Source of the DNA: Aquabacterium humicola
Lineage (GTDB): Bacteria; Pseudomonadota; Gammaproteobacteria; Burkholderiales; Burkholderiaceae_C
Reading direction: 5' to 3'
Length of the DNA: 64,000 nt
Assembly (NCBI RefSeq): GCF_030167915.1
Contig: NZ_JARGNB010000005.1
Span: 124,001 to 188,000, forward strand
Made by a program: the position numbers and the translations under genes. The notes below the pieces were generated by a model. That model did no database searches. It had not been told where the DNA came from and worked only from the letters and a program-made list of their open reading frames with translations. Shown here piece by piece: positions 1-64,000 of this stretch. Each line of letters opens with the position of its first letter. Within the stretch, counting starts at the first letter, position 1.

Positions 1-677
1 GCGGCGGCCACCGCCCGCTCGACGCGCGCCCACAGCAGCCAGGCGCGGAACGAGATGCCGGTCTGCGCGACGAAGAGATGGCGGAAGCGGCTGGGCGACA
101 GGTGCGCGACGCCCGCGGCATCGGCCAGCGACAGCGGATCGGCGAGCCGTTCGCGCAGCGCCGCCAGCACGCGGGCGATGCGCGGGTCGACGCTGTCCGG
201 TGCAGGCAGCGGGCCGACCAGCGCGGCCAGCGCGGCGCGCGCCGTGGCGGCCAGCGTCGTGTCGTCGGCCTGCCGGGTATGGGCGTGCCGCAGCGGCTGC
301 ACGAGCGCCTGCGCGGCCGCCGGCGGCAGGTCGGCGATGCGCGCGCCGGCATGCCGCGCCAGCAGCGCGCGCCCCTGCACCGTCTCGGGCTCGACGAACA
401 GGTGGGCGACGCTGCCGCCGCAGCCGTCGAACTGGTGTTCGCAGTGCGGCATCACCAGGCTGCCGTGGTGCTCGGTCCAGCCGGCGGTGTCATCGCGCAG
501 CAGGTAGGGGTTGCCGTCCAGCGTCACGGTGAGCTGCAGCGCATGGTGCGCATGCGTCTCGACGCGCCCCGCCTGGCGGCCGATCCACAGGCTGCCGCCG
601 CTCCACAGCAGCACGCGGCCCACACCGGCCACCGGGCGGCGGGGGGCTCTCGCGGCGATCGCGGGCTGCGTCTGCAT
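1..677 (-). CDS. AraC-family transcriptional regulator (C-terminus cut by window edge)
   Basis: The reading frame stays open from an ATG at 677 to the window edge, giving the first 225 residues. Residues about 20-110 form a cupin-like sensor region (His-rich strand 'ETHAHHALQLTV', then 'MPHCEHQFDGCGG'). From about residue 190 an AraC-type helix-turn-helix begins ('LSLADAAGVAHLSPSRFRHLF', with 'TGISFRAWLL' after it). Only the second recognition helix and tail are missing. The gene diverges from the metallothionein-like gene at 812, across a 134-bp gap that probably holds both promoters. Ligand unknown. The family call is secure; any link to the neighbour is inference. Confidence 0.85.
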   Translation of the reverse strand, partial: MQTQPAIAARAPRRPVAGVGRVLLWSGGSLWIGRQAGRVETHAHHALQLTVTLDGNPYLLRDDTAGWTEHHGSLVMPHCEHQFDGCGGSVAHLFVEPETVQGRALLARHAGARIADLPPAAAQALVQPLRHAHTRQADDTTLAATARAALAALVGPLPAPDSVDPRIARVLAALRERLADPLSLADAAGVAHLSPSRFRHLFVAQTGISFRAWLLWARVERAVAA

Positions 678-811
678 CGGCACTCCAGAGGCTGCCGCGG
701 CAGTCTATGAGAACAGCCGCTTCATTCAAGTCGCGCCGCGCCCCGATCACCAGAATTCGCCCTCACGGATCCACCGATCCGCTGCTTGTTCAACCACCCC
801 AGGAGATTCCG

Positions 812-1024
812 ATGTACACGACCACCACCGCTTCGATGGACCGCCGCTGCCAATGCGCCAACTGCCCCGGCGCCAGTTGCACCTGCGGCTGCCAGCACGG
901 CAGCGCCATGCCGGCGATGCAGGCCGCGGCCGCACCGGCCTGCCATTGCGGCCCGAACTGCGGCTGCGATGCCGGCGAGCAGGGCTGCTTGTGCGGCACG
1001 CCCGCCGCCGCCGTCCTGGCCTGA
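812..1024 (+). CDS. Small cysteine-rich, metallothionein-like protein
   Basis: A 70-residue protein with 12 cysteines in three clusters: CQCANCPGASCTCGC, CHCGPNCGC and CLC. The spacing CxCxxC...CxC is typical of metal-thiolate proteins, so it probably binds Cu, Zn or Cd in the cytoplasm; no signal peptide is present. The ATG at 812 is preceded by AGGAGA at 801-806, a good ribosome site, which argues against the longer in-frame opening at 707. A hydrophobic low-complexity linker (Met/Ala rich) separates the two Cys-rich halves, suggesting two small metal clusters. It diverges from an AraC-type regulator. I see no close match to cyanobacterial SmtA, so the family call rests on composition and spacing. 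Confidence 0.6.
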   Translation: MYTTTTASMDRRCQCANCPGASCTCGCQHGSAMPAMQAAAAPACHCGPNCGCDAGEQGCLCGTPAAAVLA

Positions 1025-1091
1025 CCACGATTCACGACGCCGCGGCGGCGGCGTATAAGTCGGGCTCTCTCCGGGAGAGAGGAGGCCCGTC

Positions 1092-2813
1092 TTGGACAGC
1101 CACACGGACGCCGCAACCGGACCCGCCACCACCACCGACGCGCCCTCGGTGCTGACGCTCGCGCGGCAGAGCTACGCGCGCCACGAGTGGGAATCGACCT
1201 TCCATCTGCTGACGCAGGTCGATGCATCGTCGCCGCTCGTGGCCGAGGACCTCGACCGCCTGGCCTGGTCGGCCGGTCTGACGACACGCGACGACCAGAT
1301 GCTGGTGCTGCTGGAGCGCCTGCACGACGCGCGGGTGCAGGCCGCCGACCTGCAGGGCGCCGCGCGCGCCGCGCTGTGGCTGGGCTTTCGCCTCTTCGCA
1401 CGCGGCGAGGCCAGCCGCGCCGGCGCCTGGCTGGCACGGGCGCACAAGCTCGCCGACGAGGTCGGGCCGGAGTGTGTCGAGCAGGGCTACCTGCTGCTGC
1501 CGCAGGCGCAGCGGCTGATGAACATCGGCGACGACCGCGCCGCCGGCGAGACCGCCGCGCGCGCGGTGGTGCTGGCCGAGCGCCGCGCCGACCGCGACCT
1601 GCTGGCCTTCGCCAGCAACCTGCAGGGTCGCGCGCTGCTGCGGCAGGCGCGTGTCGACGAAGGGCTGGCGCTGATGGACGAGGCGATGATCGCCGTCGGT
1701 TCGGGCCAGCTGGCGCCGGTGGTCACCGGCCTCGTCTACTGCAGCGCGATCGCCGCCTGCCAGCGTGTGGGCGCCCTCGACCGCATGCGCGAATGGACCG
1801 CCGCGCTCGACCGCTGGTGCGGCGAGCGGCCGCAGCTGGTGCTCTTCAAGGGCCACTGCCGCATCCACCGCGCGCAGGTGTTCGCGCTCGACGGCGACTG
1901 GGTGCGCGCGCTCGACGAAGCGCGCGCCGCGGTGGCCCTGTGCGTCGGCGACTTCGACCGCGACGCGCTGGGCCTGGCGCACTACGAGCAGGCCGAGATC
2001 CATCGCCAGCGCGGCGATGCGGCACTGGCCGACGGCGCGTACCGCGAGGCCAGCCGCTGCGGGCTCGATCCGCAGCCCGGCCGCGCGCTGCTGCAGCTGC
2101 AGACCGGCGAGCTGCACACCGCAGCCGCGACGATGCGCCGGCTGCTGGGCACGCTGACCGATCCGCTGGCGCGTGCACGCTGCCTGCCGGCGCAGCTGGA
2201 CACGATGCTGGCCGCGGGCGATGTCGACGCCGCGCGCGCCGCCGCCGCCGAGCTGGCGCAGGTGGCCGCCACCTGGCGGACGCCGGTGTTCGCGGCGCAG
2301 GCGCGCGAAGCCGCCGCGTCGCTGCTGCTGTGCGACGGCCGCGCCACGGACCTGCCCGCGACGATCGGGCCGGCGCGCGAGGTGTGGCTGCAGCTGCGCG
2401 CGCCGCTGCGGCTGGCGCGGCTGCGCGTGCTGCTGGCGCGCGCGTGGCTGGCGCTGGGCGATGCCGATGGTGCGCTGCTGGAGATCGATGGTGCCCACGA
2501 CACCTTCGAGCGTCTCGGTGCGCTGCCGGACCTGCAGGCGCTGCACGCGCTACGGCAGCGTGCGCAGGCCCAGGTGCCGGCGCCGCACGCCGCGCGATCG
2601 GCGCAGGCCACGGATCCGACCGCCGCGCTGACCGAGCGCGAGCGCCAGGTGCTGCGGCTGGTGGCGACCGGCCTGACGACGAAGGCCATCGCGCGCCAGC
2701 TCGGCCTGAGCCCGAAGACCGTCGACCGCCACCTGGGCAACCTGTTCGCCAAGCTCGGTGTCGCCTCCCGGGCCGCCGCCACCGCCTGGGCCTACGAGCA
2801 CAAGCTGGTGTGA
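1092..2813 (+). CDS. LuxR-family transcriptional regulator with helical repeat N-terminus
   Basis: A 573-residue protein. Residues about 20-500 are an Ala/Leu-rich array of helical pairs, most likely TPR-like, with no visible Walker motif, unlike MalT-type members. Residues about 510-573 are a LuxR/GerE helix-turn-helix ('LTERERQVLRLVATGLTTKAI' region, then 'LGLSPKTVDRHLGNLFAKL'). The start is TTG at 1092, chosen because GGAGG ends six bases upstream and no in-frame ATG exists nearby. The gene is followed by a strong GC hairpin. It may control the secreted protein gene downstream at 2969, but nothing in the sequence shows this. Confidence 0.8.
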   Translation: MDSHTDAATGPATTTDAPSVLTLARQSYARHEWESTFHLLTQVDASSPLVAEDLDRLAWSAGLTTRDDQMLVLLERLHDARVQAADLQGAARAALWLGFRLFARGEASRAGAWLARAHKLADEVGPECVEQGYLLLPQAQRLMNIGDDRAAGETAARAVVLAERRADRDLLAFASNLQGRALLRQARVDEGLALMDEAMIAVGSGQLAPVVTGLVYCSAIAACQRVGALDRMREWTAALDRWCGERPQLVLFKGHCRIHRAQVFALDGDWVRALDEARAAVALCVGDFDRDALGLAHYEQAEIHRQRGDAALADGAYREASRCGLDPQPGRALLQLQTGELHTAAATMRRLLGTLTDPLARARCLPAQLDTMLAAGDVDAARAAAAELAQVAATWRTPVFAAQAREAAASLLLCDGRATDLPATIGPAREVWLQLRAPLRLARLRVLLARAWLALGDADGALLEIDGAHDTFERLGALPDLQALHALRQRAQAQVPAPHAARSAQATDPTAALTERERQVLRLVATGLTTKAIARQLGLSPKTVDRHLGNLFAKLGVASRAAATAWAYEHKLV

Positions 2814-2819
2814 GCGCCG

Positions 2820-2868
2820 CGCCGGCGGGCCGGCTGGGTGAAATCACGCAGCCCGTCGCCCGCCGGCG
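2820..2868. terminator. GC-rich hairpin after the LuxR gene
   Basis: Perfect 11-bp inverted repeat: arm CGCCGGCGGGC at 2820-2830 and its complement at 2858-2868, with a nested GGCTG/CAGCC pair inside the loop. It starts seven bases after the stop codon at 2813. There is no T-tract, so it may act as a weak or Rho-assisted terminator. Confidence 0.5.
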
Positions 2869-2968
2869 TGGGTGATTCGCTGGAAGCCGCGCCGAGCGGC
2901 GCGCCCTAGCCTTCGTCTGCCGCCGTGCCCACCGTCTTCGGGTGCGGGGCCTCACAGGAGGCTTGCAG

Positions 2969-3493
2969 ATGATCGACACGACACGCCGCGCCCTGTTGCG
3001 CACCGGCGGGGCCCTGCCCGCCGCCTGGACCGCCGCCTTCGCCGGCGCCGCGGCCCTGCTGCCCGCCGAAGCTTCGGCCGCCAACGGTTTGCCGCGCCTG
3101 TGGCGATCGGCCGACGTGCTGATCGGCCAGTCGCCGGAAGACCAGGCGCCGGCGCTGGCCATCAGCTGCCCGCTGTACTACCCGAACGGCCAGCCGGCCC
3201 GCGCGAGCCATGCGCTGGACCTCGGCCGCTTCCCGGTGTACGGCGACATCAGCTGGGACGGCCAGACCGTGGTGCCCGACTTCGGCGCATCGACGGCCGT
3301 CGGCGTCACCCAGGGCAGCGACGGGCAGTTCTACCTGCTGGCCGGCCTGGAGGGCCCGGTCAGCGGCGGCACCGGGCGCTTCGCCGGCGTCACGCGGGCG
3401 ATCGCGCGCTGCAAGTACAAGGTGGTGCCGACTTCGGGCATGCCGCTGCTGGTGGCCTGCGTCTCGTGCGTGGTGATCCTGGTGCAGGAGTGA
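2969..3493 (+). CDS. Secreted (Tat-type leader) protein, dirigent/allene-oxide-cyclase-barrel-like, function unknown
   Basis: A 174-residue protein starting at an ATG preceded by AGGAGG. The N-terminus 'TTRRALLRTGG' followed by a hydrophobic stretch ending near 'AEASA' looks like a twin-arginine signal peptide. The mature part contains 'LGRFPVYGDISWDGQTVV' and 'GGTGRFAGVTRAIARCKYKVV'. The GGTGRFxG element recalls bacterial barrel proteins related to dirigent and allene oxide cyclase folds; this is motif resemblance only. Two Cys lie close together near the C-terminus (CVSC). No enzymatic role can be assigned. It is convergent with the methyltransferase gene downstream. Confidence 0.6.
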   Translation: MIDTTRRALLRTGGALPAAWTAAFAGAAALLPAEASAANGLPRLWRSADVLIGQSPEDQAPALAISCPLYYPNGQPARASHALDLGRFPVYGDISWDGQTVVPDFGASTAVGVTQGSDGQFYLLAGLEGPVSGGTGRFAGVTRAIARCKYKVVPTSGMPLLVACVSCVVILVQE

Positions 3494-3498
3494 CGCAC

Positions 3499-3521
3499 CG
3501 CGGCGCGGCCCGCGCGCCGCG
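3499..3521. terminator. Short hairpin between convergent genes
   Basis: A 9-bp perfect stem, CGCGGCGCG with its complement, closes a 5-base loop. It lies six bases after the stop codon at 3493 and just before the converging methyltransferase stop at 3546, so it could end transcription in both directions. No T-run is present. Confidence 0.45.
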
Positions 3522-3545
3522 ACCGTGACCGTGACCGCAGCACCG

Positions 3546-4364
3546 CTACGCGCCGGGCGCCCTGCCGCGCACCGACCACGCCAGCGCGGCGAACGAGCGC
3601 GCGCCGTCGTCCTCGCCATCGAGGTAGGCGGCGCGCACCGCGTCGCGCACGCGCTCGCGCAGCGCGGCGTCGAGCGTCGCGACGTATTCGGCGCCGGGCC
3701 CGTCCTGGCCTTCGTACGGCGCCCAGTAGTCGTCGAACGAGGCGAAGTCCATTCGGATGCCGATGGTGTCCGCCTGCACGTCCTGCAGGCCGGCCTCGCG
3801 CCAGGCCCGCGCCAGCTCGCCGGGCCGCGTCATCGGCCGCGTGTAGTTGCGCGCGCGGCGCGCCACGGCCTGCGGGTCGACCGCCGCCGCGGTGTCCCAG
3901 AACAGGCGGTTGGCGACGAAGCCGCCGCGTGCATCCCACACCGCCGCGGCGACCACGCCGCCCGGCCGCACCACGCGGCGCATCTCGGCCACCGCGCGTT
4001 CGGGCTGCGGCACGAAGTGCAGCACCAGCATCGACAGCACCGCGTCGAAGCGCGCGTCGGCGAAATCCAGCGCACAGGCGTCGCCGACCGCGAAGGCCAG
4101 CCGCGGCTCGCCGGCGTGATGCCGGCGCGCATGGTCCACGTAGGCCGGCGACAGGTCGACCCCCTGAACCTGCGCCGCCGGATGCCGTTCGGCCACCGTG
4201 CGCGCGAGGTGGCCGGTGCCGCATCCGACGTCCAGCACCTGGCGGTGCGCGTCGCTCACGCCGGCGAACTCGGCGAAGGCCGGCGCGAGTTGCCGGCTCC
4301 AGCGGCCCATCAGCAATTCGTAGCCGTCGCCGTCGTGGGCGACGAAGGTGGAGGAGGTGCTCAT
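3546..4364 (-). CDS. Class I SAM-dependent methyltransferase
   Basis: A 272-residue protein with the Rossmann-type methyltransferase motifs: motif I 'VLDVGCGTGHLA' near residue 43, an acidic 'GVDLSPAYV' after the second strand, 'FDAVLSMLVLHFVPQPE' (motif IV region) and 'RVVRPGGVVAAAVWD'. This matches the Methyltransf_11/UbiE-like group; the substrate cannot be read. I use the ATG at 4364 (MSTSSTF) rather than the longer opening at 4430, because the extra 22 residues are Arg/Pro-rich and not part of the fold. Confidence 0.8.
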   Translation of the reverse strand: MSTSSTFVAHDGDGYELLMGRWSRQLAPAFAEFAGVSDAHRQVLDVGCGTGHLARTVAERHPAAQVQGVDLSPAYVDHARRHHAGEPRLAFAVGDACALDFADARFDAVLSMLVLHFVPQPERAVAEMRRVVRPGGVVAAAVWDARGGFVANRLFWDTAAAVDPQAVARRARNYTRPMTRPGELARAWREAGLQDVQADTIGIRMDFASFDDYWAPYEGQDGPGAEYVATLDAALRERVRDAVRAAYLDGEDDGARSFAALAWSVRGRAPGA

Positions 4365-4443
4365 CGTGCGCGGTCCGGTGGTCCTGGCAGCACACGATGT
4401 TAGGACGCGGCGCGCGGCGGGCCGGGCCACGGGCCCCCTGTCG

Positions 4444-5448
4444 TCAAGGCACCGGCTGCACGACGATGGCCGTCACCGCCGGGTCCGCTTCGATCGACAC
4501 GATGCGCCCTTCCCCATCCCAGACGAGCACGAACGGATCTTCCTGCTGCGTGAAGTAGGTCCAGCGCAGCGCGTCGAGCGACGGCGTCTGGTCCGCGCGC
4601 GGCGGGCCCAGCGCCATCAGCGCCTGCTCGCGCGTCATCCCGACCATCGCGAGGCCGGCGCGCACGGCGCGCTGCACGGCTTCGGGAAAGGTTGCGAGGC
4701 GAACCCGCGGGTCGTCCTTGACCATCAACGACGCCAGCAGCTGCTCGCGCGTCAGACGCTCGCGGCCGTAGTCGAGGCCGATGCGCATCGGCCGGCCGTT
4801 GATCAGCACGTGCGCGCGGTGCCGGCCCCAGTCCTTGACCACGATGCGCGCGCCGGCGGGAATCAGCGGCAGAGTGCTCCAGTTCGCATCGCTGATCCAG
4901 TCGCCGTCGTAGTGCAGGTTGCAGCAGGTGTACGCGGCCCCCGCCATCTCGGCCGACTGGCCATCGGGATCGCCCGCGTCGATCAGCTTCTGGCCGACGA
5001 TCTCGCCCCCGGCACGCTCGATCCACAGCTCGCGGCGGAAGGCATCGAGCGCGCCGGCCACCTGATAGCGCTCGTACGGCGCCAGGTCCACCTCGAGGAC
5101 CCCTTCGAAGGTCGCCGGCGCCGCCCGAAACAAGGACTCGATCGGCGCCGAAAAGGCGGTGCGCGCGACGACCTTCAACCGATGCCGGCCCGAAGGCACG
5201 GAACGGGTGACCTGCACCAGCACCATGTTTCGCCCGCGGCCCCGGCTGGCGAACAGGCTGGCGCGGACTGCGTCGTCGGCCACCGGCTGGCCGTCGACCT
5301 CCGCCAGGTGGAAGAACAAGCCGGCGCCTTGACCGGCCGGAAAGGCCGTGTCCGCGATCAGCGCCGTGGCCGCCGGGCTCGCGTCCGATTGGGCTCGCGC
5401 CGGCAGCACGAACGCCAGCGCCGAGAGCAGCAGCAGTCTGAGAAACAT
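4444..5448 (-). CDS. Exported protein with a BamE/SmpA-like C-terminal region, function unknown
   Basis: A 334-residue protein with a cleavable signal peptide ('MFLRLLLLSALAFVLPARAQ'). The ATG at 5448 follows GGAGGACT, a good ribosome site. The middle has no recognised domain; it contains a CC pair and aromatic residues ('AYTCCNLHYDGDWISD'). Near the C-terminus, 'VGMTREQALMALGPPRADQTPS' followed by 'RWTYF' resembles the SmpA/OmlA/BamE repeat fold (GMTxxxVxxxLGxP). It probably acts in the periplasm. Not recognised beyond this. Confidence 0.6.
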   Translation of the reverse strand: MFLRLLLLSALAFVLPARAQSDASPAATALIADTAFPAGQGAGLFFHLAEVDGQPVADDAVRASLFASRGRGRNMVLVQVTRSVPSGRHRLKVVARTAFSAPIESLFRAAPATFEGVLEVDLAPYERYQVAGALDAFRRELWIERAGGEIVGQKLIDAGDPDGQSAEMAGAAYTCCNLHYDGDWISDANWSTLPLIPAGARIVVKDWGRHRAHVLINGRPMRIGLDYGRERLTREQLLASLMVKDDPRVRLATFPEAVQRAVRAGLAMVGMTREQALMALGPPRADQTPSLDALRWTYFTQQEDPFVLVWDGEGRIVSIEADPAVTAIVVQPVP

Positions 5449-5483
5449 CGGAGTCCTCCCTGTCGTCTTCGGGCGTGCCCGCT

Positions 5484-5891
5484 TCAAGGCGGCGGATGCG
5501 TCGCCAGCGCACGCCACTGCGGCAGGCAGTGTGCCGCCAGAACGGTCACCCAGTTCGAATCGGCCGGATCGAAAGCCAGGCCGTGGCGCGGGCTGACGAA
5601 GAAGCCGCCAGCGCGAAAAGCATCGGGGTCGTGCTCGCGCAGGTAGGCCTGCAACGACGCGAAGGGCACGGCCACGCCGCCCGGCAGGTACAGCACGGTC
5701 GCGCGCTGCGTCACCTCCTCGAGCCGGCCGGTGCTGTCCTGGAACCGGTAGACGACGTGGCCGTAGTCGAGCTCGTGCAGGCCGACGTCGTTGAGCGCCT
5801 CGCGGCGCGGCACGCCGTGCAGGCGGCGCAGCTCGTCCATCGTCGTGGTGAACGGCAGGTCGTCGACGGTGACGAAGGGGTCGAGCTTCAT
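5484..5891 (-). CDS. Hypothetical protein (135 aa)
   Basis: I do not recognise this protein. It starts 'MKLDPFVTVDDLPFTTTMDELRRLHGVPRR', which suggests a small globular cytoplasmic domain with an early helix; no signal peptide or membrane segment is seen. It contains 'VLYLPGGVAVPFASLQAYLREH' and a Trp-containing end. Codon use is like its neighbours and the frame is intact. It lies between the exported protein and the acetyltransferase on the same strand, 33 bases from the acetyltransferase stop, so co-transcription is likely. Confidence 0.55.
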   Translation of the reverse strand: MKLDPFVTVDDLPFTTTMDELRRLHGVPRREALNDVGLHELDYGHVVYRFQDSTGRLEEVTQRATVLYLPGGVAVPFASLQAYLREHDPDAFRAGGFFVSPRHGLAFDPADSNWVTVLAAHCLPQWRALATHPPP

Positions 5892-5924
5892 GCGGAGGAC
5901 CAGCCGGGCAAGCCGCGCACCGGC

Positions 5925-6461
5925 TCAGGCGCACTCGCAAAGCATGTACAGCGCCGGCCCGTCCGGCGTCACGATCTCGCGCACGGCGCGGAAGCCGGCC
6001 TTCTGATAGCAGCGGATCGCGCGGGCGTTGGTCGGGTCGGGATCGGTCTGCACGCGCGTCACGGCCGGGTCGGCGAAGAGCTGCCGCACCAGCGCCTTGA
6101 CCATCGCCGTGCCCAGGCCGCGGCCGAGCAGATCGGCCTCGCCGATGAACTGGTCGATGCCGCGCACGCCGGGATCGGTGATGTCCTCCCACCAGCCGTC
6201 GCCGCTGCCCATCGCAACGTACGACTGCGCGAAGCCGACCGGGCGGCCGTCGAGCTGCACGATGTACGGCGTGACCTTCTCCTCGGCCATCACGCGCGGC
6301 AGGTAGCTGGCGCGGAAGCGCTCGAACGACCACGCGGCTTCGTCGGCGTCCCACCATTCGGCCACGTGCGGGCGGCCGATCCATTGCTGGAGCATCGGCA
6401 GGTCGTCGTCGGTCATCGGGCGCAGCGCGACGCGGGCGGGGGCGATCTGGAGCGAGGCCAT
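5925..6461 (-). CDS. AAC(6')-Ib-like aminoglycoside N-acetyltransferase (GNAT fold)
   Basis: A 178-residue GNAT-family protein that transfers acetyl from acetyl-CoA to an amine. It closely resembles the AAC(6')-Ib/AAC(2')-II group from memory: 'VTPYIVQLDGRPVGFAQSYV', 'GSGDGWWEDITDPGVRGIDQ' at about 85-104, the acetyl-CoA loop 'LLGRGLGTAM' at 111-120, 'TDPDPTNARAIRCYQKAGF' at 139-157 and 'TPDGPALYM'. The paired Trp of GDGWW is present. No integron attC site or cassette context is seen, and base composition matches the chromosome, so it is probably an intrinsic gene. Substrate (aminoglycoside, fortimicin/kasugamycin type or other amine) cannot be decided by eye. Confidence 0.8.
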   Translation of the reverse strand: MASLQIAPARVALRPMTDDDLPMLQQWIGRPHVAEWWDADEAAWSFERFRASYLPRVMAEEKVTPYIVQLDGRPVGFAQSYVAMGSGDGWWEDITDPGVRGIDQFIGEADLLGRGLGTAMVKALVRQLFADPAVTRVQTDPDPTNARAIRCYQKAGFRAVREIVTPDGPALYMLCECA

Positions 6462-6504
6462 CGACGCACTCTAAGCCAGTGCGTCGACGTGCCGCCCTTC
6501 GAGC

Positions 6505-8172
6505 TCAGGCCGCGGAGGCCCTTCGCTTGATCGCTGCGATGGAAATGCCTTCGTTCGCTTCGTAGCTGCCCTCGCCGTGCAGGCGCGGCGTGGTGGCGGA
6601 GCCGCCATGGTGCAGCGCGATGACCTTCCAGACGCTGTTGAAGACCGGGCTACCTGAACTGCCAGGATCGGTGGGCGTCCGGTAGTGCACCAACCGCTTG
6701 TCATCGTCGATGTCCAGCAGCAGGCTGTCGTGCAGCGACACCTGCAGACCGCTGCCCTGCGGATGGCCAACGACGAACGCTTTGGCCTTGCCCTGAAGCG
6801 TCGGCAGCGGCAAGCTGCACTCCAGGCTTGCATGGCTCGGGGCCAGATTGGCAAGACGGACGACCGAGACGTCGAGGTGATCGCCGTCGGCGCATCGATA
6901 CCCCAGCTCGGCCGGCTTCGACGAGAAGAGCAGGTTGCCGGCCACTTCATGGAACACCGGCGCCTTGGTGGCCAGCGATTCGACTTCGAAGCTGACCAGC
7001 GCGTCACCCGGGGCAATGGCGTTGGCGACGTCATTGCTGATGACATGCGCATTCGTCACGAACACGGGCGCCGGCCCCCAGGCCTCCGACAGGCAGTTGC
7101 CGGCGACCAGGAAACCCGTGCCCAGACGTTCACCGGAGCGATTGGAGACGCAGCCGATCGATGCGCACGACTGCACCATGCGCGTGAGCAGGCTCAGGCT
7201 GATGCCGCGTTCGCCGGAAAAATTCTTCTCCAGGTGCGCGGGGTCGGCATCGAGCTGGCGCGCCATGTCGCGCAACTGATCGCGCGACACGGTCATGCGC
7301 GATTGGGTACGCAGCAGGTGCGATGCGATGATCCCAGTGAGACGGCTTGCCAGGGCCGGACCGGGGCCGACGGCGCGGCCCTCCCAGATCTCGCGCAGCT
7401 GGCGGTCGTAGCTGTCGATCGCGAACGGTGTGGTGTCCGGGTGATGAAGAAAGCGGTACAGCCACAACTCCGCGTCCTCGGGCAGGTCGAGTGCCAAGGC
7501 CGCTTCGGACAACGTGGCTGCCATCCAGTAGTCACCGGGATTGCGCAACCACTGCGCCAGCAACTGTTGGCGCAGCTCATTGGCCAGGCTCGATGCGGTC
7601 GTCCCGTCGTCGGCAATCGATCCGAGGCCGTCACGCTCTTGCCGGCACAGCAGTGCCACGCTGTTGATGCCATGCCAATAGGGCCGGGCCGGATGCTGGC
7701 GGTAGGTGGTCAGGTAGCGCTTGATGCCCTCGCGCAGCCGTGCCGGCTCGCCGTCGGCCACGAACCGCTGCTTCTCGATGCGGCCGAGCAGGCCCTGGTG
7801 CTCGGCGGCCTCTTTCGGCGACGGCGCATCGGCCCCCTGCCCGAAGCGGGCGATGCTCCGATTCAACACCTGCTCCGCCGCGTCGAGCGCATTCAGCTCG
7901 ATCAGCGCCTGTGCCTGCAGTCGCGCGATCGTGGCATCCGGCGCTCGCAGAGCCTGCCACGCCTCGGTGATCGAGCGGCTGGCCTCGAAATGGCGCGCCG
8001 AGTTCAGTACCGTAGCCGCCTTCTGAACGCCTTCCCGGGTGACCGGACATCTGGCGTCGCGCAACTCGGAGGCAATCGACTGTGCGGCTTCGCCAAGCTC
8101 CCAGGGCTGTGCGTCGGGCAGTTTTCCGGTCAGGAGAATCCGGGCGCGTTCCTCAGGTGTCGCCGGCCGCAT
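6505..8172 (-). CDS. TPR (MAP3K TRAFs-binding-like) + trypsin-like serine protease
   Basis: A 555-residue protein with no signal peptide. Residues about 40-280 are helical repeats, including 'YWHGINSVALL' (166-176), the hallmark I associate with MAP3K TRAFs-binding TPR domains. Residues about 330-540 are a trypsin-like protease: His376 in TNAHVIS, Asp434 in DHLDVSVV, and Ser506 in DPGSSGSP, preceded by a GTGF strand. All three catalytic residues are present, so it should be active. It starts four bases after the stop of the alpha/beta hydrolase gene upstream, so the two are translationally linked. Cytoplasmic proteases fused to such repeats occur in bacterial conflict systems; a defence role is inferred from this and the neighbours. 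Confidence 0.8.
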   Translation of the reverse strand: MRPATPEERARILLTGKLPDAQPWELGEAAQSIASELRDARCPVTREGVQKAATVLNSARHFEASRSITEAWQALRAPDATIARLQAQALIELNALDAAEQVLNRSIARFGQGADAPSPKEAAEHQGLLGRIEKQRFVADGEPARLREGIKRYLTTYRQHPARPYWHGINSVALLCRQERDGLGSIADDGTTASSLANELRQQLLAQWLRNPGDYWMAATLSEAALALDLPEDAELWLYRFLHHPDTTPFAIDSYDRQLREIWEGRAVGPGPALASRLTGIIASHLLRTQSRMTVSRDQLRDMARQLDADPAHLEKNFSGERGISLSLLTRMVQSCASIGCVSNRSGERLGTGFLVAGNCLSEAWGPAPVFVTNAHVISNDVANAIAPGDALVSFEVESLATKAPVFHEVAGNLLFSSKPAELGYRCADGDHLDVSVVRLANLAPSHASLECSLPLPTLQGKAKAFVVGHPQGSGLQVSLHDSLLLDIDDDKRLVHYRTPTDPGSSGSPVFNSVWKVIALHHGGSATTPRLHGEGSYEANEGISIAAIKRRASAA

Positions 8173-8176
8173 CGCA

Positions 8177-9163
8177 TCAACCTTCTGTGGCCGCCCGCCG
8201 GAGTTCGCGACGAAGCTGCGTGCCGGCGAGGTAGTGCGTGATGGTGTGCCGCCACTTGCCCCAGTTCGACTCCTCGATGTCGACCACCCGCTTGCCGCTC
8301 ACTTCGGCATAGTCGTTGACGAACTTCGGATCCGCGCCGCACACCGGATCGAGCGGGTCGTAGACATTGATCCAGTGCCCCAGCTTCTCGGCCGGAAAAT
8401 CGACACTGTCCTGGCCCTGGGCCTTCAGTTCGTCCTGGACCTCCTGGACCCCGAGCGGCGAACCCAGCGTGAACAGCGTATCGACCGGCGGGCATTCCGC
8501 GCAATTGCGCAGCACGTCGTAGGCCAGCATCGTGCCCATGCTGTGCGAGACGACGATCACACGATCGGCCTGCTGCCGCGCCTGCGCGACCTGCGCCAGC
8601 ACGAGCGAGCGCAGGTGCTGGCGCACCTTCACGCGCTGGCCACCGGGGCTGTCGAACTCCTTGTCGAACAGGTAGTAGTAGGCCTCCATCGCAGCCTTCT
8701 TGATCACGGCCTGCTTGATCGGCTCGGGCAGCCAGCTGGCGATCTCGAGACCCGCCGCCGCGGCGCCCTCGTGCGTCGAAGGCGGCGCCGGCTGGAGCAC
8801 GGGCTGTGCGCTCAGCTTGGCCTCGAAGCCGGCCAGGAAAGCAGCTTCACGCGCGTTGGCCGGCACGGCGGCCGGCGCCGGCGCATCGGCACCACCGAGC
8901 ACCTCGGCCCGCACGACTTCGAGCCCCTCGAAGGACTCGTAAGCGGAGTAGTCCGTGTCGTACGCCTTGCCGTAGAAGACATCGGCCCAATACACGAAGT
9001 GATCGGTGATGCCCTCGGCCTCGAGCACCAGCCCATCGTTCGGCGGCTCAAACGCCGACGGCATCGGGTTGTCCCGCCCGAGCCAGTCGATCCAGATCTC
9101 GCGCAGTTTCTCGGGCGGCGGCTTCTTCGCCAGGCCGTGGATGAAAACGATGGCAGCGCTCAC
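8177..9163 (-). CDS. Alpha/beta hydrolase (lipase/PGAP1-like) of a putative conflict system
   Basis: A 328-residue protein starting at GTG 9163, which follows GGGAGGT at good spacing; the longer opening to 9304 lacks a ribosome site and would run into the divergent promoter region. 'AAIVFIHGLAKKPP' is the first strand and oxyanion loop. 'VIVVSHSMGTMLAYDVL' carries the nucleophile Ser in SHSMG. 'NVYDPLDPVCG' offers the Asp and 'HTITHYLAGT' the His. There is no signal peptide, so it acts inside the cell, perhaps on a lipid or ester. It is the first gene of the leftward unit and faces the TIR-like gene across 152 bp. Confidence 0.78.
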   Translation of the reverse strand: MSAAIVFIHGLAKKPPPEKLREIWIDWLGRDNPMPSAFEPPNDGLVLEAEGITDHFVYWADVFYGKAYDTDYSAYESFEGLEVVRAEVLGGADAPAPAAVPANAREAAFLAGFEAKLSAQPVLQPAPPSTHEGAAAAGLEIASWLPEPIKQAVIKKAAMEAYYYLFDKEFDSPGGQRVKVRQHLRSLVLAQVAQARQQADRVIVVSHSMGTMLAYDVLRNCAECPPVDTLFTLGSPLGVQEVQDELKAQGQDSVDFPAEKLGHWINVYDPLDPVCGADPKFVNDYAEVSGKRVVDIEESNWGKWRHTITHYLAGTQLRRELRRAATEG

Positions 9164-9315
9164 GAGACCTCCCGCATCGGGGCGACGGAAAGGCGACTTT
9201 GCCTCGCAGGACAAAGAGTGCGCAAGCTGCGCTGTCGTCAATTGTGAGGAACCGGACGAGAACCCAGGCCACGCATTCGGCCCGCGACTCCTATGCTTTC
9301 CCATCGGAGACGACC
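9164..9315. promoter_or_regulatory. Divergent control region of the putative conflict system
   Basis: This 152-bp gap separates the hydrolase start (GTG at 9163, leftward) from the TIR/SLOG gene start (ATG at 9316, rightward) and must hold both promoters. It is less GC-rich than most spacers here. I could not identify convincing -35/-10 pairs or a palindromic operator. Confidence 0.45.
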
Positions 9316-11349
9316 ATGCCCCTCTACTCCCTGTTCATCGTGCGTCCCTTCGGCATCAAGGGCGGCTTCGATTTCGACCTCGTCGAATCGGCCCTGATCC
9401 GTCCCGCACTGGCGAAGCTCGAAGCGCGCCACGGCATTCGCGTGACTGGCGGAACCACCGGGGAGATCGTCAAGCAGGGAAACATTCGCACGGACATGTT
9501 CCGCCAGCTCGTGGTCAGTGATCTCGTGATCGCCGACGTGTCCATCCACAACGCCAACGTGTTCTACGAGCTTGGCATCCGCCACGGCCTGCAACAGCGA
9601 CACACCGTGCTGCTGCGATCGGAAGTCGACGACAAGAACTCCTATCCCTTCGACCTGCAGAGCGACCGCTATTTCCTGTACGACCGCGAGAAGCTCGCGG
9701 ACGGCGTGGACCGGCTCGCCGAGACACTTCGGCTCAGCCTTGCCGACCCGGGCAAGGACAGTCCGGTCTTCCAGCAACTGCCCAAGCTCAGGCCGCACGC
9801 GCGCAGCGAACTGATACCGGCGCCGGCAGATTTCCAGGAGGAGATCGCGCGCGCAGTCAGCACGCGCGATGTCGGCAAGCTGCGTCTGATGGCGCAGGAG
9901 CTCGACGGCCTCGAGTGGCGAACCGAAGGCTTGCGCCTGGTGGGCAATGCGCAGTTCATGCTGAAGGCGAACCATGGTGCGCGGGTGACGTTCGAAGCCT
10001 TGCGCGAGGTCGACCCGAACGATCTGCTGGCGAACCAGCGCCTGGGAACGATCTACCAGCGCCTGTCGCGCACCGCACCTGAAACGGACCGGGCGGACCT
10101 GCTGACGCGTTCCGACCTGGCGGTGAAGCAGGCACTCGCGGCGGCCGGCAACGGTGTCGACCGAGCCGAGGCACAAGCGCTGCTCGGCAGCAACGCCAAG
10201 ACTCGCTGGATCGACGAATGCCGCGCTGCCGCGCCCGCCTCGCTCGCGCGGCAGGCCCTGCGCTCGGCCCACCTGCAGAATGCCCTCGATGCCTACCTCG
10301 GTGCGATGCGCCATCGGCTGGATCGCCACTACCCGGCCATCAATGTGCTCGCGTTGCTGAAGATCCAGGCCGCGCTGGCGGCCGCAGAACCCCAGGTCTG
10401 GCAGGCGCGCTTCGAGGGCAACGACGATGCCGCGCGCGCCTTGCAGCAGCGTACGCGCACCGCCGATCGCGTGGCCGCACTGCTCGAGCTGGCGCTCGAC
10501 CGCGACCCTGTGGTTGGCCGCCCGGCGGATCTGGATGACTGGGGCAAGAGCAGCATCGCCGAACTCGTCCTGCTGACACGGCCGGACGACGAAGAGCGTG
10601 TTCGCGCAGCCTACGTTGGCGCGCTCAGCTCGGCAGACCAGTTCACGGTCGAAGCCACGCGCCGGAATCTCGAAGTCTTCCAGCACCTGGAGTTGTTCGA
10701 GCCGGCGACGAGCGCTGCCCTGCAGGAAGTCGCGAGCCTGCACCCGGCGGTGGATCCGCCTCCGCCACAGCGTGTCGTGCTCTTCACCGGGCACATGGTC
10801 GACCGCCTCGGGCGCCCCCATCCCCGTTTCCCACGCACCGAACGCGCAGAGCAGATCGCGCAGCAGATGATCCGGAAGGCCTTGGAGGAAGAGTCGAATC
10901 TCGGCCCCATCTCGCTGGCGCTCGCCGGCGGTGCATGCGGTGCGGACATCCTGTTCCATGAAGCCGCCGCTGCAGCCGGCATCGACCACAAGGTGTGGCT
11001 GGCACTGCCCCCTGATCGTTTTCAGGTCACCTCGGTGCAGCATGGCGGACCTTCGTGGGTGGAGCGCTTCAGCCAACTGCGTGCGACAGCCGCGGCGCGC
11101 GTACTGCAAGATGCCGAGAGCATGCCGCTGTGGCTTGCCGAGCACGGGGGCTACGATGTGTGGCAGCGCAACAATCTCTGGATGATGTTCACCGCCCTCT
11201 CGCTTCAGGCCAGCCATCTCACGCTGATTGCACTGTTCAATCCCGTCCTCGATGCCGACGGTCCCGGCGGAACCCGTCATCTGCTCCAGGAAGCGCGGAA
11301 GCACCAGTTCAAGGTGGTCGAGCTCGACGCGCGAGAGCTGCTCGGCTAG
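9316..11349 (+). CDS. TIR/deoxyribosyltransferase-like + TPR + SLOG-like three-domain protein
   Basis: A 677-residue cytoplasmic protein; ATG 9316 follows GGAGA. Residues 1-140 form a Rossmann-like domain with 'SDLVIADVSIHNANVFYELGIRH' (68-90, here split for length: SDLVIADVS then NVFYELGIRH). This is the pattern of nucleoside deoxyribosyltransferase/TIR-like enzymes, and Glu85 matches their catalytic Glu. Residues about 190-440 are helical repeats with 'HYPAINVLALLKI', again TRAFs-binding-like. Residues about 515-677 resemble a SLOG/DprA-like nucleotide-binding fold ('LSLALAGGACGADILFHEAA'). Predicted role: sensing and/or cleaving a nucleotide signal such as NAD in a conflict system with the divergent protease and hydrolase. 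Its stop interlocks with that of the convergent deacetylase gene. Confidence 0.75.
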   Translation: MPLYSLFIVRPFGIKGGFDFDLVESALIRPALAKLEARHGIRVTGGTTGEIVKQGNIRTDMFRQLVVSDLVIADVSIHNANVFYELGIRHGLQQRHTVLLRSEVDDKNSYPFDLQSDRYFLYDREKLADGVDRLAETLRLSLADPGKDSPVFQQLPKLRPHARSELIPAPADFQEEIARAVSTRDVGKLRLMAQELDGLEWRTEGLRLVGNAQFMLKANHGARVTFEALREVDPNDLLANQRLGTIYQRLSRTAPETDRADLLTRSDLAVKQALAAAGNGVDRAEAQALLGSNAKTRWIDECRAAAPASLARQALRSAHLQNALDAYLGAMRHRLDRHYPAINVLALLKIQAALAAAEPQVWQARFEGNDDAARALQQRTRTADRVAALLELALDRDPVVGRPADLDDWGKSSIAELVLLTRPDDEERVRAAYVGALSSADQFTVEATRRNLEVFQHLELFEPATSAALQEVASLHPAVDPPPPQRVVLFTGHMVDRLGRPHPRFPRTERAEQIAQQMIRKALEEESNLGPISLALAGGACGADILFHEAAAAAGIDHKVWLALPPDRFQVTSVQHGGPSWVERFSQLRATAAARVLQDAESMPLWLAEHGGYDVWQRNNLWMMFTALSLQASHLTLIALFNPVLDADGPGGTRHLLQEARKHQFKVVELDARELLG

Positions 11350-12194
11350 CGCCGACGCACCCAACGCGCCACATCCCCGAAGGTCGCCACCCAGTAGCGC
11401 TGCGGATGCGCGGCCAGGTGCCGCAGCAGGCGCTGGTGCGCGTCGACCGGGATCGACAGGTAGTCGCCGCCGATGCCGTGCAGGATGATGCTGGCCAGTG
11501 CGCGGCCGTTCGAACCGGCCGCCGCGCGTTCGACGAAGCCGATCAGCGCATCCGCGTCGGCATTCACCGGCGCCCAGGAGCCGATCGCATGCAGGTCCTG
11601 CGCCAGCACGTCGGCGGTCACGCCACCCTCGCTGACCTTGATCGCGACGAACATCGGCTTCACCAGTGGCAGGAACGGCTCGCCGCCGGCCAGCACGTCG
11701 CCGCAGGGCGCGGTGAAGGTGCGTTCGGTGCGACCGTCGATCGCGTGCAGGAAGGCATTGGCCGTGGCGATCTCGTCGCGCACCGCGGCGGCCGTGGTGC
11801 GGTCGAGGTCGCGCGGCGGCGTCACCCAGTCACGGCCGGGGCCGGCCGTGCGCGAGCAGGGGTGGAAGACGGTGTGGTTGCCCAGCTCGTGGCCGGTCCG
11901 GGCGGCGGCGCGCCATTCCGGCAGGCGCTTCGCGACCGTCTCGCTGGCCAGCGTCAGGTAGAAGCTGGCCTTCAGGCCGAGCGCATCGAGCGCCGGCAGC
12001 GCATGGTTCAGCTGCGACGGCAGCGCATCGTCGTAGGACAGGCTGACGGCGATGCGGGCACCGCCGGGCCAGGCGAACGGCGTGTCGGATGGCCGCTGCG
12101 ATTGCGCGTCAGCACGAGGCGCGCCACAGAAGGCCACCAGCGCCAGCAACACCACCCGCACGAACGCGAGGCGCTGCCGCGCGCGGCGGCTCAC
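11346..12194 (-). CDS. Exported polysaccharide deacetylase (NodB-like)
   Basis: A 282-residue protein. The start is GTG 12194, whose GTGA overlaps the TGA stop of the halogenase-like gene upstream, so it is coupled to it. Residues 1-30 are a signal peptide ending at ADAQ. The NodB fold shows the metal-binding Asp in 'VSLSYDDALP' and the His pair in 'HELGNHTVFHPCS' (HxxxNHTxxH-type), with 'TAPCGDVLAGG' further on. It would remove acetyl or similar groups from a polysaccharide in the periplasm. It ends the six-gene leftward run that starts with the TonB receptor, fitting glucan processing. Confidence 0.8.
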   Translation of the reverse strand: MSRRARQRLAFVRVVLLALVAFCGAPRADAQSQRPSDTPFAWPGGARIAVSLSYDDALPSQLNHALPALDALGLKASFYLTLASETVAKRLPEWRAAARTGHELGNHTVFHPCSRTAGPGRDWVTPPRDLDRTTAAAVRDEIATANAFLHAIDGRTERTFTAPCGDVLAGGEPFLPLVKPMFVAIKVSEGGVTADVLAQDLHAIGSWAPVNADADALIGFVERAAAGSNGRALASIILHGIGGDYLSIPVDAHQRLLRHLAAHPQRYWVATFGDVARWVRRR

Positions 12195-13765
12195 CGCTGC
12201 ATCGCCGCCGCCGGCACGCTGCCGGCCGCGCCGACCCCCATCCGCGCAGCGGCGGCGGCGCAGTAGTCGCGCACGTAGGCCTCGTGCTTCGGCAGCTGCA
12301 TCACCGTGCGCTGCACGCCGGCGCGGATGCTCTCGAGGAAGTGCCCCAGCTCCTCGTCGCCCATCAGGTCGGCGGTGGCATTGCCGCGGCGCGGCACGAT
12401 GCCCTGCCCCAGCATCACCTGGATCCACGAGTTCTCGGCGAACAGCTCGTTCGGTGCGCGGAACACGCGGCCGCTTTCCTGGAACAGCTCGATGCGCTGG
12501 CGCAGCGACGCGGGGATGTCCATCTCGCGGCAGGCGCGCCAGAACGCGGTGTCGTCGCGCTGCGTCACGTGGTAATGCAGCACGATGAAATCGCGGATGT
12601 GCTCCATCTCCCAGCGCGTCTGGCGGTTGTATTCGTCGACGTCGGCGTCGCAGATGCCCTCGGACGGGAACAGCTGCATCAGCTTGATCGCGCCGCGCTG
12701 GATCAGGTGGATGCTGGTCGATTCCAGCGGCTCGATGAAGCCGCCGGCCAGGCCGATGGCGACCACGTTGCCGCGCCAGGCTTGCGCACGCTGGCCGGGC
12801 CGGAACTTCAGCACCCGCGGCGGCGCGAGGACCTCGCCCTCGATGCGATCGAGCAGCAGGCGCTTCGCGTCTTCGTCCGCGAGGTGCCTGCTCGAATACA
12901 CCATGCCGTTGCCGACGCGGTGCTGCAGCGGAATGCGCCATTGCCAGCCGGCTTCGCGGGCGATCGAGCGGGTGTAGGGAATGGCCTCGCTGACAGACGC
13001 TGTCTGCGCCGCGACCGCCGAATCGCAGGGCAGCCAGTGCGACCAGTCCTCGTAGGGCACGCCCATCGTCGCGCCGATCAGGAGCGAGCGGAAGCCGGTG
13101 CAATCGATGAACAGGTCGCCCTCGATCTCGCGGCCGCCGTCGAGCCTGAGCGCCTTGACATGTCCTCGATGGTGGCCACCGTCTTCATGCGTCAGCACGT
13201 CGACGATCCTGCCTTCCACCCGCTGCACGCCCAGCGGCTCGCTGAAGCCGCGCAGGAAACGCGCATAGCGTGTCGCGTCGAGGTGGAACGCGTAGTTCAT
13301 GCCGGCGCGCGGCAGGTGCGCGAAGCGGCCTTCGCGCGCGGCGAGGTGCTCGGCGCAATAGTCGCCGTATTCGGGCGAGGCCAGGCCGCGCTCGCGGCCC
13401 TTCAACCAGAAGTGCTGGAAGCCGGCGCTCCAGTGGTCGCGGCCGGTCAGGCCGAAGGAATGGATGTACTGGTGGTCCTTCGCGCGCCAATGCTCGAAGC
13501 CGATGCCCAGCTTGAAGGTGGCCAGGGTCGCGGCCATGAACTCCTGCTCGTTCAGCTCGAGCAGGTCGTGGTAGACCAGCAGCGTCGGGATCGTCGCCTC
13601 GCCGACGCCGACGGTGCCGATCTCGTCGGACTCGACCAGCGTGATCTGCAGCCGCTTGCCCAGCGTCTTGCCCAGCAGCGCGGCGACCATCCAGCCGGCG
13701 GTGCCGCCGCCGGCGATGACCACGCGGCGGGTCGGCGTGCGGGTGCTCGAAGGCGTCGGGTTCAT
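12191..13765 (-). CDS. Flavin-dependent tryptophan-halogenase-family protein (copy 1)
   Basis: A 524-residue protein; ATG 13765 follows GGAGA. The FAD-binding GGGTAG lies at 19-24. Lys85 in 'TFKLGIGFEHW' matches the halogenase catalytic Lys, and 'GWQWRIPL' at 273-280 is the WxWxIP motif that separates halogenases from monooxygenases. All hallmarks are thus present, so it could oxidise chloride or bromide, but the context is a TonB/SapC sugar locus, where this family is often found without a known product. A partner flavin reductase is not seen nearby. Substrate is unknown. Second-last gene of the operon. Confidence 0.82.
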   Translation of the reverse strand: MNPTPSSTRTPTRRVVIAGGGTAGWMVAALLGKTLGKRLQITLVESDEIGTVGVGEATIPTLLVYHDLLELNEQEFMAATLATFKLGIGFEHWRAKDHQYIHSFGLTGRDHWSAGFQHFWLKGRERGLASPEYGDYCAEHLAAREGRFAHLPRAGMNYAFHLDATRYARFLRGFSEPLGVQRVEGRIVDVLTHEDGGHHRGHVKALRLDGGREIEGDLFIDCTGFRSLLIGATMGVPYEDWSHWLPCDSAVAAQTASVSEAIPYTRSIAREAGWQWRIPLQHRVGNGMVYSSRHLADEDAKRLLLDRIEGEVLAPPRVLKFRPGQRAQAWRGNVVAIGLAGGFIEPLESTSIHLIQRGAIKLMQLFPSEGICDADVDEYNRQTRWEMEHIRDFIVLHYHVTQRDDTAFWRACREMDIPASLRQRIELFQESGRVFRAPNELFAENSWIQVMLGQGIVPRRGNATADLMGDEELGHFLESIRAGVQRTVMQLPKHEAYVRDYCAAAAARMGVGAAGSVPAAAMQR

Positions 13766-13794
13766 CGGCGGGTCTCCGTGTCGTTCGGGTCGGG

Positions 13795-14820
13795 TCAGCG
13801 ATTGAGCTTCTGCAGCAGCTGGGCGCGCAGCCGGCGCGACGCGTCGGCATCCAGCGGCGCCAGCACGCCGCGCGCGTGCTCGGGGATGTGGGCCGCGGTC
13901 ATGTCGTCGGCGCCGAACACGTAGTGCTCGAACAGCGCGCGCCACGCGTCGCGCTGCTCGGGCGGCAGCTCGCGCACGCACATCATCGTGTGCAGCAGCG
14001 CGGCCACCGGCGCATCCATGTGGGCCGGCGAGCGCCGCCACCAGTAGTTCACCAGGACGTTGAACGGCGCGGTGGCCTCGACGTGGTGCCACCACAGGCT
14101 GGGGATCAGGATCGCGTCGCCCGGGGCCAGCTCGGCGCCGCGGGCACGGCGCGCGGCCTCGGCATAACGCGGGAAACGCTCGAGGTCGGGGGCGTTGATG
14201 TCGACGAGACTGACCGGCTGGCCGGCGGGTGTGAAGTCGAGCGGGCCGACGTAGAGGTTGGCCACCTCGGCCGGCTCGAACAGCGTGAAGCGGCGCCGGC
14301 CGGCGACCACGCAGGCCAGATTGGCCGGCAGGTCCTGGTGCGCGGCGATGCGCGTGCGGTTGCCCAGCCACACGCTCATCAGCGGCTGCAGGATCGGGCC
14401 GAAGCCCAGGTCGTTGTGCGCGCGGAAATCCGGCAGGCAGGTGTCGACGGTCGTCGAGCCGACGTAGATCGCCGGCGCGTCCGCATCGCCATGAACCTGC
14501 GCCAGCGCGTCCAGCACCGCACCGAAGGGCTGCCGCTCGGCGCGGAAGTTGAAGTCGGTGAAGGCCTCGTCGTAGAAGAAGCGGCCGCGGATCTCGGGCG
14601 GGCCGATCCAGGCATTGACGGTGGCGTCGCGCCAGCTGCGGCGCAGCAGCTCGCTGATCGCGGTATCGCCTTCCAGGGCCGCCTGCACGGCGGGCCAGGG
14701 GCGCACGAGGCCACGGATCACCAGCGGCTCGGTGGCGTCCAGCAGCGCAACCGGCAGCGCGGCCGGATCGATGCCGGACACTTCGCGCACCGGCGTCGGC
14801 ATCGGCAGGTGGACGCTCAT
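13795..14820 (-). CDS. Cupin-like (JmjC-type, cupin_8) protein
   Basis: A 341-residue protein of the JmjC/FIH-like cupin group. The Fe-binding HxD is visible in 'IAAHQDLPANLACVVAGRRRF', and the distal His in 'PSLWWHHVEATAPFNVLVNYWW'. This suggests a 2-oxoglutarate/Fe(II) oxygenase fold, though activity is unproven for this subgroup. It lies between SapC and halogenase copy 1 with a 29-base gap to the latter. This order (TonB receptor, halogenase, SapC, cupin, halogenase) recurs in sugar-uptake loci of several Proteobacteria by my recollection. Confidence 0.78.
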   Translation of the reverse strand: MSVHLPMPTPVREVSGIDPAALPVALLDATEPLVIRGLVRPWPAVQAALEGDTAISELLRRSWRDATVNAWIGPPEIRGRFFYDEAFTDFNFRAERQPFGAVLDALAQVHGDADAPAIYVGSTTVDTCLPDFRAHNDLGFGPILQPLMSVWLGNRTRIAAHQDLPANLACVVAGRRRFTLFEPAEVANLYVGPLDFTPAGQPVSLVDINAPDLERFPRYAEAARRARGAELAPGDAILIPSLWWHHVEATAPFNVLVNYWWRRSPAHMDAPVAALLHTMMCVRELPPEQRDAWRALFEHYVFGADDMTAAHIPEHARGVLAPLDADASRRLRAQLLQKLNR

Positions 14821-14828
14821 GTCGGATG

Positions 14829-15554
14829 TCAGCCGGCGCGGCGGTTTCGGCGGTTGCGGCGCTCGACCAGCGCGCGCAGCTGCGACAGCGAGGCGATCTG
14901 CATGTGGATCGGCATCAGGTGGCCGTCGCGGCTCAGGCGCTCCAGCGTCGCGCCGTCCAGGGCCGCGAGGCGCTCCTCGTCGATCGTGTAGAAGCCGGCG
15001 AGCCGGTGCGTCGAGCCGTCGTCGAGCTCGACGTCGAAGACGAAGGATTCCAGCAGCTTCAGCTGCAACAGCGTTTCGACGAAGGCCGGCGTCGCGCCGA
15101 TGCCGTCGTTGAGCGTGCGCAGCAGCGAGGTGATGCGCTCGAGGTAGTCGCTGGAGCCGCCATGGGTGCGGAACAGCGACTCGCCGGCGGCACCGTCCAC
15201 CAGCCGCGGACTGTCCATGTCGACGTGCAGCATCAGGCTCTCGCGGCCCTCGTGCACGCTGCGGCCGATCAGGAAGGGCTCGCGCTCGATGGCCATCGGC
15301 AGGTACGCGGCATCCCAGCCGGTCGCGGACAGGAACAGGTTCTCGCCGGCCTCGAAGCCGAACAGCGCCAGCGGCTGGAAGCCGGTGCCGTCCGCGGTCT
15401 TCTGGAACACGATCGGGTAATGCGCCTGCACGCTGCGGAACTCGGCAGGAAAGGTGATCGCCGACATCACCGCGTCGCCGAGCTCGGGCGTGCGTTCGGT
15501 GCGCACGCGCAGGTCGCGGTGGTCGATGTTGTTCAGCAGCACGGGGCGGGTCAT
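14829..15554 (-). CDS. SapC family protein
   Basis: A 241-residue protein of the SapC family, named after a Caulobacter/Campylobacter S-layer-associated gene. Typical stretches are 'HRDLRVRT', 'ITFPAEFRSVQAHYPIVFQ' and 'FDVELDDGSTHRLAGFYTIDEERL'. The ATG at 15554 is preferred to an upstream TTG at 15569, which lacks a ribosome site. No signal peptide is seen. The biochemical role is unknown; family members sit beside halogenase-like and TonB-receptor genes, as here. The next gene starts eight bases downstream, so it is operon-linked. Confidence 0.8.
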   Translation of the reverse strand: MTRPVLLNNIDHRDLRVRTERTPELGDAVMSAITFPAEFRSVQAHYPIVFQKTADGTGFQPLALFGFEAGENLFLSATGWDAAYLPMAIEREPFLIGRSVHEGRESLMLHVDMDSPRLVDGAAGESLFRTHGGSSDYLERITSLLRTLNDGIGATPAFVETLLQLKLLESFVFDVELDDGSTHRLAGFYTIDEERLAALDGATLERLSRDGHLMPIHMQIASLSQLRALVERRNRRNRRAG

Positions 15555-15578
15555 CGGGTTTGCTCGCAAGGAGAAGGA

Positions 15579-17126
15579 TCAGACGGCGGACTGGCCGTGG
15601 CGGCGGATGTGCTCGATCAACGCGCGGTGGTCGGGCAGTCCGGCGAGCATACGGCGCGTCAGGTCGGCAGCGGCACGGAAATGGCCGTCCGCCGTGCGAT
15701 CGGGCCGCGGCAGCGTGTCGGGGCGAAAGCCCATGCCGTAGAGCACGTACTGCCAGCTGGCCGACGGGAACACCTCGTCGTTGCGCGTCAGGTCCACCCG
15801 CGATGGGCTGCGGTGCCGCCAGAGCTGCAGTTGCTCCTGAAGGCGCGCGGGCATCGACGCCTCGCGGCGGTTGTCGCGCCAGAAGTCGCTGTCGTCGCGC
15901 CTCGACAGCGCGTAGTGCAGCTTCAGGAACTCGATGATGCGGGCCCAGCGGTAGGTGAACGCCTCGTTGAAGCGGCGCGCGACGATGTCCACCGCCGCGC
16001 GGTCGCGCGGGAAGTCGTCGGCCAGCATGGCCGCCGAGAGTTCGATCAGCGCGAGGGCCGAGGCTTCCAGCGGTTCGATGAAGCCGGCCGACAGACCGAT
16101 CGCGACGCAGTTGCGGTGCCAGAAGTGTTCACGGTGACCGGGGTCGAACGAGATCTTGCGCGGGGCGCCGATGTCGCGCGGGCCACCGCTCGCCGCGATG
16201 TAGGCGCGCAGCGCCGCTTCGGCGGACGCGTCATCGGTGTGCGCGCTCGAATAGACGTGGCCGATGCCGCGCCGGCTCGACAGCCCGATGTCCCAGATCC
16301 AGCCCGCGGCCTGGGCGGTCGAGATGGTCTGCGATGCAATCGGCGCATCGTCACGTGCATACGGCACCTGCAGCGCCAACGCGGTGTCGCAGAACAGCAC
16401 GTGGCGCTGCGAGACGAAAGGCACGCCGAAGTGCCGGCCGAGCAGCAATGACGGCAGCCCCGTGCAGTCGACGAAGAGATCGCCGGCCACGAGGCCATGG
16501 TCGCGTGTCTTCAGCGCGGCGATGTCGCCGTTGTCGCGCGACTCGATCGCCACCATCTCGTCGAGCACATGCTGCACGCCCAGGCGCTCGACGCAGTGCG
16601 TGCGCAGCCACGGGCCGAACTTGCCGGCATCGAAGTGGTAGGCGTAGTTCGCGATCGACGCGTACTCGGGTGTCTGGGCCTGCTTCGGCGCACGATGCTC
16701 GGCACACAGATGCGGCTGCGGGCCCACGAGGTCGGCGAAGGGCACGTGCGCGGGGCCGTGCAGCCAGCCGGCGACGAGGTCGGCGTCGCCGTAGCCCTCG
16801 GGCAGCGTGAACGGGTGGTAGTAGCGATCGCCGTCGGCCAGCGGATCGCGGCCGCCGATCCAGCGGTCGAAGCGCGACCCCTGCTTGAAGCTGGCGTCGC
16901 ATTCGCGCACCAGCCCCGCTTCGCTGACGCCGATGGTGCGCAGCGTGTCGCGCATCGTCGGCCAGGTGCCTTCGCCGACGCCGATCGGCGCGCGGTCGGG
17001 CGATTCGAGCAGCGTGACCTGCAGGCCGCCCGGCTCGCCCGCCGGGTGGCGCGCGGCGAGCACACCCGCCACGAGCCAGCCGGCGGACCCACCGCCGACG
17101 ATCACCACCTGGCGGACCTGCTGCAT
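15579..17126 (-). CDS. Flavin-dependent tryptophan-halogenase-family protein (copy 2)
   Basis: A 515-residue protein with GGGSAG at 11-16 for FAD, Lys81 in 'ASFKQGSRFDRW' at the catalytic Lys position, and 'GWIWDIGL' at 275-282 as the WxWxI motif. It is clearly diverged from copy 1, so the pair is not a recent duplication. It lies directly after the TonB receptor gene (36-base gap) and before SapC. Function in the glucan locus is unknown; it could modify a ligand, a receptor or an aromatic compound. Confidence 0.8.
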   Translation of the reverse strand: MQQVRQVVIVGGGSAGWLVAGVLAARHPAGEPGGLQVTLLESPDRAPIGVGEGTWPTMRDTLRTIGVSEAGLVRECDASFKQGSRFDRWIGGRDPLADGDRYYHPFTLPEGYGDADLVAGWLHGPAHVPFADLVGPQPHLCAEHRAPKQAQTPEYASIANYAYHFDAGKFGPWLRTHCVERLGVQHVLDEMVAIESRDNGDIAALKTRDHGLVAGDLFVDCTGLPSLLLGRHFGVPFVSQRHVLFCDTALALQVPYARDDAPIASQTISTAQAAGWIWDIGLSSRRGIGHVYSSAHTDDASAEAALRAYIAASGGPRDIGAPRKISFDPGHREHFWHRNCVAIGLSAGFIEPLEASALALIELSAAMLADDFPRDRAAVDIVARRFNEAFTYRWARIIEFLKLHYALSRRDDSDFWRDNRREASMPARLQEQLQLWRHRSPSRVDLTRNDEVFPSASWQYVLYGMGFRPDTLPRPDRTADGHFRAAADLTRRMLAGLPDHRALIEHIRRHGQSAV

Positions 17127-17162
17127 CGAACCCCCTCGCCTACTGCGCCGACGCCAGCGGCG

Positions 17163-20100
17163 TCAGAACTGCCAGCGCGCTCCCAGCATGTAGCGGCGGC
17201 CGGTCTGCGTGATGTAGACCAGTTGCTCCTTCGCGCGGCCGTGCAGGCGCTGCACGCCGTCGTTCAGATTGATCACCTCCGCCTGCACGGTGAGATTGTC
17301 GGTGAGCTTGTAGCCCACCGTCACGTCCCACTGGCCATAGGGCTCGGCGTACACCGGGTTGGGCAGGCCGCTGCCGTCGACGCGCGCCACCAGGAACTTG
17401 TCGCGCCAGTTGTAGGCCGCCCGCACCGAGAGCTTCTTGTCCTCGTAGAAGCCGACGAAGTTGGCCGAGTCCGACAGGCCCTCCAGCGCGAACTGCTCGC
17501 CCAGGCTCGCGTTGTTGTACTTCAGGTCCGACGACACCTTGGTGTAGTTGGCCGAGACGCCGAAGCCGGTATTGCCGAAGACGTGCTGGACGTTGAACTC
17601 CAGGCCCTTCAGCTTCGCGGACTTCTGGTTCGCCGGCACGGTGATCGCAAAGGTGGCGATCGGATCGCCCGGCTGGCCGAGGATGGTGCCGGCGGCCTTG
17701 TTGACGCCGTTGCGGCCGTCGTAGTTGTTGAAGATCCAGGTGCGGATGCAGCCGAGATCGGTGGCCGAGCAGCCGCCGCGCGACACCGCCTCGTTGAACA
17801 GTGCGCCTCCCGCAGGCGTCGCCAGGTTGAACGGCGACTGGGTGATCGTCTGCACGCCGACGTAGTTGTCGATGGCCTTGTGGAACGCGCCCAGCGACAG
17901 GTAGCTCGACTTCGCGTAGTACCACTCGAAGGACAGGTCGAAGTTCTTCGATTCCAGCGGCTTCAGCCCAGGGTTGCCCTGCGCGCCGGTGCCGCCGTTG
18001 ACCCGCGCCAGCTGGTTCAGCGTCTGCCCGCCCTGGATGTCGCCCCAGCCCGGCCGGCCGATCGATTCGCCGTAGCTCGCGCGCAGCTTCATGTTGTCGG
18101 TCAGGTCGACGTCGAAGTCCAGGCTCGGCAGCACGTACTCGTACTTGCCGGTCAGCGTCGTGAAGCCCGGCGCGCCGAACTGCACCGAGAACTCGTTGTT
18201 GCCGGTCCACAGGATGCCGGTGGCCGTGGGCACCAGCGCGGTCGACGTCACCTTGGTCTTCTCGTAGCGCACGCCGGCGGCCACGTGCATCGGCAGGCCG
18301 AGCTCGAAGTCGCGGTCCCACTGCACGTGCGCGCTGGTGGAGTTCTCGCGCACGCGGCGGTCGGTGGTGAACTTGTCCGAGGCGAGGTACAGCGACGGAT
18401 CGCCGCCGACCTGCGCGGCGATCGCGCGCACCTTCTCGAAGTCCCAGACGAAGAACTGGTTGAAGAGGTTCGAGTCCCCGCTGCCGGGCATCTGGCCGAA
18501 GTACTGGCGGATCGTGTCGGCACGCCACAGGTCGTCCGGGTAGTCGGACGCGCTGGTCGCGCCGCCCCAGGTGTCGCGCTGCACGTTCGAGAAGGCCGAA
18601 CGGTTGTCGACCTTGGTCGCGCCGACGCCGAAGTTCAGCTGCGACACGTCGTCGATCTTCCACTTGCCCGAGACCTGCGCCTGTTCGACGCCGGCCTTCA
18701 TGTAGCTGTTGCGGAAGGACGAGCCGGTGACCAGCATCTTCGACGCGTCGATGCCGGGACCGGCGATGCTCAGCACCGGGAAGTCCTTCGTGAAGTCGAC
18801 GGTCGTGGTGCCGCGAGTGTGGCTGGCCGCGCCGAGCACCGAGTTCGTGCCGTAGGGGCTGTTGGCACCGGACGTGGCGGTGGACTTGTGCGCGTCGAAC
18901 TCGAAGCTCAGCTTGTCCGAGGCCTTCCACGCCAGGTTGAAGCCGGTGGAGTTGTTCTCGTTCTTCGTCGCGTAGTCGGCGCCAGCCATCGCGATGTCGC
19001 TGTTCGCCGGCACGATGATTTCCGAGTAGGTCTTCGGCGCGGCCACCGGACCGTTGGTCCACGACGTGACGGTCGGGCCGAAGTTGAACCACGCCGACAG
19101 CTCGTTGCGCCGCGTATGGACCTTGTTCTCGGAATAGGTGTGGTCGAGCGTGGCGCGCAGGCCCTTGAACGGCTCGAACTGCAGCACCAGCTGGCCGTTG
19201 GTGCGCTTGCGCTCGACGCCGTTGAAGCTGTAGAGCAGGTTCTGCGGCACCGAGTAGATGTCGTTCGGGCCGGGCCGGTTGGTGATGTTCTCGCTGCCGG
19301 GCGTGCCGGGCTGGGGAATCGTGCCCCAGTTGTTCTCGTCGCCCTTGAACGCGCGCCAGCCGTTGGGCACCGCGGCCTGGTTGTAGCCCAGGTGGCGTTC
19401 CTGGTAGCTGCCGCTGATCGCGATGCCGAAGCGGCCGTCGCCGAAGGTATTGCTGAAGATGCCGGAGATCTCGGGCGTCACCGAGTCGCCCTGCAGGCGA
19501 TCCGGCAGGCGGCCGGCGGAGTCGTCCTTGACGCCCTTGATGCCGATGCTGGTGCGCAGGCCCGGGTTCTCCAGCGGGCGCGCGGTCTTGATGTTGATCG
19601 TCGCGCCGATGCCGCCGGTGGGCGTGCTGGCGCGGCTGGTCTTGTAGACCTCGATCGCGGCGACCGATTCGGACGCCAGGTTCGCGAAGTCGAACGCGCG
19701 GGAGTTCGACGCGCTGGTCTCCTCGATGCGCGAGGCCGGCATCTGCCGGCCGTTCAGCAGCACGAGGTTGAAGTCCGGGCCGACGCCGCGCACCGTCACG
19801 CGCGAGCCTTCGCCGATCGAGCGGTCGATCGACACGCCGGTGATGCGCTGCATCGATTCGGCGAGGTTGGTGTCCGGGAACTTGCCGATGTCCTCGGCCA
19901 CGATGCCGTCGATGACCCCCTGCGCGTTGCGCTTGAGGTCCATCGCCGATTCCAGGCTGCGGCGGATGCCGGTGACGACCACCGTCATCGGGGCCTGGCC
20001 TGCCGCGGCGGCCTGGCCGGCCGGTGCGGTGGCGGGCGTGGTGGCCTGCGCGACGACGGTGGGGGCCGGCGCTGCGGCCGAGGGCGCCGACGCCGCCGCT

Positions 20101-20264
20101 GCGGGCGCAGAAGCGGAGGCCGCCGCCGCGGGCGGCGTGGCAGCGGTCTGCGCCAGCGCGGAACCGACCCCGCCGCACGCCAGCCCGCAGGCCGCCGCCA
20201 GCGCCGAGATGCGAAGGACCGGGCGCCGGCCGTGACCCGAGTGGACCGAGGGCAAGGAATTCAT
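17163..20264 (-). CDS. TonB-dependent outer-membrane receptor (glucan locus)
   Basis: A 1033-residue receptor. A signal peptide spans about 1-39, followed by an Ala/Pro-rich linker. The plug domain runs about 85-230 ('VVVTGIRRSLESAMDLKRNAQG', 'IGKFPDTNLAESMQRITGVSI', 'VRGVGPDFNLVLLNGR', 'IEVYKTSRAS...GGIGATINI'), then a 22-strand barrel ending in 'GARWQF' with the expected C-terminal Phe. This is the large Caulobacter/Xanthomonas-type receptor class used for oligosaccharides. ATG 20264 follows GGAGAC. It heads a six-gene operon and is controlled from a region with two LacI-type operators shared with the GH16 gene. Ligand inferred: beta-glucan oligosaccharides. Confidence 0.9.
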   Translation of the reverse strand: MNSLPSVHSGHGRRPVLRISALAAACGLACGGVGSALAQTAATPPAAAASASAPAAAASAPSAAAPAPTVVAQATTPATAPAGQAAAAGQAPMTVVVTGIRRSLESAMDLKRNAQGVIDGIVAEDIGKFPDTNLAESMQRITGVSIDRSIGEGSRVTVRGVGPDFNLVLLNGRQMPASRIEETSASNSRAFDFANLASESVAAIEVYKTSRASTPTGGIGATINIKTARPLENPGLRTSIGIKGVKDDSAGRLPDRLQGDSVTPEISGIFSNTFGDGRFGIAISGSYQERHLGYNQAAVPNGWRAFKGDENNWGTIPQPGTPGSENITNRPGPNDIYSVPQNLLYSFNGVERKRTNGQLVLQFEPFKGLRATLDHTYSENKVHTRRNELSAWFNFGPTVTSWTNGPVAAPKTYSEIIVPANSDIAMAGADYATKNENNSTGFNLAWKASDKLSFEFDAHKSTATSGANSPYGTNSVLGAASHTRGTTTVDFTKDFPVLSIAGPGIDASKMLVTGSSFRNSYMKAGVEQAQVSGKWKIDDVSQLNFGVGATKVDNRSAFSNVQRDTWGGATSASDYPDDLWRADTIRQYFGQMPGSGDSNLFNQFFVWDFEKVRAIAAQVGGDPSLYLASDKFTTDRRVRENSTSAHVQWDRDFELGLPMHVAAGVRYEKTKVTSTALVPTATGILWTGNNEFSVQFGAPGFTTLTGKYEYVLPSLDFDVDLTDNMKLRASYGESIGRPGWGDIQGGQTLNQLARVNGGTGAQGNPGLKPLESKNFDLSFEWYYAKSSYLSLGAFHKAIDNYVGVQTITQSPFNLATPAGGALFNEAVSRGGCSATDLGCIRTWIFNNYDGRNGVNKAAGTILGQPGDPIATFAITVPANQKSAKLKGLEFNVQHVFGNTGFGVSANYTKVSSDLKYNNASLGEQFALEGLSDSANFVGFYEDKKLSVRAAYNWRDKFLVARVDGSGLPNPVYAEPYGQWDVTVGYKLTDNLTVQAEVINLNDGVQRLHGRAKEQLVYITQTGRRYMLGARWQF

Positions 20265-20297
20265 CAGCGTTGTCTCCGGTGAGAAGAAGGACCCGTG

Positions 20298-20341
20298 GCG
20301 CTGCAGGCGGTCTTGGCGGCAGCCCTTCGGGCCTGCAGCGC
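20298..20341 (-). promoter_or_regulatory. Hairpin in the TonB receptor 5' leader
   Basis: A perfect 11-bp inverted repeat (GCGCTGCAGGC at 20298-20308 and its complement at 20331-20341) with a nested CCC-GAAG-GGG mini-hairpin in its loop. It lies 34-77 bases upstream of the receptor start codon, inside the predicted mRNA leader, so it could affect translation, stability or attenuation. Confidence 0.45.
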
Positions 20342-20382
20342 TCGGTGTCGGGACGAGGGTTGTGGTTCGAGTTTCCGGTTCT

Positions 20383-20396
20383 AGAAAGCGCTTTCA
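20383..20396. promoter_or_regulatory. LacI-type operator, copy 1
   Basis: AGAAAGCGCTTTCA matches the 14-bp palindrome TGAAAGCGCTTTCA at 13 of 14 positions. Its centre is 26 bp from that of copy 2, so two repressor dimers could bind between the divergent TonB receptor and GH16 genes. Likely bound by the LacI protein encoded at 33452-34498. Confidence 0.75.
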
Positions 20397-20400
20397 GCGA

Positions 20401-20429
20401 TTGACGCTTGAAAGCGCTTTCAGCATGAT
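20401..20429 (+). promoter_or_regulatory. Predicted promoter of the GH16 gene, operator in its spacer
   Basis: A -35-like TTGACG at 20401-20406 and a weak -10-like CATGAT at 20424-20429 are 17 bases apart. Operator copy 2 fills the spacer, so bound repressor would block polymerase. The -35 is good; the -10 is weak. Confidence 0.4.
20409..20422. promoter_or_regulatory. LacI-type operator, copy 2 (perfect palindrome)
   Basis: TGAAAGCGCTTTCA, a perfect 14-bp palindrome identical to the one upstream of the ABC importer operon. It lies in the GH16 promoter spacer on one strand and two bases downstream of the predicted TonB-receptor -10 on the other, so one site could control both genes. Confidence 0.8.
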
Positions 20430-20430
20430 A
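20425..20430 (-). promoter_or_regulatory. Predicted -10 of the TonB receptor operon
   Basis: On the minus strand TATCAT (5 of 6 to TATAAT) is followed by GC and then operator copy 2. The same -10/GC/operator order is found before the ABC importer operon. No good -35 is seen (GTCAAA at 17 bases), consistent with an activator or a weak promoter. Confidence 0.4.
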
Positions 20431-20455
20431 GAGACCTTGTTGGCTTGTTTGACCT

Positions 20456-20548
20456 AGTAGTCACCCGGAGTTGTGCGGTTCGAACGCGCGTTGCGAGGGA
20501 CGGCAGACATCCGTTGTGTTCTTAACTTCAGTAGTCACCCCGGAGTTG
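20456..20548. repeat. Imperfect direct repeat in the GH16 leader
   Basis: AGTAGTCACCCGGAGTTG at 20456-20473 recurs at 20530-20548 with one extra C. The copies start 74 bp apart and flank a GC-rich segment. Purpose unknown. Confidence 0.6.
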
Positions 20549-20577
20549 CGGGTGCCTACATCCGCGAGGGGGCTGAC

Positions 20578-21447
20578 TTGATTGGAGCTGGACGGTTGAT
20601 GGGTGTTGTCCTGGGTGGGGCGGTGATGGCGGGGTGTGGCGGGACCGGGGGTGCGGCGCCTGAGCCGGCACCGGCGCCCTCCCCTGGGCCGGCACCGGCG
20701 CCGCAGACGTTGGCGGTGCCGGCGGGCTACCGGCTGGTGTGGGCGGACGAGTTCGACAAGGCAGGGCTGCCCGATGCGTCGCGCTGGGACTACGACACCG
20801 GCATGAACAAGCAGGGCTGGTTCAACAACGAGAAGCAGTACTACGCGCGGGCGCGGCTCGCGAACAGCGAGGTGCGCGACGGGCGGCTGGTGATCACCGC
20901 GCGGCGCGAGGAGATGCGGGACCAGGCCGACTGGGGTGGCCAGAAGTACAGCTCGGCGCGGCTGCTGACGCGCGGCAAGGCCGAGTGGACCTACGGCTTC
21001 TTCGAGGTCCGCGCGAAGATGCCCTGCGGGCTCGGCACCTGGCCAGCAATCTGGATGCTGGGCCTGGGGCAGTGGCCGGCGACCGGCGAGCTCGACATCC
21101 TGGAGCACCAGGGCAGCGCGCCGGAGAGGGTGTTCAGCACGGTGCACACCACGTCGGGCCATGGCGCCCAGGGCGTCACCGGCGCCACGTCGCTGCCGAC
21201 CGCCTGCACCGCGTTCCATGACTACCAGATGCTGTGGACGCCGCAGCGCGTGAGCTTCGCGGTCGATGGCCGGGTGCATCACGTCGTCGACAACAAGGGC
21301 AGCGGCGCGGCGCAGTGGCCCTTCGACGCGCCGCAGTTCCTGATCCTGAACCTGGCGATCGGCGGCGACCTGGGCGGGCCGGTCGACGACGCGATCTTTC
21401 CCGTGAAGTACGAGATCGAGCACGTCCGGGTCTACCAGGCGCCGTGA
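20578..21447 (+). CDS. Secreted GH16 beta-glucanase (laminarinase-like lipoprotein)
   Basis: A 289-residue enzyme. I choose the TTG at 20578 because GAGGGGG ends five bases upstream and the result is a proper lipoprotein signal, with Arg early and lipobox MAGC (Cys20); the alternative ATG is at 20599. A Pro/Ala linker (about 25-45) precedes the GH16 domain. The active-site motif 'GELDILEH' places nucleophile Glu171, Asp173 and acid/base Glu176; the single extra residue in ExDxxE is typical of laminarinases. It would cut beta-1,3 (or mixed) glucan at the cell surface, feeding the TonB receptor and ABC importer. Under LacI-type control. Confidence 0.88.
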   Translation: MIGAGRLMGVVLGGAVMAGCGGTGGAAPEPAPAPSPGPAPAPQTLAVPAGYRLVWADEFDKAGLPDASRWDYDTGMNKQGWFNNEKQYYARARLANSEVRDGRLVITARREEMRDQADWGGQKYSSARLLTRGKAEWTYGFFEVRAKMPCGLGTWPAIWMLGLGQWPATGELDILEHQGSAPERVFSTVHTTSGHGAQGVTGATSLPTACTAFHDYQMLWTPQRVSFAVDGRVHHVVDNKGSGAAQWPFDAPQFLILNLAIGGDLGGPVDDAIFPVKYEIEHVRVYQAP

Positions 21448-21462
21448 CCGGCGCGGCGGCGG

Positions 21463-22536
<1,074 letters not shown>

Positions 22537-22552
22537 CGCGAAAATCTCCTGC

Positions 22553-23893
22553 TCAGGGCCGCGCGGCTTTCTGCCGGGCCAGGAAGTCGCGGAACCACAG
22601 TGCACTGTCCTTCAGCGTGCGCCGCTGCGTCGCGTAGTCCACATGCACGATGCCGAATCGCTTGCCGTAGCCGAAGGCCCACTCGAAGTTGTCGAGCAGG
22701 CTCCACACCATGTAGCCGGTGACCGGCGCGCCCTGCGCGATCGCGTCGCTGACGGCCGCCACATGCTGCGCGAGGTAGCGCGCCCGGTCCTCGTCGTGCA
22801 CGCGGCCGTGCACCACCTGGTCGGCGAAGGCGCCGCCGTTCTCGGTGACGATCAGCGACTTCACCGGATAGTCCCGCCCCAGGTTCACCAGCAGCTCGGT
22901 CAGGCCGCGGGGATAGATCTCCCAGCCCATGTCGGTGGTCTCGTGCCCGGCGTCCTTCGCATCCCAGGGTTCGGCGGCGCTGACGACCGAGCGCGTGTAG
23001 TAGTTGACACCGAGGAAGTCGATCGGCTGCGCGATGTCGGCCATGTCGCCGCGCTGCACCAGCGGTGCGTCCGGGCCGAGCGCCTGCAGCACGTCATCCG
23101 GGTACTTTCCGTGATAGATCGGATCGAGGTACCAGCGGCGCAGCTGGCCGTCCTCGAGCCGCGCCTTGTCGCGGTCGGCCTGCGAGTCCGTCGCCGGGTG
23201 GAAGGGCGACAGGTTCAGCACGATGCCGAGCTCGGCCTGGGCGCCGTCGGCCCGCAGGGCCTGCAGCGCCAGTCCGTGGCTCAGCAGCAGGTGGTGCGAC
23301 ACCTGCATCGCCAGCGCGCGGTTCTTCAGGCCCGGCGCGAAGACGCCGGTCTGGTGGCCGAGCACGGCCATCACCCACGGCTCGTTGTGCGTGGTGATCG
23401 AGCGCACGCGGTCGCCGAGGCGCCGGTTGACATGCTGCGCGTACTCGACGAAGCGGTGCACGGTGTCGCGCGCGCCCCATCCGCCCTCGTCCTGCAGCGC
23501 CTGCGGCAGGTCCCAGTGGTTCAGGGTCAGGTAGGGCGTGACGCCGCGGTGAAGTGCGCCGTCGACGAGCCGCTCGTAGAAGTCCATGCCGGCGGCATTC
23601 CAGGCGCCGGCGCCGTCGGGCCGCACACGCGGCCACGAGACCGAGAAGCGGTAGGCCTGAACGCCCAGCGACGCGACGATGTCCAGGTCCTGCGGCCAGC
23701 GGTGGTAGTGGTCGCAGGCGATGTCGCCGTGGCAGCCGTCGGCGATGGCGCCGGGGGTGTGCGAGAAGGTGTCCCAGATCGACGGCGCGCGGCCATCGAC
23801 GCCGGCCGCGCCTTCGATCTGATAGGCACTGGTGGCCACGCCCCATACGAAGCCGGGCGGAAAGGGGGGCGTCATCCCGAGAGGGTCGTTCAT
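22553..23893 (-). CDS. GH1 beta-glucosidase
   Basis: A 446-residue cytoplasmic enzyme of full GH1 length. The N-terminal signature 'FVWGVATSAYQIEGA' is present, with acid/base Glu171 in THNEPWV and nucleophile Glu351 in VTENGGAF; 'NHWDLPQAL' and 'SLLDNFEWAFGYGKRFGIV' line the glucose site. It would split imported glucan oligosaccharides to glucose. I take ATG 23893 over a TTG at 23914. The gene lies inside the ABC importer operon, between the second permease and the ATPase, which ties uptake to hydrolysis. Confidence 0.92.
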   Translation of the reverse strand: MNDPLGMTPPFPPGFVWGVATSAYQIEGAAGVDGRAPSIWDTFSHTPGAIADGCHGDIACDHYHRWPQDLDIVASLGVQAYRFSVSWPRVRPDGAGAWNAAGMDFYERLVDGALHRGVTPYLTLNHWDLPQALQDEGGWGARDTVHRFVEYAQHVNRRLGDRVRSITTHNEPWVMAVLGHQTGVFAPGLKNRALAMQVSHHLLLSHGLALQALRADGAQAELGIVLNLSPFHPATDSQADRDKARLEDGQLRRWYLDPIYHGKYPDDVLQALGPDAPLVQRGDMADIAQPIDFLGVNYYTRSVVSAAEPWDAKDAGHETTDMGWEIYPRGLTELLVNLGRDYPVKSLIVTENGGAFADQVVHGRVHDEDRARYLAQHVAAVSDAIAQGAPVTGYMVWSLLDNFEWAFGYGKRFGIVHVDYATQRRTLKDSALWFRDFLARQKAARP

Positions 23894-23957
23894 GGTCGAG
23901 GCCGCGCCTTGCAAGGCCGGCGTGCAATGTTGAGAAGAAAAGGGGAGCGAGTGGCCG

Positions 23958-24785
23958 CTACTGCTTCACGGCACCCACCGTCAGTCCGGCGATCAACTGC
24001 CGGGAAGCGAGCGCGAACAGCACCAGCAGCGGCAGCACCGCCACCGCAGCGCCGGCCATCAGCGCGCCCCATTCGGTATCCGCCGGGCTCTGCAGGCTGC
24101 GCAGCGCCAGCGGCAGGGTGTAGTTCTCCGGGCTTCGCAGCACCACCAGCGGCCCGATGAAGTTGTTCCACGAGCTGATGAAAGTCACCAGCCCCAGCGT
24201 GCCGAGCGCGGGCTTCAGCAGCGGCAGGACGATGCGCGCATAGATCGACAGCTCGCCGCAGCCGTCCATGCGCGCGGCCTCGATCAGCTCGCGTGGCACG
24301 GCGCTCGTCACGTACTGGCGCATCAGGAAGATGCCGAAGGCGCTGGCCGCGCCGGGGATGTACAGCGCGCGCGGCTGGTCGATCCAGCCCAGCACGTCCA
24401 TGATCATGAAGGTCGGGATCATGCTCATGAACGACGGCAGCAGCATCGTGCCGATCACCAGCGCGAACAGGGCCTTCTTGAAGCGGAACTCGAACATCGC
24501 GAACGCGTAGCCGCCCATCGAGCAGAACAGCAGCGTCAGCCCGGTCGACATCAGCGCGACGTAGAGGCTCCAGCCGAGGTTGCGCCAGAACGGGATGCGT
24601 TCGCCCAGGATCTTCAGGTTCGCCAGCAGGTCGTCGCCGAACCACGACGGCGGCGGCAGGCTGAAGATCTCGGTGCGCGAGTGCGTCGCGAACACGAACA
24701 TGAACCAGAACGGCGCCAGCATCAGCAGCGCACCGGCGCCGACGATGGCGTAGGCAGCCCAGGTGCCGCGCGCGGCGGTCTTCAT
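23958..24785 (-). CDS. Sugar ABC transporter permease (MalG type)
   Basis: A 275-residue inner-membrane permease with six predicted transmembrane segments. The EAA loop is clear in 'ELIEAARMDGCGELSIYARIVLPLLKPAL', about residues 175-205 (split here for length). N-terminal 'AIVGAGALLMLAPFWFMFVFA' is the first membrane segment. ATG 24785 follows GAGGA, and only five bases separate it from the stop of the first permease. Pairs with the MalF-type permease to form the channel. Confidence 0.9.
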   Translation of the reverse strand: MKTAARGTWAAYAIVGAGALLMLAPFWFMFVFATHSRTEIFSLPPPSWFGDDLLANLKILGERIPFWRNLGWSLYVALMSTGLTLLFCSMGGYAFAMFEFRFKKALFALVIGTMLLPSFMSMIPTFMIMDVLGWIDQPRALYIPGAASAFGIFLMRQYVTSAVPRELIEAARMDGCGELSIYARIVLPLLKPALGTLGLVTFISSWNNFIGPLVVLRSPENYTLPLALRSLQSPADTEWGALMAGAAVAVLPLLVLFALASRQLIAGLTVGAVKQ

Positions 24786-24790
24786 CGTCC

Positions 24791-25801
24791 TCACTTCAGC
24801 CCCCGGCCGATGGTCTTGTGGATCAACCACGTGATCCCGCCCACCGCGATGAACAGCAGCCACGACATCGCGCTGGCGGCGCCGAAGTCGTTGAAGTCGA
24901 AGGCGGTGCGGTACAGGTACACCGCCGCCGTCATGCCGGCCTGGTCCGAGCCGCCGCGGCCGTCGGGCGTCAGGATGAAGGGCTCCTCGAAGAGCTGCAG
25001 GCCGCCGACCACGCTCAGGGTCACGCCGAACAGGATCATCGGCTTCAGTCCGGGCAGCGTGATGTGGAAGAACTGCTGCAGCGGGCTGGCGCCGTCGATG
25101 GTCGCGGCTTCGTACAGGTCGCGCGGAATGGCCTGCAACCCGGCGAGGTACAGCACGATGTTGAAGCCGACGTAGCGCCAGAACACCAGCACCGCGATCG
25201 CCGGCTTCAGGTGCTCGGGGTCGTTGATCCAGTCGATCGACTGCTCGGGCATCAGCGCGCCGATCACCGGCCAGCGCGCGATGCCGGCGATGACCTGGTT
25301 GATCAGGCCGTAGTCGGTGGAGTACAGCAGCGTGAAGACGATGGCCACCGCCACCGTCGACGTGATGTAGGGCACGAACCAGGCGCCGAGGATGAGATTT
25401 CGATAGCGCTTGAAGGCCGCGTGGATGAAACACGCGACCGGGATCGCCACCAGGTGCTGCGGCACCCCGGAGGCCACCGCCAGCCACAGCGTGTTCCACA
25501 TCGATTTCCAGAACCACTCGTCGCTCAAGGCGAAGGCGAAATTGGACAGCCCGACGAACTGCATGGCGCCCAGGCCGCTGGTCGGCTCCCAGGTCTGGAA
25601 CGCGAGGTAGAGCGAGAAGCCGAGCGGGAACAGCCCGAAGACGCAGAACAGCGCCAGGAAGGGCAGCAGCAGCACGTAGGGGGCGCTGCGCGCTGACACG
25701 CGCAGCCGGCGCGTGGGCAGCGCGGGCGCGGCCGCGGGGCCCGCGCCGCGCAGGGACGGTGGGGTGGTCATCGGGGACGTGGTGGTTCCGTCGAGCGCCA
25801 T
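24791..25801 (-). CDS. Sugar ABC transporter permease (MalF type)
   Basis: A 336-residue inner-membrane permease. Segments begin near residue 42 ('APYVLLLPFLALFCVFGLF'), and the EAA loop reads 'DLYEAATIDGASPLQQFFHITLP'. Start ATG 25801 lies 14 bases after the binding-protein stop; ATG 25771 is the alternative. Forms the importer with the MalG-type protein, ATPase and binding protein of the same operon. Confidence 0.88.
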   Translation of the reverse strand: MALDGTTTSPMTTPPSLRGAGPAAAPALPTRRLRVSARSAPYVLLLPFLALFCVFGLFPLGFSLYLAFQTWEPTSGLGAMQFVGLSNFAFALSDEWFWKSMWNTLWLAVASGVPQHLVAIPVACFIHAAFKRYRNLILGAWFVPYITSTVAVAIVFTLLYSTDYGLINQVIAGIARWPVIGALMPEQSIDWINDPEHLKPAIAVLVFWRYVGFNIVLYLAGLQAIPRDLYEAATIDGASPLQQFFHITLPGLKPMILFGVTLSVVGGLQLFEEPFILTPDGRGGSDQAGMTAAVYLYRTAFDFNDFGAASAMSWLLFIAVGGITWLIHKTIGRGLK

Positions 25802-25815
25802 CTTCGCGGCTTTCG

Positions 25816-27150
25816 TCAGCGGTGCGCGCGCTGCTTCAGCAGCCGCTCGGCATCGCCCAGCGCGGTCGGGATGTCCTTGCCGCGCAGCAGCACCTTGTCG
25901 AGCTCGGTGTTGATCACCTCCTCGGCGAAGCGGTCCTGCTTGTGCACCGCCGGCGCGGTGATGCGGCGCGCTGCTTCGCGCCACACGGTGCGCGCGGCCT
26001 GGCCGCCGAGGAACGGGATCGGCTGCTCGAAGAACGGGTCCTCGTAGGTGTCGACCGCGGCCGGGAAGGCGTCGTGCTGCTGGAAGGCCTGCAGTTGCAG
26101 CCGGCGGTCGGTGGTCAGCAGGGTCGCAAGCTCCCAGGCCAGGGCCTTGGTCGCCGGGTCGGATGCACGCGGGATCGCGTAGAACGTGCCGCCGTAGGCG
26201 GCGAACGACCCTTCGGGCAGCTGTGCGGCGCGCCACAGCCCGCGTGTTGTCGGCGCGAGCCAGTTGTTCAGGTGGCCGGCGAGCCAGGCGCCCATCATCT
26301 GCGTCGCGATGCCGCCGCGGCGGAAACCTTCGGTCCAGTCCGACGACCACGAGCCGACCTTGGCATCGAGCTTCGCGCGCCGAACCGCCCGCGCCAGCTC
26401 GAAGGCGCGCGCGTAGTGCGGCGAGTTCACCCGCACGGTGCCGTCGCGGCCGAAGTAGATGCCGTCGCCCGGCGTCACGCCGGCGCGGATCAGGATGTCC
26501 TTCATGTCGCGCGCATGCGCGAGCAGGTAGGCGCCGGTGGCCGCCTGGATGCGCCGGCCGGCCTCGACGAAGCCGTCCCAGCTGCGCGTCAGGTCGGCCT
26601 CCACCAGGCTCGCGCGCTGCAGCAGGTCGGCGCGGTACAGCAGCGTTCCGGGGCCGACGTCGGTCGGCAATGCGACGATCTCGCCGCGCGCATTGGTGCC
26701 CTGCTGCAGCGCATAGGGCACGAAGCGCGGCCGCAGCGCCTCGGCGTTGAACGGCGCGCGCCGCAGGTCCTCGAGCCCGTGGCCGAGCGAGAAGCGGCCG
26801 ACGTAGTCCGCCTCCAGCGCGAACAGGTCCGGCAGGTTGCTCTGGCTCGACAGCGCCGTCGTCATCGCGACGTGGTGGTCCGACGCGCGCCGGCTGACGA
26901 TCTTCAGCTCGATGTCCGGATGCAGGTCGCGCCACGCGGGGATCGCGCCGGCGACGATCTTGTCGATGGCCGGGAAGGCCGCGACCGTCAGCGTCTTCAC
27001 GGCGCCCGACGCACCCGTGGCGCGTGACGCCGCCAGACTGCTCGCCAGCAGCGCCGAACACGGGCGACCCGCACCGATCACGGCCGCCGACCACCCCAGC
27101 ACACGACGGCGCCGGAGGCTCGAGTCAGAAGAACGGCCGCGAGAAGACAT
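25816..27150 (-). CDS. Sugar ABC transporter substrate-binding protein
   Basis: A 444-residue periplasmic binding protein of the family-1 (MalE/UgpB-like) class. The leader has a run of Arg ('LRRRRVLGWSAAVIGAG'), which could be Sec or Tat dependent, ending about residue 45. The mature protein starts 'KTLTVAAFPAIDKIV' and shows 'LPDLFALEADYV', 'LPTDVGPGTLLYRADLL' and 'WDGFVEAGRRIQAATG', typical of the fold. It is the first gene of the five-gene importer operon; the operator ends 20 bases upstream of the ATG, so repression would block the whole operon. No clear ribosome site is seen. Confidence 0.88.
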   Translation of the reverse strand: MSSRGRSSDSSLRRRRVLGWSAAVIGAGRPCSALLASSLAASRATGASGAVKTLTVAAFPAIDKIVAGAIPAWRDLHPDIELKIVSRRASDHHVAMTTALSSQSNLPDLFALEADYVGRFSLGHGLEDLRRAPFNAEALRPRFVPYALQQGTNARGEIVALPTDVGPGTLLYRADLLQRASLVEADLTRSWDGFVEAGRRIQAATGAYLLAHARDMKDILIRAGVTPGDGIYFGRDGTVRVNSPHYARAFELARAVRRAKLDAKVGSWSSDWTEGFRRGGIATQMMGAWLAGHLNNWLAPTTRGLWRAAQLPEGSFAAYGGTFYAIPRASDPATKALAWELATLLTTDRRLQLQAFQQHDAFPAAVDTYEDPFFEQPIPFLGGQAARTVWREAARRITAPAVHKQDRFAEEVINTELDKVLLRGKDIPTALGDAERLLKQRAHR

Positions 27151-27170
27151 GAAGCTGCGTTGGGCTACGT

Positions 27171-27184
27171 TGAAAGCGCTTTCA
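27171..27184. promoter_or_regulatory. LacI-type operator, copy 3 (perfect palindrome)
   Basis: TGAAAGCGCTTTCA, identical to copy 2. It starts two bases downstream of the predicted -10 of the importer operon and ends 20 bases before the start codon, a position that blocks transcription initiation. Confidence 0.82.
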
Positions 27185-27186
27185 GC

Positions 27187-27215
27187 ATTTTGAGCGGCCT
27201 GCGCTGAAGCGTCAA
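27187..27215 (-). promoter_or_regulatory. Predicted promoter of the glucan importer operon
   Basis: On the minus strand, -35 TTGACG (27210-27215) and -10 CAAAAT (27187-27192) are separated by exactly 17 bases. The operator follows two bases later. This is the best sigma-70-like promoter I found in the window. Confidence 0.55.
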
Positions 27216-27342
27216 CTCAGGGTATTCGCGGGCTCCGGGCACCCGCACGGCCTCACACATCTTGACGATGCGCCCGACGCCTCGCGACATCTAGAGTGCC
27301 CGCCAGTGCTGCGGCGTCCCGCCGCTGCCACAGGGAGGCCAT

Positions 27343-29064
27343 GTGGAAGATTCGACGCCCCGGGCGCGCCGATGCCGGCGCCTCCTGCCTGCCAGCGCGG
27401 CGCTGGTCGCCACCGGGTGGCTGCTGGCCAGCTGCGGCACGCTGGATCCGCACGTCTTCTCCGACCGCATCCACGACCCGAAGCGTCCTGCGCCGCAGTC
27501 GCCTGCGCCGCAATCGCCCGCGCCGCAGGGAGGCGCGGACAACGACGCCGTGACGCTCGACGCAGCCTACGCCGACGCCGCTCAGGCTCAGCGCCGCTAC
27601 CTCTCCGCCATTGCCGAGCAGGGCAATGCGATGCCCAAGCTCTCGGCAGCCCTGATCGGCCTGTCTGCCGTTTCGCTGTTCAAGGGCGTCACCCATCCGA
27701 ACACCAAGGACCTCGCCGGCGCCGGCGTGCTCGGTGGCGCCGGCTGGGCCTATGGCAACACGCTGATCTCGCGGCCGAGACTCGATGTGTACCGCGCCGG
27801 CGCCGAGGCGCTGTCGTGCGCGATGACGGCGGTCGAACCGCTGCGTGTCGGGCGCACGCAACTCGGTGCAGCCGACGACGACGCGGCCAAGCGCACGGTC
27901 TACGGTGCGCTGCGACGGCTCAATGAGCAGGAGCTGCACGCGCAAGGCCGTATCGACCAGTTCGACGCGCTGCGCCAGCCGATCACCCTCACCACGCTTC
28001 GGCCGGCACCGCCGAAGCGGGTGCCGATTGCCGAGAACTGCGACACCATCGACGATCCTTCGCCGGCGCGCAAGCGCGCGCTGGTGGACGAGTGCAAGGC
28101 CAGGCCGCCGCGCACCAGGCTGGTACCGGGTGGCCCGCCGACGGAAGAGCGCGAGACCTTCGAAGCGCCGCCGGCGCTGCTGTCGGCCTTCAGCGCCGTG
28201 GACCGCGAGATCAGGCGGGCGCAGGCCACCGAAACCAGCGCCGATGCGGCGGTCCGCGCGCTGGCCGCCGCGGGACCTGCGCTGTGGCACAAGTCGCTGA
28301 ACATCCAGCTGAAGGTGAGTGCGGAAGTCGACAAGACGGTGCCCGACCTGGCGTCGGTGCTGGCCGCGGCCAAGGGCATGCCGTCGGTCGCCGGTTCGAT
28401 CAGCGGGCTCGACTTCGCGGCGCTGGACCGCAGGAAGACGCCCCGCGAAGGTCAACAGCAGTCGAGCGGCAAGCCGCGCCCGGAAACGGCCGAGGACCGT
28501 CGGGCCATGAACGTGTTGCTGGATGCCGCACAGCGCCTGGCCCGCGCGCGCATTTCGCTCGAAGCCCTCGTGCATCCGTTCACCGGCCTGACCGACAGCG
28601 CGCTGCGCGAAGCGATCAACGCCTGCTCGGTGCGCACCACGGGCATCGAGCTGAAGGTCTCGCCGGCCGCCGGCGAGATCTCGGTGGCGGTCGGCAGCAG
28701 CGCGGTCTTCTTCGTCTCCGGCGGCAGCGGCGCGCCCTCGGCGCAGGTTGTCGTGGGTCCGAAGTCGGAGGTCGCGATGCGCACCGAAGGCGGCCAGTTC
28801 CGCTTCGAGTACACGCCGCCGGCGAGCGCGCAGCCGGGCGATGTGGTGGCGCTGCGTTTCACCGACGGTGGCGGCTCTGCGCACCACTTCGTGCTGTTGC
28901 GCATCATCGCCGCGACGGTGGACGCGAAGGCCGAGAACGGCGCGGCGGACAAGCCGGCCAACGAGCCGGTCAAGAAGGCCGACGCCGGCGCCGCCGCGGC
29001 CAAACCGGCGCCGGCGGCCTCCGTACCCGCGGTCAAGAAGGCCAATACCGCGCCGGTTTCCTGA
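27343..29064 (+). CDS. Large lipoprotein of unknown function (cell-wall cassette gene 1)
   Basis: A 573-residue protein starting at GTG 27343 with GGGAGG seven bases upstream. The leader 'LLPASAALVATGWLLASC' ends in a lipobox (LASC), so it should be membrane-anchored. After it come three SPAPQ-type repeats, a helical body with a possible short membrane-like segment ('GAGVLGGAGWAYGN'), and near residue 440 a beta-rich region ('KVSPAAGEISVAVGSSAVFFVSGG', split) that looks like a bacterial Ig-like fold. The end is a Lys/Ala/Pro tail. I do not recognise the family. The trypsin-SleB gene starts nine bases downstream, so the two are in one operon. Confidence 0.65.
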   Translation: MEDSTPRARRCRRLLPASAALVATGWLLASCGTLDPHVFSDRIHDPKRPAPQSPAPQSPAPQGGADNDAVTLDAAYADAAQAQRRYLSAIAEQGNAMPKLSAALIGLSAVSLFKGVTHPNTKDLAGAGVLGGAGWAYGNTLISRPRLDVYRAGAEALSCAMTAVEPLRVGRTQLGAADDDAAKRTVYGALRRLNEQELHAQGRIDQFDALRQPITLTTLRPAPPKRVPIAENCDTIDDPSPARKRALVDECKARPPRTRLVPGGPPTEERETFEAPPALLSAFSAVDREIRRAQATETSADAAVRALAAAGPALWHKSLNIQLKVSAEVDKTVPDLASVLAAAKGMPSVAGSISGLDFAALDRRKTPREGQQQSSGKPRPETAEDRRAMNVLLDAAQRLARARISLEALVHPFTGLTDSALREAINACSVRTTGIELKVSPAAGEISVAVGSSAVFFVSGGSGAPSAQVVVGPKSEVAMRTEGGQFRFEYTPPASAQPGDVVALRFTDGGGSAHHFVLLRIIAATVDAKAENGAADKPANEPVKKADAGAAAAKPAPAASVPAVKKANTAPVS

Positions 29065-29073
29065 AGGCAGGAT

Positions 29074-30543
29074 GTGACCTCGGCTCCGAGCCCGCTGGAT
29101 CATCTTCACGCCGCACGCCATGCGCTGGCCGAGCTCGCCCGCACGCGCGGTCGCGACACCCTGCTCGCGCGACGGCTCGGCCTGACGCCGCAGGCAGCGG
29201 CGGCCTGTCAGGGCGCCCGCCATGCGGCGGACGACGCCGGCGCACGCTGCCGTGCCTTGACACTGCTGGTCGACGCCACGTGCCCGTCGCGCACCCTGCC
29301 GCGCACCGTGAGGTCGCCGCTCGACGGTGAAGCCATTCCGGTGCATATCCAGCGCTGCGACGCCGTGCCGCGCCTGCAATCGTCCCTGCTGGCCTGGAAC
29401 CGGTCCAACAAGCGCGGCAACGGCGCGCTCGGCGCCATCCTGCGCCTGCTGGACGAGCCGCAGCGCCTGCTGGCGCTGACCGCCGGTCATGTCTGCGGCG
29501 CCGCGCCCGGCGTGCGCCGTGGCGACACGATGCACTTCGAGGCCCGGGACGACGGCGCGTTGTGGTTCGAAGGTCCGCTGCTCGACTGGCAGCCCAATTT
29601 CGCCCGCATGGACGAGCGCTGCGACATCGACGCCGGCATCGCCGAAGTGCAACCCGAGGACCTCGCGGCGCTGCACGCGCAGCGCGACCTGTGGCCCACC
29701 GGCTCGGCGCCGCTCTTCGGCGACGACGCGCTGCGGCTGCGGGCGCCAGGCCGCGACATCGCCGGTCGCGGCTTCGAACTGTGCTCCGTGACCCTGCGCG
29801 CCGCACATGACGACAGCCGCGCCTATGTGCTCGGCGAGGGCATCGACTGGCAATGCAGCGAACTCACCGTGGGTGGGGACAGCGGCGCGCCGCTCTGGAA
29901 CGCCCGCGACGAACTGGTCGCGATCCATGCCGGCGGCGCGGTGATCGACGGCGTCGCGCATGCGTACGCGGTTCCGATCGGGCCGATCCTGCAGTGGGTC
30001 GGCGCGAGCGTCGTGCGCCGCGGCGATCCCTTGCGGCGCCCCGCGGCAGTCTCAGGACGGCGACTGGGGCCGTCGCCGGCCGGCGACGGCATCGCCCCAC
30101 ACGCGGTGTCGCCCGACGACGAAGCGATCGACGTGCTGGCGCGCACGATGTACGGCGAAGCGCGCGGGGAAGGCCGCGCCGGCATGGAGGCCGTCGCACA
30201 CGTCGTATGCAACCGAGTCGACGCCGCGCGCTGGTGGGGCGGCAGCGTGATCGAGGTCTGCCGCAAGCCCTGGCAATTCAGCTGCTGGAATGCCAACGAC
30301 CCCAATCGACGCCGCCTGCTCGAGGTCAGTGCAGCCGATGCCAGCTTCGCGCTCGCCGTCGACATCGCCGCGCGGGTGCACGCCGCCCATCGCAAGGCGG
30401 ATGGCAGCCGCGCGCGCCTGGACACGACCGAAGGCGCCACTCACTACTACGCCCCGGCGCGGGTGCGCCGGCCGCGCTGGGCCCAGGGCCTCGTGCCCTG
30501 CGCGCGCATCGGTGGGCACGATTTCTTCACCGGCGTCGCCTAA
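29074..30543 (+). CDS. Trypsin-like protease fused to SleB-type cell-wall hydrolase (cassette gene 2)
   Basis: A 489-residue protein. The first half (about 105-310) is a trypsin-like fold with His139 in LTAGHVCG, Asp186 in DIDAGIAEV and Ser270 in GGDSGAPLW, a full catalytic triad. The second half (about 350-487) matches the SleB/hydrolase_2 lytic transglycosylase: 'ARTMYGEARGEGRAGMEAVAHVV' with Glu362, 'KPWQFSCWN', and 'GATHYYAP'. No signal peptide is evident. GTG 29074 is preceded by GGCAGGA. This pairing of protease and peptidoglycan hydrolase in one chain is unusual and suggests a toxin, lysis or wall-remodelling role with the amidase at 32567. Confidence 0.75.
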   Translation: MTSAPSPLDHLHAARHALAELARTRGRDTLLARRLGLTPQAAAACQGARHAADDAGARCRALTLLVDATCPSRTLPRTVRSPLDGEAIPVHIQRCDAVPRLQSSLLAWNRSNKRGNGALGAILRLLDEPQRLLALTAGHVCGAAPGVRRGDTMHFEARDDGALWFEGPLLDWQPNFARMDERCDIDAGIAEVQPEDLAALHAQRDLWPTGSAPLFGDDALRLRAPGRDIAGRGFELCSVTLRAAHDDSRAYVLGEGIDWQCSELTVGGDSGAPLWNARDELVAIHAGGAVIDGVAHAYAVPIGPILQWVGASVVRRGDPLRRPAAVSGRRLGPSPAGDGIAPHAVSPDDEAIDVLARTMYGEARGEGRAGMEAVAHVVCNRVDAARWWGGSVIEVCRKPWQFSCWNANDPNRRRLLEVSAADASFALAVDIAARVHAAHRKADGSRARLDTTEGATHYYAPARVRRPRWAQGLVPCARIGGHDFFTGVA

Positions 30544-30560
30544 CGCAGAAAGGCCTGGAC

Positions 30561-32555
30561 ATGGACTCCCGTGTCATCGACGTCGCGATCGGCCTGGCGC
30601 TGGTCTTCGCGCTGGTCAGCCTGCTGGTCACCGCGCTGCAGGAGGTGTACTCGAGCTCCACCGGGTTGCGCGGCAAGGTGCTGCGGCAGGCGATCGCCTC
30701 CTTCGTCGGCGACGACGACACCTTCGCAACGGCGCTGATGGGCCATCCGCTGCTCGCTGCGCTGTCGCCGCAGAAGCAGGAAGCGCACGACGACAGACGC
30801 CCCAGCTACATCAAGGCCGATGCGATCGTCGCTGCGCTGCTCGGCCACCTCGTCGACACCCATGCGGCGGGCGTGCGGCCGGAGACGCCGCTGCAATTGA
30901 TCGAGGCGCTGCGAGCCGCGTTGACCGGCCCCGCGCCGGCGGTGGCGCCCCAGGTCAACGCGACCGGACTGGCCAACGCCGGCGCCGTCCGCCCGAACGC
31001 CTTGTTCGTGCGGGGCCTGTCGTCGCTGGTGATGGGCGTCGAGAAAGACTGGCCAGCCTTCGAGGCCCGGCTGGCGGCGTGGTACGACGCCGTCGGCGAA
31101 CGCTCCACCGGCTGGTTCAAGCGCAAGACCCAGGCCGGCGTGTTCACCATCGGTTTGCTCGTCGCGATAGCCGCGAACATCAACCCGATCGTCATCGCGT
31201 CGCGCCTGTGGACCGACGAACCCTTGCGACATGCGGTGGTCAAGGCTGCCGAGCGGGCCAGCGAAACCTATGCCGCAAATCAAGCGTCCGGGGGTGCCAC
31301 GGCCGCCGATCGCCTGCTCGCACCAGCGGCGGGCCCGGCGTCTGCGGCAGCATCGCCCACGCGCCCGCCCACGCCCGCGCCTACGGGCCCGGCAGGCACC
31401 GCGACTGCAGCCGATGTCGAGGCGGCGGTGCACGGCGTCTGGTCGGCGATGAATGGCATCTCGACCACGGCGGACGCGCGGCTCAAACCCCTGTTCAACG
31501 ACGTGCTCACGCTGGACAAGGCGATCGGCGCGTGGCGTGCCGCCGGCGGCCGCGCCGACGATCCCGCCGTGCGTGCACTGCAGAACCGCGTTGCCGCCGT
31601 CGCGGCGAAGTTGCCTCCCGAAGTGGCGCCGAAGCAGCTCATCGACCGCTTCGCAGAACTCTCGGCCAGCGTCGCACGCGTGCTCGACCCCGGCAAGCAA
31701 GAGAAGGCGGCGCCCGTGCCCCGGCGATTGAGCGCCGTCTGCGCCGGCCCGGAAGCCCCGCGCGACGCGGACTGGAAGGCGCTCTGCGGCACGATCCAGG
31801 ACCTGGGTACCCTGCAGCAGCTGGGACTGCCGATCGGCTGGACGGGCTCCGCGCAGCCGACGATGTTCACCGACCCGTGCCCGGCCGATCGGAAGGGAAC
31901 GGAATGCGATCGCGCCCAGCGTCAATGGGCCGACTGGGCCCTGATGCCGGTCGGGTGGCTGATCGTGGCGCTGGCCTGCACGCTCGGCGCGCCGTTCTGG
32001 TTCGATGCATTGAGCAAGCTGGTGCGGCTGCGTGGTTCCGGTGGCCGTCCCGAGGCATCACCGCCGGCCGGCGACAGCGCCAAGTCCGCGGGCCAGGGCC
32101 TGCTGACGCCGCCTGCACCCCCCGCTGGCATGACGGGCAGCGGGACCGGCGCAGGGGGCGCACCCGAAGCGATGAGCGATGCGCTCAACGACAGCGAGCG
32201 CGCCCTGACGACGGCCGAGGTGCAACGCGTGCAGCGCGGCATCGGCATGCAGGAGATCGAGGTCAGCGGCTGGTTCGACGGCCCGACGCGACGCGCGATC
32301 AAGGCCTGGCAGGAAGCTCGCGGCCTGCTGCCCGCCACCGGCGAGCTGAGTGCGTTCCAGATCGGCGAGCTGCAGGCAATGCGCAGTGCGCCCGGGTCGG
32401 ACAACACCGCGGCCGCACCGGCGCCGCCGGCGCCCGCACCCCCGGGTGCGCCGGCGCACGACGACGAACACGGCGAAGGCTGCGGCTGTCCGGTCGACGA
32501 CGCCACCCCGGACGAGCACCTGCCGGCAGCGCGCGGCGGCGTCGACGAGACCTGA
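30561..32555 (+). CDS. Membrane protein with C-terminal peptidoglycan-binding-like domain (cassette gene 3)
   Basis: A 664-residue protein with three predicted membrane spans: about 5-27 ('VIDVAIGLALVFALVSLLVTAL'), about 195-218 and about 460-482 ('MPVGWLIVALACTLGAPFWF', split). Between the last two lies a large loop with Pro/Ala-rich low complexity and four or more Cys, probably periplasmic. Residues about 550-600 ('VSGWFDGPTRRAIKAWQEARG') resemble a peptidoglycan-binding_1 repeat. The tail is Pro/Ala-rich and ends with an acidic 'HGEGCGCPVDD' motif. I do not recognise the family. ATG 30561 follows AAAGG. Likely an anchor for the wall enzymes encoded on both sides. Confidence 0.65.
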   Translation: MDSRVIDVAIGLALVFALVSLLVTALQEVYSSSTGLRGKVLRQAIASFVGDDDTFATALMGHPLLAALSPQKQEAHDDRRPSYIKADAIVAALLGHLVDTHAAGVRPETPLQLIEALRAALTGPAPAVAPQVNATGLANAGAVRPNALFVRGLSSLVMGVEKDWPAFEARLAAWYDAVGERSTGWFKRKTQAGVFTIGLLVAIAANINPIVIASRLWTDEPLRHAVVKAAERASETYAANQASGGATAADRLLAPAAGPASAAASPTRPPTPAPTGPAGTATAADVEAAVHGVWSAMNGISTTADARLKPLFNDVLTLDKAIGAWRAAGGRADDPAVRALQNRVAAVAAKLPPEVAPKQLIDRFAELSASVARVLDPGKQEKAAPVPRRLSAVCAGPEAPRDADWKALCGTIQDLGTLQQLGLPIGWTGSAQPTMFTDPCPADRKGTECDRAQRQWADWALMPVGWLIVALACTLGAPFWFDALSKLVRLRGSGGRPEASPPAGDSAKSAGQGLLTPPAPPAGMTGSGTGAGGAPEAMSDALNDSERALTTAEVQRVQRGIGMQEIEVSGWFDGPTRRAIKAWQEARGLLPATGELSAFQIGELQAMRSAPGSDNTAAAPAPPAPAPPGAPAHDDEHGEGCGCPVDDATPDEHLPAARGGVDET

Positions 32556-32566
32556 AGGGAGCTCCG

Positions 32567-33376
32567 ATGGCCTTTGCACTGACCTGGATGCCCGGCGTGC
32601 TGCTGGAAGCGGGCCTGAAGGTGGCGGAAGACCCCGGTTGGCAGGGCCGGGGCCGTGCCGAGATGGGGCAGGTGCTCGGCGTGATGATCCATCACACCGC
32701 CACGGCCTCGCAGGCGATGGGCAACATGCCGACGCTGCGCACGCTGCGCGACGGCCGGGCCGACCTGCCGGGGCCGCTGTCCCAGCTCGGACTCGGCCGG
32801 GACGGAACCTGGTACGTCATCGCGGCGGGCCGGGCGAACCACGCGGGCAAGGGCCTGTGGAACGGCATCCAGGCCGGCAACAGCCACTTCATCGGCGTCG
32901 AATGCGAGCACAGCGGCCAGCCTGCCGACATGCCCTGGCCGGAGATCCAGACGCGCTCGCTGCGCCACGGGGTCGCAGCGCTGTTGCGCCATGCAGGGCG
33001 GTCCGCCGACTGGTGCGTGGGCCACAAGGAGTACGCCCTGCCCGCGGGCCGCAAGCCGGACCCGCTGTTCGAGATGGCACCGTTCCGCCAGGAAGTCGCG
33101 GCACTGCTGAGTGGTGGCGTGCCACCGCTGCCGCTGATCCCGGCCGCCGAACCCACCGTGACGACCGGCACGACGCCGCGACCCACGCTGCGACGCGGCA
33201 GCGGCGGGCCGTTGGTGGTGAAGCTGCAGCAGGCGCTCGGGCTGTCCGATGTCGATGGCGCCTTCGGCCCGCGAACCGAATCCGCCGTGCGCGCATTCCA
33301 GCGCATGCACGGGCTGGTGCCCGATGGAATCGTGGGTCCGAAGACCTGGGTCCGCCTGCCGCATACGAACGTGTAG
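32567..33376 (+). CDS. N-acetylmuramoyl-L-alanine amidase with peptidoglycan-binding domain (cassette gene 4)
   Basis: A 269-residue protein. Residues about 30-175 are an Amidase_2 (AmpD/PGRP-like) zinc amidase: 'VMIHHTATAS' carries His42/His43, and 'CVGHKEYALPAGRKPDP' carries His153 and the Asp of the zinc site. Residues about 205-268 are a peptidoglycan_binding_1 domain ('LQQALGLSDVDGAFGPRTESAVRAFQ', split). No signal peptide, like phage or toxin amidases. ATG 32567 follows AAGGGAG, 11 bases after the previous stop. With the SleB hydrolase it would cut both glycan and stem-peptide bonds. Confidence 0.85.
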   Translation: MAFALTWMPGVLLEAGLKVAEDPGWQGRGRAEMGQVLGVMIHHTATASQAMGNMPTLRTLRDGRADLPGPLSQLGLGRDGTWYVIAAGRANHAGKGLWNGIQAGNSHFIGVECEHSGQPADMPWPEIQTRSLRHGVAALLRHAGRSADWCVGHKEYALPAGRKPDPLFEMAPFRQEVAALLSGGVPPLPLIPAAEPTVTTGTTPRPTLRRGSGGPLVVKLQQALGLSDVDGAFGPRTESAVRAFQRMHGLVPDGIVGPKTWVRLPHTNV

Positions 33377-33451
33377 CGTCGCCAGGGGAGGCGCGCCTCG
33401 CGGCCCCGCCGGGTTCGCGTCAGGCGGGCCTGCGGACCCGTTCGCGACTTC

Positions 33452-34498
33452 TCAGCCGCCGGCCACCATGCGCCGCGTCGACGCCCGCACCACCAGCTGC
33501 GGCTTCGGCAGCGTCACCTTCGGGCGCTCGCCGGCCAGCAGCTGCAGCAGGCTGCTCGCGGCAAGCCGGCCCATCTCGAGGCCCGGTTGCTGCACGGTGG
33601 TCAGCGGCGGGATCGAGTGCGTCGCACCGGCGAGGTCGTCGAAGCCGACCAGCGACACGTCCTCGGGCACGCGCAGGCCGTGTTCGTACAGCGCCAGCGC
33701 GGCGCCGAAGGCCATCTGGTCGTTGGCCGCGAAGATCGCGCTGAACGGCTCGCCGCTGGCGAGCAGCCGCTGCACCGCCTCGCGGCCGCTTTCTTCGATG
33801 AAGCTGCCCTGCAGCTGCAGCGCCGCGCGCGGCTTCAGCCCAGCGGCCTGCAGCGCGGCCTTGTAGCCGCGCAGGCGCTCGACCGCGTCCGGGTGCACCG
33901 GGTCGCCAGCGATGAAAGCGATGCGGCGGTGGCCGAGCTGCAGCAGGTGCTCGGTGGCCAGCCGCGCGCCTTCGAAGTCGTCGAACTGCAATGAATAGAG
34001 GCCGGGCGCCTTCAGCACGCGGCCGGTGATCACCGTCGGCAGCGTCTTCGCCACCTTGCCCAGCTCGGCATCGCCCAGCCGCCCGGTCAGCACGATCAGC
34101 CCGTCGACGCGACGCGAGCGCAGCACCTCGATGCAGCGCTTCTCCTCGTCGGCATCCCAGTGGCCGCTGACGAACAGCGGGATGTAGCCCGCCTTGTCCA
34201 GCACCTCCTCGATGCCGCGCAGCGCGACGCCGTAGAAGGGCGAATCGATGGCCTGCGTGATGACGCCGACGCTGAGCGTGCGCCCGCCGGCCAGGCCGCG
34301 TGCGATCGGGTTCGGCACGAAGCCCAGCTCGGCGATCGCGCGGTCCACCGCCTCGCGCTTCTCGTCGCTGACCACGGCGGTGCCGTTGAGGATGCGCGAG
34401 ACGGTGGCCGGCGACACCCCGCTGTGCTGAGCGACCATCTCGAGCGTGACCTTGCCGCCGGAAGCGGCGTGGCGGGCGGGCGAGGACTTGCTGCGCAT
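33452..34498 (-). CDS. LacI-family repressor of the glucan locus
   Basis: A 348-residue regulator. The LacI helix-turn-helix is at about 17-37 ('VTLEMVAQHSGVSPATVSRIL'), with hinge 'GFVPNPIARGLAGGRT', then the periplasmic-binding-protein-like sugar domain ('LVGFDDL' near 290). I use ATG 34498 because it starts just before the DNA-binding domain; an ATG at 34546 would add 16 residues. A 12/14 version of the operator overlaps that upstream ATG, suggesting self-control. Probable inducer: a beta-glucan oligosaccharide. It lies 6 kb from the importer operon, with the cell-wall cassette between. Confidence 0.88.
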   Translation of the reverse strand: MRSKSSPARHAASGGKVTLEMVAQHSGVSPATVSRILNGTAVVSDEKREAVDRAIAELGFVPNPIARGLAGGRTLSVGVITQAIDSPFYGVALRGIEEVLDKAGYIPLFVSGHWDADEEKRCIEVLRSRRVDGLIVLTGRLGDAELGKVAKTLPTVITGRVLKAPGLYSLQFDDFEGARLATEHLLQLGHRRIAFIAGDPVHPDAVERLRGYKAALQAAGLKPRAALQLQGSFIEESGREAVQRLLASGEPFSAIFAANDQMAFGAALALYEHGLRVPEDVSLVGFDDLAGATHSIPPLTTVQQPGLEMGRLAASSLLQLLAGERPKVTLPKPQLVVRASTRRMVAGG

Positions 34499-34541
34499 CG
34501 GTGTGTTCTTCTGTCCGCGCGAAGGCGATGGGCGGGGATTG

Positions 34542-34555
34542 TGCATGCGCTTTCA
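34542..34555. promoter_or_regulatory. Degenerate LacI-type operator upstream of the lacI-like gene
   Basis: TGCATGCGCTTTCA matches the locus palindrome at 12 of 14 positions. It lies 44-57 bases upstream of the chosen start at 34498, where the repressor's own promoter should be, and 80 bases before the divergent MalT-like gene. Confidence 0.5.
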
Positions 34556-34635
34556 TGGCCCGCGTGCCATCGACCTCGAGCCGCCCCTACACTCGTTGCC
34601 CACGCCGCGTCGCGCAGGCCGCCCGTCGACCGCCC

Positions 34636-37275
34636 ATGACCTTCGCCCGCACCAAGATCCAGCCCCCGCGTCCGCGCGGCCGCGTGCTGCTGCAGCGGCC
34701 GCGCATCGACGCGCCCTTGCGCGAGGCGCTGGCGACGCAGCGGCTGGTGCTGGTCAGCGCGCCGGCGGGTTACGGCAAGAGCGCGCTGATGGCGCAGCAA
34801 CTGCAGCACTGGCCGGACGGCGTCGCGCTGGCCTGGGTGGCGGCCGATGCGGGCGACGACCTGCCGCGCCTGCTCGAATGCCTGGTCGCGGCGCTGGAAC
34901 CCTATGACCTGCCGTGGCGTTCGGCCCCCGAGGCGCTGGTCGCCGGTGCGGGCGATGCCGCGGGCCGCAACCGCTTCACCGCCGAATTGCTCAACGCGCT
35001 GGAAGCGGCCGAGGTGCCGCACGGCGTGATCGTCATCGACGACCTGCACCGCATCGTCGACGAAGACGTGCACCGCTTCCTCGACGCCTTCATCGACCGG
35101 CTGGGGTCCCGCTGGACGGCGGTCATCCTCACGCGCCACGATCCGCCGCTGGCCTTGCCGCGCCGGCGCGTCGCCGGCGAGCTGGCCGAATTCCGCCAGG
35201 ATGCGCTGCGCTGGACGCGCGACGAGCTGGCCGGATGGCTGGCCGCGGCCGGTGCGGCGCCGGAGCGGCTGGATGCCGTGCTCGCGCGCACCGAGGGCTG
35301 GGCCGCGGGCGTGCAACTGGCGCTGCGCGTGGGCGGCACGGGCAGCGGCACCGCGGGCAGTGGCGCCGCGCTGGGCACCGAGCGCGCGTTCCACGATTTC
35401 CTCAGCGAGGAGGTCATCGACACGCTCGACGACGAGCTGCGCGACTTCCTGCTGCAGGTCAGCGTGCTGCCCGAGATCACCGCGTCGCGCGCGGCCGCGG
35501 TCACCGGCCTGCCCGACGCGGCGCGGCTGCTCGACCGGGTCGAGGCGATGGGCCTGTTCGTCACGGCGCTCGATGCGCACGAGCCGACGCTGAAGCTGCA
35601 CGACCTGTTCCGCGCCGCGCTGGAGCAACGGCTGCAGCGCGAGCGTCCGGCGCTGGTGCCGCAGCTGCTGAAGCGCGCGGCGGCCGGCGAGGCCGATGCC
35701 GTGCGCGCCATCACGCTGCTGCTGCGCGCGGGCGATGCCGCCGCCGCGGCACAGGTGCTGCTGAACGCGACACCGGTGTGGATCACCGCCGGCGCGCTGC
35801 CGACCGTGCGCACGATGCTGGCGGCCTTCGATGCCACGACTCGCGAACGGCTGCCCGCCTGGCACCTGTCGCAGTGCCTGCTCGCCTGGGGCACCGGCGA
35901 CTTCCCGACGATGGACGCGTCGGCCCGCAGCGCGCAGGCGCTGGGCGAAGCGGCCGGCGACATCGAGGTCGCCGACATGGGCCTGGGCTACCGGGCGATC
36001 GCGCTGAACTTCCTGAGCCGCCAGGGCCTGCGCGCGCTCGGCGTCGAGCAGTTGCGCGCGACCGCGCCGGCGCCGCACGTGGTCACCGGCGTCGCGCTGG
36101 CCTGGGCGGACATCGACGAGGGCCGCTTCGACGACGCGCGGCGGCGTTATGCGTCGACGCTGGCGCACCTCGAGCGCAGCCATGAGCCGCACCTGTGGTA
36201 CCAGGGCAACCTGGGCACGGTCGGCGTGCACATCCCCGGCATGGGGCCGCTGATCGAGCGCTGGATCGACGGCGCGCTGCGCGCCAGCGGCGAGCAGCCG
36301 CTGACGCTGAAGGCGATGGCGCTGATCACGCGCGGCTGGCACCGGCTGCTGGTGCAGGGCGACATCGCCGGCGCACGCGGCGCGCTGGAGGCCACGCGGC
36401 AGGAGCTGCGCTGGCTGGCCGAACCCACCGGCGTCAATGCGCTGGCCACCGTGCTGCAGCTGCAGATCGCCGCGGCGGCCGGCGACGCGGCCGCGACGCG
36501 CGAGGCGGCCGCGCTGCTGCTGCAGGGCCCCTCCACCGGCCAGGGCCACCGCGCGCGCTGGATCGTCGCCAACTACATCGCCGGCTGCGCCGCCGCGGTC
36601 GGCGATGCCGAGACCCTGCGCGAGCAGCTCGCGGTGCTGGAGTCGACGCCGGTCGAGAGCGCGCTGCCCGGGCTGCACGCGATCGTGGCCGACATCGCCC
36701 GAGGCCATGTCGCGTGGCTGCGCGGCGACGTCGACGCCGCCATCGATGCCTGGCAGCGGGCGCTGGCCGACCCGGTGAACCTGGTGCGCACCCGGCTCGA
36801 CGCGCCGACCCGGCTCTTCCTGGCCGCGGCCTGCGCACGCGCGAACCGCTGGCGCGACGCGGCCGCACCGCTGGTCGGCTTCCAGGAGCGCTCACGCCAG
36901 GGCGCCACCGGCTCGGCGCTGTTCGCGCGGGCCGCGGCCCCGTTCCTCGCCGGGCACGACTGGCGCGCTGCGCTCGACGAGCCCGACCGCGACGAGCTGG
37001 CGGCCTGGTTGCGGCGCGTCGCCCCCTTGGCGGCGATGGCCGCGCCGCTGCCCGCGGCGCCGCCCGCTGCAGCGGGTGGCGGTGCGATCGAGGCCCTGAG
37101 CAGCCGCGAGCTCGAGGTGCTGGAGCACATCGCCGCCGGCGACAGCAACAAGCTGATCGCCCGCGCGCTGGGCCTGAGCCCGCACACCGTCAAGCGCCAT
37201 GTCGCGAACATCCTCGACAAGCTGGCGCTCGGCTCGCGTGGGCAGGCCGCCGCCTGGTACCGCGGACAGGCCTGA
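34636..37275 (+). CDS. MalT-like LuxR-family ATP-dependent regulator (copy 1)
   Basis: An 879-residue LAL-type regulator. It starts 'MTFARTKIQPPRPRGRVLLQRPR', the usual MalT-like opening. Walker A APAGYGKS is at 42-49 and Walker B 'HGVIVIDDLHRI' near 132. A winged-helix and TPR-like middle region follows, then a LuxR helix-turn-helix at about 815-879 ('LSSRELEVLEHIAAGDSNKLI', 'LGLSPHTVKRHVANILDKL'). Such proteins activate transcription when ATP and a ligand are bound. It diverges from the lacI-like gene and could control the glucan locus too. A diverged paralogue lies at 54197-56938. Confidence 0.88.
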   Translation: MTFARTKIQPPRPRGRVLLQRPRIDAPLREALATQRLVLVSAPAGYGKSALMAQQLQHWPDGVALAWVAADAGDDLPRLLECLVAALEPYDLPWRSAPEALVAGAGDAAGRNRFTAELLNALEAAEVPHGVIVIDDLHRIVDEDVHRFLDAFIDRLGSRWTAVILTRHDPPLALPRRRVAGELAEFRQDALRWTRDELAGWLAAAGAAPERLDAVLARTEGWAAGVQLALRVGGTGSGTAGSGAALGTERAFHDFLSEEVIDTLDDELRDFLLQVSVLPEITASRAAAVTGLPDAARLLDRVEAMGLFVTALDAHEPTLKLHDLFRAALEQRLQRERPALVPQLLKRAAAGEADAVRAITLLLRAGDAAAAAQVLLNATPVWITAGALPTVRTMLAAFDATTRERLPAWHLSQCLLAWGTGDFPTMDASARSAQALGEAAGDIEVADMGLGYRAIALNFLSRQGLRALGVEQLRATAPAPHVVTGVALAWADIDEGRFDDARRRYASTLAHLERSHEPHLWYQGNLGTVGVHIPGMGPLIERWIDGALRASGEQPLTLKAMALITRGWHRLLVQGDIAGARGALEATRQELRWLAEPTGVNALATVLQLQIAAAAGDAAATREAAALLLQGPSTGQGHRARWIVANYIAGCAAAVGDAETLREQLAVLESTPVESALPGLHAIVADIARGHVAWLRGDVDAAIDAWQRALADPVNLVRTRLDAPTRLFLAAACARANRWRDAAAPLVGFQERSRQGATGSALFARAAAPFLAGHDWRAALDEPDRDELAAWLRRVAPLAAMAAPLPAAPPAAAGGGAIEALSSRELEVLEHIAAGDSNKLIARALGLSPHTVKRHVANILDKLALGSRGQAAAWYRGQA

Positions 37276-37333
37276 CGTCCGAAAGACACGGCCACCGCCC
37301 CCATCGGCCGCCTCGGCCGCCTCGGCCTCGGCC

Positions 37334-38467
37334 TCAGCCGCAGGCCAGCGGCCCGGCGTACTCCATCTCCTGCATCACCCACTGCCGCCGCGCGGCGCCG
37401 AAGCGGCTGTCGATCTCGCACAGCGTGCGGTCCAGCTGCGCCGCCGGCTTCAGGCCCGGCGCCAGCACGATGCGCGGCAGGCCCGCGTCGGCCCCGCCCA
37501 CCTGCAGCGCGAGGCCGCTGGCCAGGCGCACGCGGCCGGCGCCTTCGGCCACCGCATTCACCTGCACGTGGCCGGTGCGCGACCACGCGTCGGCAGCCAG
37601 CGCCAGCGCGATGTCGTCGGCGCCGTCGCGCACGTCGACCAACTGGCGCTGATGGCGCCAGAACGCCGCCTTCGCGGCGAGGTAGCTCGCCGCGCGCGGC
37701 AGCGTCAGGCCGAAGGGCGCGCTGTCGTGCTCGGGCGCCCAGTCCGGCACGCCGATCTCGGCGGCCAGCGCCGACGCCCGTTCCCGCCCGCCCAGCGCCT
37801 CCACCAGCGCCAGCATCGCCGGCAGCGACGCGGTGATGCCGGTGGTCGTCGCGACGCCGCGATCGGCGAGGTAGCGCTGGTGCGGCACGTGCACCGCGCC
37901 GGCATGGCGGCGCAGCAGCGTCGACCGGTCGAACCAGTGGCCGGCGAAGCGGCGGCCGTCGAGCAGGCCGGCCTGGCCGACCACCCGCGCGCCCGAACAG
38001 ATGCCGAGGATGCGGGCGCCCTGCCCCGCCTGCCGCTTCAGCCAGGCGCTCACCGCCGGATGATCGTCCTGCACCATCGCCGGCACGATGACGATGTCGG
38101 CGCCGCGCGGATGCGCGCGGTCGAAGTCGGCCAGGCTCTGCGGCAGGTCGACCGCCAGGGCCGGCGTCAGCTGCACGCGCCCGCGCTGCACCGCCACCGG
38201 CTGCACGTCGGCCACGCCGGCGCGCTGCAGCAGCGCATGCGGCAGCAGGAAGTCGGTGACCTCCGTGCCCTCGTTCAGCGCGACGATCGCGACCACCGGC
38301 CGGCCCGCGCGCGCGGGCTTCATCGCATCGACGAAGGCCTGGCGCTGCTGCTCACGCAACGCCGGATCGGCCAGCGCCGGCGGCAGCGGGCCGGCACCGC
38401 CGCAGGCGGCCAGCCCGGCACCGCCGATCGCGACGACGGCGGCCAGCCGCCCGACACGGCGCCACAT
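37334..38467 (-). CDS. DJ-1/PfpI-domain lipoprotein
   Basis: A 377-residue protein. Starting at ATG 38467 gives an ideal lipoprotein leader ('MWRRVGRLAAVVAIGGAGLAAC', Cys22; split); a longer start at 38503 exists. Residues about 55-250 form a DJ-1/PfpI (class I glutamine amidotransferase-like) domain with the nucleophile-elbow Cys in 'ILGICSGARVV'. The last third is a less typical extension with no recognised motif. It diverges from a GlxA-type regulator that carries the same kind of domain, so the pair may share a ligand. An exported PfpI-domain protein is uncommon. Confidence 0.7.
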   Translation of the reverse strand: MWRRVGRLAAVVAIGGAGLAACGGAGPLPPALADPALREQQRQAFVDAMKPARAGRPVVAIVALNEGTEVTDFLLPHALLQRAGVADVQPVAVQRGRVQLTPALAVDLPQSLADFDRAHPRGADIVIVPAMVQDDHPAVSAWLKRQAGQGARILGICSGARVVGQAGLLDGRRFAGHWFDRSTLLRRHAGAVHVPHQRYLADRGVATTTGITASLPAMLALVEALGGRERASALAAEIGVPDWAPEHDSAPFGLTLPRAASYLAAKAAFWRHQRQLVDVRDGADDIALALAADAWSRTGHVQVNAVAEGAGRVRLASGLALQVGGADAGLPRIVLAPGLKPAAQLDRTLCEIDSRFGAARRQWVMQEMEYAGPLACG

Positions 38468-38518
38468 CGACGCGCCTGCGAATTGGTAGAACATCGGCTT
38501 CATCGGACCAGTCTAGGA

Positions 38519-39514
38519 ATGGCCCCCACCGTGCACCACGACGAAGAAACCGCGATTCCTGCCAGGGACGTGGTGCTGGTGGTCTTCGACGGCGTCGAGT
38601 CGATCGACGTCGCCGGCCCGGCCAGCGTGTTCGCGAAGGCCACGCTGCTGCGGCCCGGCGCCTACCGGCTGCACCTGGCCTCGCCGCTCGGCGGCACGGT
38701 GCACAGCAATGCCGGGCTCGACCTGGCGGCGACCCTGCCGCTGTCGGCCCTGCCCGCGGCCATCGACACGCTGATCGTCGCCGGCGGCGACGAGGCCGGC
38801 GTGCGCGCCGCGATCCTCGAACAAGGCCTCGCGGCCTGGCTCGCCGAGGCCGCGCCACGCATGCGCCGCATCGCCAGCGTCTGCACCGGCGCCTTCGTGC
38901 TCGCCGCCGCGGGGCTGCTCGACGGGCGCCAGGCGACGACGCACTGGAGCAGTTGCGACCTGCTGCAGGCGCTGCGCCCGCAGGTGGCGGTGCAGCACGG
39001 GCGCATCTGGGTGCGCGACGGCGCGGTCTGGACCTCCGCCGGCGTCACCACCTGCCTGGAGCTCGCGCTGGCGCTGGTCGAGGACGACCTCGGGCGCGCG
39101 GTGGCGATGGACGTCGCGCGCACGCTGGCGCTGCCGCTGCTGCGCTCGGGCGACCAGCCGCAGCGCAGCCCGGCGCTCGAGGCGCAGGCCGCGGCCACGC
39201 ACCGGCTGCGCGAGCTGGTGGCGTGGATCGGCGCGCATCTCGGCGAGAACCTGTCGGTCGATTCGCTGGCCGAACGCGCCGCGATGAGCCCGCGCCACTT
39301 CGCCCGCGCCTTCGCCGCCGAGACCGGCTGCACGCCGGCGCGTTTCGTCGAACGCGCGCGTGTCGACGCGGCCGCGCACCTGCTGCGCCACACCGCGTGG
39401 ACGCAGCAGAAGGTCGCCGACCACAGCGGCTTCGGCTCGGTCGATGCGCTGCAGCGCGCCTTCGTGCGCGTGCACGGCGAGACGCCGAAGGCCTATCAGC
39501 AACGTGACGCGTGA
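38519..39514 (+). CDS. GlxA-family regulator (DJ-1/PfpI domain + AraC DNA-binding domain)
   Basis: A 331-residue regulator. Residues about 15-190 are a PfpI-like amidase domain ('VVLVVFDGVESIDVAGPASVF', Cys in 'IASVCTGAFVLAAAGLLDGR'), and residues about 230-330 an AraC-type double helix-turn-helix ('LSVDSLAERAAMSPRHFARAF', 'QQKVADHSGFGSVDALQRAF'). This is the GlxA/CdhR/ArgR-type architecture. ATG 38519 has a short GGA just upstream. The two downstream genes start within eight bases of each stop, so it may be co-transcribed with the metallo-beta-lactamase-fold and racemase-like genes. Confidence 0.85.
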   Translation: MAPTVHHDEETAIPARDVVLVVFDGVESIDVAGPASVFAKATLLRPGAYRLHLASPLGGTVHSNAGLDLAATLPLSALPAAIDTLIVAGGDEAGVRAAILEQGLAAWLAEAAPRMRRIASVCTGAFVLAAAGLLDGRQATTHWSSCDLLQALRPQVAVQHGRIWVRDGAVWTSAGVTTCLELALALVEDDLGRAVAMDVARTLALPLLRSGDQPQRSPALEAQAAATHRLRELVAWIGAHLGENLSVDSLAERAAMSPRHFARAFAAETGCTPARFVERARVDAAAHLLRHTAWTQQKVADHSGFGSVDALQRAFVRVHGETPKAYQQRDA

Positions 39515-39521
39515 GGACCGC

Positions 39522-40277
39522 ATGACCCTGCAACTGCAGCTGATCCGCAGCGCCACCGTGCGCCTGGCCATCGACGGCTTCGTGCTGCTGGTCGATCCCT
39601 ACCTCGCCGCGCCCGGCGAAGGGCGCAGTTATGCCGGCACCGTGCGCAGCCCGCTGGTGCCGCTGCCGGTGCCGGCCGAGGACCTGGTGCGCGAGGCCGA
39701 CGCGGTGTTCGTATCGCACCTGCATTCGGACCATTTCGACGACGCGGCGCGCGCGCTGCTGCCGGCGACCAAGCCGTTGTGGTGCCCGGCGCCGGTGGCC
39801 GAGGGGCTGCGGGCCTTCGGCTTCACGAACGTGACCGGCATCGCCGACACCTTCGCCCATGCCGGCTTCTCGCTGCAGATGACCCCCGGCCGGCACGGCC
39901 CGGATGCGGTGCTGGAGGCGATGGGCGCGGTGCACGGCTTCGTATTGCGCACCCCGGGCCACGGGCCGCTGTACTGGGTCGGCGATTCGATCCATTGCCC
40001 CGAGGTCACGCGGACGATCGCGGCCACGCAACCCGCCTGCATCGTCGTGCATGCCTGCGGCGCCGACTGGAAAGGCCTCGCGCCGCTGGTGATGGACTGC
40101 GCGATGGTCGAGGCGGTGCTGGCGGAGGCGCCCGGCGCGCAGGTGATCGCGACCCACCTCGACGCGGTGGACCACGCGACCGTCTCGCGCGCCGACCTGC
40201 GCACCTGGTTCGCGCCGAAGCCGGCGCTGGCCGCGCGGCTGCGCATCCCGGCCGACGGCGAGCGCATCGCGCTGTGA
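39522..40277 (+). CDS. Metallo-beta-lactamase-fold hydrolase (UlaG-like)
   Basis: A 251-residue protein with the metal-binding motif 'SHLHSDHFDD' (His66, His68, Asp70, His71), and 'GDSIH' and 'THLDAVDH' providing later ligands. The short loops and 'LIRSATVRLAIDGFVLLVDP' opening resemble the UlaG/RomA group. Substrate unknown. ATG 39522 follows GAGGA and lies seven bases after the regulator stop; the racemase-like gene starts seven bases after its own stop, so all three are likely one operon. Confidence 0.8.
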   Translation: MTLQLQLIRSATVRLAIDGFVLLVDPYLAAPGEGRSYAGTVRSPLVPLPVPAEDLVREADAVFVSHLHSDHFDDAARALLPATKPLWCPAPVAEGLRAFGFTNVTGIADTFAHAGFSLQMTPGRHGPDAVLEAMGAVHGFVLRTPGHGPLYWVGDSIHCPEVTRTIAATQPACIVVHACGADWKGLAPLVMDCAMVEAVLAEAPGAQVIATHLDAVDHATVSRADLRTWFAPKPALAARLRIPADGERIAL

Positions 40278-40284
40278 ACCGGCC

Positions 40285-40971
40285 ATGAGCTTCCTCGGCC
40301 TGCTGATGCTCGACACCCGCTTCCCGCGGCCGCCGGGCGACATCGGCAACCCGTCGACCTGGTCGCGCGCCGGCATCCCGGTGCGCTACGTCACCGTGCA
40401 GGGCGCTTCGCCGCAGCGCATCGTGCGCGAGTCGGACCCCTCGCTGCTGCAGCCCTTCGTCCATGCGGCGCGCGCGCTGGCCGCCGACGGCGCGACGCTG
40501 CTGTCCACCAGCTGCGGCTTCCTCGCCGCCTGGCAGCACCCGCTCGCGCAGGCGGTGCAGGTGCCGGTGATCACCTCCAGTCTGCTGCAGGCCGCGCGAT
40601 ACCCGCGGCCGGGCATCGTGACCATCGATGCCGCGTCGCTGACGCCCGCGCTGCTGCAGGCCGCCGGCGTGCCGGACGGCACCCCGGTGCAAGGCGTCGC
40701 GCCGGGCTGCGAGTTCCAGCGCCGCCTGCTCGGCAATCAGCCGGTGCTCGACCTCGCCGAGGCCGAGCGCGACGTGGTCGCGGCCGCGCAGGCGCTGGTG
40801 GCGCGCCACCCGCAAGTGAGCGACCTGGTGCTCGAGTGCACCAACATGCCGCCCTACCGCGAGGCGATCGCCCGCGCCACCGGCCGCCCGGTGCACGACA
40901 TCGAAACGCTGCTGATCGACGCCTGGTCGGCGGCCACCGCGTCCATCGCCGGATCGATGCCGCGCCGGTAG
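40285..40971 (+). CDS. Aspartate/glutamate/hydantoin racemase-family protein
   Basis: A 228-residue protein with the two-cysteine layout of the Asp/Glu racemase superfamily: Cys77 in 'STSCGFLAAW' and Cys186 in 'LVLECTNMPPY'. 'GIVTIDAASLTPALL' fits the domain switch region. Real racemase activity is unproven; related proteins handle hydantoins, maleate or arylmalonate. Its last 118 bases overlap the end of the convergent S41 peptidase gene, yet both proteins keep family-typical sequence in the overlap. Confidence 0.78.
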   Translation: MSFLGLLMLDTRFPRPPGDIGNPSTWSRAGIPVRYVTVQGASPQRIVRESDPSLLQPFVHAARALAADGATLLSTSCGFLAAWQHPLAQAVQVPVITSSLLQAARYPRPGIVTIDAASLTPALLQAAGVPDGTPVQGVAPGCEFQRRLLGNQPVLDLAEAERDVVAAAQALVARHPQVSDLVLECTNMPPYREAIARATGRPVHDIETLLIDAWSAATASIAGSMPRR

Positions 40972-42269
40972 GCGTCGGGCGTCCACGGCGCGAAGAGGTC
41001 GGGCGCCAGCGACTCGACGGCGATCGGCCGCCGCACGACCGGCGCATGGCAGTCGGTGAAGCGGCGGCAGCCGTCGCGGTAGTCGTGGCGCTCGGTCGCC
41101 GGCAGCAACACCTCGCCGGAGTGCGCCAGCGTCACCGGCCGGCCTTCGGCGAAGAACTCCAGCCGGTCGCCCACCGGCTCGCCGACGATGCGCACGCGCG
41201 CCGGCGCCGCCTGCTTCAGGTAGCCGGTGATCGAGATCGCCGCGGAGAAGGTCCACGGACTCGTCAGCGCATAGATCCGCCCCGGCACCAGCGCCGGCAG
41301 GCTCTCGGCGAAGTCGCGTGCCTGCGTCAGGTCGCCGCCGCCGTTCAGGCGCAGGTCCAGCACCAGGTGCGTCGGTTGGTGCCGCTGCACGGCCGCGCGC
41401 ACCTCGGCGAAGAAGGCGGCCAGCGTCGACTCGCGGGCGTCGTGGGTCTGGCGCAGCTCGATGACCACGGCGGCCAGCTCGGGCGCATGGCGCCAGCGGA
41501 AGGCCCGGCCGCCTTCCTGCAGCGACCAGGGCGCCGCGCCGGCCCTCAGCAGCGAACGCCAGCCGGTGTCGGTGCCGTCGCGGGTCTCCGGCACCACGTC
41601 GGGCAGCAGCAGGCGGCTGGTGTCCGAGCGCGGCCGGTCGGGCGACGGCGCTTCGGCGACGAGCCGGCGTTCGATCACCCGCCCATCGGCGAGCAGGAAG
41701 CGGTAGCGCGCGGCCGCCGCGTCCTTCACCAGGTCCAGCGCCTGCAGCTGCTGCGGGCTCTCCAGCAGCAGCGGCGCCTGGCGGTCGCGCCACGACGGCA
41801 GGCCGCCGGTGAGGCCATGCGCGGCTTCGCGCAGCCGCTCCAATGGGACGTCATCGATCGCCAGCAGCGCAGCCCCCAGCAGGTCGGCATCGGCCGTGCG
41901 CACCCGCAGCACGACGAAGTCGCGGCCGAAGGGCGCGAGGCGGAGGCCGACCCGGTTGCTGCGCGCCAGCCGCGGCCCGCCGTAGCTCAGCGTGTGGCCG
42001 TTGTCGGCCAGCGCCGCCACCTGGGCCAGCGCCAGGCCGAAGCGCACCGGATCCAGTTCACGCGCCTGGGCGTCCAGCAGCGCGAGCCGCGCCTGCGCCG
42101 CCTGCCGCGCCGGCGCGCTGTAGGCCCGGTCGGGCTCGAAGAACTCGCGGCGGAACTGCGCCAGGTCGGCGCGCACCGTGTCCGCGCTCCAGGTCTGCGC
42201 CCGCGCGGCGCCGGCAGTGAGACACAGCGCGGCGAACGCCAGGCAGGAAGCGGCCAATCGGTGCAGCAC
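40854..42269 (-). CDS. Exported S41-family peptidase (tail-specific-protease-like)
   Basis: A 471-residue protein. GTG 42269 follows AAGGA and gives a signal peptide ('VLHRLAASCLAFAALCLTAGAARAQ', split). The S41 fold shows 'HLVLDLRLNGGGDLTQARDF' and the catalytic Ser segment 'ALTSPWTFSAAISITGYLK', with 'EPVGDRLEFFAEG' after it. No PDZ domain is obvious, so it is closer to short S41 peptidases than to CtpA. The expected family end ('FAPWTPDAYRRGIDPAMDAV') is followed by about 24 extra residues that run into the convergent racemase-like gene. Confidence 0.8.
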   Translation of the reverse strand: MLHRLAASCLAFAALCLTAGAARAQTWSADTVRADLAQFRREFFEPDRAYSAPARQAAQARLALLDAQARELDPVRFGLALAQVAALADNGHTLSYGGPRLARSNRVGLRLAPFGRDFVVLRVRTADADLLGAALLAIDDVPLERLREAAHGLTGGLPSWRDRQAPLLLESPQQLQALDLVKDAAAARYRFLLADGRVIERRLVAEAPSPDRPRSDTSRLLLPDVVPETRDGTDTGWRSLLRAGAAPWSLQEGGRAFRWRHAPELAAVVIELRQTHDARESTLAAFFAEVRAAVQRHQPTHLVLDLRLNGGGDLTQARDFAESLPALVPGRIYALTSPWTFSAAISITGYLKQAAPARVRIVGEPVGDRLEFFAEGRPVTLAHSGEVLLPATERHDYRDGCRRFTDCHAPVVRRPIAVESLAPDLFAPWTPDAYRRGIDPAMDAVAADQASISSVSMSCTGRPVARAIASR

Positions 42270-42403
42270 GGGGCGTCCTTCGGGGGTGAACGAAGCCTCC
42301 ACTGTGCGCGATGCGGACCGCCTGCCGCGTGCAGTTCGGTCGGCCGGATCGACGGCCTGTCGCATACCGCGCGGCAGCGGGTCACCCCGCGGGCGCCGCG
42401 ATG

Positions 42404-43000
42404 TCAGCCGGCCAGGGCCTGCAGCGCGGCGCCGCCACCGCGGAACATCGGCCAGCCGTCACCGACCAGCACCGCGTCGATGCGCGGATGGCGCTCGAGC
42501 AGCCGGTGCAACGAGGCGGTGACCGCGGCGCGGTCGCCGATCTTCGCGTCCGGAAGCAGGTGCAGGCTGTTGCCGGCATGCGCGCGCACGAGGTCGCCGG
42601 TGACCAGCGTCGTGTGCTCGAGCACCAGCGCCAGCTCGCCCGGCGTCTTGCCGCCGTGCAGCTCGATCACCTGCAGCCCCGGCACCGGCTCGTCGCCGTC
42701 GCCGAGCCACGCGGTGCACGGCAGCGCGAAGCCCTCGCGCTCGGCGCGCGGACCGGCCAGCGTGGCGCCGAACTGCCGGGCCAGTTCGCCCGCGGCGCGC
42801 GTGTGGTCCGAGTTGGTGACGATGATCCAGGCCGCGCCGCCCAGGCGCTCGAGGTGCGCGCGGTCGTGCGCGCTCATCGGCAGCGGATCGACCAGCACGT
42901 TGCCGCCGGGCCGGATCCACGCCAGGCCGTTGAAGTCGATGTCGCGGCTCTCGTCGAAGACAGACCAGCCGTAGAGATCGGGGCGGTGCAAGCGCTTCAT
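42404..43000 (-). CDS. Metallo-beta-lactamase-like protein with altered metal motif
   Basis: A 198-residue protein. The usual HxHxDH motif reads 'VTNSDHTRAAGEL' (Asn63, Asp65, His66), so the first His pair is replaced; 'IELHGGKTPGELAL' and 'LVTGDLV' supply later ligand positions. 'MSAHDRAHLERLGGAAWIIVTNSDH' (split) follows the pattern of a distinct MBL subgroup I recall with TNSDH. Metal content and substrate are uncertain. ATG 43000 follows GGAG. No partner is evident from neighbours. Confidence 0.72.
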   Translation of the reverse strand: MKRLHRPDLYGWSVFDESRDIDFNGLAWIRPGGNVLVDPLPMSAHDRAHLERLGGAAWIIVTNSDHTRAAGELARQFGATLAGPRAEREGFALPCTAWLGDGDEPVPGLQVIELHGGKTPGELALVLEHTTLVTGDLVRAHAGNSLHLLPDAKIGDRAAVTASLHRLLERHPRIDAVLVGDGWPMFRGGGAALQALAG

Positions 43001-43132
43001 GCCGGCATCTCCGGGGTGTGGCGGAGATGCATTCTGCGCCCCCGCCCCGACGTGTCGAAGGCCTGGCCCCAGACCTCGGGCCGGGTGGCATCGCATAAGC
43101 TCGCGCGCGCCGTCACCTGCGCCGTCCTGCCC

Positions 43133-45040
43133 ATGCCCGTTGTCCGCCCGCTGCGTCCGCTGCGCCTGCTGCTCGCCTGCCTGCTGGCCGTGCCGCTGCT
43201 GTCGTCCTGCACGCTGGTCACGCTGCGCGACGAGGCCCGCGCCTTCTACGCCGCCACCGTGCTGGCCGGGCGCGTCGCGGTGCCGGCGGGCTGGCAGGGG
43301 CCGGTGGTCGTCGCCGCCGTGGCCGAAGGCGCCGACGGCCGCCGCCAGGTCGTGCACCAGGTGCGCCTGCACGAGGCGGGCGGCTACGAGCTGATCGTGC
43401 CCGACGGGCTCACCACCGTGGTGGCCTTCGGCGATGCCGACGGCAACGGCCGGCCCGATGACGGGGACCCGGCGGCGCTGCAGCCGGCGCCGGTGGAGGT
43501 GCGCAGCCAGGGCCTGCTGCTGCAGCTCGACCTGGTGCTCGCGCCCGGCCAGGCCGCCGCGCTGCGACGCGCGCTGCCCGCCGACGCCCCTTCGCCGCCG
43601 CGCCACAGCACGCAGGTCGGTGCGCCGCTGCGGCTGGACGAGCCCGCCTTCTCGGCCGAGGCCGGGCGCCAGGGCTACTGGTCGCCGATGGAGGCCTTCC
43701 GCCGCACCGGCGGCAACATCTACTTCGCCGAGCCCTACGACCCGGCGCGCACGCCGGTGCTGTTCGTGCACGGCGCGCTCGGCTCGGCGCAGGACTTCGC
43801 ACCCTTCCTCTCGCGCCTCGACCGCCGGCGCTACCAGGCCTGGGTGTTCCAGTACCCGTCGGGCTCGTCGCTCGACTCGATGGCCCACCTGCTGTACTGG
43901 AAGCTGTTCAACCTGCAGGTGCGGCACCGCGTCGAACGGCTGCACATCGTCGCGCACAGCATGGGCGGCCTCGTCGTGCGGCGGCTGCTGCTCGACCACG
44001 GCGCCGAGCTCGGCTCCCTGGTCGGCGCCTTCGTCTCGCTGTCGACGCCCTGGGGCGGCGAATCCGGCGCCGCGCTGGGCGTGAAGCACTCGCCGGCGGT
44101 GGTGCCATCGTGGCGCGACATGCAGCCCGGCGAAGCCTTCCTGACGCAGCTGTATGCGCGGCCGCTGCCGCCGTCCGTGCGGCACCTGCTGCTGTTCGGC
44201 CACCGCGGCGGCTACAACCTGCTGCGCCCGACCACCGACGGCACCGTGACCCTGGCCAGCCAGCTGCGCCCCGAGGCCCAGGCCGAGGCCCGCATGGTCA
44301 CCGGCTTCGACGAGGACCACGACAGCATCCTCGCCGCGCCGACGGTGATCGAGCATGTGCAGGCCCTGCTCGCCGCCGCCGACCGCCCCGGCGCGATGCC
44401 GGCGGGCGGCCGGCTGCAGGTGCGGCTGGCGGCGCCCGACGGCCGCGCCGAATCGCTGCTGGCGGCGCTGGCCACGCTGACGCTGACGCCGGTGGGCGGG
44501 CCCGACACCCCGCGCACGCCGCAGGTGATGTCGCTGACCCCGGGGGCCGGCCTCACCCGCGTCGGGCCGGTGGCGCCCGGCGTCTACGAGGTCAGCGCCA
44601 CCGCGCCGGCCTTCCGCACCCAACCGGCGCGGCGCCGCGTCACGGTCGAGCCCGGCGGCGAAACGGCGCTGGACTTCACGCTCGCCCCGCAAGGCACGCT
44701 GTTCGGCCAGATCGACGTCGCCGGCGACCCGCTGCGCCAGCCCGCCGGCAGCTACCGCGCGCCGCACACCCGCGCGACCGTGCGCCGCATCGTGCTGCAG
44801 GGCCCCGGCGGCGTGCGCACGCTGGTGCCGCGCCACAGCGAACGGCCGGACCTGCTGCCCGCCTTCCTGGACGATCGGGACGATGCCGACGGCGCGGTCT
44901 TCAGCTTCGTGAACCTGCCCGCCGGCGAGTTCGTGCTGACCGTCGAGGCGGACGGCCACGCGCCGCACGTCTCGCGGCACGTCGTGATGCCGGGGCGGGT
45001 GTCGCCGCTGGCCAGCGTGCTGTTGCAGCCGCTGCGATGA
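43133..45040 (+). CDS. Lipase-like alpha/beta hydrolase lipoprotein
   Basis: A 635-residue lipoprotein (lipobox LSSC, Cys26). A short acidic 'DADGNGRPDDGD' at 101-112 may bind calcium. The hydrolase core (about 205-390) has 'PVLFVHGALGSAQDF' and the nucleophile Ser276 in 'VAHSMGGLVVRRL', with 'STPWGGE' after it. The last 220 residues look like two beta-sandwich, carboxypeptidase-regulatory-like repeats ('VAPGVYEVSATAPAFRTQ', 'LPAGEFVLTVEADGHAP'). It likely sits on the outer or inner membrane facing the periplasm and acts on esters or lipids. Confidence 0.78.
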   Translation: MPVVRPLRPLRLLLACLLAVPLLSSCTLVTLRDEARAFYAATVLAGRVAVPAGWQGPVVVAAVAEGADGRRQVVHQVRLHEAGGYELIVPDGLTTVVAFGDADGNGRPDDGDPAALQPAPVEVRSQGLLLQLDLVLAPGQAAALRRALPADAPSPPRHSTQVGAPLRLDEPAFSAEAGRQGYWSPMEAFRRTGGNIYFAEPYDPARTPVLFVHGALGSAQDFAPFLSRLDRRRYQAWVFQYPSGSSLDSMAHLLYWKLFNLQVRHRVERLHIVAHSMGGLVVRRLLLDHGAELGSLVGAFVSLSTPWGGESGAALGVKHSPAVVPSWRDMQPGEAFLTQLYARPLPPSVRHLLLFGHRGGYNLLRPTTDGTVTLASQLRPEAQAEARMVTGFDEDHDSILAAPTVIEHVQALLAAADRPGAMPAGGRLQVRLAAPDGRAESLLAALATLTLTPVGGPDTPRTPQVMSLTPGAGLTRVGPVAPGVYEVSATAPAFRTQPARRRVTVEPGGETALDFTLAPQGTLFGQIDVAGDPLRQPAGSYRAPHTRATVRRIVLQGPGGVRTLVPRHSERPDLLPAFLDDRDDADGAVFSFVNLPAGEFVLTVEADGHAPHVSRHVVMPGRVSPLASVLLQPLR

Positions 45041-45082
45041 ACCCGCCTAGACTCGGCGCATCCTGGACCCGCCCGCGCCGCC

Positions 45083-45988
45083 ATGTCGAGCACCCTCGAC
45101 ACGCTGACCGAGATCAACGTCGACGACCTGCTCGATGCCGCCGGCCTCGTGCGCTGGCGCCGCACGCCGCTGCGCCGGCTGTTCAGGCGGCCGGCGCGGC
45201 GCTTCGCGCACATCGCGATGGCCTTCGACCGGGCCGTCGCCGAACGGGGCTTCGCCGGCGGCAGCGCGTGGATGGTCGAACGCATGGCCGGTGGCCTGCA
45301 GGTGCAGGGGGCGGCACAGGTGCCGGCGCACGGGCCGCTGTGCGTGCTGGCGAACCATCCCGGCATGACCGACACGGTGGCGCTGATCGCCAGCCTCGCG
45401 GTGCGGCCCGACCTGCGCGTGATCGCGCTCGACCGGCCCTTCCTGCGCGCGCTGCCGGCGGTGGCGCCGCGGCTGATCTTCGTGCCGGCCGATGACGAGG
45501 CCGGCCGGCTGGCCGTCGTGCGCCAGGGTGTCGAGCACCTGCGCGCGGGCGGCGCGCTGCTGACCTTCCCGGCCGCCCGCATCGAGCCCGATCCGGCGCT
45601 GGCCGGCGCGCCGCCGGCACTGGCGTCGCTGGCCGTCTGGTCGGCGAGCTTCGCGCTCTTCGTGCGCCGCGTGCCGCGCACGGTGGTGCTGCCGGCACTG
45701 GCCAGCCACGTGCTCGACGCCGGCGCCCAAGGCCACCCGCTGGCCCGGCTGCGCCGGCGGCCCGAGGACCGCGAGAAGCTCGGCGCCGCGCTGCAGGTGG
45801 CCCTGGCGCGTTACCAGCGCGGCCAGGTGCGCGTCGCCTTCGGCTCGCCGCTGGCCGGCACCGATGCCCGCGCGCTGCATGCCGCGGTGCTCGACCAGAT
45901 GGCGCGCCTGATCGCCGCGGCCGCCGCCGACGGCACGGCGCCCCCTGCCGGCACACCGGCGCACGATGCGGCGCTGGCGCGCCGCTGA
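45083..45988 (+). CDS. PlsC-type acyltransferase-like protein
   Basis: A 301-residue protein with the HxxxxD motif of glycerolipid acyltransferases, 'LANHPGMTDTVAL' (His92, Asp97), and a second block 'LLTFPAARIEPDP' in place of FPEGTRS. Basic N-terminus ('RRLFRRPARRF') fits membrane surface binding; no membrane span is clear. Probable role is transfer of an acyl group to a lysolipid. It follows the lipase-like lipoprotein by 42 bases and precedes the dehydrogenase; operon links are uncertain. Confidence 0.72.
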   Translation: MSSTLDTLTEINVDDLLDAAGLVRWRRTPLRRLFRRPARRFAHIAMAFDRAVAERGFAGGSAWMVERMAGGLQVQGAAQVPAHGPLCVLANHPGMTDTVALIASLAVRPDLRVIALDRPFLRALPAVAPRLIFVPADDEAGRLAVVRQGVEHLRAGGALLTFPAARIEPDPALAGAPPALASLAVWSASFALFVRRVPRTVVLPALASHVLDAGAQGHPLARLRRRPEDREKLGAALQVALARYQRGQVRVAFGSPLAGTDARALHAAVLDQMARLIAAAAADGTAPPAGTPAHDAALARR

Positions 45989-45990
45989 TG

Positions 45991-46012
45991 GCCCGATGAA
46001 GGCCCGATGAAG
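45991..46012 (+). repeat. Tandem 11-bp duplication at a start codon
   Basis: GCCCGATGAAG occurs twice in a row (45991-46001 and 46002-46012). Each copy carries an ATG; translation from the first copy, ATGAAGGCCCGATGA, stops after four codons, while the second is the dehydrogenase start at 46007. Confidence 0.85.
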
Positions 46013-46993
46013 GCCCCCGCCCCCGCCCGCGCCTGCTGGCTCGCCGAACCGGGCCGCGCCGAGCTGCGCGACGAGCCGCTGGCCACGCCCGGCGACGGCG
46101 ACGTGCTGGTGCGTGCGCTGCACAGCGGCATCAGCCGCGGCACCGAGACGCTGGTCTTCCGCGGCGAAGTGCCGGCCAGCGAGCACCGGCGCATGCGCGC
46201 GCCGTTCCAGCAGGGCGAGTTCCCGGGCCCGGTCAAGTACGGCTATGCCAGCGTCGGCGTGGTCGAAGCAGGCCCGGCGGCACTGTTGGGCCGCGTGGTG
46301 TTCTGCCTGCATCCGCACCAGACGCGCTACGTCGTGCCGGCCGATGCGGTGCACCCGCTGCCGAACGGCGTGCCGCCCGCACGCGCGGTGCTGGCCGCCA
46401 ACCTCGAGACCGCGGTCAATGCGCTGTGGGATGCCGCGCCGCGCATCGGCGACCGCATCGCGGTGGTCGGCGGCGGCACGCTGGGCGCGCTGGTCGCGTG
46501 GCTCGCGGCCCGGATGCCGGGCTGCGCGGTGCAGCTGGTCGACGTGCAGCCAGCGCGGCGCGCACTGGCCGAACGGTTGGGGCTGGGCTTCGCGCTGCCG
46601 GACGAGGCCTGGGGCGATGCCGATCTCGTCGTGCATGCCAGCGGCCGCGGCGAAGGCCTGGCCACCGCGCTGCGCCTGGCCGGCTTCGAGGCCACGGTGC
46701 TGGAGCTCAGCTGGTACGGCACGCGCCCCGTCGCGGTGCCGCTGGGCGAAGCCTTCCATGCGCGGCGGCTGCGGCTGCAGTCCTCGCAGGTCGGCCACGT
46801 CGCGGCGGCGCAGCGCGGCCGCTGGGACTTCCGCCGCCGGCTGGCGCTGGCGCTGTCGCTGCTCACCGACCCGGCGCTCGATGCGCTGCTCGGCGAGCCC
46901 GCGCCCTTCGACGCGCTGCCCGCGGTGCTGGCACGGCTGGCCGCCGGCGACGAGCCGGACGTGCTCTGCCAGCGCATCGACTACCCCCCCTAA
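46007..46993 (+). CDS. Zinc-type medium-chain dehydrogenase-like protein (pterin cluster gene 1)
   Basis: A 328-residue MDR-superfamily oxidoreductase. The N-terminal catalytic fold includes '[20 protein letters not shown]' and '[12 protein letters not shown]'; the NAD(P)-binding motif is '[17 protein letters not shown]' at about 160. The classic catalytic zinc ligands (GHE...) are not present, so it may be zinc-free. The PTPS-like gene begins nine bases after its stop and the glycosyltransferase after that. I recall this dehydrogenase type beside PTPS/RibD genes in other genomes. Substrate unknown. Confidence 0.78.
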
Positions 46994-47001
46994 AGAGGCC
47001 C

Positions 47002-47406
47002 ATGTACAGCGTCAACGTCCGCGACCACTTCATGATCGCCCACAGCTTTGCCGGCGAGACCTTCGGCCCGGCGCAGCGCCTGCATGGCGCGACCTACGTC
47101 GTCGACATGACGCTGCAGCGCACGGCGCTCGACGCCGACGGCGTGGTGACCGACATCGGCCGCGCCGCGGCGCTGCTGAAGGCGGTGCTGGGCGACCTGA
47201 ACTTCAGCAACCTGGACGACGAGCCCGCGTTCCGGGGCCGCAATACGACGACCGAGTTCCTCGCCCGCGCGCTGTTCGACCGCCTCGCCGCGCGCATCGC
47301 GGCCGGTGCGCTGGGCCCCGACGGTGCCGGGCTGGCGGCGATGAAGATCACGCTGCACGAATCGCATGTCGCCTGGGCGGCCTACGAAGGGCCGCTGCCG
47401 GCCTAG
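47002..47406 (+). CDS. Atypical 6-pyruvoyl-tetrahydropterin synthase/QueD-like protein (pterin cluster gene 2)
   Basis: A 134-residue T-fold protein. The family order is kept: 'MIAHSF' (His14), '[16 protein letters not shown]' (His28), '[12 protein letters not shown]', '[15 protein letters not shown]' and '[15 protein letters not shown]'. Compared with E. coli QueD as I remember it, the catalytic Cys of CGRLHGH is replaced (Ala24), the third zinc His is Ala30, and the LDHxxLND segment reads LNFSNLDD. Zinc binding and chemistry are thus likely altered. Probably acts on a pterin or related GTP-derived compound. Operon with neighbours on both sides. Confidence 0.75.
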
Positions 47407-47422
47407 CTTGCAAAGGACGCGT

Positions 47423-48499
47423 GTGCGGCGGCTGACCTTCCTGATGCCCGGCGACCCGGCGAGCCTGACCGGTGGGTATGCCTACGACCGTGCGATGGTC
47501 GCCGGCCTGCGCGCGCGCGGCTGGACGGTCGGGCAGCCGCGGCTGCCCGACGGCTTCCCGTTTCCCGGCGAGGCGGCCTTCGCGGCGGCCGCGCGCTGCA
47601 TCGGCGAGATACCGGACGGCACGCTCGTCGTCGCCGACGGCCTGGCCTTCGGCGCGCTGCCCGCGCTGGCCGAAGCCCACGCCGGGCGGCTGCGCTGGGT
47701 CGCGCTGGTGCACCACCCGCTGGCGCTGGAGACCGGCCTGGCCGACGTGCAGGCCGCGCAGCTCTTCGACAGCGAACGCCGCGCGCTGGCCACCGCGCGG
47801 CGGGTGATCGTGCCCAGCGCGGCCACCGCTCGCGCACTGGCACCGTACGGCGTGCCGCCGGAGCGCCTGCACGTGATCGCGCCGGGCACCGATCCGGCGC
47901 CGCTGGCCGCAGGTTCCGGCGACGACGGCCTCACGCTGCTGTGCGTGGCGACGGTCAGCGCACGCAAGGGCCATGCGCTGCTGATCGACGCACTGGCCGG
48001 CCTCGGCGACAGGCGCTGGACGCTGCACTGCGTGGGCAGCCTCGAGCGCGATCCGGCGACCGCGGCCGCGCTGCGCCGCCAGATCGACACGCTCGGCCTC
48101 GCCGGGCGCGTGCGGCTGCACGGCGAGCTGCCCGACGCCGCGTTGCAGGCGCTGATGCAGCGCGCCGACGTCGCGGTGCTGGCCACGTTCTTCGAAGGTT
48201 ATGGAATGGCGCTGGCCGAGGCGCTGGCGCGCGGGCTGCCGGTGGTGGCCACGGCGGTCGGTGCGCTGCCCGAGACGGTGCCGGCCGGCGCCGGCATGCT
48301 GGTGCCGTCGGGTGACATGGCGGCGCTGCGCGAGGCGCTGCGCCGCATGATCGACGAGCCCGGCTGGCGCGCGCAGCTGGCGGCCGGCGCGCGGGCCGCG
48401 CGGGCGGCGCTGCCGACCTGGCCGCAGGCCGTCGCGGCCTTCGAGGCCGTGCTGGCCGCGCTGGCCACGCCGGCCGACCACGCGGGCGCGCCGCGATGA
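47423..48499 (+). CDS. Family-4-type glycosyltransferase (pterin cluster gene 3)
   Basis: A 358-residue GT-B glycosyltransferase. GTG 47423 follows AAAGGA. N-terminal 'LTFLMPGDPASLTGGYAYDRAM' has the GG loop, and the C-terminal half has 'LLCVATVSARKGHALLIDAL' and the ExxxxxxxE-type motif 'FEGYGMALAEALARGLPVVAT'. This is the GT4 retaining pattern; donor and acceptor are unknown. Its stop overlaps the methyltransferase ATG as ATGA, so they are translationally coupled. In this setting the acceptor may be the pterin-like product. Confidence 0.82.
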   Translation: MRRLTFLMPGDPASLTGGYAYDRAMVAGLRARGWTVGQPRLPDGFPFPGEAAFAAAARCIGEIPDGTLVVADGLAFGALPALAEAHAGRLRWVALVHHPLALETGLADVQAAQLFDSERRALATARRVIVPSAATARALAPYGVPPERLHVIAPGTDPAPLAAGSGDDGLTLLCVATVSARKGHALLIDALAGLGDRRWTLHCVGSLERDPATAAALRRQIDTLGLAGRVRLHGELPDAALQALMQRADVAVLATFFEGYGMALAEALARGLPVVATAVGALPETVPAGAGMLVPSGDMAALREALRRMIDEPGWRAQLAAGARAARAALPTWPQAVAAFEAVLAALATPADHAGAPR

Positions 48500-49374
48500 G
48501 CGACGGCTTCAGCGCCGGCTGGCTGCAGCTGCGCGAGCCCTTCGACACCGCGGCGCGCGCGCAGGCCGACGCGGTCAGGCAGTTCGCGCTGGCCGGTCGC
48601 GCCGCCGATGCCGGCCCGTGGTCCGTCATCGATCTGGCCTGCGGCACCGGCGCCAACCTGCGCGCGCTGGCGCCCCGCCTCGGCCAGGGCCAACGCTGGC
48701 GGCTGATCGACCACGACGACGCGCTGCTCGGCGAGGTGCCCGCCGCGCTCGCGCGCTGGGCCACTGCGGCCGGCCACCGCGTCACGCCGGGCGGCGCCAC
48801 GATCCACCTGGCGGGCGAGGGCTTCGACGCGATCATCGAACGCCGGCGCCTGGACCTCGCGGCGGCGCTTCACGATCTCGAGTTGCCGCCGGGCGCGTTG
48901 CTGACGGCGTCCGCGCTGCTCGACCTGGTGTCCGCGCACTGGCTGCAGGCACTGCTGCAGCACGCGCTCGCCGCCCGCGCGACACTGCTGTTCGCATTGA
49001 CCGCCGACGCCCGCATCCGCTGGTCGCCCGGCGATCCGGCCGACGAGGCCGTGCAGGCCCTGTTCGCCGCGCACCAGCGCCGCGACAAGGGCTTCGGTGC
49101 CGCGCTCGGCAGCCAGGCCGCGACCGTCGCCCTCGAGCACCTGGCCGCCGCCGGGTGGACGACGAGACACGCGGCGAGCGACTGGCTCATCGACGGCGCG
49201 CAGGCGCCGGCGATGCTGCGCGCGATGGTCGAGGGCACCGCCGCCGCGGCGATCGAGCAGGACCCGGCGGCGCGCGCGCTGGTGCAGGCCTGGGCGCTGC
49301 GACGCCAGGGTGCGCTGCCCGCGACCCGGCTGCGGGTCGGCCACGTCGACCTGGCCGCGCGACCGCCGGGCTAA
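48496..49374 (+). CDS. Class I SAM-dependent methyltransferase (pterin cluster gene 4)
   Basis: A 292-residue protein with motif I 'VIDLACGTGANLRALAPRL', an acidic 'LIDHDDALL' after strand 2, and 'ASALLDLVSAHWLQALLQ' in the motif IV/V region. The ATGA overlap with the glycosyltransferase stop shows tight coupling. Substrate unknown. Its TAA interlocks with the TAG of the convergent RibD-type gene, so that gene is likely part of the same functional set. Confidence 0.8.
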   Translation: MSDGFSAGWLQLREPFDTAARAQADAVRQFALAGRAADAGPWSVIDLACGTGANLRALAPRLGQGQRWRLIDHDDALLGEVPAALARWATAAGHRVTPGGATIHLAGEGFDAIIERRRLDLAAALHDLELPPGALLTASALLDLVSAHWLQALLQHALAARATLLFALTADARIRWSPGDPADEAVQALFAAHQRRDKGFGAALGSQAATVALEHLAAAGWTTRHAASDWLIDGAQAPAMLRAMVEGTAAAAIEQDPAARALVQAWALRRQGALPATRLRVGHVDLAARPPG

Positions 49375-50210
49375 CTCCTCATGTCCACGTCCCAGAGCCG
49401 GTCGCCACCGAGCGAATAGACGCGGCAGCGCGGCCGGGCGCAGTCGCCCATGCGTTCGGGCCCGGGGAACAGCAGGCCGCGCCGGCCGTCGCCGATCAGC
49501 ACCGGCGCGATCGACAGGTGCAGCCGGTCGAGCGCCCGCTGCGCCAGGAAGCGCGAGACCGTGACGCCGCCGCCTTCGACCAGCAGGCGCTTCAGCCCGC
49601 GGGCGCGCAGCGCGGCGACGGCGGCGGCGACGTCGGGCGCGCCGTTGTCGCGCAGCAGCCCGGGCACCGCCAGCACGCGCGCCGCGCCGGCCAGGTCCAC
49701 CGCCTGCGCGCGCCAGCGCGCATCGCACAACCACAGCGTCGGCACGCTGCGGTCGGTGAACACGTGCGCCCGCTGCACGCCGCCGGCCAGCCCCAGCTGC
49801 GGGTCGAACAGCACGCGCACCGGGTTCGGCCCCGGCACGTGGCGGGTGGTCAGCCGCGGGTTGTCGATGGCCACCGTGCCGGCGCCGACGATCACCGCGT
49901 CGCTGAGCGCGCGCAGCCGGTGCAGGTGTTCCAGCACCTCGGTGCCGCTGACGAAGGCGGCATCGCCGGTACGGGTGGCGATGCAGCCGTCCAGGCTCTG
50001 GCCGAGCTGCGCGACCACCCAGGAATCGAGGTCGATCAGCGGCTTGAAGAGGGCGAAGCGCTCCTGCGCGGCGGTCTCCCGGCCGGCATCGCCGGTCAGC
50101 TGCCAGCCGTGCTGCGCATCGTGCCGCAGGCCCGCCGGCATCACCGGCGGCGGCGCGGCCGCGCGCGTCGCGGCGATCGCCAGCAGGCCGGGCCACAGTT
50201 CATCGAGCAT
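49371..50210 (-). CDS. RibD C-terminal/dihydrofolate-reductase-type protein (pterin cluster gene 5)
   Basis: A 279-residue protein; ATG 50210 follows GGGAGAT. The RibD_C/DHFR-like reductase is seen in 'VVAQLGQSLDGCIATRTGDAAFVSG', 'SDAVIVGAGTVAIDNPRLT', 'LLVEGGGVTVSRFLAQRALDRLHL' and 'PVLIGDG' (pieces split). The deaminase half of RibD is absent; an N-terminal ~80 residues are unassigned. It would reduce a ribosylated pyrimidine or pterin with NADPH. It opposes the methyltransferase gene with stop codons interlocked by three bases. Confidence 0.8.
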   Translation of the reverse strand: MLDELWPGLLAIAATRAAAPPPVMPAGLRHDAQHGWQLTGDAGRETAAQERFALFKPLIDLDSWVVAQLGQSLDGCIATRTGDAAFVSGTEVLEHLHRLRALSDAVIVGAGTVAIDNPRLTTRHVPGPNPVRVLFDPQLGLAGGVQRAHVFTDRSVPTLWLCDARWRAQAVDLAGAARVLAVPGLLRDNGAPDVAAAVAALRARGLKRLLVEGGGVTVSRFLAQRALDRLHLSIAPVLIGDGRRGLLFPGPERMGDCARPRCRVYSLGGDRLWDVDMRS

Positions 50211-50344
50211 CCGATCTCCCACGCTTGGACTCCGAGCCTGCTTCACCGGCTCTTCGGCAGGCCAGGGCATTCCGCGGACCTGCGCGGCAGCATAACCGGC
50301 GCCGGTCTATGCTCGCCGGCCGAACCGGACCGGGGAGCTGCTGC

Positions 50345-51724
50345 GTGAATGACACCGCCTACGACCTCATCGTCATCGGAGGAGGCTCCGGTGGCGTCGC
50401 CTGCGCGCGGCGCGCGGCCCACCACGGCGCGCGCGTCGCGCTGATCGAGGCGGTGCGCGTCGGCGGCACCTGCGTGCTGCGCGGCTGCGTGCCGAAGAAG
50501 CTGCTGATGTACGCCGCACAGATCGGCGACACGCTGCGCGAAGCGGGCGGCTTCGGCTGGCAGGTGCCGGACGGCGCGGCCTTCCGCATGCAAGCCTGGC
50601 AGGCTGCGAAGGCGCAGGAGCTCAAGCGCCTGGAAGGCATCTACCGCGGGATGCTGGAGCAGGCGAACGTGCACTTCATCGAGGGCGCCGCGCGGCTGGA
50701 CGGCCCCGGCGCGGTGCAGGTCGGCCCGCGCCGGCTGACCGCGCCGCACATCGTGCTGGCCACGGGCGCCGCGCCGGTGCGCGACAGCATCCCCGGCATC
50801 GCCGATTGCCCGACTTCGGACGAGCTGCTCGACCTCGCGGAGCTGCCCCCGCGCGCCGCGGTGATCGGCGGCGGCTACATCGCGGTGGAGTTCGCCAGCA
50901 TGCTGGCGCGGCTGGGCGTCGAGGTGACGATGCTGTACCGCGGCGAGCTGCCGCTGCGCGGCTTCGACGAGAGCCTGCGCACGCGGGCGGCCGAAGCGCT
51001 CGAGGATGCCGGCGTGCAGCTGAGGCCGGGCATGGCCCCGCTGTCGATCAGCCACGAAGCGGGCACCTGGACGCTGCACCTGGCGGACGGCGAGGCGCTG
51101 CGGCTGCCCTGGGCGCTGAACGCCACCGGCCGCCGGCCCAACAGCGCGCGCCTGGGGCTGGAGCGGGTGGGCATCGTGCCGGACGCGCAGGCGGCGGTGC
51201 CGGTCGACGAGCGTGGCCACACCGCCGCCGCCGGCATCTATGCGATCGGCGACCTCACCGCACGCCACAACCTGACGCCGGTGGCGATTGCCGAGGGCCG
51301 CGCCCTGGCCGATGCGCTGTTCGCCGGCGGCGAGCCGCAGATCGCCGTCGGCCAGGTGGCCACCGCTGTGTTCATGCTGCCGCCGATCGGCACCGTCGGC
51401 GCCACCGAGACGCATGCGCTGGCGCAGGGCCACACCATCGACGTCTTCGAAGCCGACTTCCGGCCCATGCGCGCGGCCTTCACCGGCCGCGCCGAGCGCT
51501 GCTACATGAAGCTGCTGGTCGACGTGGCGGACGACCGCGTGCTCGGCCTGCACATGATCGGCGCCGATGCGCCGGAGATCGTCCAGAGCCTGGCCGTCGC
51601 GCTGCGCGCCGGCGCCACCAAGGCCGACTTCGACCGCACCGTCGCGGTCCACCCGACGGCCGCCGAGGAATGGGTGCTGATGCGCACGCCGTCGCGGCGG
51701 GTGTCGCCGGGCGAGGTTCGGTAG
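50345..51724 (+). CDS. gor: Glutathione reductase
   Basis: A 459-residue flavoprotein disulfide reductase. GTG 50345 follows GGGGAG. FAD motif 'LIVIGGGSGGVACARRA', redox pair 'GGTCVLRGCVPKKL' (Cys43, Cys48), NADPH motif 'AVIGGGYIAVEFASML', and the C-terminal His-Glu pair in 'VHPTAAEEWVLMR'. GGTCxxRGCVPKKL and a Y/R-containing NADPH loop favour glutathione reductase over lipoamide or mercuric reductase. It keeps glutathione reduced in the cytoplasm. Monocistronic; followed by a hairpin. Confidence 0.88.
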   Translation: MNDTAYDLIVIGGGSGGVACARRAAHHGARVALIEAVRVGGTCVLRGCVPKKLLMYAAQIGDTLREAGGFGWQVPDGAAFRMQAWQAAKAQELKRLEGIYRGMLEQANVHFIEGAARLDGPGAVQVGPRRLTAPHIVLATGAAPVRDSIPGIADCPTSDELLDLAELPPRAAVIGGGYIAVEFASMLARLGVEVTMLYRGELPLRGFDESLRTRAAEALEDAGVQLRPGMAPLSISHEAGTWTLHLADGEALRLPWALNATGRRPNSARLGLERVGIVPDAQAAVPVDERGHTAAAGIYAIGDLTARHNLTPVAIAEGRALADALFAGGEPQIAVGQVATAVFMLPPIGTVGATETHALAQGHTIDVFEADFRPMRAAFTGRAERCYMKLLVDVADDRVLGLHMIGADAPEIVQSLAVALRAGATKADFDRTVAVHPTAAEEWVLMRTPSRRVSPGEVR

Positions 51725-51732
51725 AAGACGAG

Positions 51733-51765
51733 CGGCCCGCGGCCGGAAGCTCCGGGCGCGGGCCG
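51733..51765. terminator. Hairpin after glutathione reductase
   Basis: A 9-bp perfect stem (CGGCCCGCG and its complement) with an inner CCGG/CCGG pair. It starts eight bases after the stop at 51724 and lies before the convergent protease stop at 51810, so it may serve both genes. Confidence 0.5.
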
Positions 51766-51809
51766 AGCGGTCGCAGGGACCAGCGGATCAGCGGGCGATC
51801 GGCGCGTAA

Positions 51810-53846
51810 TCAGCGCGTGATCGAGTCGCTGGTCTCGGTGTTCGACTGCGGCACGTAGGTCCAGCCGGTGCGCGTCACGCTGTTCACCGTGAAGGTGAAT
51901 ACGCCGCTGCCGCTGACGCTGGGCGACTTGAAGCGCGCGACGCCGGTGCTGTCGGTGCTCAACGTGACCGACGGCCGCGTGACCAGGCCGCTCCACGCGC
52001 CGTTGATCGACGCGCTGGCGACCGGCAGGCCGTTGGCATCGACGACCTTCACCGTGGCCTGCGCCTGCGCGGCGGTGCCGACGATGTTGATCACGCTCAT
52101 CGCGATGTCGGCCACCCGCATCGTCTTGCCGGTGGCGCCCGGGGCATCGACGGTGATGGTCACCGAGCTGGTCGAGGCCTGGCCCAGGTTGTCGACGACG
52201 GTCAGCTGCGCGGTGTAGCTGCCGGGGTTGCTGTAGGTGTAGGCGGCGGTGCTGCCGCTGCCGACGGCGCCATTGCCGAAGGCCCAGCTGTACGAGGCGA
52301 TGCTGCCGTCCGGATCGGTGGAGCCGGTGCCGGAGAAGTTCACCGTCAGCGGCGCCGGACCCTTGGCGGTCGAGGTGCCGATCGTGGCGATCGGGGCCAT
52401 GTTGACCGGCGTCGTGTAGCTGGCCGACAGCGCGTACTGGCCGATGCTGCCGTAGGCCGGGTAGCCGTCGGTGCCCGCCTTGCCGGTGCCCTGCACCGAC
52501 AGGTAGTAGGTGCCGTTGGCCGGCAGGTTGACGCTGATGCTGGCGTTCAGCGCATCGACCGGGTTGGCGGTGGCGATCACCGTGTTCGCGCTGTTGCGCA
52601 GCGTGATCAGCGCATCGAGGTTGGCCGAGCGCACCGCGGGCGTCAGCGTCAGCGTGGCCGGGCCTGCACCGGCGCTGAAGGCGAACACGTCGACATCGGT
52701 CGGGCGCTCGATCACGCCGCTGGTGCTGGCGCTGCTGGTGGTGCCGCTGACGGCCGGGGACAGCACGGTGGCCGCGGCGTGCGTATTGCCGTGGTCGTCG
52801 GCCCGCAGCGGCAGGCCGTTGGACTGCATCACGACGTAGTCGTCCTGCGTGTTGTTGGCGCCGGTGTACTCGCCCTTGCTCCACTGCACGACGGTCTTCG
52901 AGTAGCCCACGCCCATGATCGGCGCCCAGCTCGTGGCACCGCTGCCGTGGCCGCCGTAGTAGCCGGCCGTCGCGGTGCCGTCGTGGTTCAGGCCCATGTT
53001 GTGGCCGGCTTCGTGCGAGGCGGCCTCGGCGATGTTCTTCTCGCTGCCGCTGAGCGCGTCGTAGAAGACCAGCGCCGGCTTGTAGTAGTTGCTGGTGTCG
53101 TCGAAGACGCCCAGGTAGGCGACACCGCCGCAGCCGCAGCTGTAGACGCCGGTGCGGTTGGTGATCAGCACCGTCGTGCCGAAGATGTCGTCGGTCGAGC
53201 CGCTGCGCGTGAGCTTGTCGGCGGTCGGCGGTTCGGTGGTGACGTCGACGTCGAAGGCCGCGAAGTCTTCCGCCACGCGCTGCCAGATGCCCTGGATGCG
53301 CTGCAGCTCGGTGGTCGAGAAGGTGCCCGGGATGCCGTCGATGTCGTAGGGCGCGGCGTTGATCGTCGTGCCGCTGCTGTTCCACGCGGTGCCGGTCAGC
53401 GTCGCGCCGCGGAAGTTCAGGTAGATCGTGCGCTTGGAGCCCGGACGGCTGTGCAGGAAGAAGGTCTGTTCCAGCGGCGCCAGCGTGCCGTCGAGCAGGC
53501 CGCTGCCGGCGAGCGGCTCGGGCGACGCGGCGACCGGCGCATCGAGCTCCTCGACGTAGAACGCGCGGCCGTTTCGGTCGAGCTTCAGCCGCTTGTCGTT
53601 CAGCAGCATCGCCTTGAACTCGTCGGCCGACTTGCCGTAGAAGTCGGCCACGTCCGGCAGCCGCGCCCCCAGCGCCTCGACCGCCCGCTGGCCCTGCACC
53701 TGGCGCTCGTTGAGCACCATCGTCGGGAACGCGCCCTTCAGGCGGTGCGGCACGGCCGCTTCGTTCGCGGCAGCGGCGGTGGCCGCGGTACCGGCCAGGC
53801 CCAGTGCGAGCAGCACCGGCGCGAGCAATCGGGGGAGATGGATCAT
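51810..53846 (-). CDS. Secreted metzincin-type zinc protease with PPC and PKD domains
   Basis: A 678-residue exported protein (signal peptide to about residue 27). Residues about 28-110 look like a propeptide. The catalytic domain has the full metzincin motif 'HEAGHNMGLNHDG' (His278, Glu279, His282, His288) and a Met-turn 'PIMGVGY' (Met311). 'YSCGCGGVAYLG' offers Cys for a disulfide. Residues about 400-480 fit a bacterial pre-peptidase C-terminal (PPC) domain, 490-575 a PKD domain ('GTGSTDPDGSIASYSWAFGNG', split), and the last 85 residues a further Ig-like fold. It likely degrades external protein. The stop is 45 bases past the hairpin after gor. Confidence 0.85.
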   Translation of the reverse strand: MIHLPRLLAPVLLALGLAGTAATAAAANEAAVPHRLKGAFPTMVLNERQVQGQRAVEALGARLPDVADFYGKSADEFKAMLLNDKRLKLDRNGRAFYVEELDAPVAASPEPLAGSGLLDGTLAPLEQTFFLHSRPGSKRTIYLNFRGATLTGTAWNSSGTTINAAPYDIDGIPGTFSTTELQRIQGIWQRVAEDFAAFDVDVTTEPPTADKLTRSGSTDDIFGTTVLITNRTGVYSCGCGGVAYLGVFDDTSNYYKPALVFYDALSGSEKNIAEAASHEAGHNMGLNHDGTATAGYYGGHGSGATSWAPIMGVGYSKTVVQWSKGEYTGANNTQDDYVVMQSNGLPLRADDHGNTHAAATVLSPAVSGTTSSASTSGVIERPTDVDVFAFSAGAGPATLTLTPAVRSANLDALITLRNSANTVIATANPVDALNASISVNLPANGTYYLSVQGTGKAGTDGYPAYGSIGQYALSASYTTPVNMAPIATIGTSTAKGPAPLTVNFSGTGSTDPDGSIASYSWAFGNGAVGSGSTAAYTYSNPGSYTAQLTVVDNLGQASTSSVTITVDAPGATGKTMRVADIAMSVINIVGTAAQAQATVKVVDANGLPVASASINGAWSGLVTRPSVTLSTDSTGVARFKSPSVSGSGVFTFTVNSVTRTGWTYVPQSNTETSDSITR

Positions 53847-54196
53847 GAAGGGGCTCTCGAACAGCGGATCAACCAACGACATCCGGTGTGACCAGCCAGG
53901 AACGACAGCCGACGACTTCATGGAGAAAGTGCGCCTGCAGGCGGCCCCGCTGCCATGACGGGGCCTGCTGGAGGCGACCGCGTTAGACCGGGAACTTTGC
54001 GACCCCGGCTTTCGCGCAGGTGTGCCGACGGCGCGCATGGTAGTGGCGGCGATTCAATCGTTGCAGCGGTCTTTCCTTCCGTTACGGCGGCAAAACCTGC
54101 CGCACCAGCCCGGCCCCGGCAGCGTGCAATACGCACGCCCCGGACGGGCCGGAAGCGGTTAGAGGGGCGGCCAGAAGCAGCGGCGCGGGCCGCCCT
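53847..54196. other. 350-bp intergenic region upstream of the metzincin gene
   Basis: No gene found. It lies between the metzincin start (53846) and the stop of the second MalT-like gene (54197), both leftward, so it holds the protease promoter and leader. The stretch around 54040-54110 is locally less GC-rich. I found no convincing promoter, terminator or operator. Confidence 0.5.
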
Positions 54197-56938
54197 TCAG
54201 GCCGGTGCGCCCTTCAGGTACCAGGCCGCCGCCTGGCCGCGCGACTGCAGGCCCAGCTTGTCGAGCACGTTGGCCACGTGGCGCTTGACCGTGTGCGGGC
54301 TGATGTCGAGCGCGCGGGCGATCAGCTTGTTGCTGGTGCCGGTGGCGATCAGCGCCAGCACCTCGGCCTCGCGAATCGTCAGGCCCGCGTCGGCGGTGGC
54401 GGGCGTCTCGGCCGGTTCGGCCAGGCCGCTGAGCGTGCGCTCGGCCTCGTCGGACAGCAGGCGGGCCGCGGGCTGCGGCGCCGTGCTGCGCAACTGCGCG
54501 ACCGTGGCCGCCGCCACCTGCAGCCCTTGCCGCTGCGCCGCGGGCAGGCGATCGCCCCAGGCGGCGCCGGCCAGCGTCTGCAAGGCGGCGAGGCCGGCCA
54601 TCCACGCATGGCCGGCGTCGCCGTCGCGCTCGATGCGTGCCAGCGCCGGCGCGGCCGCCTGCGCGGCCAGGCCGAGCTCGCCGCAATGCACCCAGGCCTC
54701 GGCGCAGCGCAGCCGCAGGTCGACGTGGTGGGCCATCACGTCCATCTCGTGCAGCTTGGGCAAAAGGCGCTGCAGGCCCTCGGCCGCGTCGCGCCAGCGG
54801 CCCTGCGCGGCCGCATGGCGCGCGCGCACGGCGATCGCCCGCGGGTTCTGGAACTGGTCGCTGCGCAGCGGGTCTTCCTTGAGGTACGCAGCCCAGCGCT
54901 CGATCACCTCGGGCGCGGCGCCCAGCGTGCTGTTCATGCGCACGCCGTAGACCGCCATCTGGTGTTCCCACAGCCGGCGCCGCTCGGGTGGCGCATCCTG
55001 CTCGCGGGCGAACATGCCGTCCAGGTGCGCGGCCAGCTCGTCGGCGCGGCCGCAGATGGCGCACTCGATCATGCGATACAGCGTCAGCTGGGTCTCGGTC
55101 TCGCCGGAGCAGGCCAGCCAGCGCAGGTCGTCCTCGGCTTGCCGCGCATCGGCGCGCGACTCGTCGAGGCGGCCGGCCCACAGGCGAACGAACGCGCGCT
55201 GCAGGATCACCTCGGCGCGCATCGGCAGCGGCCGCTGGCCGATGCGCGCGAGCGCGCCCTCGACATAGCGCTCGAACCACACGCGCATGCCCGGCAGCGT
55301 GCTCCAGTTCGACGCCGGCGCGCATTCCCACCATTCGAAGAGGCTCGCGCCGCGCTGCAGCGACTCGATCACCTCGCCGTACAGCAACGGCAGCCGGTCG
55401 AGCTGGCCGCGCCGGAAGTGCTGGGTCGCGTCGGAGATCAGCAGCCGACGGCGCGTGGGCGGCGCCATCGATTCGGCATGCAGCCCGGCGATCAGCGTCT
55501 CGGCCTCGGCATTGCGGTCCATCGCGTACAGCGCCATCGGCAGCAGCGACTGCGCCTGCTGGCGCTCGTCGACGTCGCCGGCGGCCGCCGCATGCGCCAT
55601 CGCCGCCCTGAAGTGGCGCTCCATCGCCGGCCAGTCCCAGCGCAGCAGCGCGACGGTGCCCGCCAGGCGCGCCAGCCGCGCCGACGTCGCACGCCAGCCG
55701 GCGTCGAACTGCTCGACGAGGCGCTGCACCTCGCCCGCACCGCCGCCGACGAAGAGATCGGGCGCCGCGGCGGCCAGCGCGGCCTCGGCGCCGGCCCAGT
55801 CGCGCGCGCGCAGCAGGTAGCCGATGCGGCGCGCGGCATCGGGCTCGGAGGCCGCGGCGCGGTGCAGCAGCGCATCGAGCTCGTCCGGCAGGCGGCGCGC
55901 GAGCCGCGCTTCGAGCGCGGCGCGGAACAGGTCGTGCAGCACCAGCGTGCGGTCGGCGGTGGCCAGCGAGGTCGCGAAGAGGCCGCGGCGCTCGATCTCG
56001 TCGAGCAGCTCGACCGCGTTCCAGGCGCCGCTGACGGCCGCCGCGCGCGCCGCGGTCAGCTCCGGCAGCACCGCGCAGCGCAGCAGGAAGTCGTGCAGCT
56101 CGGGCGGCAGCGCGTCCAGCACCTCGCTGGTCAGGTAGTCGAACAGGTAGCGGTCGCTCAGGGCGCCGGCGGCGAGCCCGGGCCGCGACTTCAGCGCCAC
56201 CAGCGTCAGCCGCAGGCCGGCGGGCCAGCCGTGGTTGCGCTCGATCAGCGTCTGCACGTTCGCATCGGCCGCGACCAGGCCTTCGGCGGCGATCAGCGCG
56301 CCGGCTTCGTCGGGGGTGAAGCGCAACGCCTCGGCATCGAACTCCGCCAGCTCGTCGGCGACGCGCCAGCGCGCCAGCGACAGCGCCGGCAGCTCGCGGC
56401 TCGACAGCACGACGGTCCAGTGCCGCGGCAGGCGCTCGATCAGGTGGTCGGCCAGCGCGACCAGCGAGGCGTCGACCACGCGGTGCCAGTCCTCGAGCAC
56501 GATGACGCCGTGCGCGACATCGGCATGGGCCAGCGCATTGACCAGCTCGTCGAGCGCGCGGCGCGCGCCATCGCCGCCGCCGGCCAGGTGCGGCAGCAGC
56601 GCCTCCGGCAAGGTGCGCCACGGCAGGTCGCAGGGTTCGAGCGCCGCGGCCAGGCAGGCGAACAGGCGCGCCGCGTCGTCCTCGGCATCCAGCGACACCC
56701 AGCCGAGCGCGCTGTCCGCCGGCAGTGCCGCGGCCAGCGAGGCCAGCGCGGTCGTCTTGCCGTATCCCGCCGGCGCGTGCAGCAGCACGACGCGGCGCGA
56801 TAGCGCCGCCTGCAGCAGCGCGGCGTCGAGCGCGGGCCGTTCGATGCGCCGCGCCCGCGGGCGCGCGGCCTGGATCTTGGTGGCGGCAAAACGCGGCGGC
56901 TCGACGCGCGGCGGAGGGTGGACGGTGGTGGCGGACAT
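54197..56938 (-). CDS. MalT-like LuxR-family ATP-dependent regulator (copy 2)
   Basis: A 913-residue LAL regulator, paralogous to the protein at 34636-37275: same opening ('FAATKIQAARPRARRIERPAL'), Walker A APAGYGKT at 55-62, Walker B 'HGVIVLEDWHRV', long TPR-like middle and LuxR helix-turn-helix at the C-terminus ('LTIREAEVLALIATGTSNKLI', 'LDISPHTVKRHVANVLDKL'). The pair ends in almost the same sequence (SRGQAAAWY). It sits upstream of the metzincin gene on the same strand, so it may activate it; no direct evidence. ATG 56938. Confidence 0.87.
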   Translation of the reverse strand: MSATTVHPPPRVEPPRFAATKIQAARPRARRIERPALDAALLQAALSRRVVLLHAPAGYGKTTALASLAAALPADSALGWVSLDAEDDAARLFACLAAALEPCDLPWRTLPEALLPHLAGGGDGARRALDELVNALAHADVAHGVIVLEDWHRVVDASLVALADHLIERLPRHWTVVLSSRELPALSLARWRVADELAEFDAEALRFTPDEAGALIAAEGLVAADANVQTLIERNHGWPAGLRLTLVALKSRPGLAAGALSDRYLFDYLTSEVLDALPPELHDFLLRCAVLPELTAARAAAVSGAWNAVELLDEIERRGLFATSLATADRTLVLHDLFRAALEARLARRLPDELDALLHRAAASEPDAARRIGYLLRARDWAGAEAALAAAAPDLFVGGGAGEVQRLVEQFDAGWRATSARLARLAGTVALLRWDWPAMERHFRAAMAHAAAAGDVDERQQAQSLLPMALYAMDRNAEAETLIAGLHAESMAPPTRRRLLISDATQHFRRGQLDRLPLLYGEVIESLQRGASLFEWWECAPASNWSTLPGMRVWFERYVEGALARIGQRPLPMRAEVILQRAFVRLWAGRLDESRADARQAEDDLRWLACSGETETQLTLYRMIECAICGRADELAAHLDGMFAREQDAPPERRRLWEHQMAVYGVRMNSTLGAAPEVIERWAAYLKEDPLRSDQFQNPRAIAVRARHAAAQGRWRDAAEGLQRLLPKLHEMDVMAHHVDLRLRCAEAWVHCGELGLAAQAAAPALARIERDGDAGHAWMAGLAALQTLAGAAWGDRLPAAQRQGLQVAAATVAQLRSTAPQPAARLLSDEAERTLSGLAEPAETPATADAGLTIREAEVLALIATGTSNKLIARALDISPHTVKRHVANVLDKLGLQSRGQAAAWYLKGAPA

Positions 56939-56996
56939 GGACCGGCCAATGCTATCGGCCCACGCGCGGCGTTCGAGCACAGGCGCGCGGCCGAAT

Positions 56997-57593
56997 TCAC
57001 GCGCCGCGGGCGACGCGGGTGGGCGCCGGGCCCGGCGGCCGCAGCACCAGGCGCAGCGCGAGCGCGCCCATCGCGACGGCAGCCACCACCAGGCCGCCGC
57101 CGGTCCACACCTGGTCGTCCTGCAGGTAGGACACGCACAGCCGCGTCGCCTCGTCCTGGTACAGCAGCCCGACGGTCGCCGCCATCCACGCGCCATTGCC
57201 GAGGAAGAACGCGGCGACGGTGGGGTGCATGCGCCCGGCGCCGGCGCGCAGCAGCACGCCCGCCAGAAGCCACGACGCGTACTTCAGGACCGCGGTCGAC
57301 GGGTCCAGCAGGCTGCGGTCTAGCCAGGCCGGGATCATCCACAGCGCGATCACCGCGCTGGCCGCCGTGGCGCCGAAGAGGCCGCCGGCGTCGATGGCCG
57401 CGATGGCGCGGCCCAGGGCCTGCACCGCCGCCGCGCGATGCCACCGGCCGGCCATCAGCCAGCCCGCCGCCAGCAGCGCCGGCAGCTGCAGCAGCATGTG
57501 CAGCGCCATCGCGCCTTCGAACACTTCGCGCAGGCCGGGCAGCAGCGTGGCCAGCGCCAGCGCGATGAAGAAGCCGGCCGCGCGGCGCGTCAT
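56997..57593 (-). CDS. Integral membrane protein of the oxidase operon
   Basis: A 198-residue membrane protein with about five to six hydrophobic segments ('FFIALALATLLPGLREVFEGAM', 'MHMLLQLPALLAAGWLMAG'-type regions). It is not a known oxidase subunit by motif. His residues near 'HMLLQLP' and 'RMHPTVAAFF' could bind haem or metal, but this is speculative. Its ATG overlaps the SCO stop (ATGA), so it is the last gene of the five-gene oxidase run. I recall similar membrane proteins next to SCO in comparable clusters, role unknown. Confidence 0.7.
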   Translation of the reverse strand: MTRRAAGFFIALALATLLPGLREVFEGAMALHMLLQLPALLAAGWLMAGRWHRAAAVQALGRAIAAIDAGGLFGATAASAVIALWMIPAWLDRSLLDPSTAVLKYASWLLAGVLLRAGAGRMHPTVAAFFLGNGAWMAATVGLLYQDEATRLCVSYLQDDQVWTGGGLVVAAVAMGALALRLVLRPPGPAPTRVARGA

Positions 57594-58252
57594 CGCCGGA
57601 CCTCGCTCTGCTCGCCGTCGGCCAGCCGGATCGCCTGCGCCACCGCGGCGGGCCAGTCGTCGAGTGCATGGATGGCGCGCACGCGGCCCTGGGCATCGAT
57701 CAGGTGGATCGCCGCGTTGTGCGTGTAGCCGCCGAAGCCGTCGGGGATCACGACGATGCCCAGCTGCCGCAGCAGGCGCCGCGCCGCCTCGTCGGCGGCC
57801 GGCACGGCGATCGTCCACCACGCCGGATCGGCGCGGTGCAGGCGCGCGTAGGCCTGCAGGCTGGCCACGTCGTCGTGCGCGGTGTCGAAGGACACCGACA
57901 GCAGCGCGATGTCGTCGCGCCCTTCGCGTCGCAGCCGTTCCTGCGCCTGGAAGAAGCCGGCCCCGAGCGCCTGGCACACCGAGGGGCAGCGGGTGTAGAT
58001 GAAGTCGACCAGCACGATGCGCGGCCCCGTGAGCGGCGGGCCGGCGAACGCCTCGGCCACCGTGCCGTCGGCGCGCAGCAGCGGCACCGGCGCCGCCTGC
58101 AGCCGGCCCTCGCGCGCGGCGGCGCGGCGCAGCGATTCGTGCGTCCAGCGCTCGAGCCCGTCGGTGGACGACCAGGCCAGCGCACCGAAGGCGAGCAGCA
58201 GCGCCGCGCAGGCCGCCATCGTCGCGCCGAAGCCGTGCCGTGTCCGGGGCAT
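57590..58252 (-). CDS. SCO1/SenC-family copper chaperone
   Basis: A 220-residue thioredoxin-fold protein anchored by an N-terminal membrane segment ('FGATMAACAALLLAFGALAW'). The copper ligands are present: CPSVC (Cys89, Cys93) in 'VDFIYTRCPSVCQALG' and His178 in 'GYTHNAAIHLID'. SCO proteins deliver copper to haem-copper oxidases. It fits here because the oxidase encoded upstream needs CuB. It ends with an ATGA overlap into the membrane-protein gene. Confidence 0.9.
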   Translation of the reverse strand: MPRTRHGFGATMAACAALLLAFGALAWSSTDGLERWTHESLRRAAAREGRLQAAPVPLLRADGTVAEAFAGPPLTGPRIVLVDFIYTRCPSVCQALGAGFFQAQERLRREGRDDIALLSVSFDTAHDDVASLQAYARLHRADPAWWTIAVPAADEAARRLLRQLGIVVIPDGFGGYTHNAAIHLIDAQGRVRAIHALDDWPAAVAQAIRLADGEQSEVRR

Positions 58253-58264
58253 GCCGCGCCTCCC

Positions 58265-58858
58265 TCAGCGCGCCGCCTTCAGCTCGACGTCGCCATCGAA
58301 CGGCGCCGCGCGCGCGGCGGTCTCGGCACGCACCGCCGCCACGGTCGCGGCGTTCACCGGCGCGCCCGTATTGCCCCACTGCCCGCGCAGGTGCGTCAGC
58401 AGCGCGGCCAGCTGATCGTCGTCGAGCTGCGTCTTGAACGAGGGCATCGCGCCGCGGTAGCGGGTGCCTCTCACCGTCAGCTCGCCGCTGATGCCGTGCA
58501 GCACGATCGCGGCCGCGGTGCGTTCGTCGCCGAGCACCCATTCGGAGCCCGCCAGCGGCGGGAACACCCCCGCCAGGCCGCCGCCCTGCGCCTGGTGGCA
58601 GGCCGCACACATCGCGGCATAGAGCGCGGCGCCGTCGGCTTTGGCGCCCGCCGCGGGCCGCCTGCCGCGCAGCTCGGCGATGTCGCGGCCGTCGCCCCAG
58701 GCCGACGGCGTGTCGACGTGCGCCAATCCGATGTAGACCACGCCGAAGACGATCATCGCCGCGACGAGCGCCAGCACCGCCCCCGGCACGCGGCCGGCGC
58801 TTTCATGCGGCTCGGGGTGTTCACGCCGCTGCTGCGGCAGCACCGTGGGGCGGTTCAT
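58265..58858 (-). CDS. Membrane-anchored c-type cytochrome (one haem)
   Basis: A 197-residue protein with one N-terminal membrane span ('VLALVAAMIVFGVVYIGLA') and one haem-c motif CAACH in 'AAMCAACHQAQGGGLAGVFPPL'. The axial Met is probably that of 'RGAMPSF'. It may take the place of CcoP as electron entry to the oxidase, but it carries only one haem rather than two. ATG 58858 overlaps the CcoO stop as ATGA. Confidence 0.85.
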   Translation of the reverse strand: MNRPTVLPQQRREHPEPHESAGRVPGAVLALVAAMIVFGVVYIGLAHVDTPSAWGDGRDIAELRGRRPAAGAKADGAALYAAMCAACHQAQGGGLAGVFPPLAGSEWVLGDERTAAAIVLHGISGELTVRGTRYRGAMPSFKTQLDDDQLAALLTHLRGQWGNTGAPVNAATVAAVRAETAARAAPFDGDVELKAAR

Positions 58859-59454
58859 CGCAGGTCCCTCCGGTCGCCGTCGAGCACCGCGGGGTAGCTG
58901 CGGTCCAGCGACTTCAGGTAGGCCACGAGGTCCAGCGCGTCGCGCGTGGCGACCACATGGCGGCCGCGCATCGGCACGCCGGGCGGCAGCGTGACCGCGA
59001 CGTCGCCGGGCTCGATGCGATCGCGCGCCTCGAACAGGTAGGGGTAGCTCGGCATCAGGCTGCCCGGCACGTAGGCGCGCGGCTGGTACAGATGCCCCAG
59101 GTGCCACTGCTCGCTGGGCTGGCGCGCGCCGATGTTCATCAGGTCGGGGCCGGTGCGCATGGTGCCCAGCAGGTGCGGCGTGTCGTGCGCATAGTCGCCG
59201 GCCACCGTCGCCCGGCCCCATCCGCGCTGGAAGTCCGGCGCGAAGTTCTTCGTGCGCGGCTGCTGCGAATGGCAGTAGACGCAGCCCTGCGCGATGTACT
59301 GCTGGCGGCCACGCAACTCGGCCGCGCCGTAGGGCTTGAGGCCGGCGAGCGGCGACTCGTCGCGCACCGTGAGGTAGGGGATCACGACCAGCGCGCTGGT
59401 GGCCACGCCGAGCATCAGCATGCCGCCGGCGAGCAGCCGGGTTTCGCTCTTCAT
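58855..59454 (-). CDS. ccoO: cbb3-type oxidase subunit II (CcoO-like cytochrome c)
   Basis: A 199-residue protein with an N-terminal anchor ('LLAGGMLMLGVATSALVVIPYL') and the CcoO haem motif 'GCVYCHSQQPRTKN'. Typical later elements are 'RTGPDLMNIGAR' and 'WHLGHLYQPRAYVPGSLMPSY'. ATG 59454 follows AAGGAG. It accepts electrons from the c-type cytochrome and passes them to subunit I, encoded just upstream. Confidence 0.9.
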   Translation of the reverse strand: MKSETRLLAGGMLMLGVATSALVVIPYLTVRDESPLAGLKPYGAAELRGRQQYIAQGCVYCHSQQPRTKNFAPDFQRGWGRATVAGDYAHDTPHLLGTMRTGPDLMNIGARQPSEQWHLGHLYQPRAYVPGSLMPSYPYLFEARDRIEPGDVAVTLPPGVPMRGRHVVATRDALDLVAYLKSLDRSYPAVLDGDRRDLR

Positions 59455-59467
59455 CGATGAAACTCCT

Positions 59468-61081
59468 TCAGGCGGCGCGCAGCAGGGCGGCGCCGCGGCG
59501 CGTGGCCTTCGGCGACAGCACCAGCCGCGCGAAGTGCCCCACGAAGACGAGGTGGCCGGCGAGCATCAGCGCGCCGCCGATGCTGCGGCCCTTCAGCCAC
59601 GGCAGCGTCACCGCCACCGAGTCCATGAAGCCGCGCGCGCCGTCGAGCATCGCGACGCCCTGCAGCCAGCCGCCGATCGACAGGGTCACGACATACACCG
59701 TGATGCCGATGGCCACCAGCCAGAAGTGCGCGGCGATCAGCGCCGGCGACGGCCATTCGCGGCCGGTGATGCGCGGCACCACGAAGTACATCGCGCCGAA
59801 GAACACCATGCTGACGAAGCCGTACAGCCCCAGGTGCGCATGCGCGACCGTGTAGTGCGTGAAGTGGGTGATCGCGTTGACGCTGCGCAGCGCCTCGAAC
59901 GAGCCCTGGATCGAACTGGCCGTGTACATCAGCCCGCCGAAGGCGATGAAGCGCAGCGTCGGCGAGTGCTTCAGCGCCGCGAGCCGGCCCTTCAGCGTCT
60001 GGTGCTGGTTCACCGTGAAGGCGATGACCGGGATGATCATCATCATGCTCTGCACGATCGACAGCGTGACCATCCAGCCCGGCACCGGGCCGCCGATCAG
60101 GTGGTGGCCGCCGACCTGGCCGTAGAAGAACGCCAGCCCCCAGAAGCCGAGCAGCGACAGGTTGTACGACTGCACCGGCCGGCCGATCACCTTCGGCAGG
60201 AAGTAGTACACCGAGGCCAGCGCCAGCGGCGTGTAGAACAGTCCCAGCACGTTGTGGCCGAACCACCAGTTCATCGCCGCCTGCTGCACGCCGCGGTGCA
60301 GGCCCGGGATGTTGGCGACCAGGAACAGCACCGGGAACCAGAACAGCGCGCAGCCCATGTACCAGACCGAGACGTACAGGTGCGGCACGCGCCGCTGCGT
60401 CAGCGTCAGCACCAGCGGAATGCCGATCAGCGCGCCGCCGGCGACGAACAGGATGTCGATCTGCCACGGGATCTCCAGCCACTCCAGCCCGTCGCTCAGG
60501 CCGTGTGCGATGGCGCCCAGGCCTGCGATCAGCGCCGCGTTCCACAGCGCACCGCCCAGCACCGCGAAACGCGCCCCCACCAGCGGCGTCTTCAGCAGCC
60601 GCGGGATGATGAACAGCGCGATGCCCAGCCCCGCGTTCGGCGCCCAGCCATAGGCCACCGCGTTGAGGTGGATCGTGCGCAGGCGGCCGAACGTCAGCCA
60701 CGCCTGCTCGACCAGCCAGTCCGGCGCATGCAGCTTGATCGACGAGACCAGCCCGGCCGCCGACGCCACCAGCAGCCACACCATGCTGCAGGCGAAGAAC
60801 AGCAGCACGACGCCGGAGGTCGACGCGTCGGCGCGGGCGCGCGCCAGCAGTTCCTCGTCGTCGGCCGCGCCGGACGCCCCGCCGAGGGCGGCCTGCAGCG
60901 AACGCGCGGCCGCCGGCGCGGCGGCCGGCTCCTCGACCTGCCCGACCTCGCCGCGGGCGAAGATCACGTCGGCGGCCGGCGTCTCGCGGTCGAACAGCCC
61001 CGCGCGCTGCGTCCAGATGAAGACCATCAGTGCGACGACCGACAGCACGAAGGCGGACAGCAGGATGACGAGGGTGCTCAT
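59468..61081 (-). CDS. ccoN: cbb3-type oxidase subunit I (CcoN) with an N-terminal CcoS-like fusion
   Basis: A 537-residue haem-copper oxidase subunit. Residues 1-47 ('MSTLVILLSAFVLSVVALMV', 'WTQRAGLFDRETPAADVIFARG') resemble the oxidase assembly protein CcoS; a 45-residue linker joins them to CcoN. CuB ligands: His276 (WWFGHN), His326/His327 (GGHH). The cross-linked Tyr is Tyr320, six before His326, so oxygen reduction is expected rather than nitric oxide reduction. Haem ligands: His414/His416 (TVAHAHLG). The Glu near haem b3 (Glu323 in P. stutzeri) is Gln392. These positions are offset by exactly 69 from the P. stutzeri numbers I recall. Divergent from the NsrR-like gene. Confidence 0.88.
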   Translation of the reverse strand: MSTLVILLSAFVLSVVALMVFIWTQRAGLFDRETPAADVIFARGEVGQVEEPAAAPAAARSLQAALGGASGAADDEELLARARADASTSGVVLLFFACSMVWLLVASAAGLVSSIKLHAPDWLVEQAWLTFGRLRTIHLNAVAYGWAPNAGLGIALFIIPRLLKTPLVGARFAVLGGALWNAALIAGLGAIAHGLSDGLEWLEIPWQIDILFVAGGALIGIPLVLTLTQRRVPHLYVSVWYMGCALFWFPVLFLVANIPGLHRGVQQAAMNWWFGHNVLGLFYTPLALASVYYFLPKVIGRPVQSYNLSLLGFWGLAFFYGQVGGHHLIGGPVPGWMVTLSIVQSMMMIIPVIAFTVNQHQTLKGRLAALKHSPTLRFIAFGGLMYTASSIQGSFEALRSVNAITHFTHYTVAHAHLGLYGFVSMVFFGAMYFVVPRITGREWPSPALIAAHFWLVAIGITVYVVTLSIGGWLQGVAMLDGARGFMDSVAVTLPWLKGRSIGGALMLAGHLVFVGHFARLVLSPKATRRGAALLRAA

Positions 61082-61098
61082 GACGCTGATCAATGATT

Positions 61099-61157
61099 CA
61101 TCTGCGGTGTATCTTATCTGGCGCGATTCGCCAAAGCAACATCTGCGATGAATCTTT
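61099..61157. promoter_or_regulatory. Paired 18-bp direct repeats at the oxidase promoter
   Basis: CATCTGCGGTGTATCTTA at 61099-61116 and CATCTGCGATGAATCTTT at 61140-61157 agree at 15 of 18 positions and start 41 bases apart. A short inverted repeat TGGCG-CGATT-CGCCA lies between them (61119-61133). They flank a predicted leftward promoter and are likely binding sites for the adjacent Rrf2-type regulator. Confidence 0.5.
61111..61139 (-). promoter_or_regulatory. Predicted promoter of the oxidase operon
   Basis: On the minus strand, -35-like TTGCTT (61134-61139) and -10-like TAAGAT (61111-61116) are 17 bases apart. The left direct repeat covers the -10 and the right one begins just beyond the -35, a layout suited to repression. 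Confidence 0.35.
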
Positions 61158-61245
61158 TTTTGTGGCGGATGCCATGGGAGCCGGACACGCGGCGGGCCGC
61201 AAAGTAGACTCCCACCTACCGCTTTGAGGCGACGAAAGCCGACGC

Positions 61246-61746
61246 ATGCGCCTGACGCTCTACACCGACTACACGCTGCGGGTGATGATCTACCTGTCGG
61301 TGCGGTACCGCGACGGCGGCGTCGCGACGATCGACGAGATGGCCACCGCCTACGGCATCTCGCGCAGCCACCTGACGAAGATCGTGCACGAGCTCGGCCA
61401 GCACGGCTTCATCGAGACCGTGCGCGGCCGCTCGGGCGGCGCGCGGCTGGCGCGCGCGCCGCAGCAGATCTCGGTCGGCGAGGTCGTGCGCATGGCCGAG
61501 AAGGACTTCGCCGTCGTCGCCTGCCACGACACGACAGTCGAGTCCGACTGCGCCGTCTTCCAGGCCTGCAACCTGAAGCGCGGCATGCGCCGCGCCGTCG
61601 ACGCGTTCATGCACGAGCTCGACAAGATGACCTTCGCCGATGCGATCACCGTGCCGCAGGTGGCCGCGTCGCTGCTCGGCGTGCCGGCCGAAGCGCCGAT
61701 GGCGATGCCGCGCCCGGGCAGCGGGCGGCGCGCCGCGGCGCGCTGA
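61246..61746 (+). CDS. nsrR: Rrf2-family regulator, NsrR-like
   Basis: A 166-residue winged-helix regulator. It opens 'MRLTLYTDYTLRVMIYLSVR', closely like NsrR (MxLTxFTDYxLRxLIY). The recognition helix region is 'YGISRSHLTKIVHELGQHGF', and three Cys (Cys93, Cys102, Cys108 in ACHDTTVESDCAVFQAC) match the iron-sulphur ligands of NsrR. It should respond to nitric oxide and repress target genes. It diverges from the oxidase operon across 164 bp with direct repeats at the promoter, so that operon is the likely target. IscR or RsrR-type alternatives are less good because of the opening and Cys spacing. Confidence 0.82.
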   Translation: MRLTLYTDYTLRVMIYLSVRYRDGGVATIDEMATAYGISRSHLTKIVHELGQHGFIETVRGRSGGARLARAPQQISVGEVVRMAEKDFAVVACHDTTVESDCAVFQACNLKRGMRRAVDAFMHELDKMTFADAITVPQVAASLLGVPAEAPMAMPRPGSGRRAAAR

Positions 61747-61839
61747 AACGCCCGCCCTCCCCCGGCGGATCGACGCGCCGGCCCCGGGCCGGCATGCCGC
61801 TTGCCGTACGATCGCCGTGTCCTGTCGTGGGGAGTGGCC

Positions 61840-62514
61840 ATGCTGCGTCTTGACCCGGTGCCGCGCCTCGCGGCTCGCCTGGTGCTGATCACCGCGCTCG
61901 CCGCCGCCTTGACCGGCTGCGGCTACAACGACTTCCAGCGCCTGGACGAGCAGGTGCGCGCCAGCTGGTCCGAAGTGCTGAACCAGTACCAGCGCCGCGC
62001 CGACCTGATCCCCAACATCGTCGCCACCGTGAAGGGCGAAGCGGCCTTCGAGCAGGAGACGCTGACGCGCGTGGTCGAGGCGCGCGCCAAGGCGACGTCC
62101 GTGCAGGCGACGCCCGAGCTGATCAACGACCCGGCGGCCTTCCAGAAATTCCAGGCGGCGCAGGGCGAGCTGTCGAGCGCACTGAGCCGGCTGCTGGTGG
62201 TGACCGAGAACTACCCGAACCTGAAGGCCAACCAGGGCTTCCAGGACCTGCGGGTGCAGCTCGAAGGCACCGAGAACCGCATCACCGTCGCGCGCAACCG
62301 CTACATCCAGTCGGTCGCGCAGTTCAACGTGCTGGCACGCAGCTTCCCGACCAACCTGACGGCCAAGGTCTTCGACTACGAGCCGAAGCCGAGCTTCACG
62401 GTGGCCGACGAGCGCCAGATCTCCACGCCGCCGACGGTGAGCTTCGACGGCCCGGCGCGAGGACCCGCCGGCTCCACGGCGGCGTCGGCACCGGCCGCAC
62501 CGGCTTCGCGCTGA
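61840..62514 (+). CDS. lemA: LemA family lipoprotein
   Basis: A 224-residue protein; ATG 61840 follows GGGGAG. Leader 'LVLITALAAALTGC' ends with a lipobox. The LemA core of long helices follows: 'RLDEQVRASWSEVLNQYQRRADLIPNIVATVKG' (split), 'TRVVEARAKATS', and 'YPNLKANQGFQDLRVQLEGTENRI'. Function is unclear; LemA is usually encoded with TPM-domain proteins, as here (15-base gap to the next gene). Confidence 0.9.
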   Translation: MLRLDPVPRLAARLVLITALAAALTGCGYNDFQRLDEQVRASWSEVLNQYQRRADLIPNIVATVKGEAAFEQETLTRVVEARAKATSVQATPELINDPAAFQKFQAAQGELSSALSRLLVVTENYPNLKANQGFQDLRVQLEGTENRITVARNRYIQSVAQFNVLARSFPTNLTAKVFDYEPKPSFTVADERQISTPPTVSFDGPARGPAGSTAASAPAAPASR

Positions 62515-62528
62515 CGCGGCCCGCGCCG

Positions 62529-63452
62529 ATGGCCGCCGTGGCCGCTCTGGCTGCCCTGCTGGTGGCGCTGCTGTTCGGCGCCGCGCCGGCGCTGGCGCAG
62601 GCGCCGCAGCCGGTGCCGCCGCTCGACGCGCGCGTCATCGACCGCAGCGCCACGCTGACCGACGGGCAGCGCGCGGCGCTCGAGGCCAAGCTGGCCGCCT
62701 TCGAGCAGCAGGCCGGGCCGCAGATCGTCGTGCTGCTGGTGCCGACCACCGCACCCGAGGACATCGTGGGTTATGCGCAGCGTGTCGGCGAAACCTGGAA
62801 GATCGGCCGCCGCGAGGTCGGCGACGGGCTGCTGCTGGTGATCGCGAAGGACGACCGTGCGGTGCGCATCGCGCCGGCGAAGGCGCTCGAGGGCGCGGTG
62901 CCGGACCTCGCCGCGCGGCAGATCATCGACCGGCAGATGCTGCCGGCCTTTCGCAACGGCGATTTCGCGGGCGGCCTGAATGCCGGCGTGGACGCGCTGA
63001 TGGCGCGCATCCGCGGCGAGCACCTGCCGGCCCCGGCCCCGCGCGGCGCCGGCACGCGGGGCCCGGCCGGCGGCTTCGACCTCGGCGGCCTCGGCCTGCT
63101 GTTCTTTGCCGGCGTGCCGATCGTCGGCGGCATGCTGTCCGGGCTGCTCGGACGGCGGCTCGGCGCGGCCCTGACGGCCGGCGGTGCCGGCGCGCTGGCC
63201 TGGTGGCTGGGCGCCGGCCTGGCGGTCGCGGCCGTGGCGGCGGTGATCGCGCTGGTGATGGTCGGCGTGCTCGGCGTCGGCGGCGGTGCGCGCGGCCACC
63301 GCCGCGGCGGGCTGCGCGGCATGGCACCGCCCATCGTCTGGGGCGGCGGCGGTGGCGGCTGGGGCGGCGGCGGGTTCTCCGGCGGCGGAGGCGGCTTCTC
63401 GTCCGGCGGCGGCGGCGACTTCGGCGGCGGCGGCGCGTCCGGACGCTGGTGA
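62529..63452 (+). CDS. TPM-domain protein with Gly-rich tail (YgcG-like)
   Basis: A 307-residue protein. Signal peptide to about residue 23, then a TPM (TLP18.3/Psb32/MOLO-1) domain at about 30-165: 'VIDRSATLTDGQRAALEAKL', 'GPQIVVLLVPTTAPEDI', 'VGDGLLLVIAKDDRAVRI'. Two membrane segments follow ('LGLLFFAGVPIVGGMLSGLL', 'GLAVAAVAAVIALVMVGVLG'). It ends in a tail rich in GGGG with Ser, Phe and Trp, common in this family. Role unknown, often envelope-related with LemA. Confidence 0.88.
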   Translation: MAAVAALAALLVALLFGAAPALAQAPQPVPPLDARVIDRSATLTDGQRAALEAKLAAFEQQAGPQIVVLLVPTTAPEDIVGYAQRVGETWKIGRREVGDGLLLVIAKDDRAVRIAPAKALEGAVPDLAARQIIDRQMLPAFRNGDFAGGLNAGVDALMARIRGEHLPAPAPRGAGTRGPAGGFDLGGLGLLFFAGVPIVGGMLSGLLGRRLGAALTAGGAGALAWWLGAGLAVAAVAAVIALVMVGVLGVGGGARGHRRGGLRGMAPPIVWGGGGGGWGGGGFSGGGGGFSSGGGGDFGGGGASGRW

Positions 63453-63457
63453 CTGCG

Positions 63458-63976
63458 ATGCCCGACACCTCGAATCGCTGGACGCGCCTGCTGCGCCACC
63501 GCTGGCACGACGACGCCGAAGCCCGGCGCCTGCTGGACGACGCCGCGCTCGACCGGCTGCAGCAGCGCATCGAGGCCAGCGAGCGCCGGCACAGCGGCGA
63601 GATCCGCCTGTGCATCGAAGCCGCGCTGCCGCTGGCCGAGCTGTGGCGCGGCACGGCCGCGCGCGAACGGGCGCTGGCGCTGTTCGGCCAGCTCGGCGTC
63701 TGGGACACCGAGTTCAACAACGGCGTGCTGATCTACCTGCTGCTGGCCGAGCACGCGATCGAGATCGTCGCAGACCGCGGTGTCGACCGCCTCGTGCCGG
63801 CCGGCCACTGGGCCGCGGTGACGCAGCACATGGCCGCAGCCTTCCGCGACGGCCGCTTCGAGGCCGGCCTGATGGCGGCGATCGAGGCGGTGGAGGCGAC
63901 GCTGCTGCAGCAGTTTCCGCTCGCGGCCGGCGCGGGCGATGCCAACGAGCTCGCCGACCGGCCACTGCGCCTCTAG
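63458..63976 (+). CDS. Second TPM-domain protein (short)
   Basis: A 172-residue protein with a TPM domain but no signal peptide or membrane span: 'LLDDAALDRLQQRIEASERRH', 'GEIRLCIEAALPL', 'NNGVLIYLLLAEHAIEIVADRGVD' (split). A GTG at 63449 would overlap the previous stop as GTGA and add three residues; I keep ATG 63458. It completes the LemA-TPM-TPM trio. Confidence 0.85.
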   Translation: MPDTSNRWTRLLRHRWHDDAEARRLLDDAALDRLQQRIEASERRHSGEIRLCIEAALPLAELWRGTAARERALALFGQLGVWDTEFNNGVLIYLLLAEHAIEIVADRGVDRLVPAGHWAAVTQHMAAAFRDGRFEAGLMAAIEAVEATLLQQFPLAAGAGDANELADRPLRL

Positions 63977-64000
63977 CCTCTGGTTGGCACGGCCTCTCAG

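What the first reader, a model, noticed from the sequence alone, without database searches (positions are those of the whole stretch)
6505..11349. Candidate undescribed conflict system: TPR-protease, alpha/beta hydrolase and divergent TIR-like/SLOG protein
Three cytoplasmic proteins with predicted cleaving activities (protease, esterase/lipase, nucleoside-type hydrolase) share a 152-bp divergent promoter region. Two of them carry the same type of TPR domain. They fill the space between an acetyltransferase and a deacetylase gene with no room left over. Line 9601-9660 has 35 of 60 G+C against 47 of 60 at 50941-51000. The parts match modules known in NTP-dependent and SLOG/TIR conflict systems, but I do not know this exact trio as a characterised system.
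Basis: partly seen in the sequence, partly recalled or inferred. Interest (0 to 1): 0.85.

Follow-up and report, generated by a model that had tools for sequence, protein, structure and literature searches.

The report
Predicted alarm enzyme with protease–hydrolase pair
Three neighbouring genes in a Burkholderiaceae-type bacterium look like a compact self-destruct or anti-virus circuit, in which a nucleotide-processing alarm protein may switch on a protease that may in turn switch on a lipase-like enzyme; none of this has been tested in the laboratory.

Summary
Window 6505-11349 encodes P1 (TPR-S domain + trypsin-like protease), P2 (alpha/beta hydrolase, directly upstream of P1, 4-bp gap) and, divergently, P3 (TIR/DRHyd-like domain + TPR-S + SLOG-like domain). 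Catalytic residues are conserved in homologues. The GC dip is real but mild.

The grouping is not accidental. P2 directly precedes P1 in 10 of the 11 close P2 loci found (window included), among them rhizobial plasmids; nine remoter P2 relatives lack P1. P3, P1 and P2 recur together in L116, and P3 with P2 in L121, whose contig ends before P1's place. P3's commonest neighbour, however, is a CapV-like patatin phospholipase (43 of 80 P3 loci, 37 within 600 bp). In a 58-sequence tree the P1/P2-associated P3s are scattered among patatin-associated ones, so the protease-hydrolase module looks acquired more than once. P1 also recurs with a GH108 muramidase (once fused) and with TIR genes.

Best reading: a TPR-S-type conflict system. 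P3 makes a NAD- or nucleotide-derived signal, the TPR-S protease senses it and activates the hydrolase. Messenger, proteolysis and phage defence are inferred, not shown. TPR-S is a named Pfam family whose founding paper I could not read: a new variant of a known kind.

The parts
6505..8172 (-). P1: TPR-S + trypsin-like serine protease, 555 aa
   Evidence: Pfam TPR-S and Trypsin_2 over cut-off; His376, Asp434, Ser506 invariant in an alignment of 11
7648..7989 (-). TPR-S domain of P1 (residues 62-175)
   Evidence: PF20308, E 3e-13; own-genome search 4.6e-14
6613..7122 (-). Trypsin-like domain of P1 (residues 351-520)
   Evidence: PF13365, E 6.6e-17
8177..9163 (-). P2: alpha/beta hydrolase, first gene of the P2-P1 pair
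   Evidence: weak generic hydrolase hits; Ser208 (SHSMG) and His306 invariant in an alignment of 8
9164..9315 (.). 152-bp divergent intergenic region between P2 and P3
   Evidence: sequence; 62.5% GC; no consensus sigma-70 promoter
9316..11349 (+). P3: TIR/DRHyd-like + TPR-S + SLOG-like protein, 677 aa
   Evidence: TPR-S over cut-off; AlphaFold2 model pLDDT 91.9, pTM 0.88, alpha/beta domains at both ends of a helical repeat
9316..9750 (+). N-terminal TIR/nucleoside-deoxyribosyltransferase-like domain; conserved NxNVFYELG motif with Glu85
   Evidence: PADLOC TIR effector model 3.4e-6; N79, N81, E85, G87 invariant in 58; whole-protein Foldseek lists a viral nucleoside deoxyribosyltransferase, TMt 0.61, E 0.022
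9976..10359 (+). TPR-S domain of P3
   Evidence: PF20308
10768..11346 (+). C-terminal SLOG-like (YspA/DprA-like) domain with DGPGGT motif
   Evidence: whole-protein Foldseek lists DUF2493 and DprA-like viral proteins, TMt 0.70-0.71, E 0.036 and 0.0036; weak PF10686; alignment with a standalone homologue

Best explanation
The three genes form one inducible conflict (abortive-infection or programmed-damage) system of the TPR-S kind. P3 is the alarm enzyme: its TIR/DRHyd-like domain, with or without help from the SLOG domain, converts NAD+ or another nucleotide into a signal. P1 receives the signal through its TPR-S domain and its trypsin-like domain becomes active. P1 then cleaves its operon partner P2, an alpha/beta hydrolase, turning it from a restrained form into an active esterase/lipase that damages membranes. 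P2 takes the place of the patatin phospholipase found beside many P3 homologues. Shown here: domain content, conserved catalytic residues, adjacency of P2-P1, recurrence of the trio, exchange of P3's partner. Inferred: messenger identity, TPR-S as receiver, protease-to-hydrolase order, membrane target, phage trigger.
For: TPR-S in both P1 and P3. P2 directly upstream of P1 on the same strand, -4 to 12 bp apart in the loci read: window, L116, L169, L170, L171, L172, L173, L175 (in L175 P1 is annotated as two genes, TPR part and protease). Sinorhizobium K101 and M103 show the same by match coordinates only. L116 carries P3, P1, P2 and a GH108 muramidase. L121 carries P3, GH108 and P2 up to the contig end. 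L085, whose P3 is 72% identical, has P1, GH108 and a TIR-nSTAND1-WD40 gene. L170 has a TIR gene beside P1; L175 has two TIR genes and a standalone SLOG homologous to P3's end. Among 80 P3 loci, 43 have a CapV-like patatin, 37 within 600 bp; the one tested (L082) matches the PADLOC phospholipase effector at 6e-48. L123 fuses LCAT-like hydrolase, CHAT protease and TPR-S upstream of a P3-like gene without SLOG. Precedents read as passages: NAD-derived N7-cADPR activating a caspase-like protease in type IV Thoeris (PMC12847820); a trypsin-like protease activating an upstream-encoded proenzyme (PMC12799240).
Against: No ligand, cleavage or phage data exist. Of 14 P1 loci found here (window plus 13), 8 (L050, L051, L165, L168, L169, L171, L172, L173) show no P3, TIR or standalone SLOG hit in the fetched stretch, so P1 often lacks a visible generator nearby. 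One close P2 (L174) has no P1 but other proteases instead. Nine remoter P2 relatives (six of them inside larger proteins) have no TPR-S trypsin in the fetched stretch. Only 3 of 80 P3 loci hold P1 and only L116 and L121 clearly hold P2 (in L122 only about 100 residues of a hydrolase match). The P2 model is poor (pLDDT 54.7), so no gating segment can be shown. P3's N-domain gave no Pfam TIR or deoxyribosyltransferase hit at E 0.1. Nothing shows that P2's substrate is a lipid. TPR-S itself is common: 31 of 60 related genomes match, 19 over cut-off.
Confidence: 0.5

Rival explanations
1. Same system, but TPR-S is a protein-protein dock, not a small-molecule receptor: P3 and P1 assemble through their TPR-S domains and P1 is activated by crowding, as adaptors do in the animal ASK1 kinase complex.
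For: The profile of P1 homologues matches solved ASK1 (MAP3K5) structures 5ulm (E 6.8e-6) and 8qgy (2.3e-5) over the TPR region; MAP3K_TRAF_bd is over cut-off in the P1 homologue of L116 and in the P3-like protein of L083.
Against: In most P1 loci no P3-type TPR-S protein is in the fetched stretch; 4 of 14 have TIR genes, typical signal makers.
Confidence: 0.22
2. P2-P1 is a self-contained module and P3 is an independent neighbour; the two units only happen to be divergent here.
For: P2-P1 occurs without a P3 hit on Agrobacterium and Rhizobium plasmids and in L169; P3 is more often with patatin (43 of 80).
Against: P1 or P2 lies in 4 of 80 P3 loci (L085, L116, L121, L139), which are scattered on the P3 tree. 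With P1 in 7 of 398 genomes (own included) and 1.19 Mb of P3 loci, about 0.005 P1 finds would be expected if genomes average 4-5 Mb (my estimate), against 3 seen.
Confidence: 0.15
3. P3 is the killer: its TIR/DRHyd domain depletes NAD+, and P1 and P2 regulate it, for example by cleaving P3 free.
For: The N-domain matches a TIR effector model and the Glu-containing motif is invariant in 58.
Against: P3 homologues sit in loci with lipase effectors in 43 of 80 cases, which suggests that P3 is upstream of an effector.
Confidence: 0.08
4. Ordinary metabolic or cell-envelope turnover genes.
For: Flanked by acetyltransferase and polysaccharide deacetylase genes; codon usage is normal.
Against: Patchy distribution (near-full-length P3 in 7 of 250 genomes of the family), relatives on plasmids, company of TIR, STAND, CHAT, caspase and patatin genes in related loci.
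Confidence: 0.05

Closest known systems
TPR-S (PF20308) systems, Burroughs & Aravind 2020 J Bacteriol (recalled; paper not held; cited for bacterial origins of the ASK signalosome in a passage of PMC8195603)
   Same: TPR-S in two components; a TIR/DRHyd/SLOG-class nucleotide protein; a coupled effector domain
   Different: I could not check whether the P3 / hydrolase / TPR-S-trypsin trio is drawn there; no experiment is known to me
Type IV Thoeris (TIR signal activates caspase-like protease; passages of PMC12847820)
   Same: TIR-like signal enzyme plus a protease as presumed receiver
   Different: protease is trypsin-like with TPR-S; an alpha/beta hydrolase is added; signal enzyme is fused to TPR-S and SLOG
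Nuclease-protease pairs of Hachiman/AVAST (passages of PMC12799240)
   Same: a hydrolytic enzyme encoded directly upstream of a trypsin-like protease that is fused to another domain; pair acquired by unrelated systems
   Different: upstream enzyme is an alpha/beta hydrolase, not an MBL-fold nuclease; proteolytic activation not shown here
CBASS CapV-type patatin effectors
   Same: the commonest neighbour of P3 homologues is such a patatin
   Different: the window locus has no patatin; the three window proteins gave no CD-NTase hit in PADLOC
VMAP/MoxR ternary systems (passages of PMC7159879)
   Same: trypsin or caspase peptidase, with an alpha/beta hydrolase beside caspase versions
   Different: no vWA, MoxR or VMAP hit among the nine proteins scanned around the locus

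Membership tests
TPR-S systems (PF20308) | TPR-S domain above the curated cut-off | tested here: met
   P1 50.7 bits, P3 40.1 bits, cut-off 27.6
TPR-S systems (PF20308) | TIR/DRHyd/SLOG-class nucleotide domain in the system | tested here: met
   PADLOC TIR 3.4e-6; model and fold matches; no Pfam TIR/NDRT hit and only a sub-threshold SLOG hit
TPR-S systems (PF20308) | TPR-S recognises a NAD-derived signal | not testable with these tools
   prediction recalled from the founding paper; no assay
Thoeris | ThsA-type effector (SIR2-SLOG, TM-macro or caspase-like) | tested here: not met
   no such domain or PADLOC Thoeris hit in the three proteins
CBASS | CD-NTase cyclase | tested here: not met
   no CD-NTase hit in the three proteins
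MBL nuclease-protease pairs | MBL-fold nuclease upstream of the protease | tested here: not met
   P2 is an alpha/beta hydrolase
MBL nuclease-protease pairs | proteolytic activation of the upstream enzyme | not testable with these tools
   needs an assay; P2 model pLDDT only 54.7
VMAP ternary systems | vWA, MoxR and VMAP components | tested here: not met
   absent from the nine proteins scanned between 4444 and 14820; wider window not exhaustively scanned
Trypsin-like serine protease | His-Asp-Ser triad | tested here: met
   His376, Asp434, Ser506 invariant in 11 of 11
Alpha/beta hydrolase | nucleophile-elbow Ser and catalytic His | tested here: met
   Ser208, His306 invariant in 8 of 8; acid residue not pinned down; no Pfam model over cut-off

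The most novel reading that the evidence does not exclude
A NAD- or nucleotide-signal alarm enzyme (DRHyd-TPR-S-SLOG), most often wired to a patatin phospholipase, has repeatedly been rewired to a protease cascade in which a TPR-S trypsin proteolytically switches on zymogens encoded beside it: an alpha/beta-hydrolase lipase, a GH108 phage-endolysin-like muramidase, or both. This would be a bacterial, complement- or coagulation-like proteolytic cascade aimed at the cell's own envelope.
Probability: 0.3. Interest if true: 0.78.

Novelty: new variant of a known kind. Interest (0 to 1): 0.52.

Why it matters
It would link three themes so far seen apart: NAD-derived alarm signals, a TPR scaffold related to that of the animal ASK1 kinase, and protease-activated effectors. 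I found no paper that defines a ligand of TPR-S. The window trio, with conserved catalytic residues and natural partner swaps (patatin, trypsin-hydrolase, muramidase), is a compact set in which to test what TPR-S senses and whether bacteria use protease-lipase or protease-lysozyme cascades for suicide.

Tried and rejected
Foreign-island reading from GC: weakened, because codon usage is normal and other parts of the window are similarly low. Empty-site test: not possible, because the flanking GNAT and deacetylase genes were found in none of the 20 relatives searched besides the own genome at E 1e-20. Viral contigs: the scans with P1 and P2 alignments confirmed no relative. P2 structure: too poor to use; no fold search was made with it. 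NCBIfam: no hit for the three proteins. P2 profile against solved structures: no hit at E 0.1. GH108 in the own genome: none found, but the control genomes did not ring either, so this shows nothing. Fold search of P3 against the PDB: dominated by other TPR proteins. Literature: the listings showed no paper on TPR-S proteins or on this trio; the library lacks most subscription papers, including the key one.
Full report
WHAT IS THERE. Window 6505-11349 holds three genes. P2 (8177-9163, minus) and P1 (6505-8172, minus) form a tight pair with a 4-bp gap, P2 first. P3 (9316-11349, plus) is divergent from P2 across 152 bp. P1 is a TPR-S domain (PF20308, E 3e-13) followed by Trypsin_2 (E 6.6e-17). 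P2 matches only generic alpha/beta-hydrolase models below cut-off. P3 has a TIR-like N-terminus (PADLOC TIR effector model 3.4e-6), a TPR-S domain (E 6e-10) and a C-terminus weakly matching the YspA SLOG model (E 0.038). NCBIfam has no hit for any of the three at E 0.01. The host genome is 7.4 Mb. It is a Burkholderiaceae-type bacterium: a contig of a same-genus genome (L044) is identical to a record titled Burkholderiaceae bacterium (L155). The genome has four TPR-S matches: P1, P3, a P3 paralogue (L005) and a TPR-S-patatin (L006).

CATALYTIC COMPETENCE. In an alignment of 11 P1 sequences His376, Asp434 and Ser506 are invariant; that these are the triad follows from the trypsin fold. In 8 P2 sequences Ser208 of the S/A-H-S-M/L-G-T motif and His306 are invariant. 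In 58 P3 sequences N79, N81, Y84, E85 and G87 of the NxNVFYELG motif are invariant; reading Glu85 as the catalytic glutamate of the TIR/deoxyribosyltransferase class is inference. AlphaFold2 models P3 well (pLDDT 91.9, pTM 0.88): alpha/beta domains at both ends of a long helical repeat. Foldseek against viral models lists, among many TPR and other proteins, a nucleoside deoxyribosyltransferase (TMt 0.61, E 0.022) and DUF2493 and DprA-like SLOG proteins (TMt 0.70-0.71, E 0.036 and 0.0036). I assign these to the N- and C-domains by inference, since the search was made with the whole protein. The PDB search was dominated by other TPR proteins. The P2 model is poor (54.7) and is not used.

THE P2-P1 PAIR IS A REAL UNIT. 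P2 lies directly upstream of P1 in the window, L116, L169, L170, and on plasmids of Rhizobium etli (L171), Agrobacterium fabrum (L172), A. tumefaciens (L173) and Sinorhizobium C101 (L175), with gaps of -4 to 12 bp. In L175 the TPR part and the protease are annotated as two genes. Two further Sinorhizobium plasmids (K101, M103) show the pair by match coordinates only. I call P2 close if it is a stand-alone gene at least 33% identical to the window's over nearly its whole length. Of 11 such loci (window included), 10 have P1. The exception is S. meliloti L174, where P2 sits with a NucA-trypsin gene, a CHAT gene and an S8 protease. L121 has P2 cut by the contig end and is not counted. Remoter P2 relatives were seen in nine other genomes: G119, G209, G217, G251, G268 and G286 inside larger proteins, G415 as a 274-aa gene, G333 and G134 as fragments. 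None of the nine has a TPR-S trypsin in the stretch fetched (5-16 kb); one (G134, L074) has a trypsin-like gene without detected TPR-S part about 2.3 kb away. So the pairing belongs to the close P2 group, not to all P2-like hydrolases.

P3 AND ITS PARTNERS. By tblastn at E 1e-6, 43 of 80 loci carry a CapV-like patatin gene, 37 of them within 600 bp of P3; 13 carry a TIR match, 3 P1, 3 GH108 and 3 P2 (the P2 match in L122 is only about 100 residues of a hydrolase). Fourteen of the 80 loci have less than 1.5 kb on at least one side, so these counts are lower bounds. The one patatin tested (L082) matches the PADLOC phospholipase effector at 6e-48 and Pfam Patatin at 4e-26. In L083 a P3-like protein without SLOG is followed by a TPR-S-patatin fusion; the window's own genome has such a fusion without a P3 gene beside it (L006).

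THE TRIO RECURS. L116 carries P3, then convergent P1, P2 and a GH108 muramidase. L121 carries P3, GH108 and P2 up to the contig end. L085 (Variovorax; P3 72% identical) carries GH108, P1 and a TIR-nSTAND1-WD40 gene, with P1 5.8 kb from P3. L139 carries P3, a TIR match and a P1-like gene 6 kb away. P1 was found in 7 of 398 phylum genomes (own included) at E 1e-12, several by the trypsin part only, and the 80 loci total 1.19 Mb. About 0.005 P1 finds would be expected at 4-5 Mb per genome (my estimate); 3 were seen. In a FastTree of 58 P3 sequences (57 of the 80 loci plus the window) the P1/P2-associated ones (window with L085, L116, L121, L139) fall in separate places among patatin-associated ones. 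The window-plus-L085 pair has support 1.0 and lies inside a clade of 8 with support 1.0 in which 5 have patatin. This suggests several exchanges between patatin and the protease module. Several deeper nodes have moderate support (0.48-0.77), and labels for loci with short flanks are incomplete.

OTHER COMPANIONS. Among 14 P1 loci met in this work (window plus 13; not a random sample), GH108 is near or fused in 6 (L050, L051, L085, L116, L165 fused, L175). TIR matches occur in 4 of 14 (L085, L139, L170, L175), P3 in 4 (window, L085, L116, L139). L175 also has a standalone homologue of P3's SLOG domain. Standalone SLOG relatives in L079 and L081 lie beside caspase genes. L123 fuses LCAT-like hydrolase, CHAT protease and TPR-S upstream of a P3-like gene without SLOG. 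Against a strict system, 8 of 14 P1 loci show no P3, TIR or SLOG hit in the stretch fetched.

DISTRIBUTION (own genome included in all counts of this paragraph except the relatives). In 250 genomes of the family, P3 matched in 25 at E 1e-5, but near full length in only 7; P1 in 4 at E 1e-8 (2 near full length); P2 in 8 at E 1e-5. In the phylum samples P3 matched 7 of 398 at E 1e-15, P1 7 of 398 and P2 5 of 339 at E 1e-15. TPR-S as a domain is common: 31 of 60 genomes match (own included), 19 over cut-off, and it rings in 5 of 14 control genomes. P3 relatives at 43-53% identity lie in Acidobacteria, Bradyrhizobium, Betaproteobacteria and Deltaproteobacteria, among others. This patchiness fits horizontal transfer. 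The flanking genes are in none of 20 relatives, so an empty site could not be examined.

HOW IT MAY WORK. A shared TPR-S domain links P3 to P1 and conserved adjacency links P1 to P2. P3's commonest partner is a phospholipase, so the most economical reading is signal (P3), then protease (P1), then hydrolase (P2), ending in membrane damage. NAD-derived signals are known to activate a caspase-like protease in type IV Thoeris (passages of PMC12847820). A trypsin-like protease is known to activate a proenzyme encoded directly upstream in Hachiman and AVAST (passages of PMC12799240). Kaur et al. noted alpha/beta hydrolases beside caspases in VMAP conflict systems (passages of PMC7159879). The TIR-DrHyd-SLOG class is reviewed as NAD-processing or nucleotide-sensing (passages of PMC9503650). 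The alternative that TPR-S is a docking scaffold is serious: the P1 profile hits ASK1 structures over the TPR region.

NOVELTY. TPR-S is a named family; as I recall, Burroughs & Aravind 2020 predicted it to sense NAD-derived signals and linked it to ASK1. That paper is not held; a passage of PMC8195603 cites it for bacterial origins of ASK signalosome components. I cannot say whether this trio appears in it. The listings showed no paper on this trio. What may be new is the repeated exchange of P3's patatin partner for a hydrolase/TPR-S-trypsin module and the recurring GH108 muramidase beside that protease.

Noticed in passing
L006:8061-10301 (own genome, C41): A TPR-S-patatin phospholipase fusion (Pfam TPR-S and Patatin) among metabolic and transport genes, with no alarm gene seen beside it; possibly a second receiver for P3's signal.
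   Followed up: partly
L005:7203-13012 (own genome, C1): A paralogue of P3 in one long open frame with a ParA/CbiA-type ATPase region, overlapped by a TIR gene, with a weakly deoxyribosyltransferase-like gene upstream.
   Followed up: partly
L165:6569-9037: GH108 muramidase, TPR-S-like region and trypsin-like protease in one 822-aa open frame, with three small unknown genes downstream.
   Followed up: partly
L123:4338-9356: LCAT-like hydrolase, CHAT protease and TPR-S in one protein directly upstream of a P3-like gene without SLOG; a caspase-type counterpart of the window trio.
   Followed up: partly
L079:2957-4854 and L081:5512-8164: Standalone homologues of P3's SLOG domain beside caspase (Peptidase_C14) genes.
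   Followed up: partly
L174:2539-14154: On a Sinorhizobium meliloti plasmid the P2 hydrolase sits with a NucA-trypsin gene, a PAS-domain gene, a CHAT protease and an S8 protease instead of P1.
   Followed up: partly
L171:1-9499: On a Rhizobium etli plasmid the P2-P1 pair follows a gene annotated as patatin-related and two more genes, one annotated as a cytochrome-c domain protein.
   Followed up: no
window 12191-20264: Two tryptophan-halogenase-like flavoproteins, a cupin-like protein and a TonB-dependent receptor close together, apparently a nutrient-uptake cluster next to the system.
   Followed up: no
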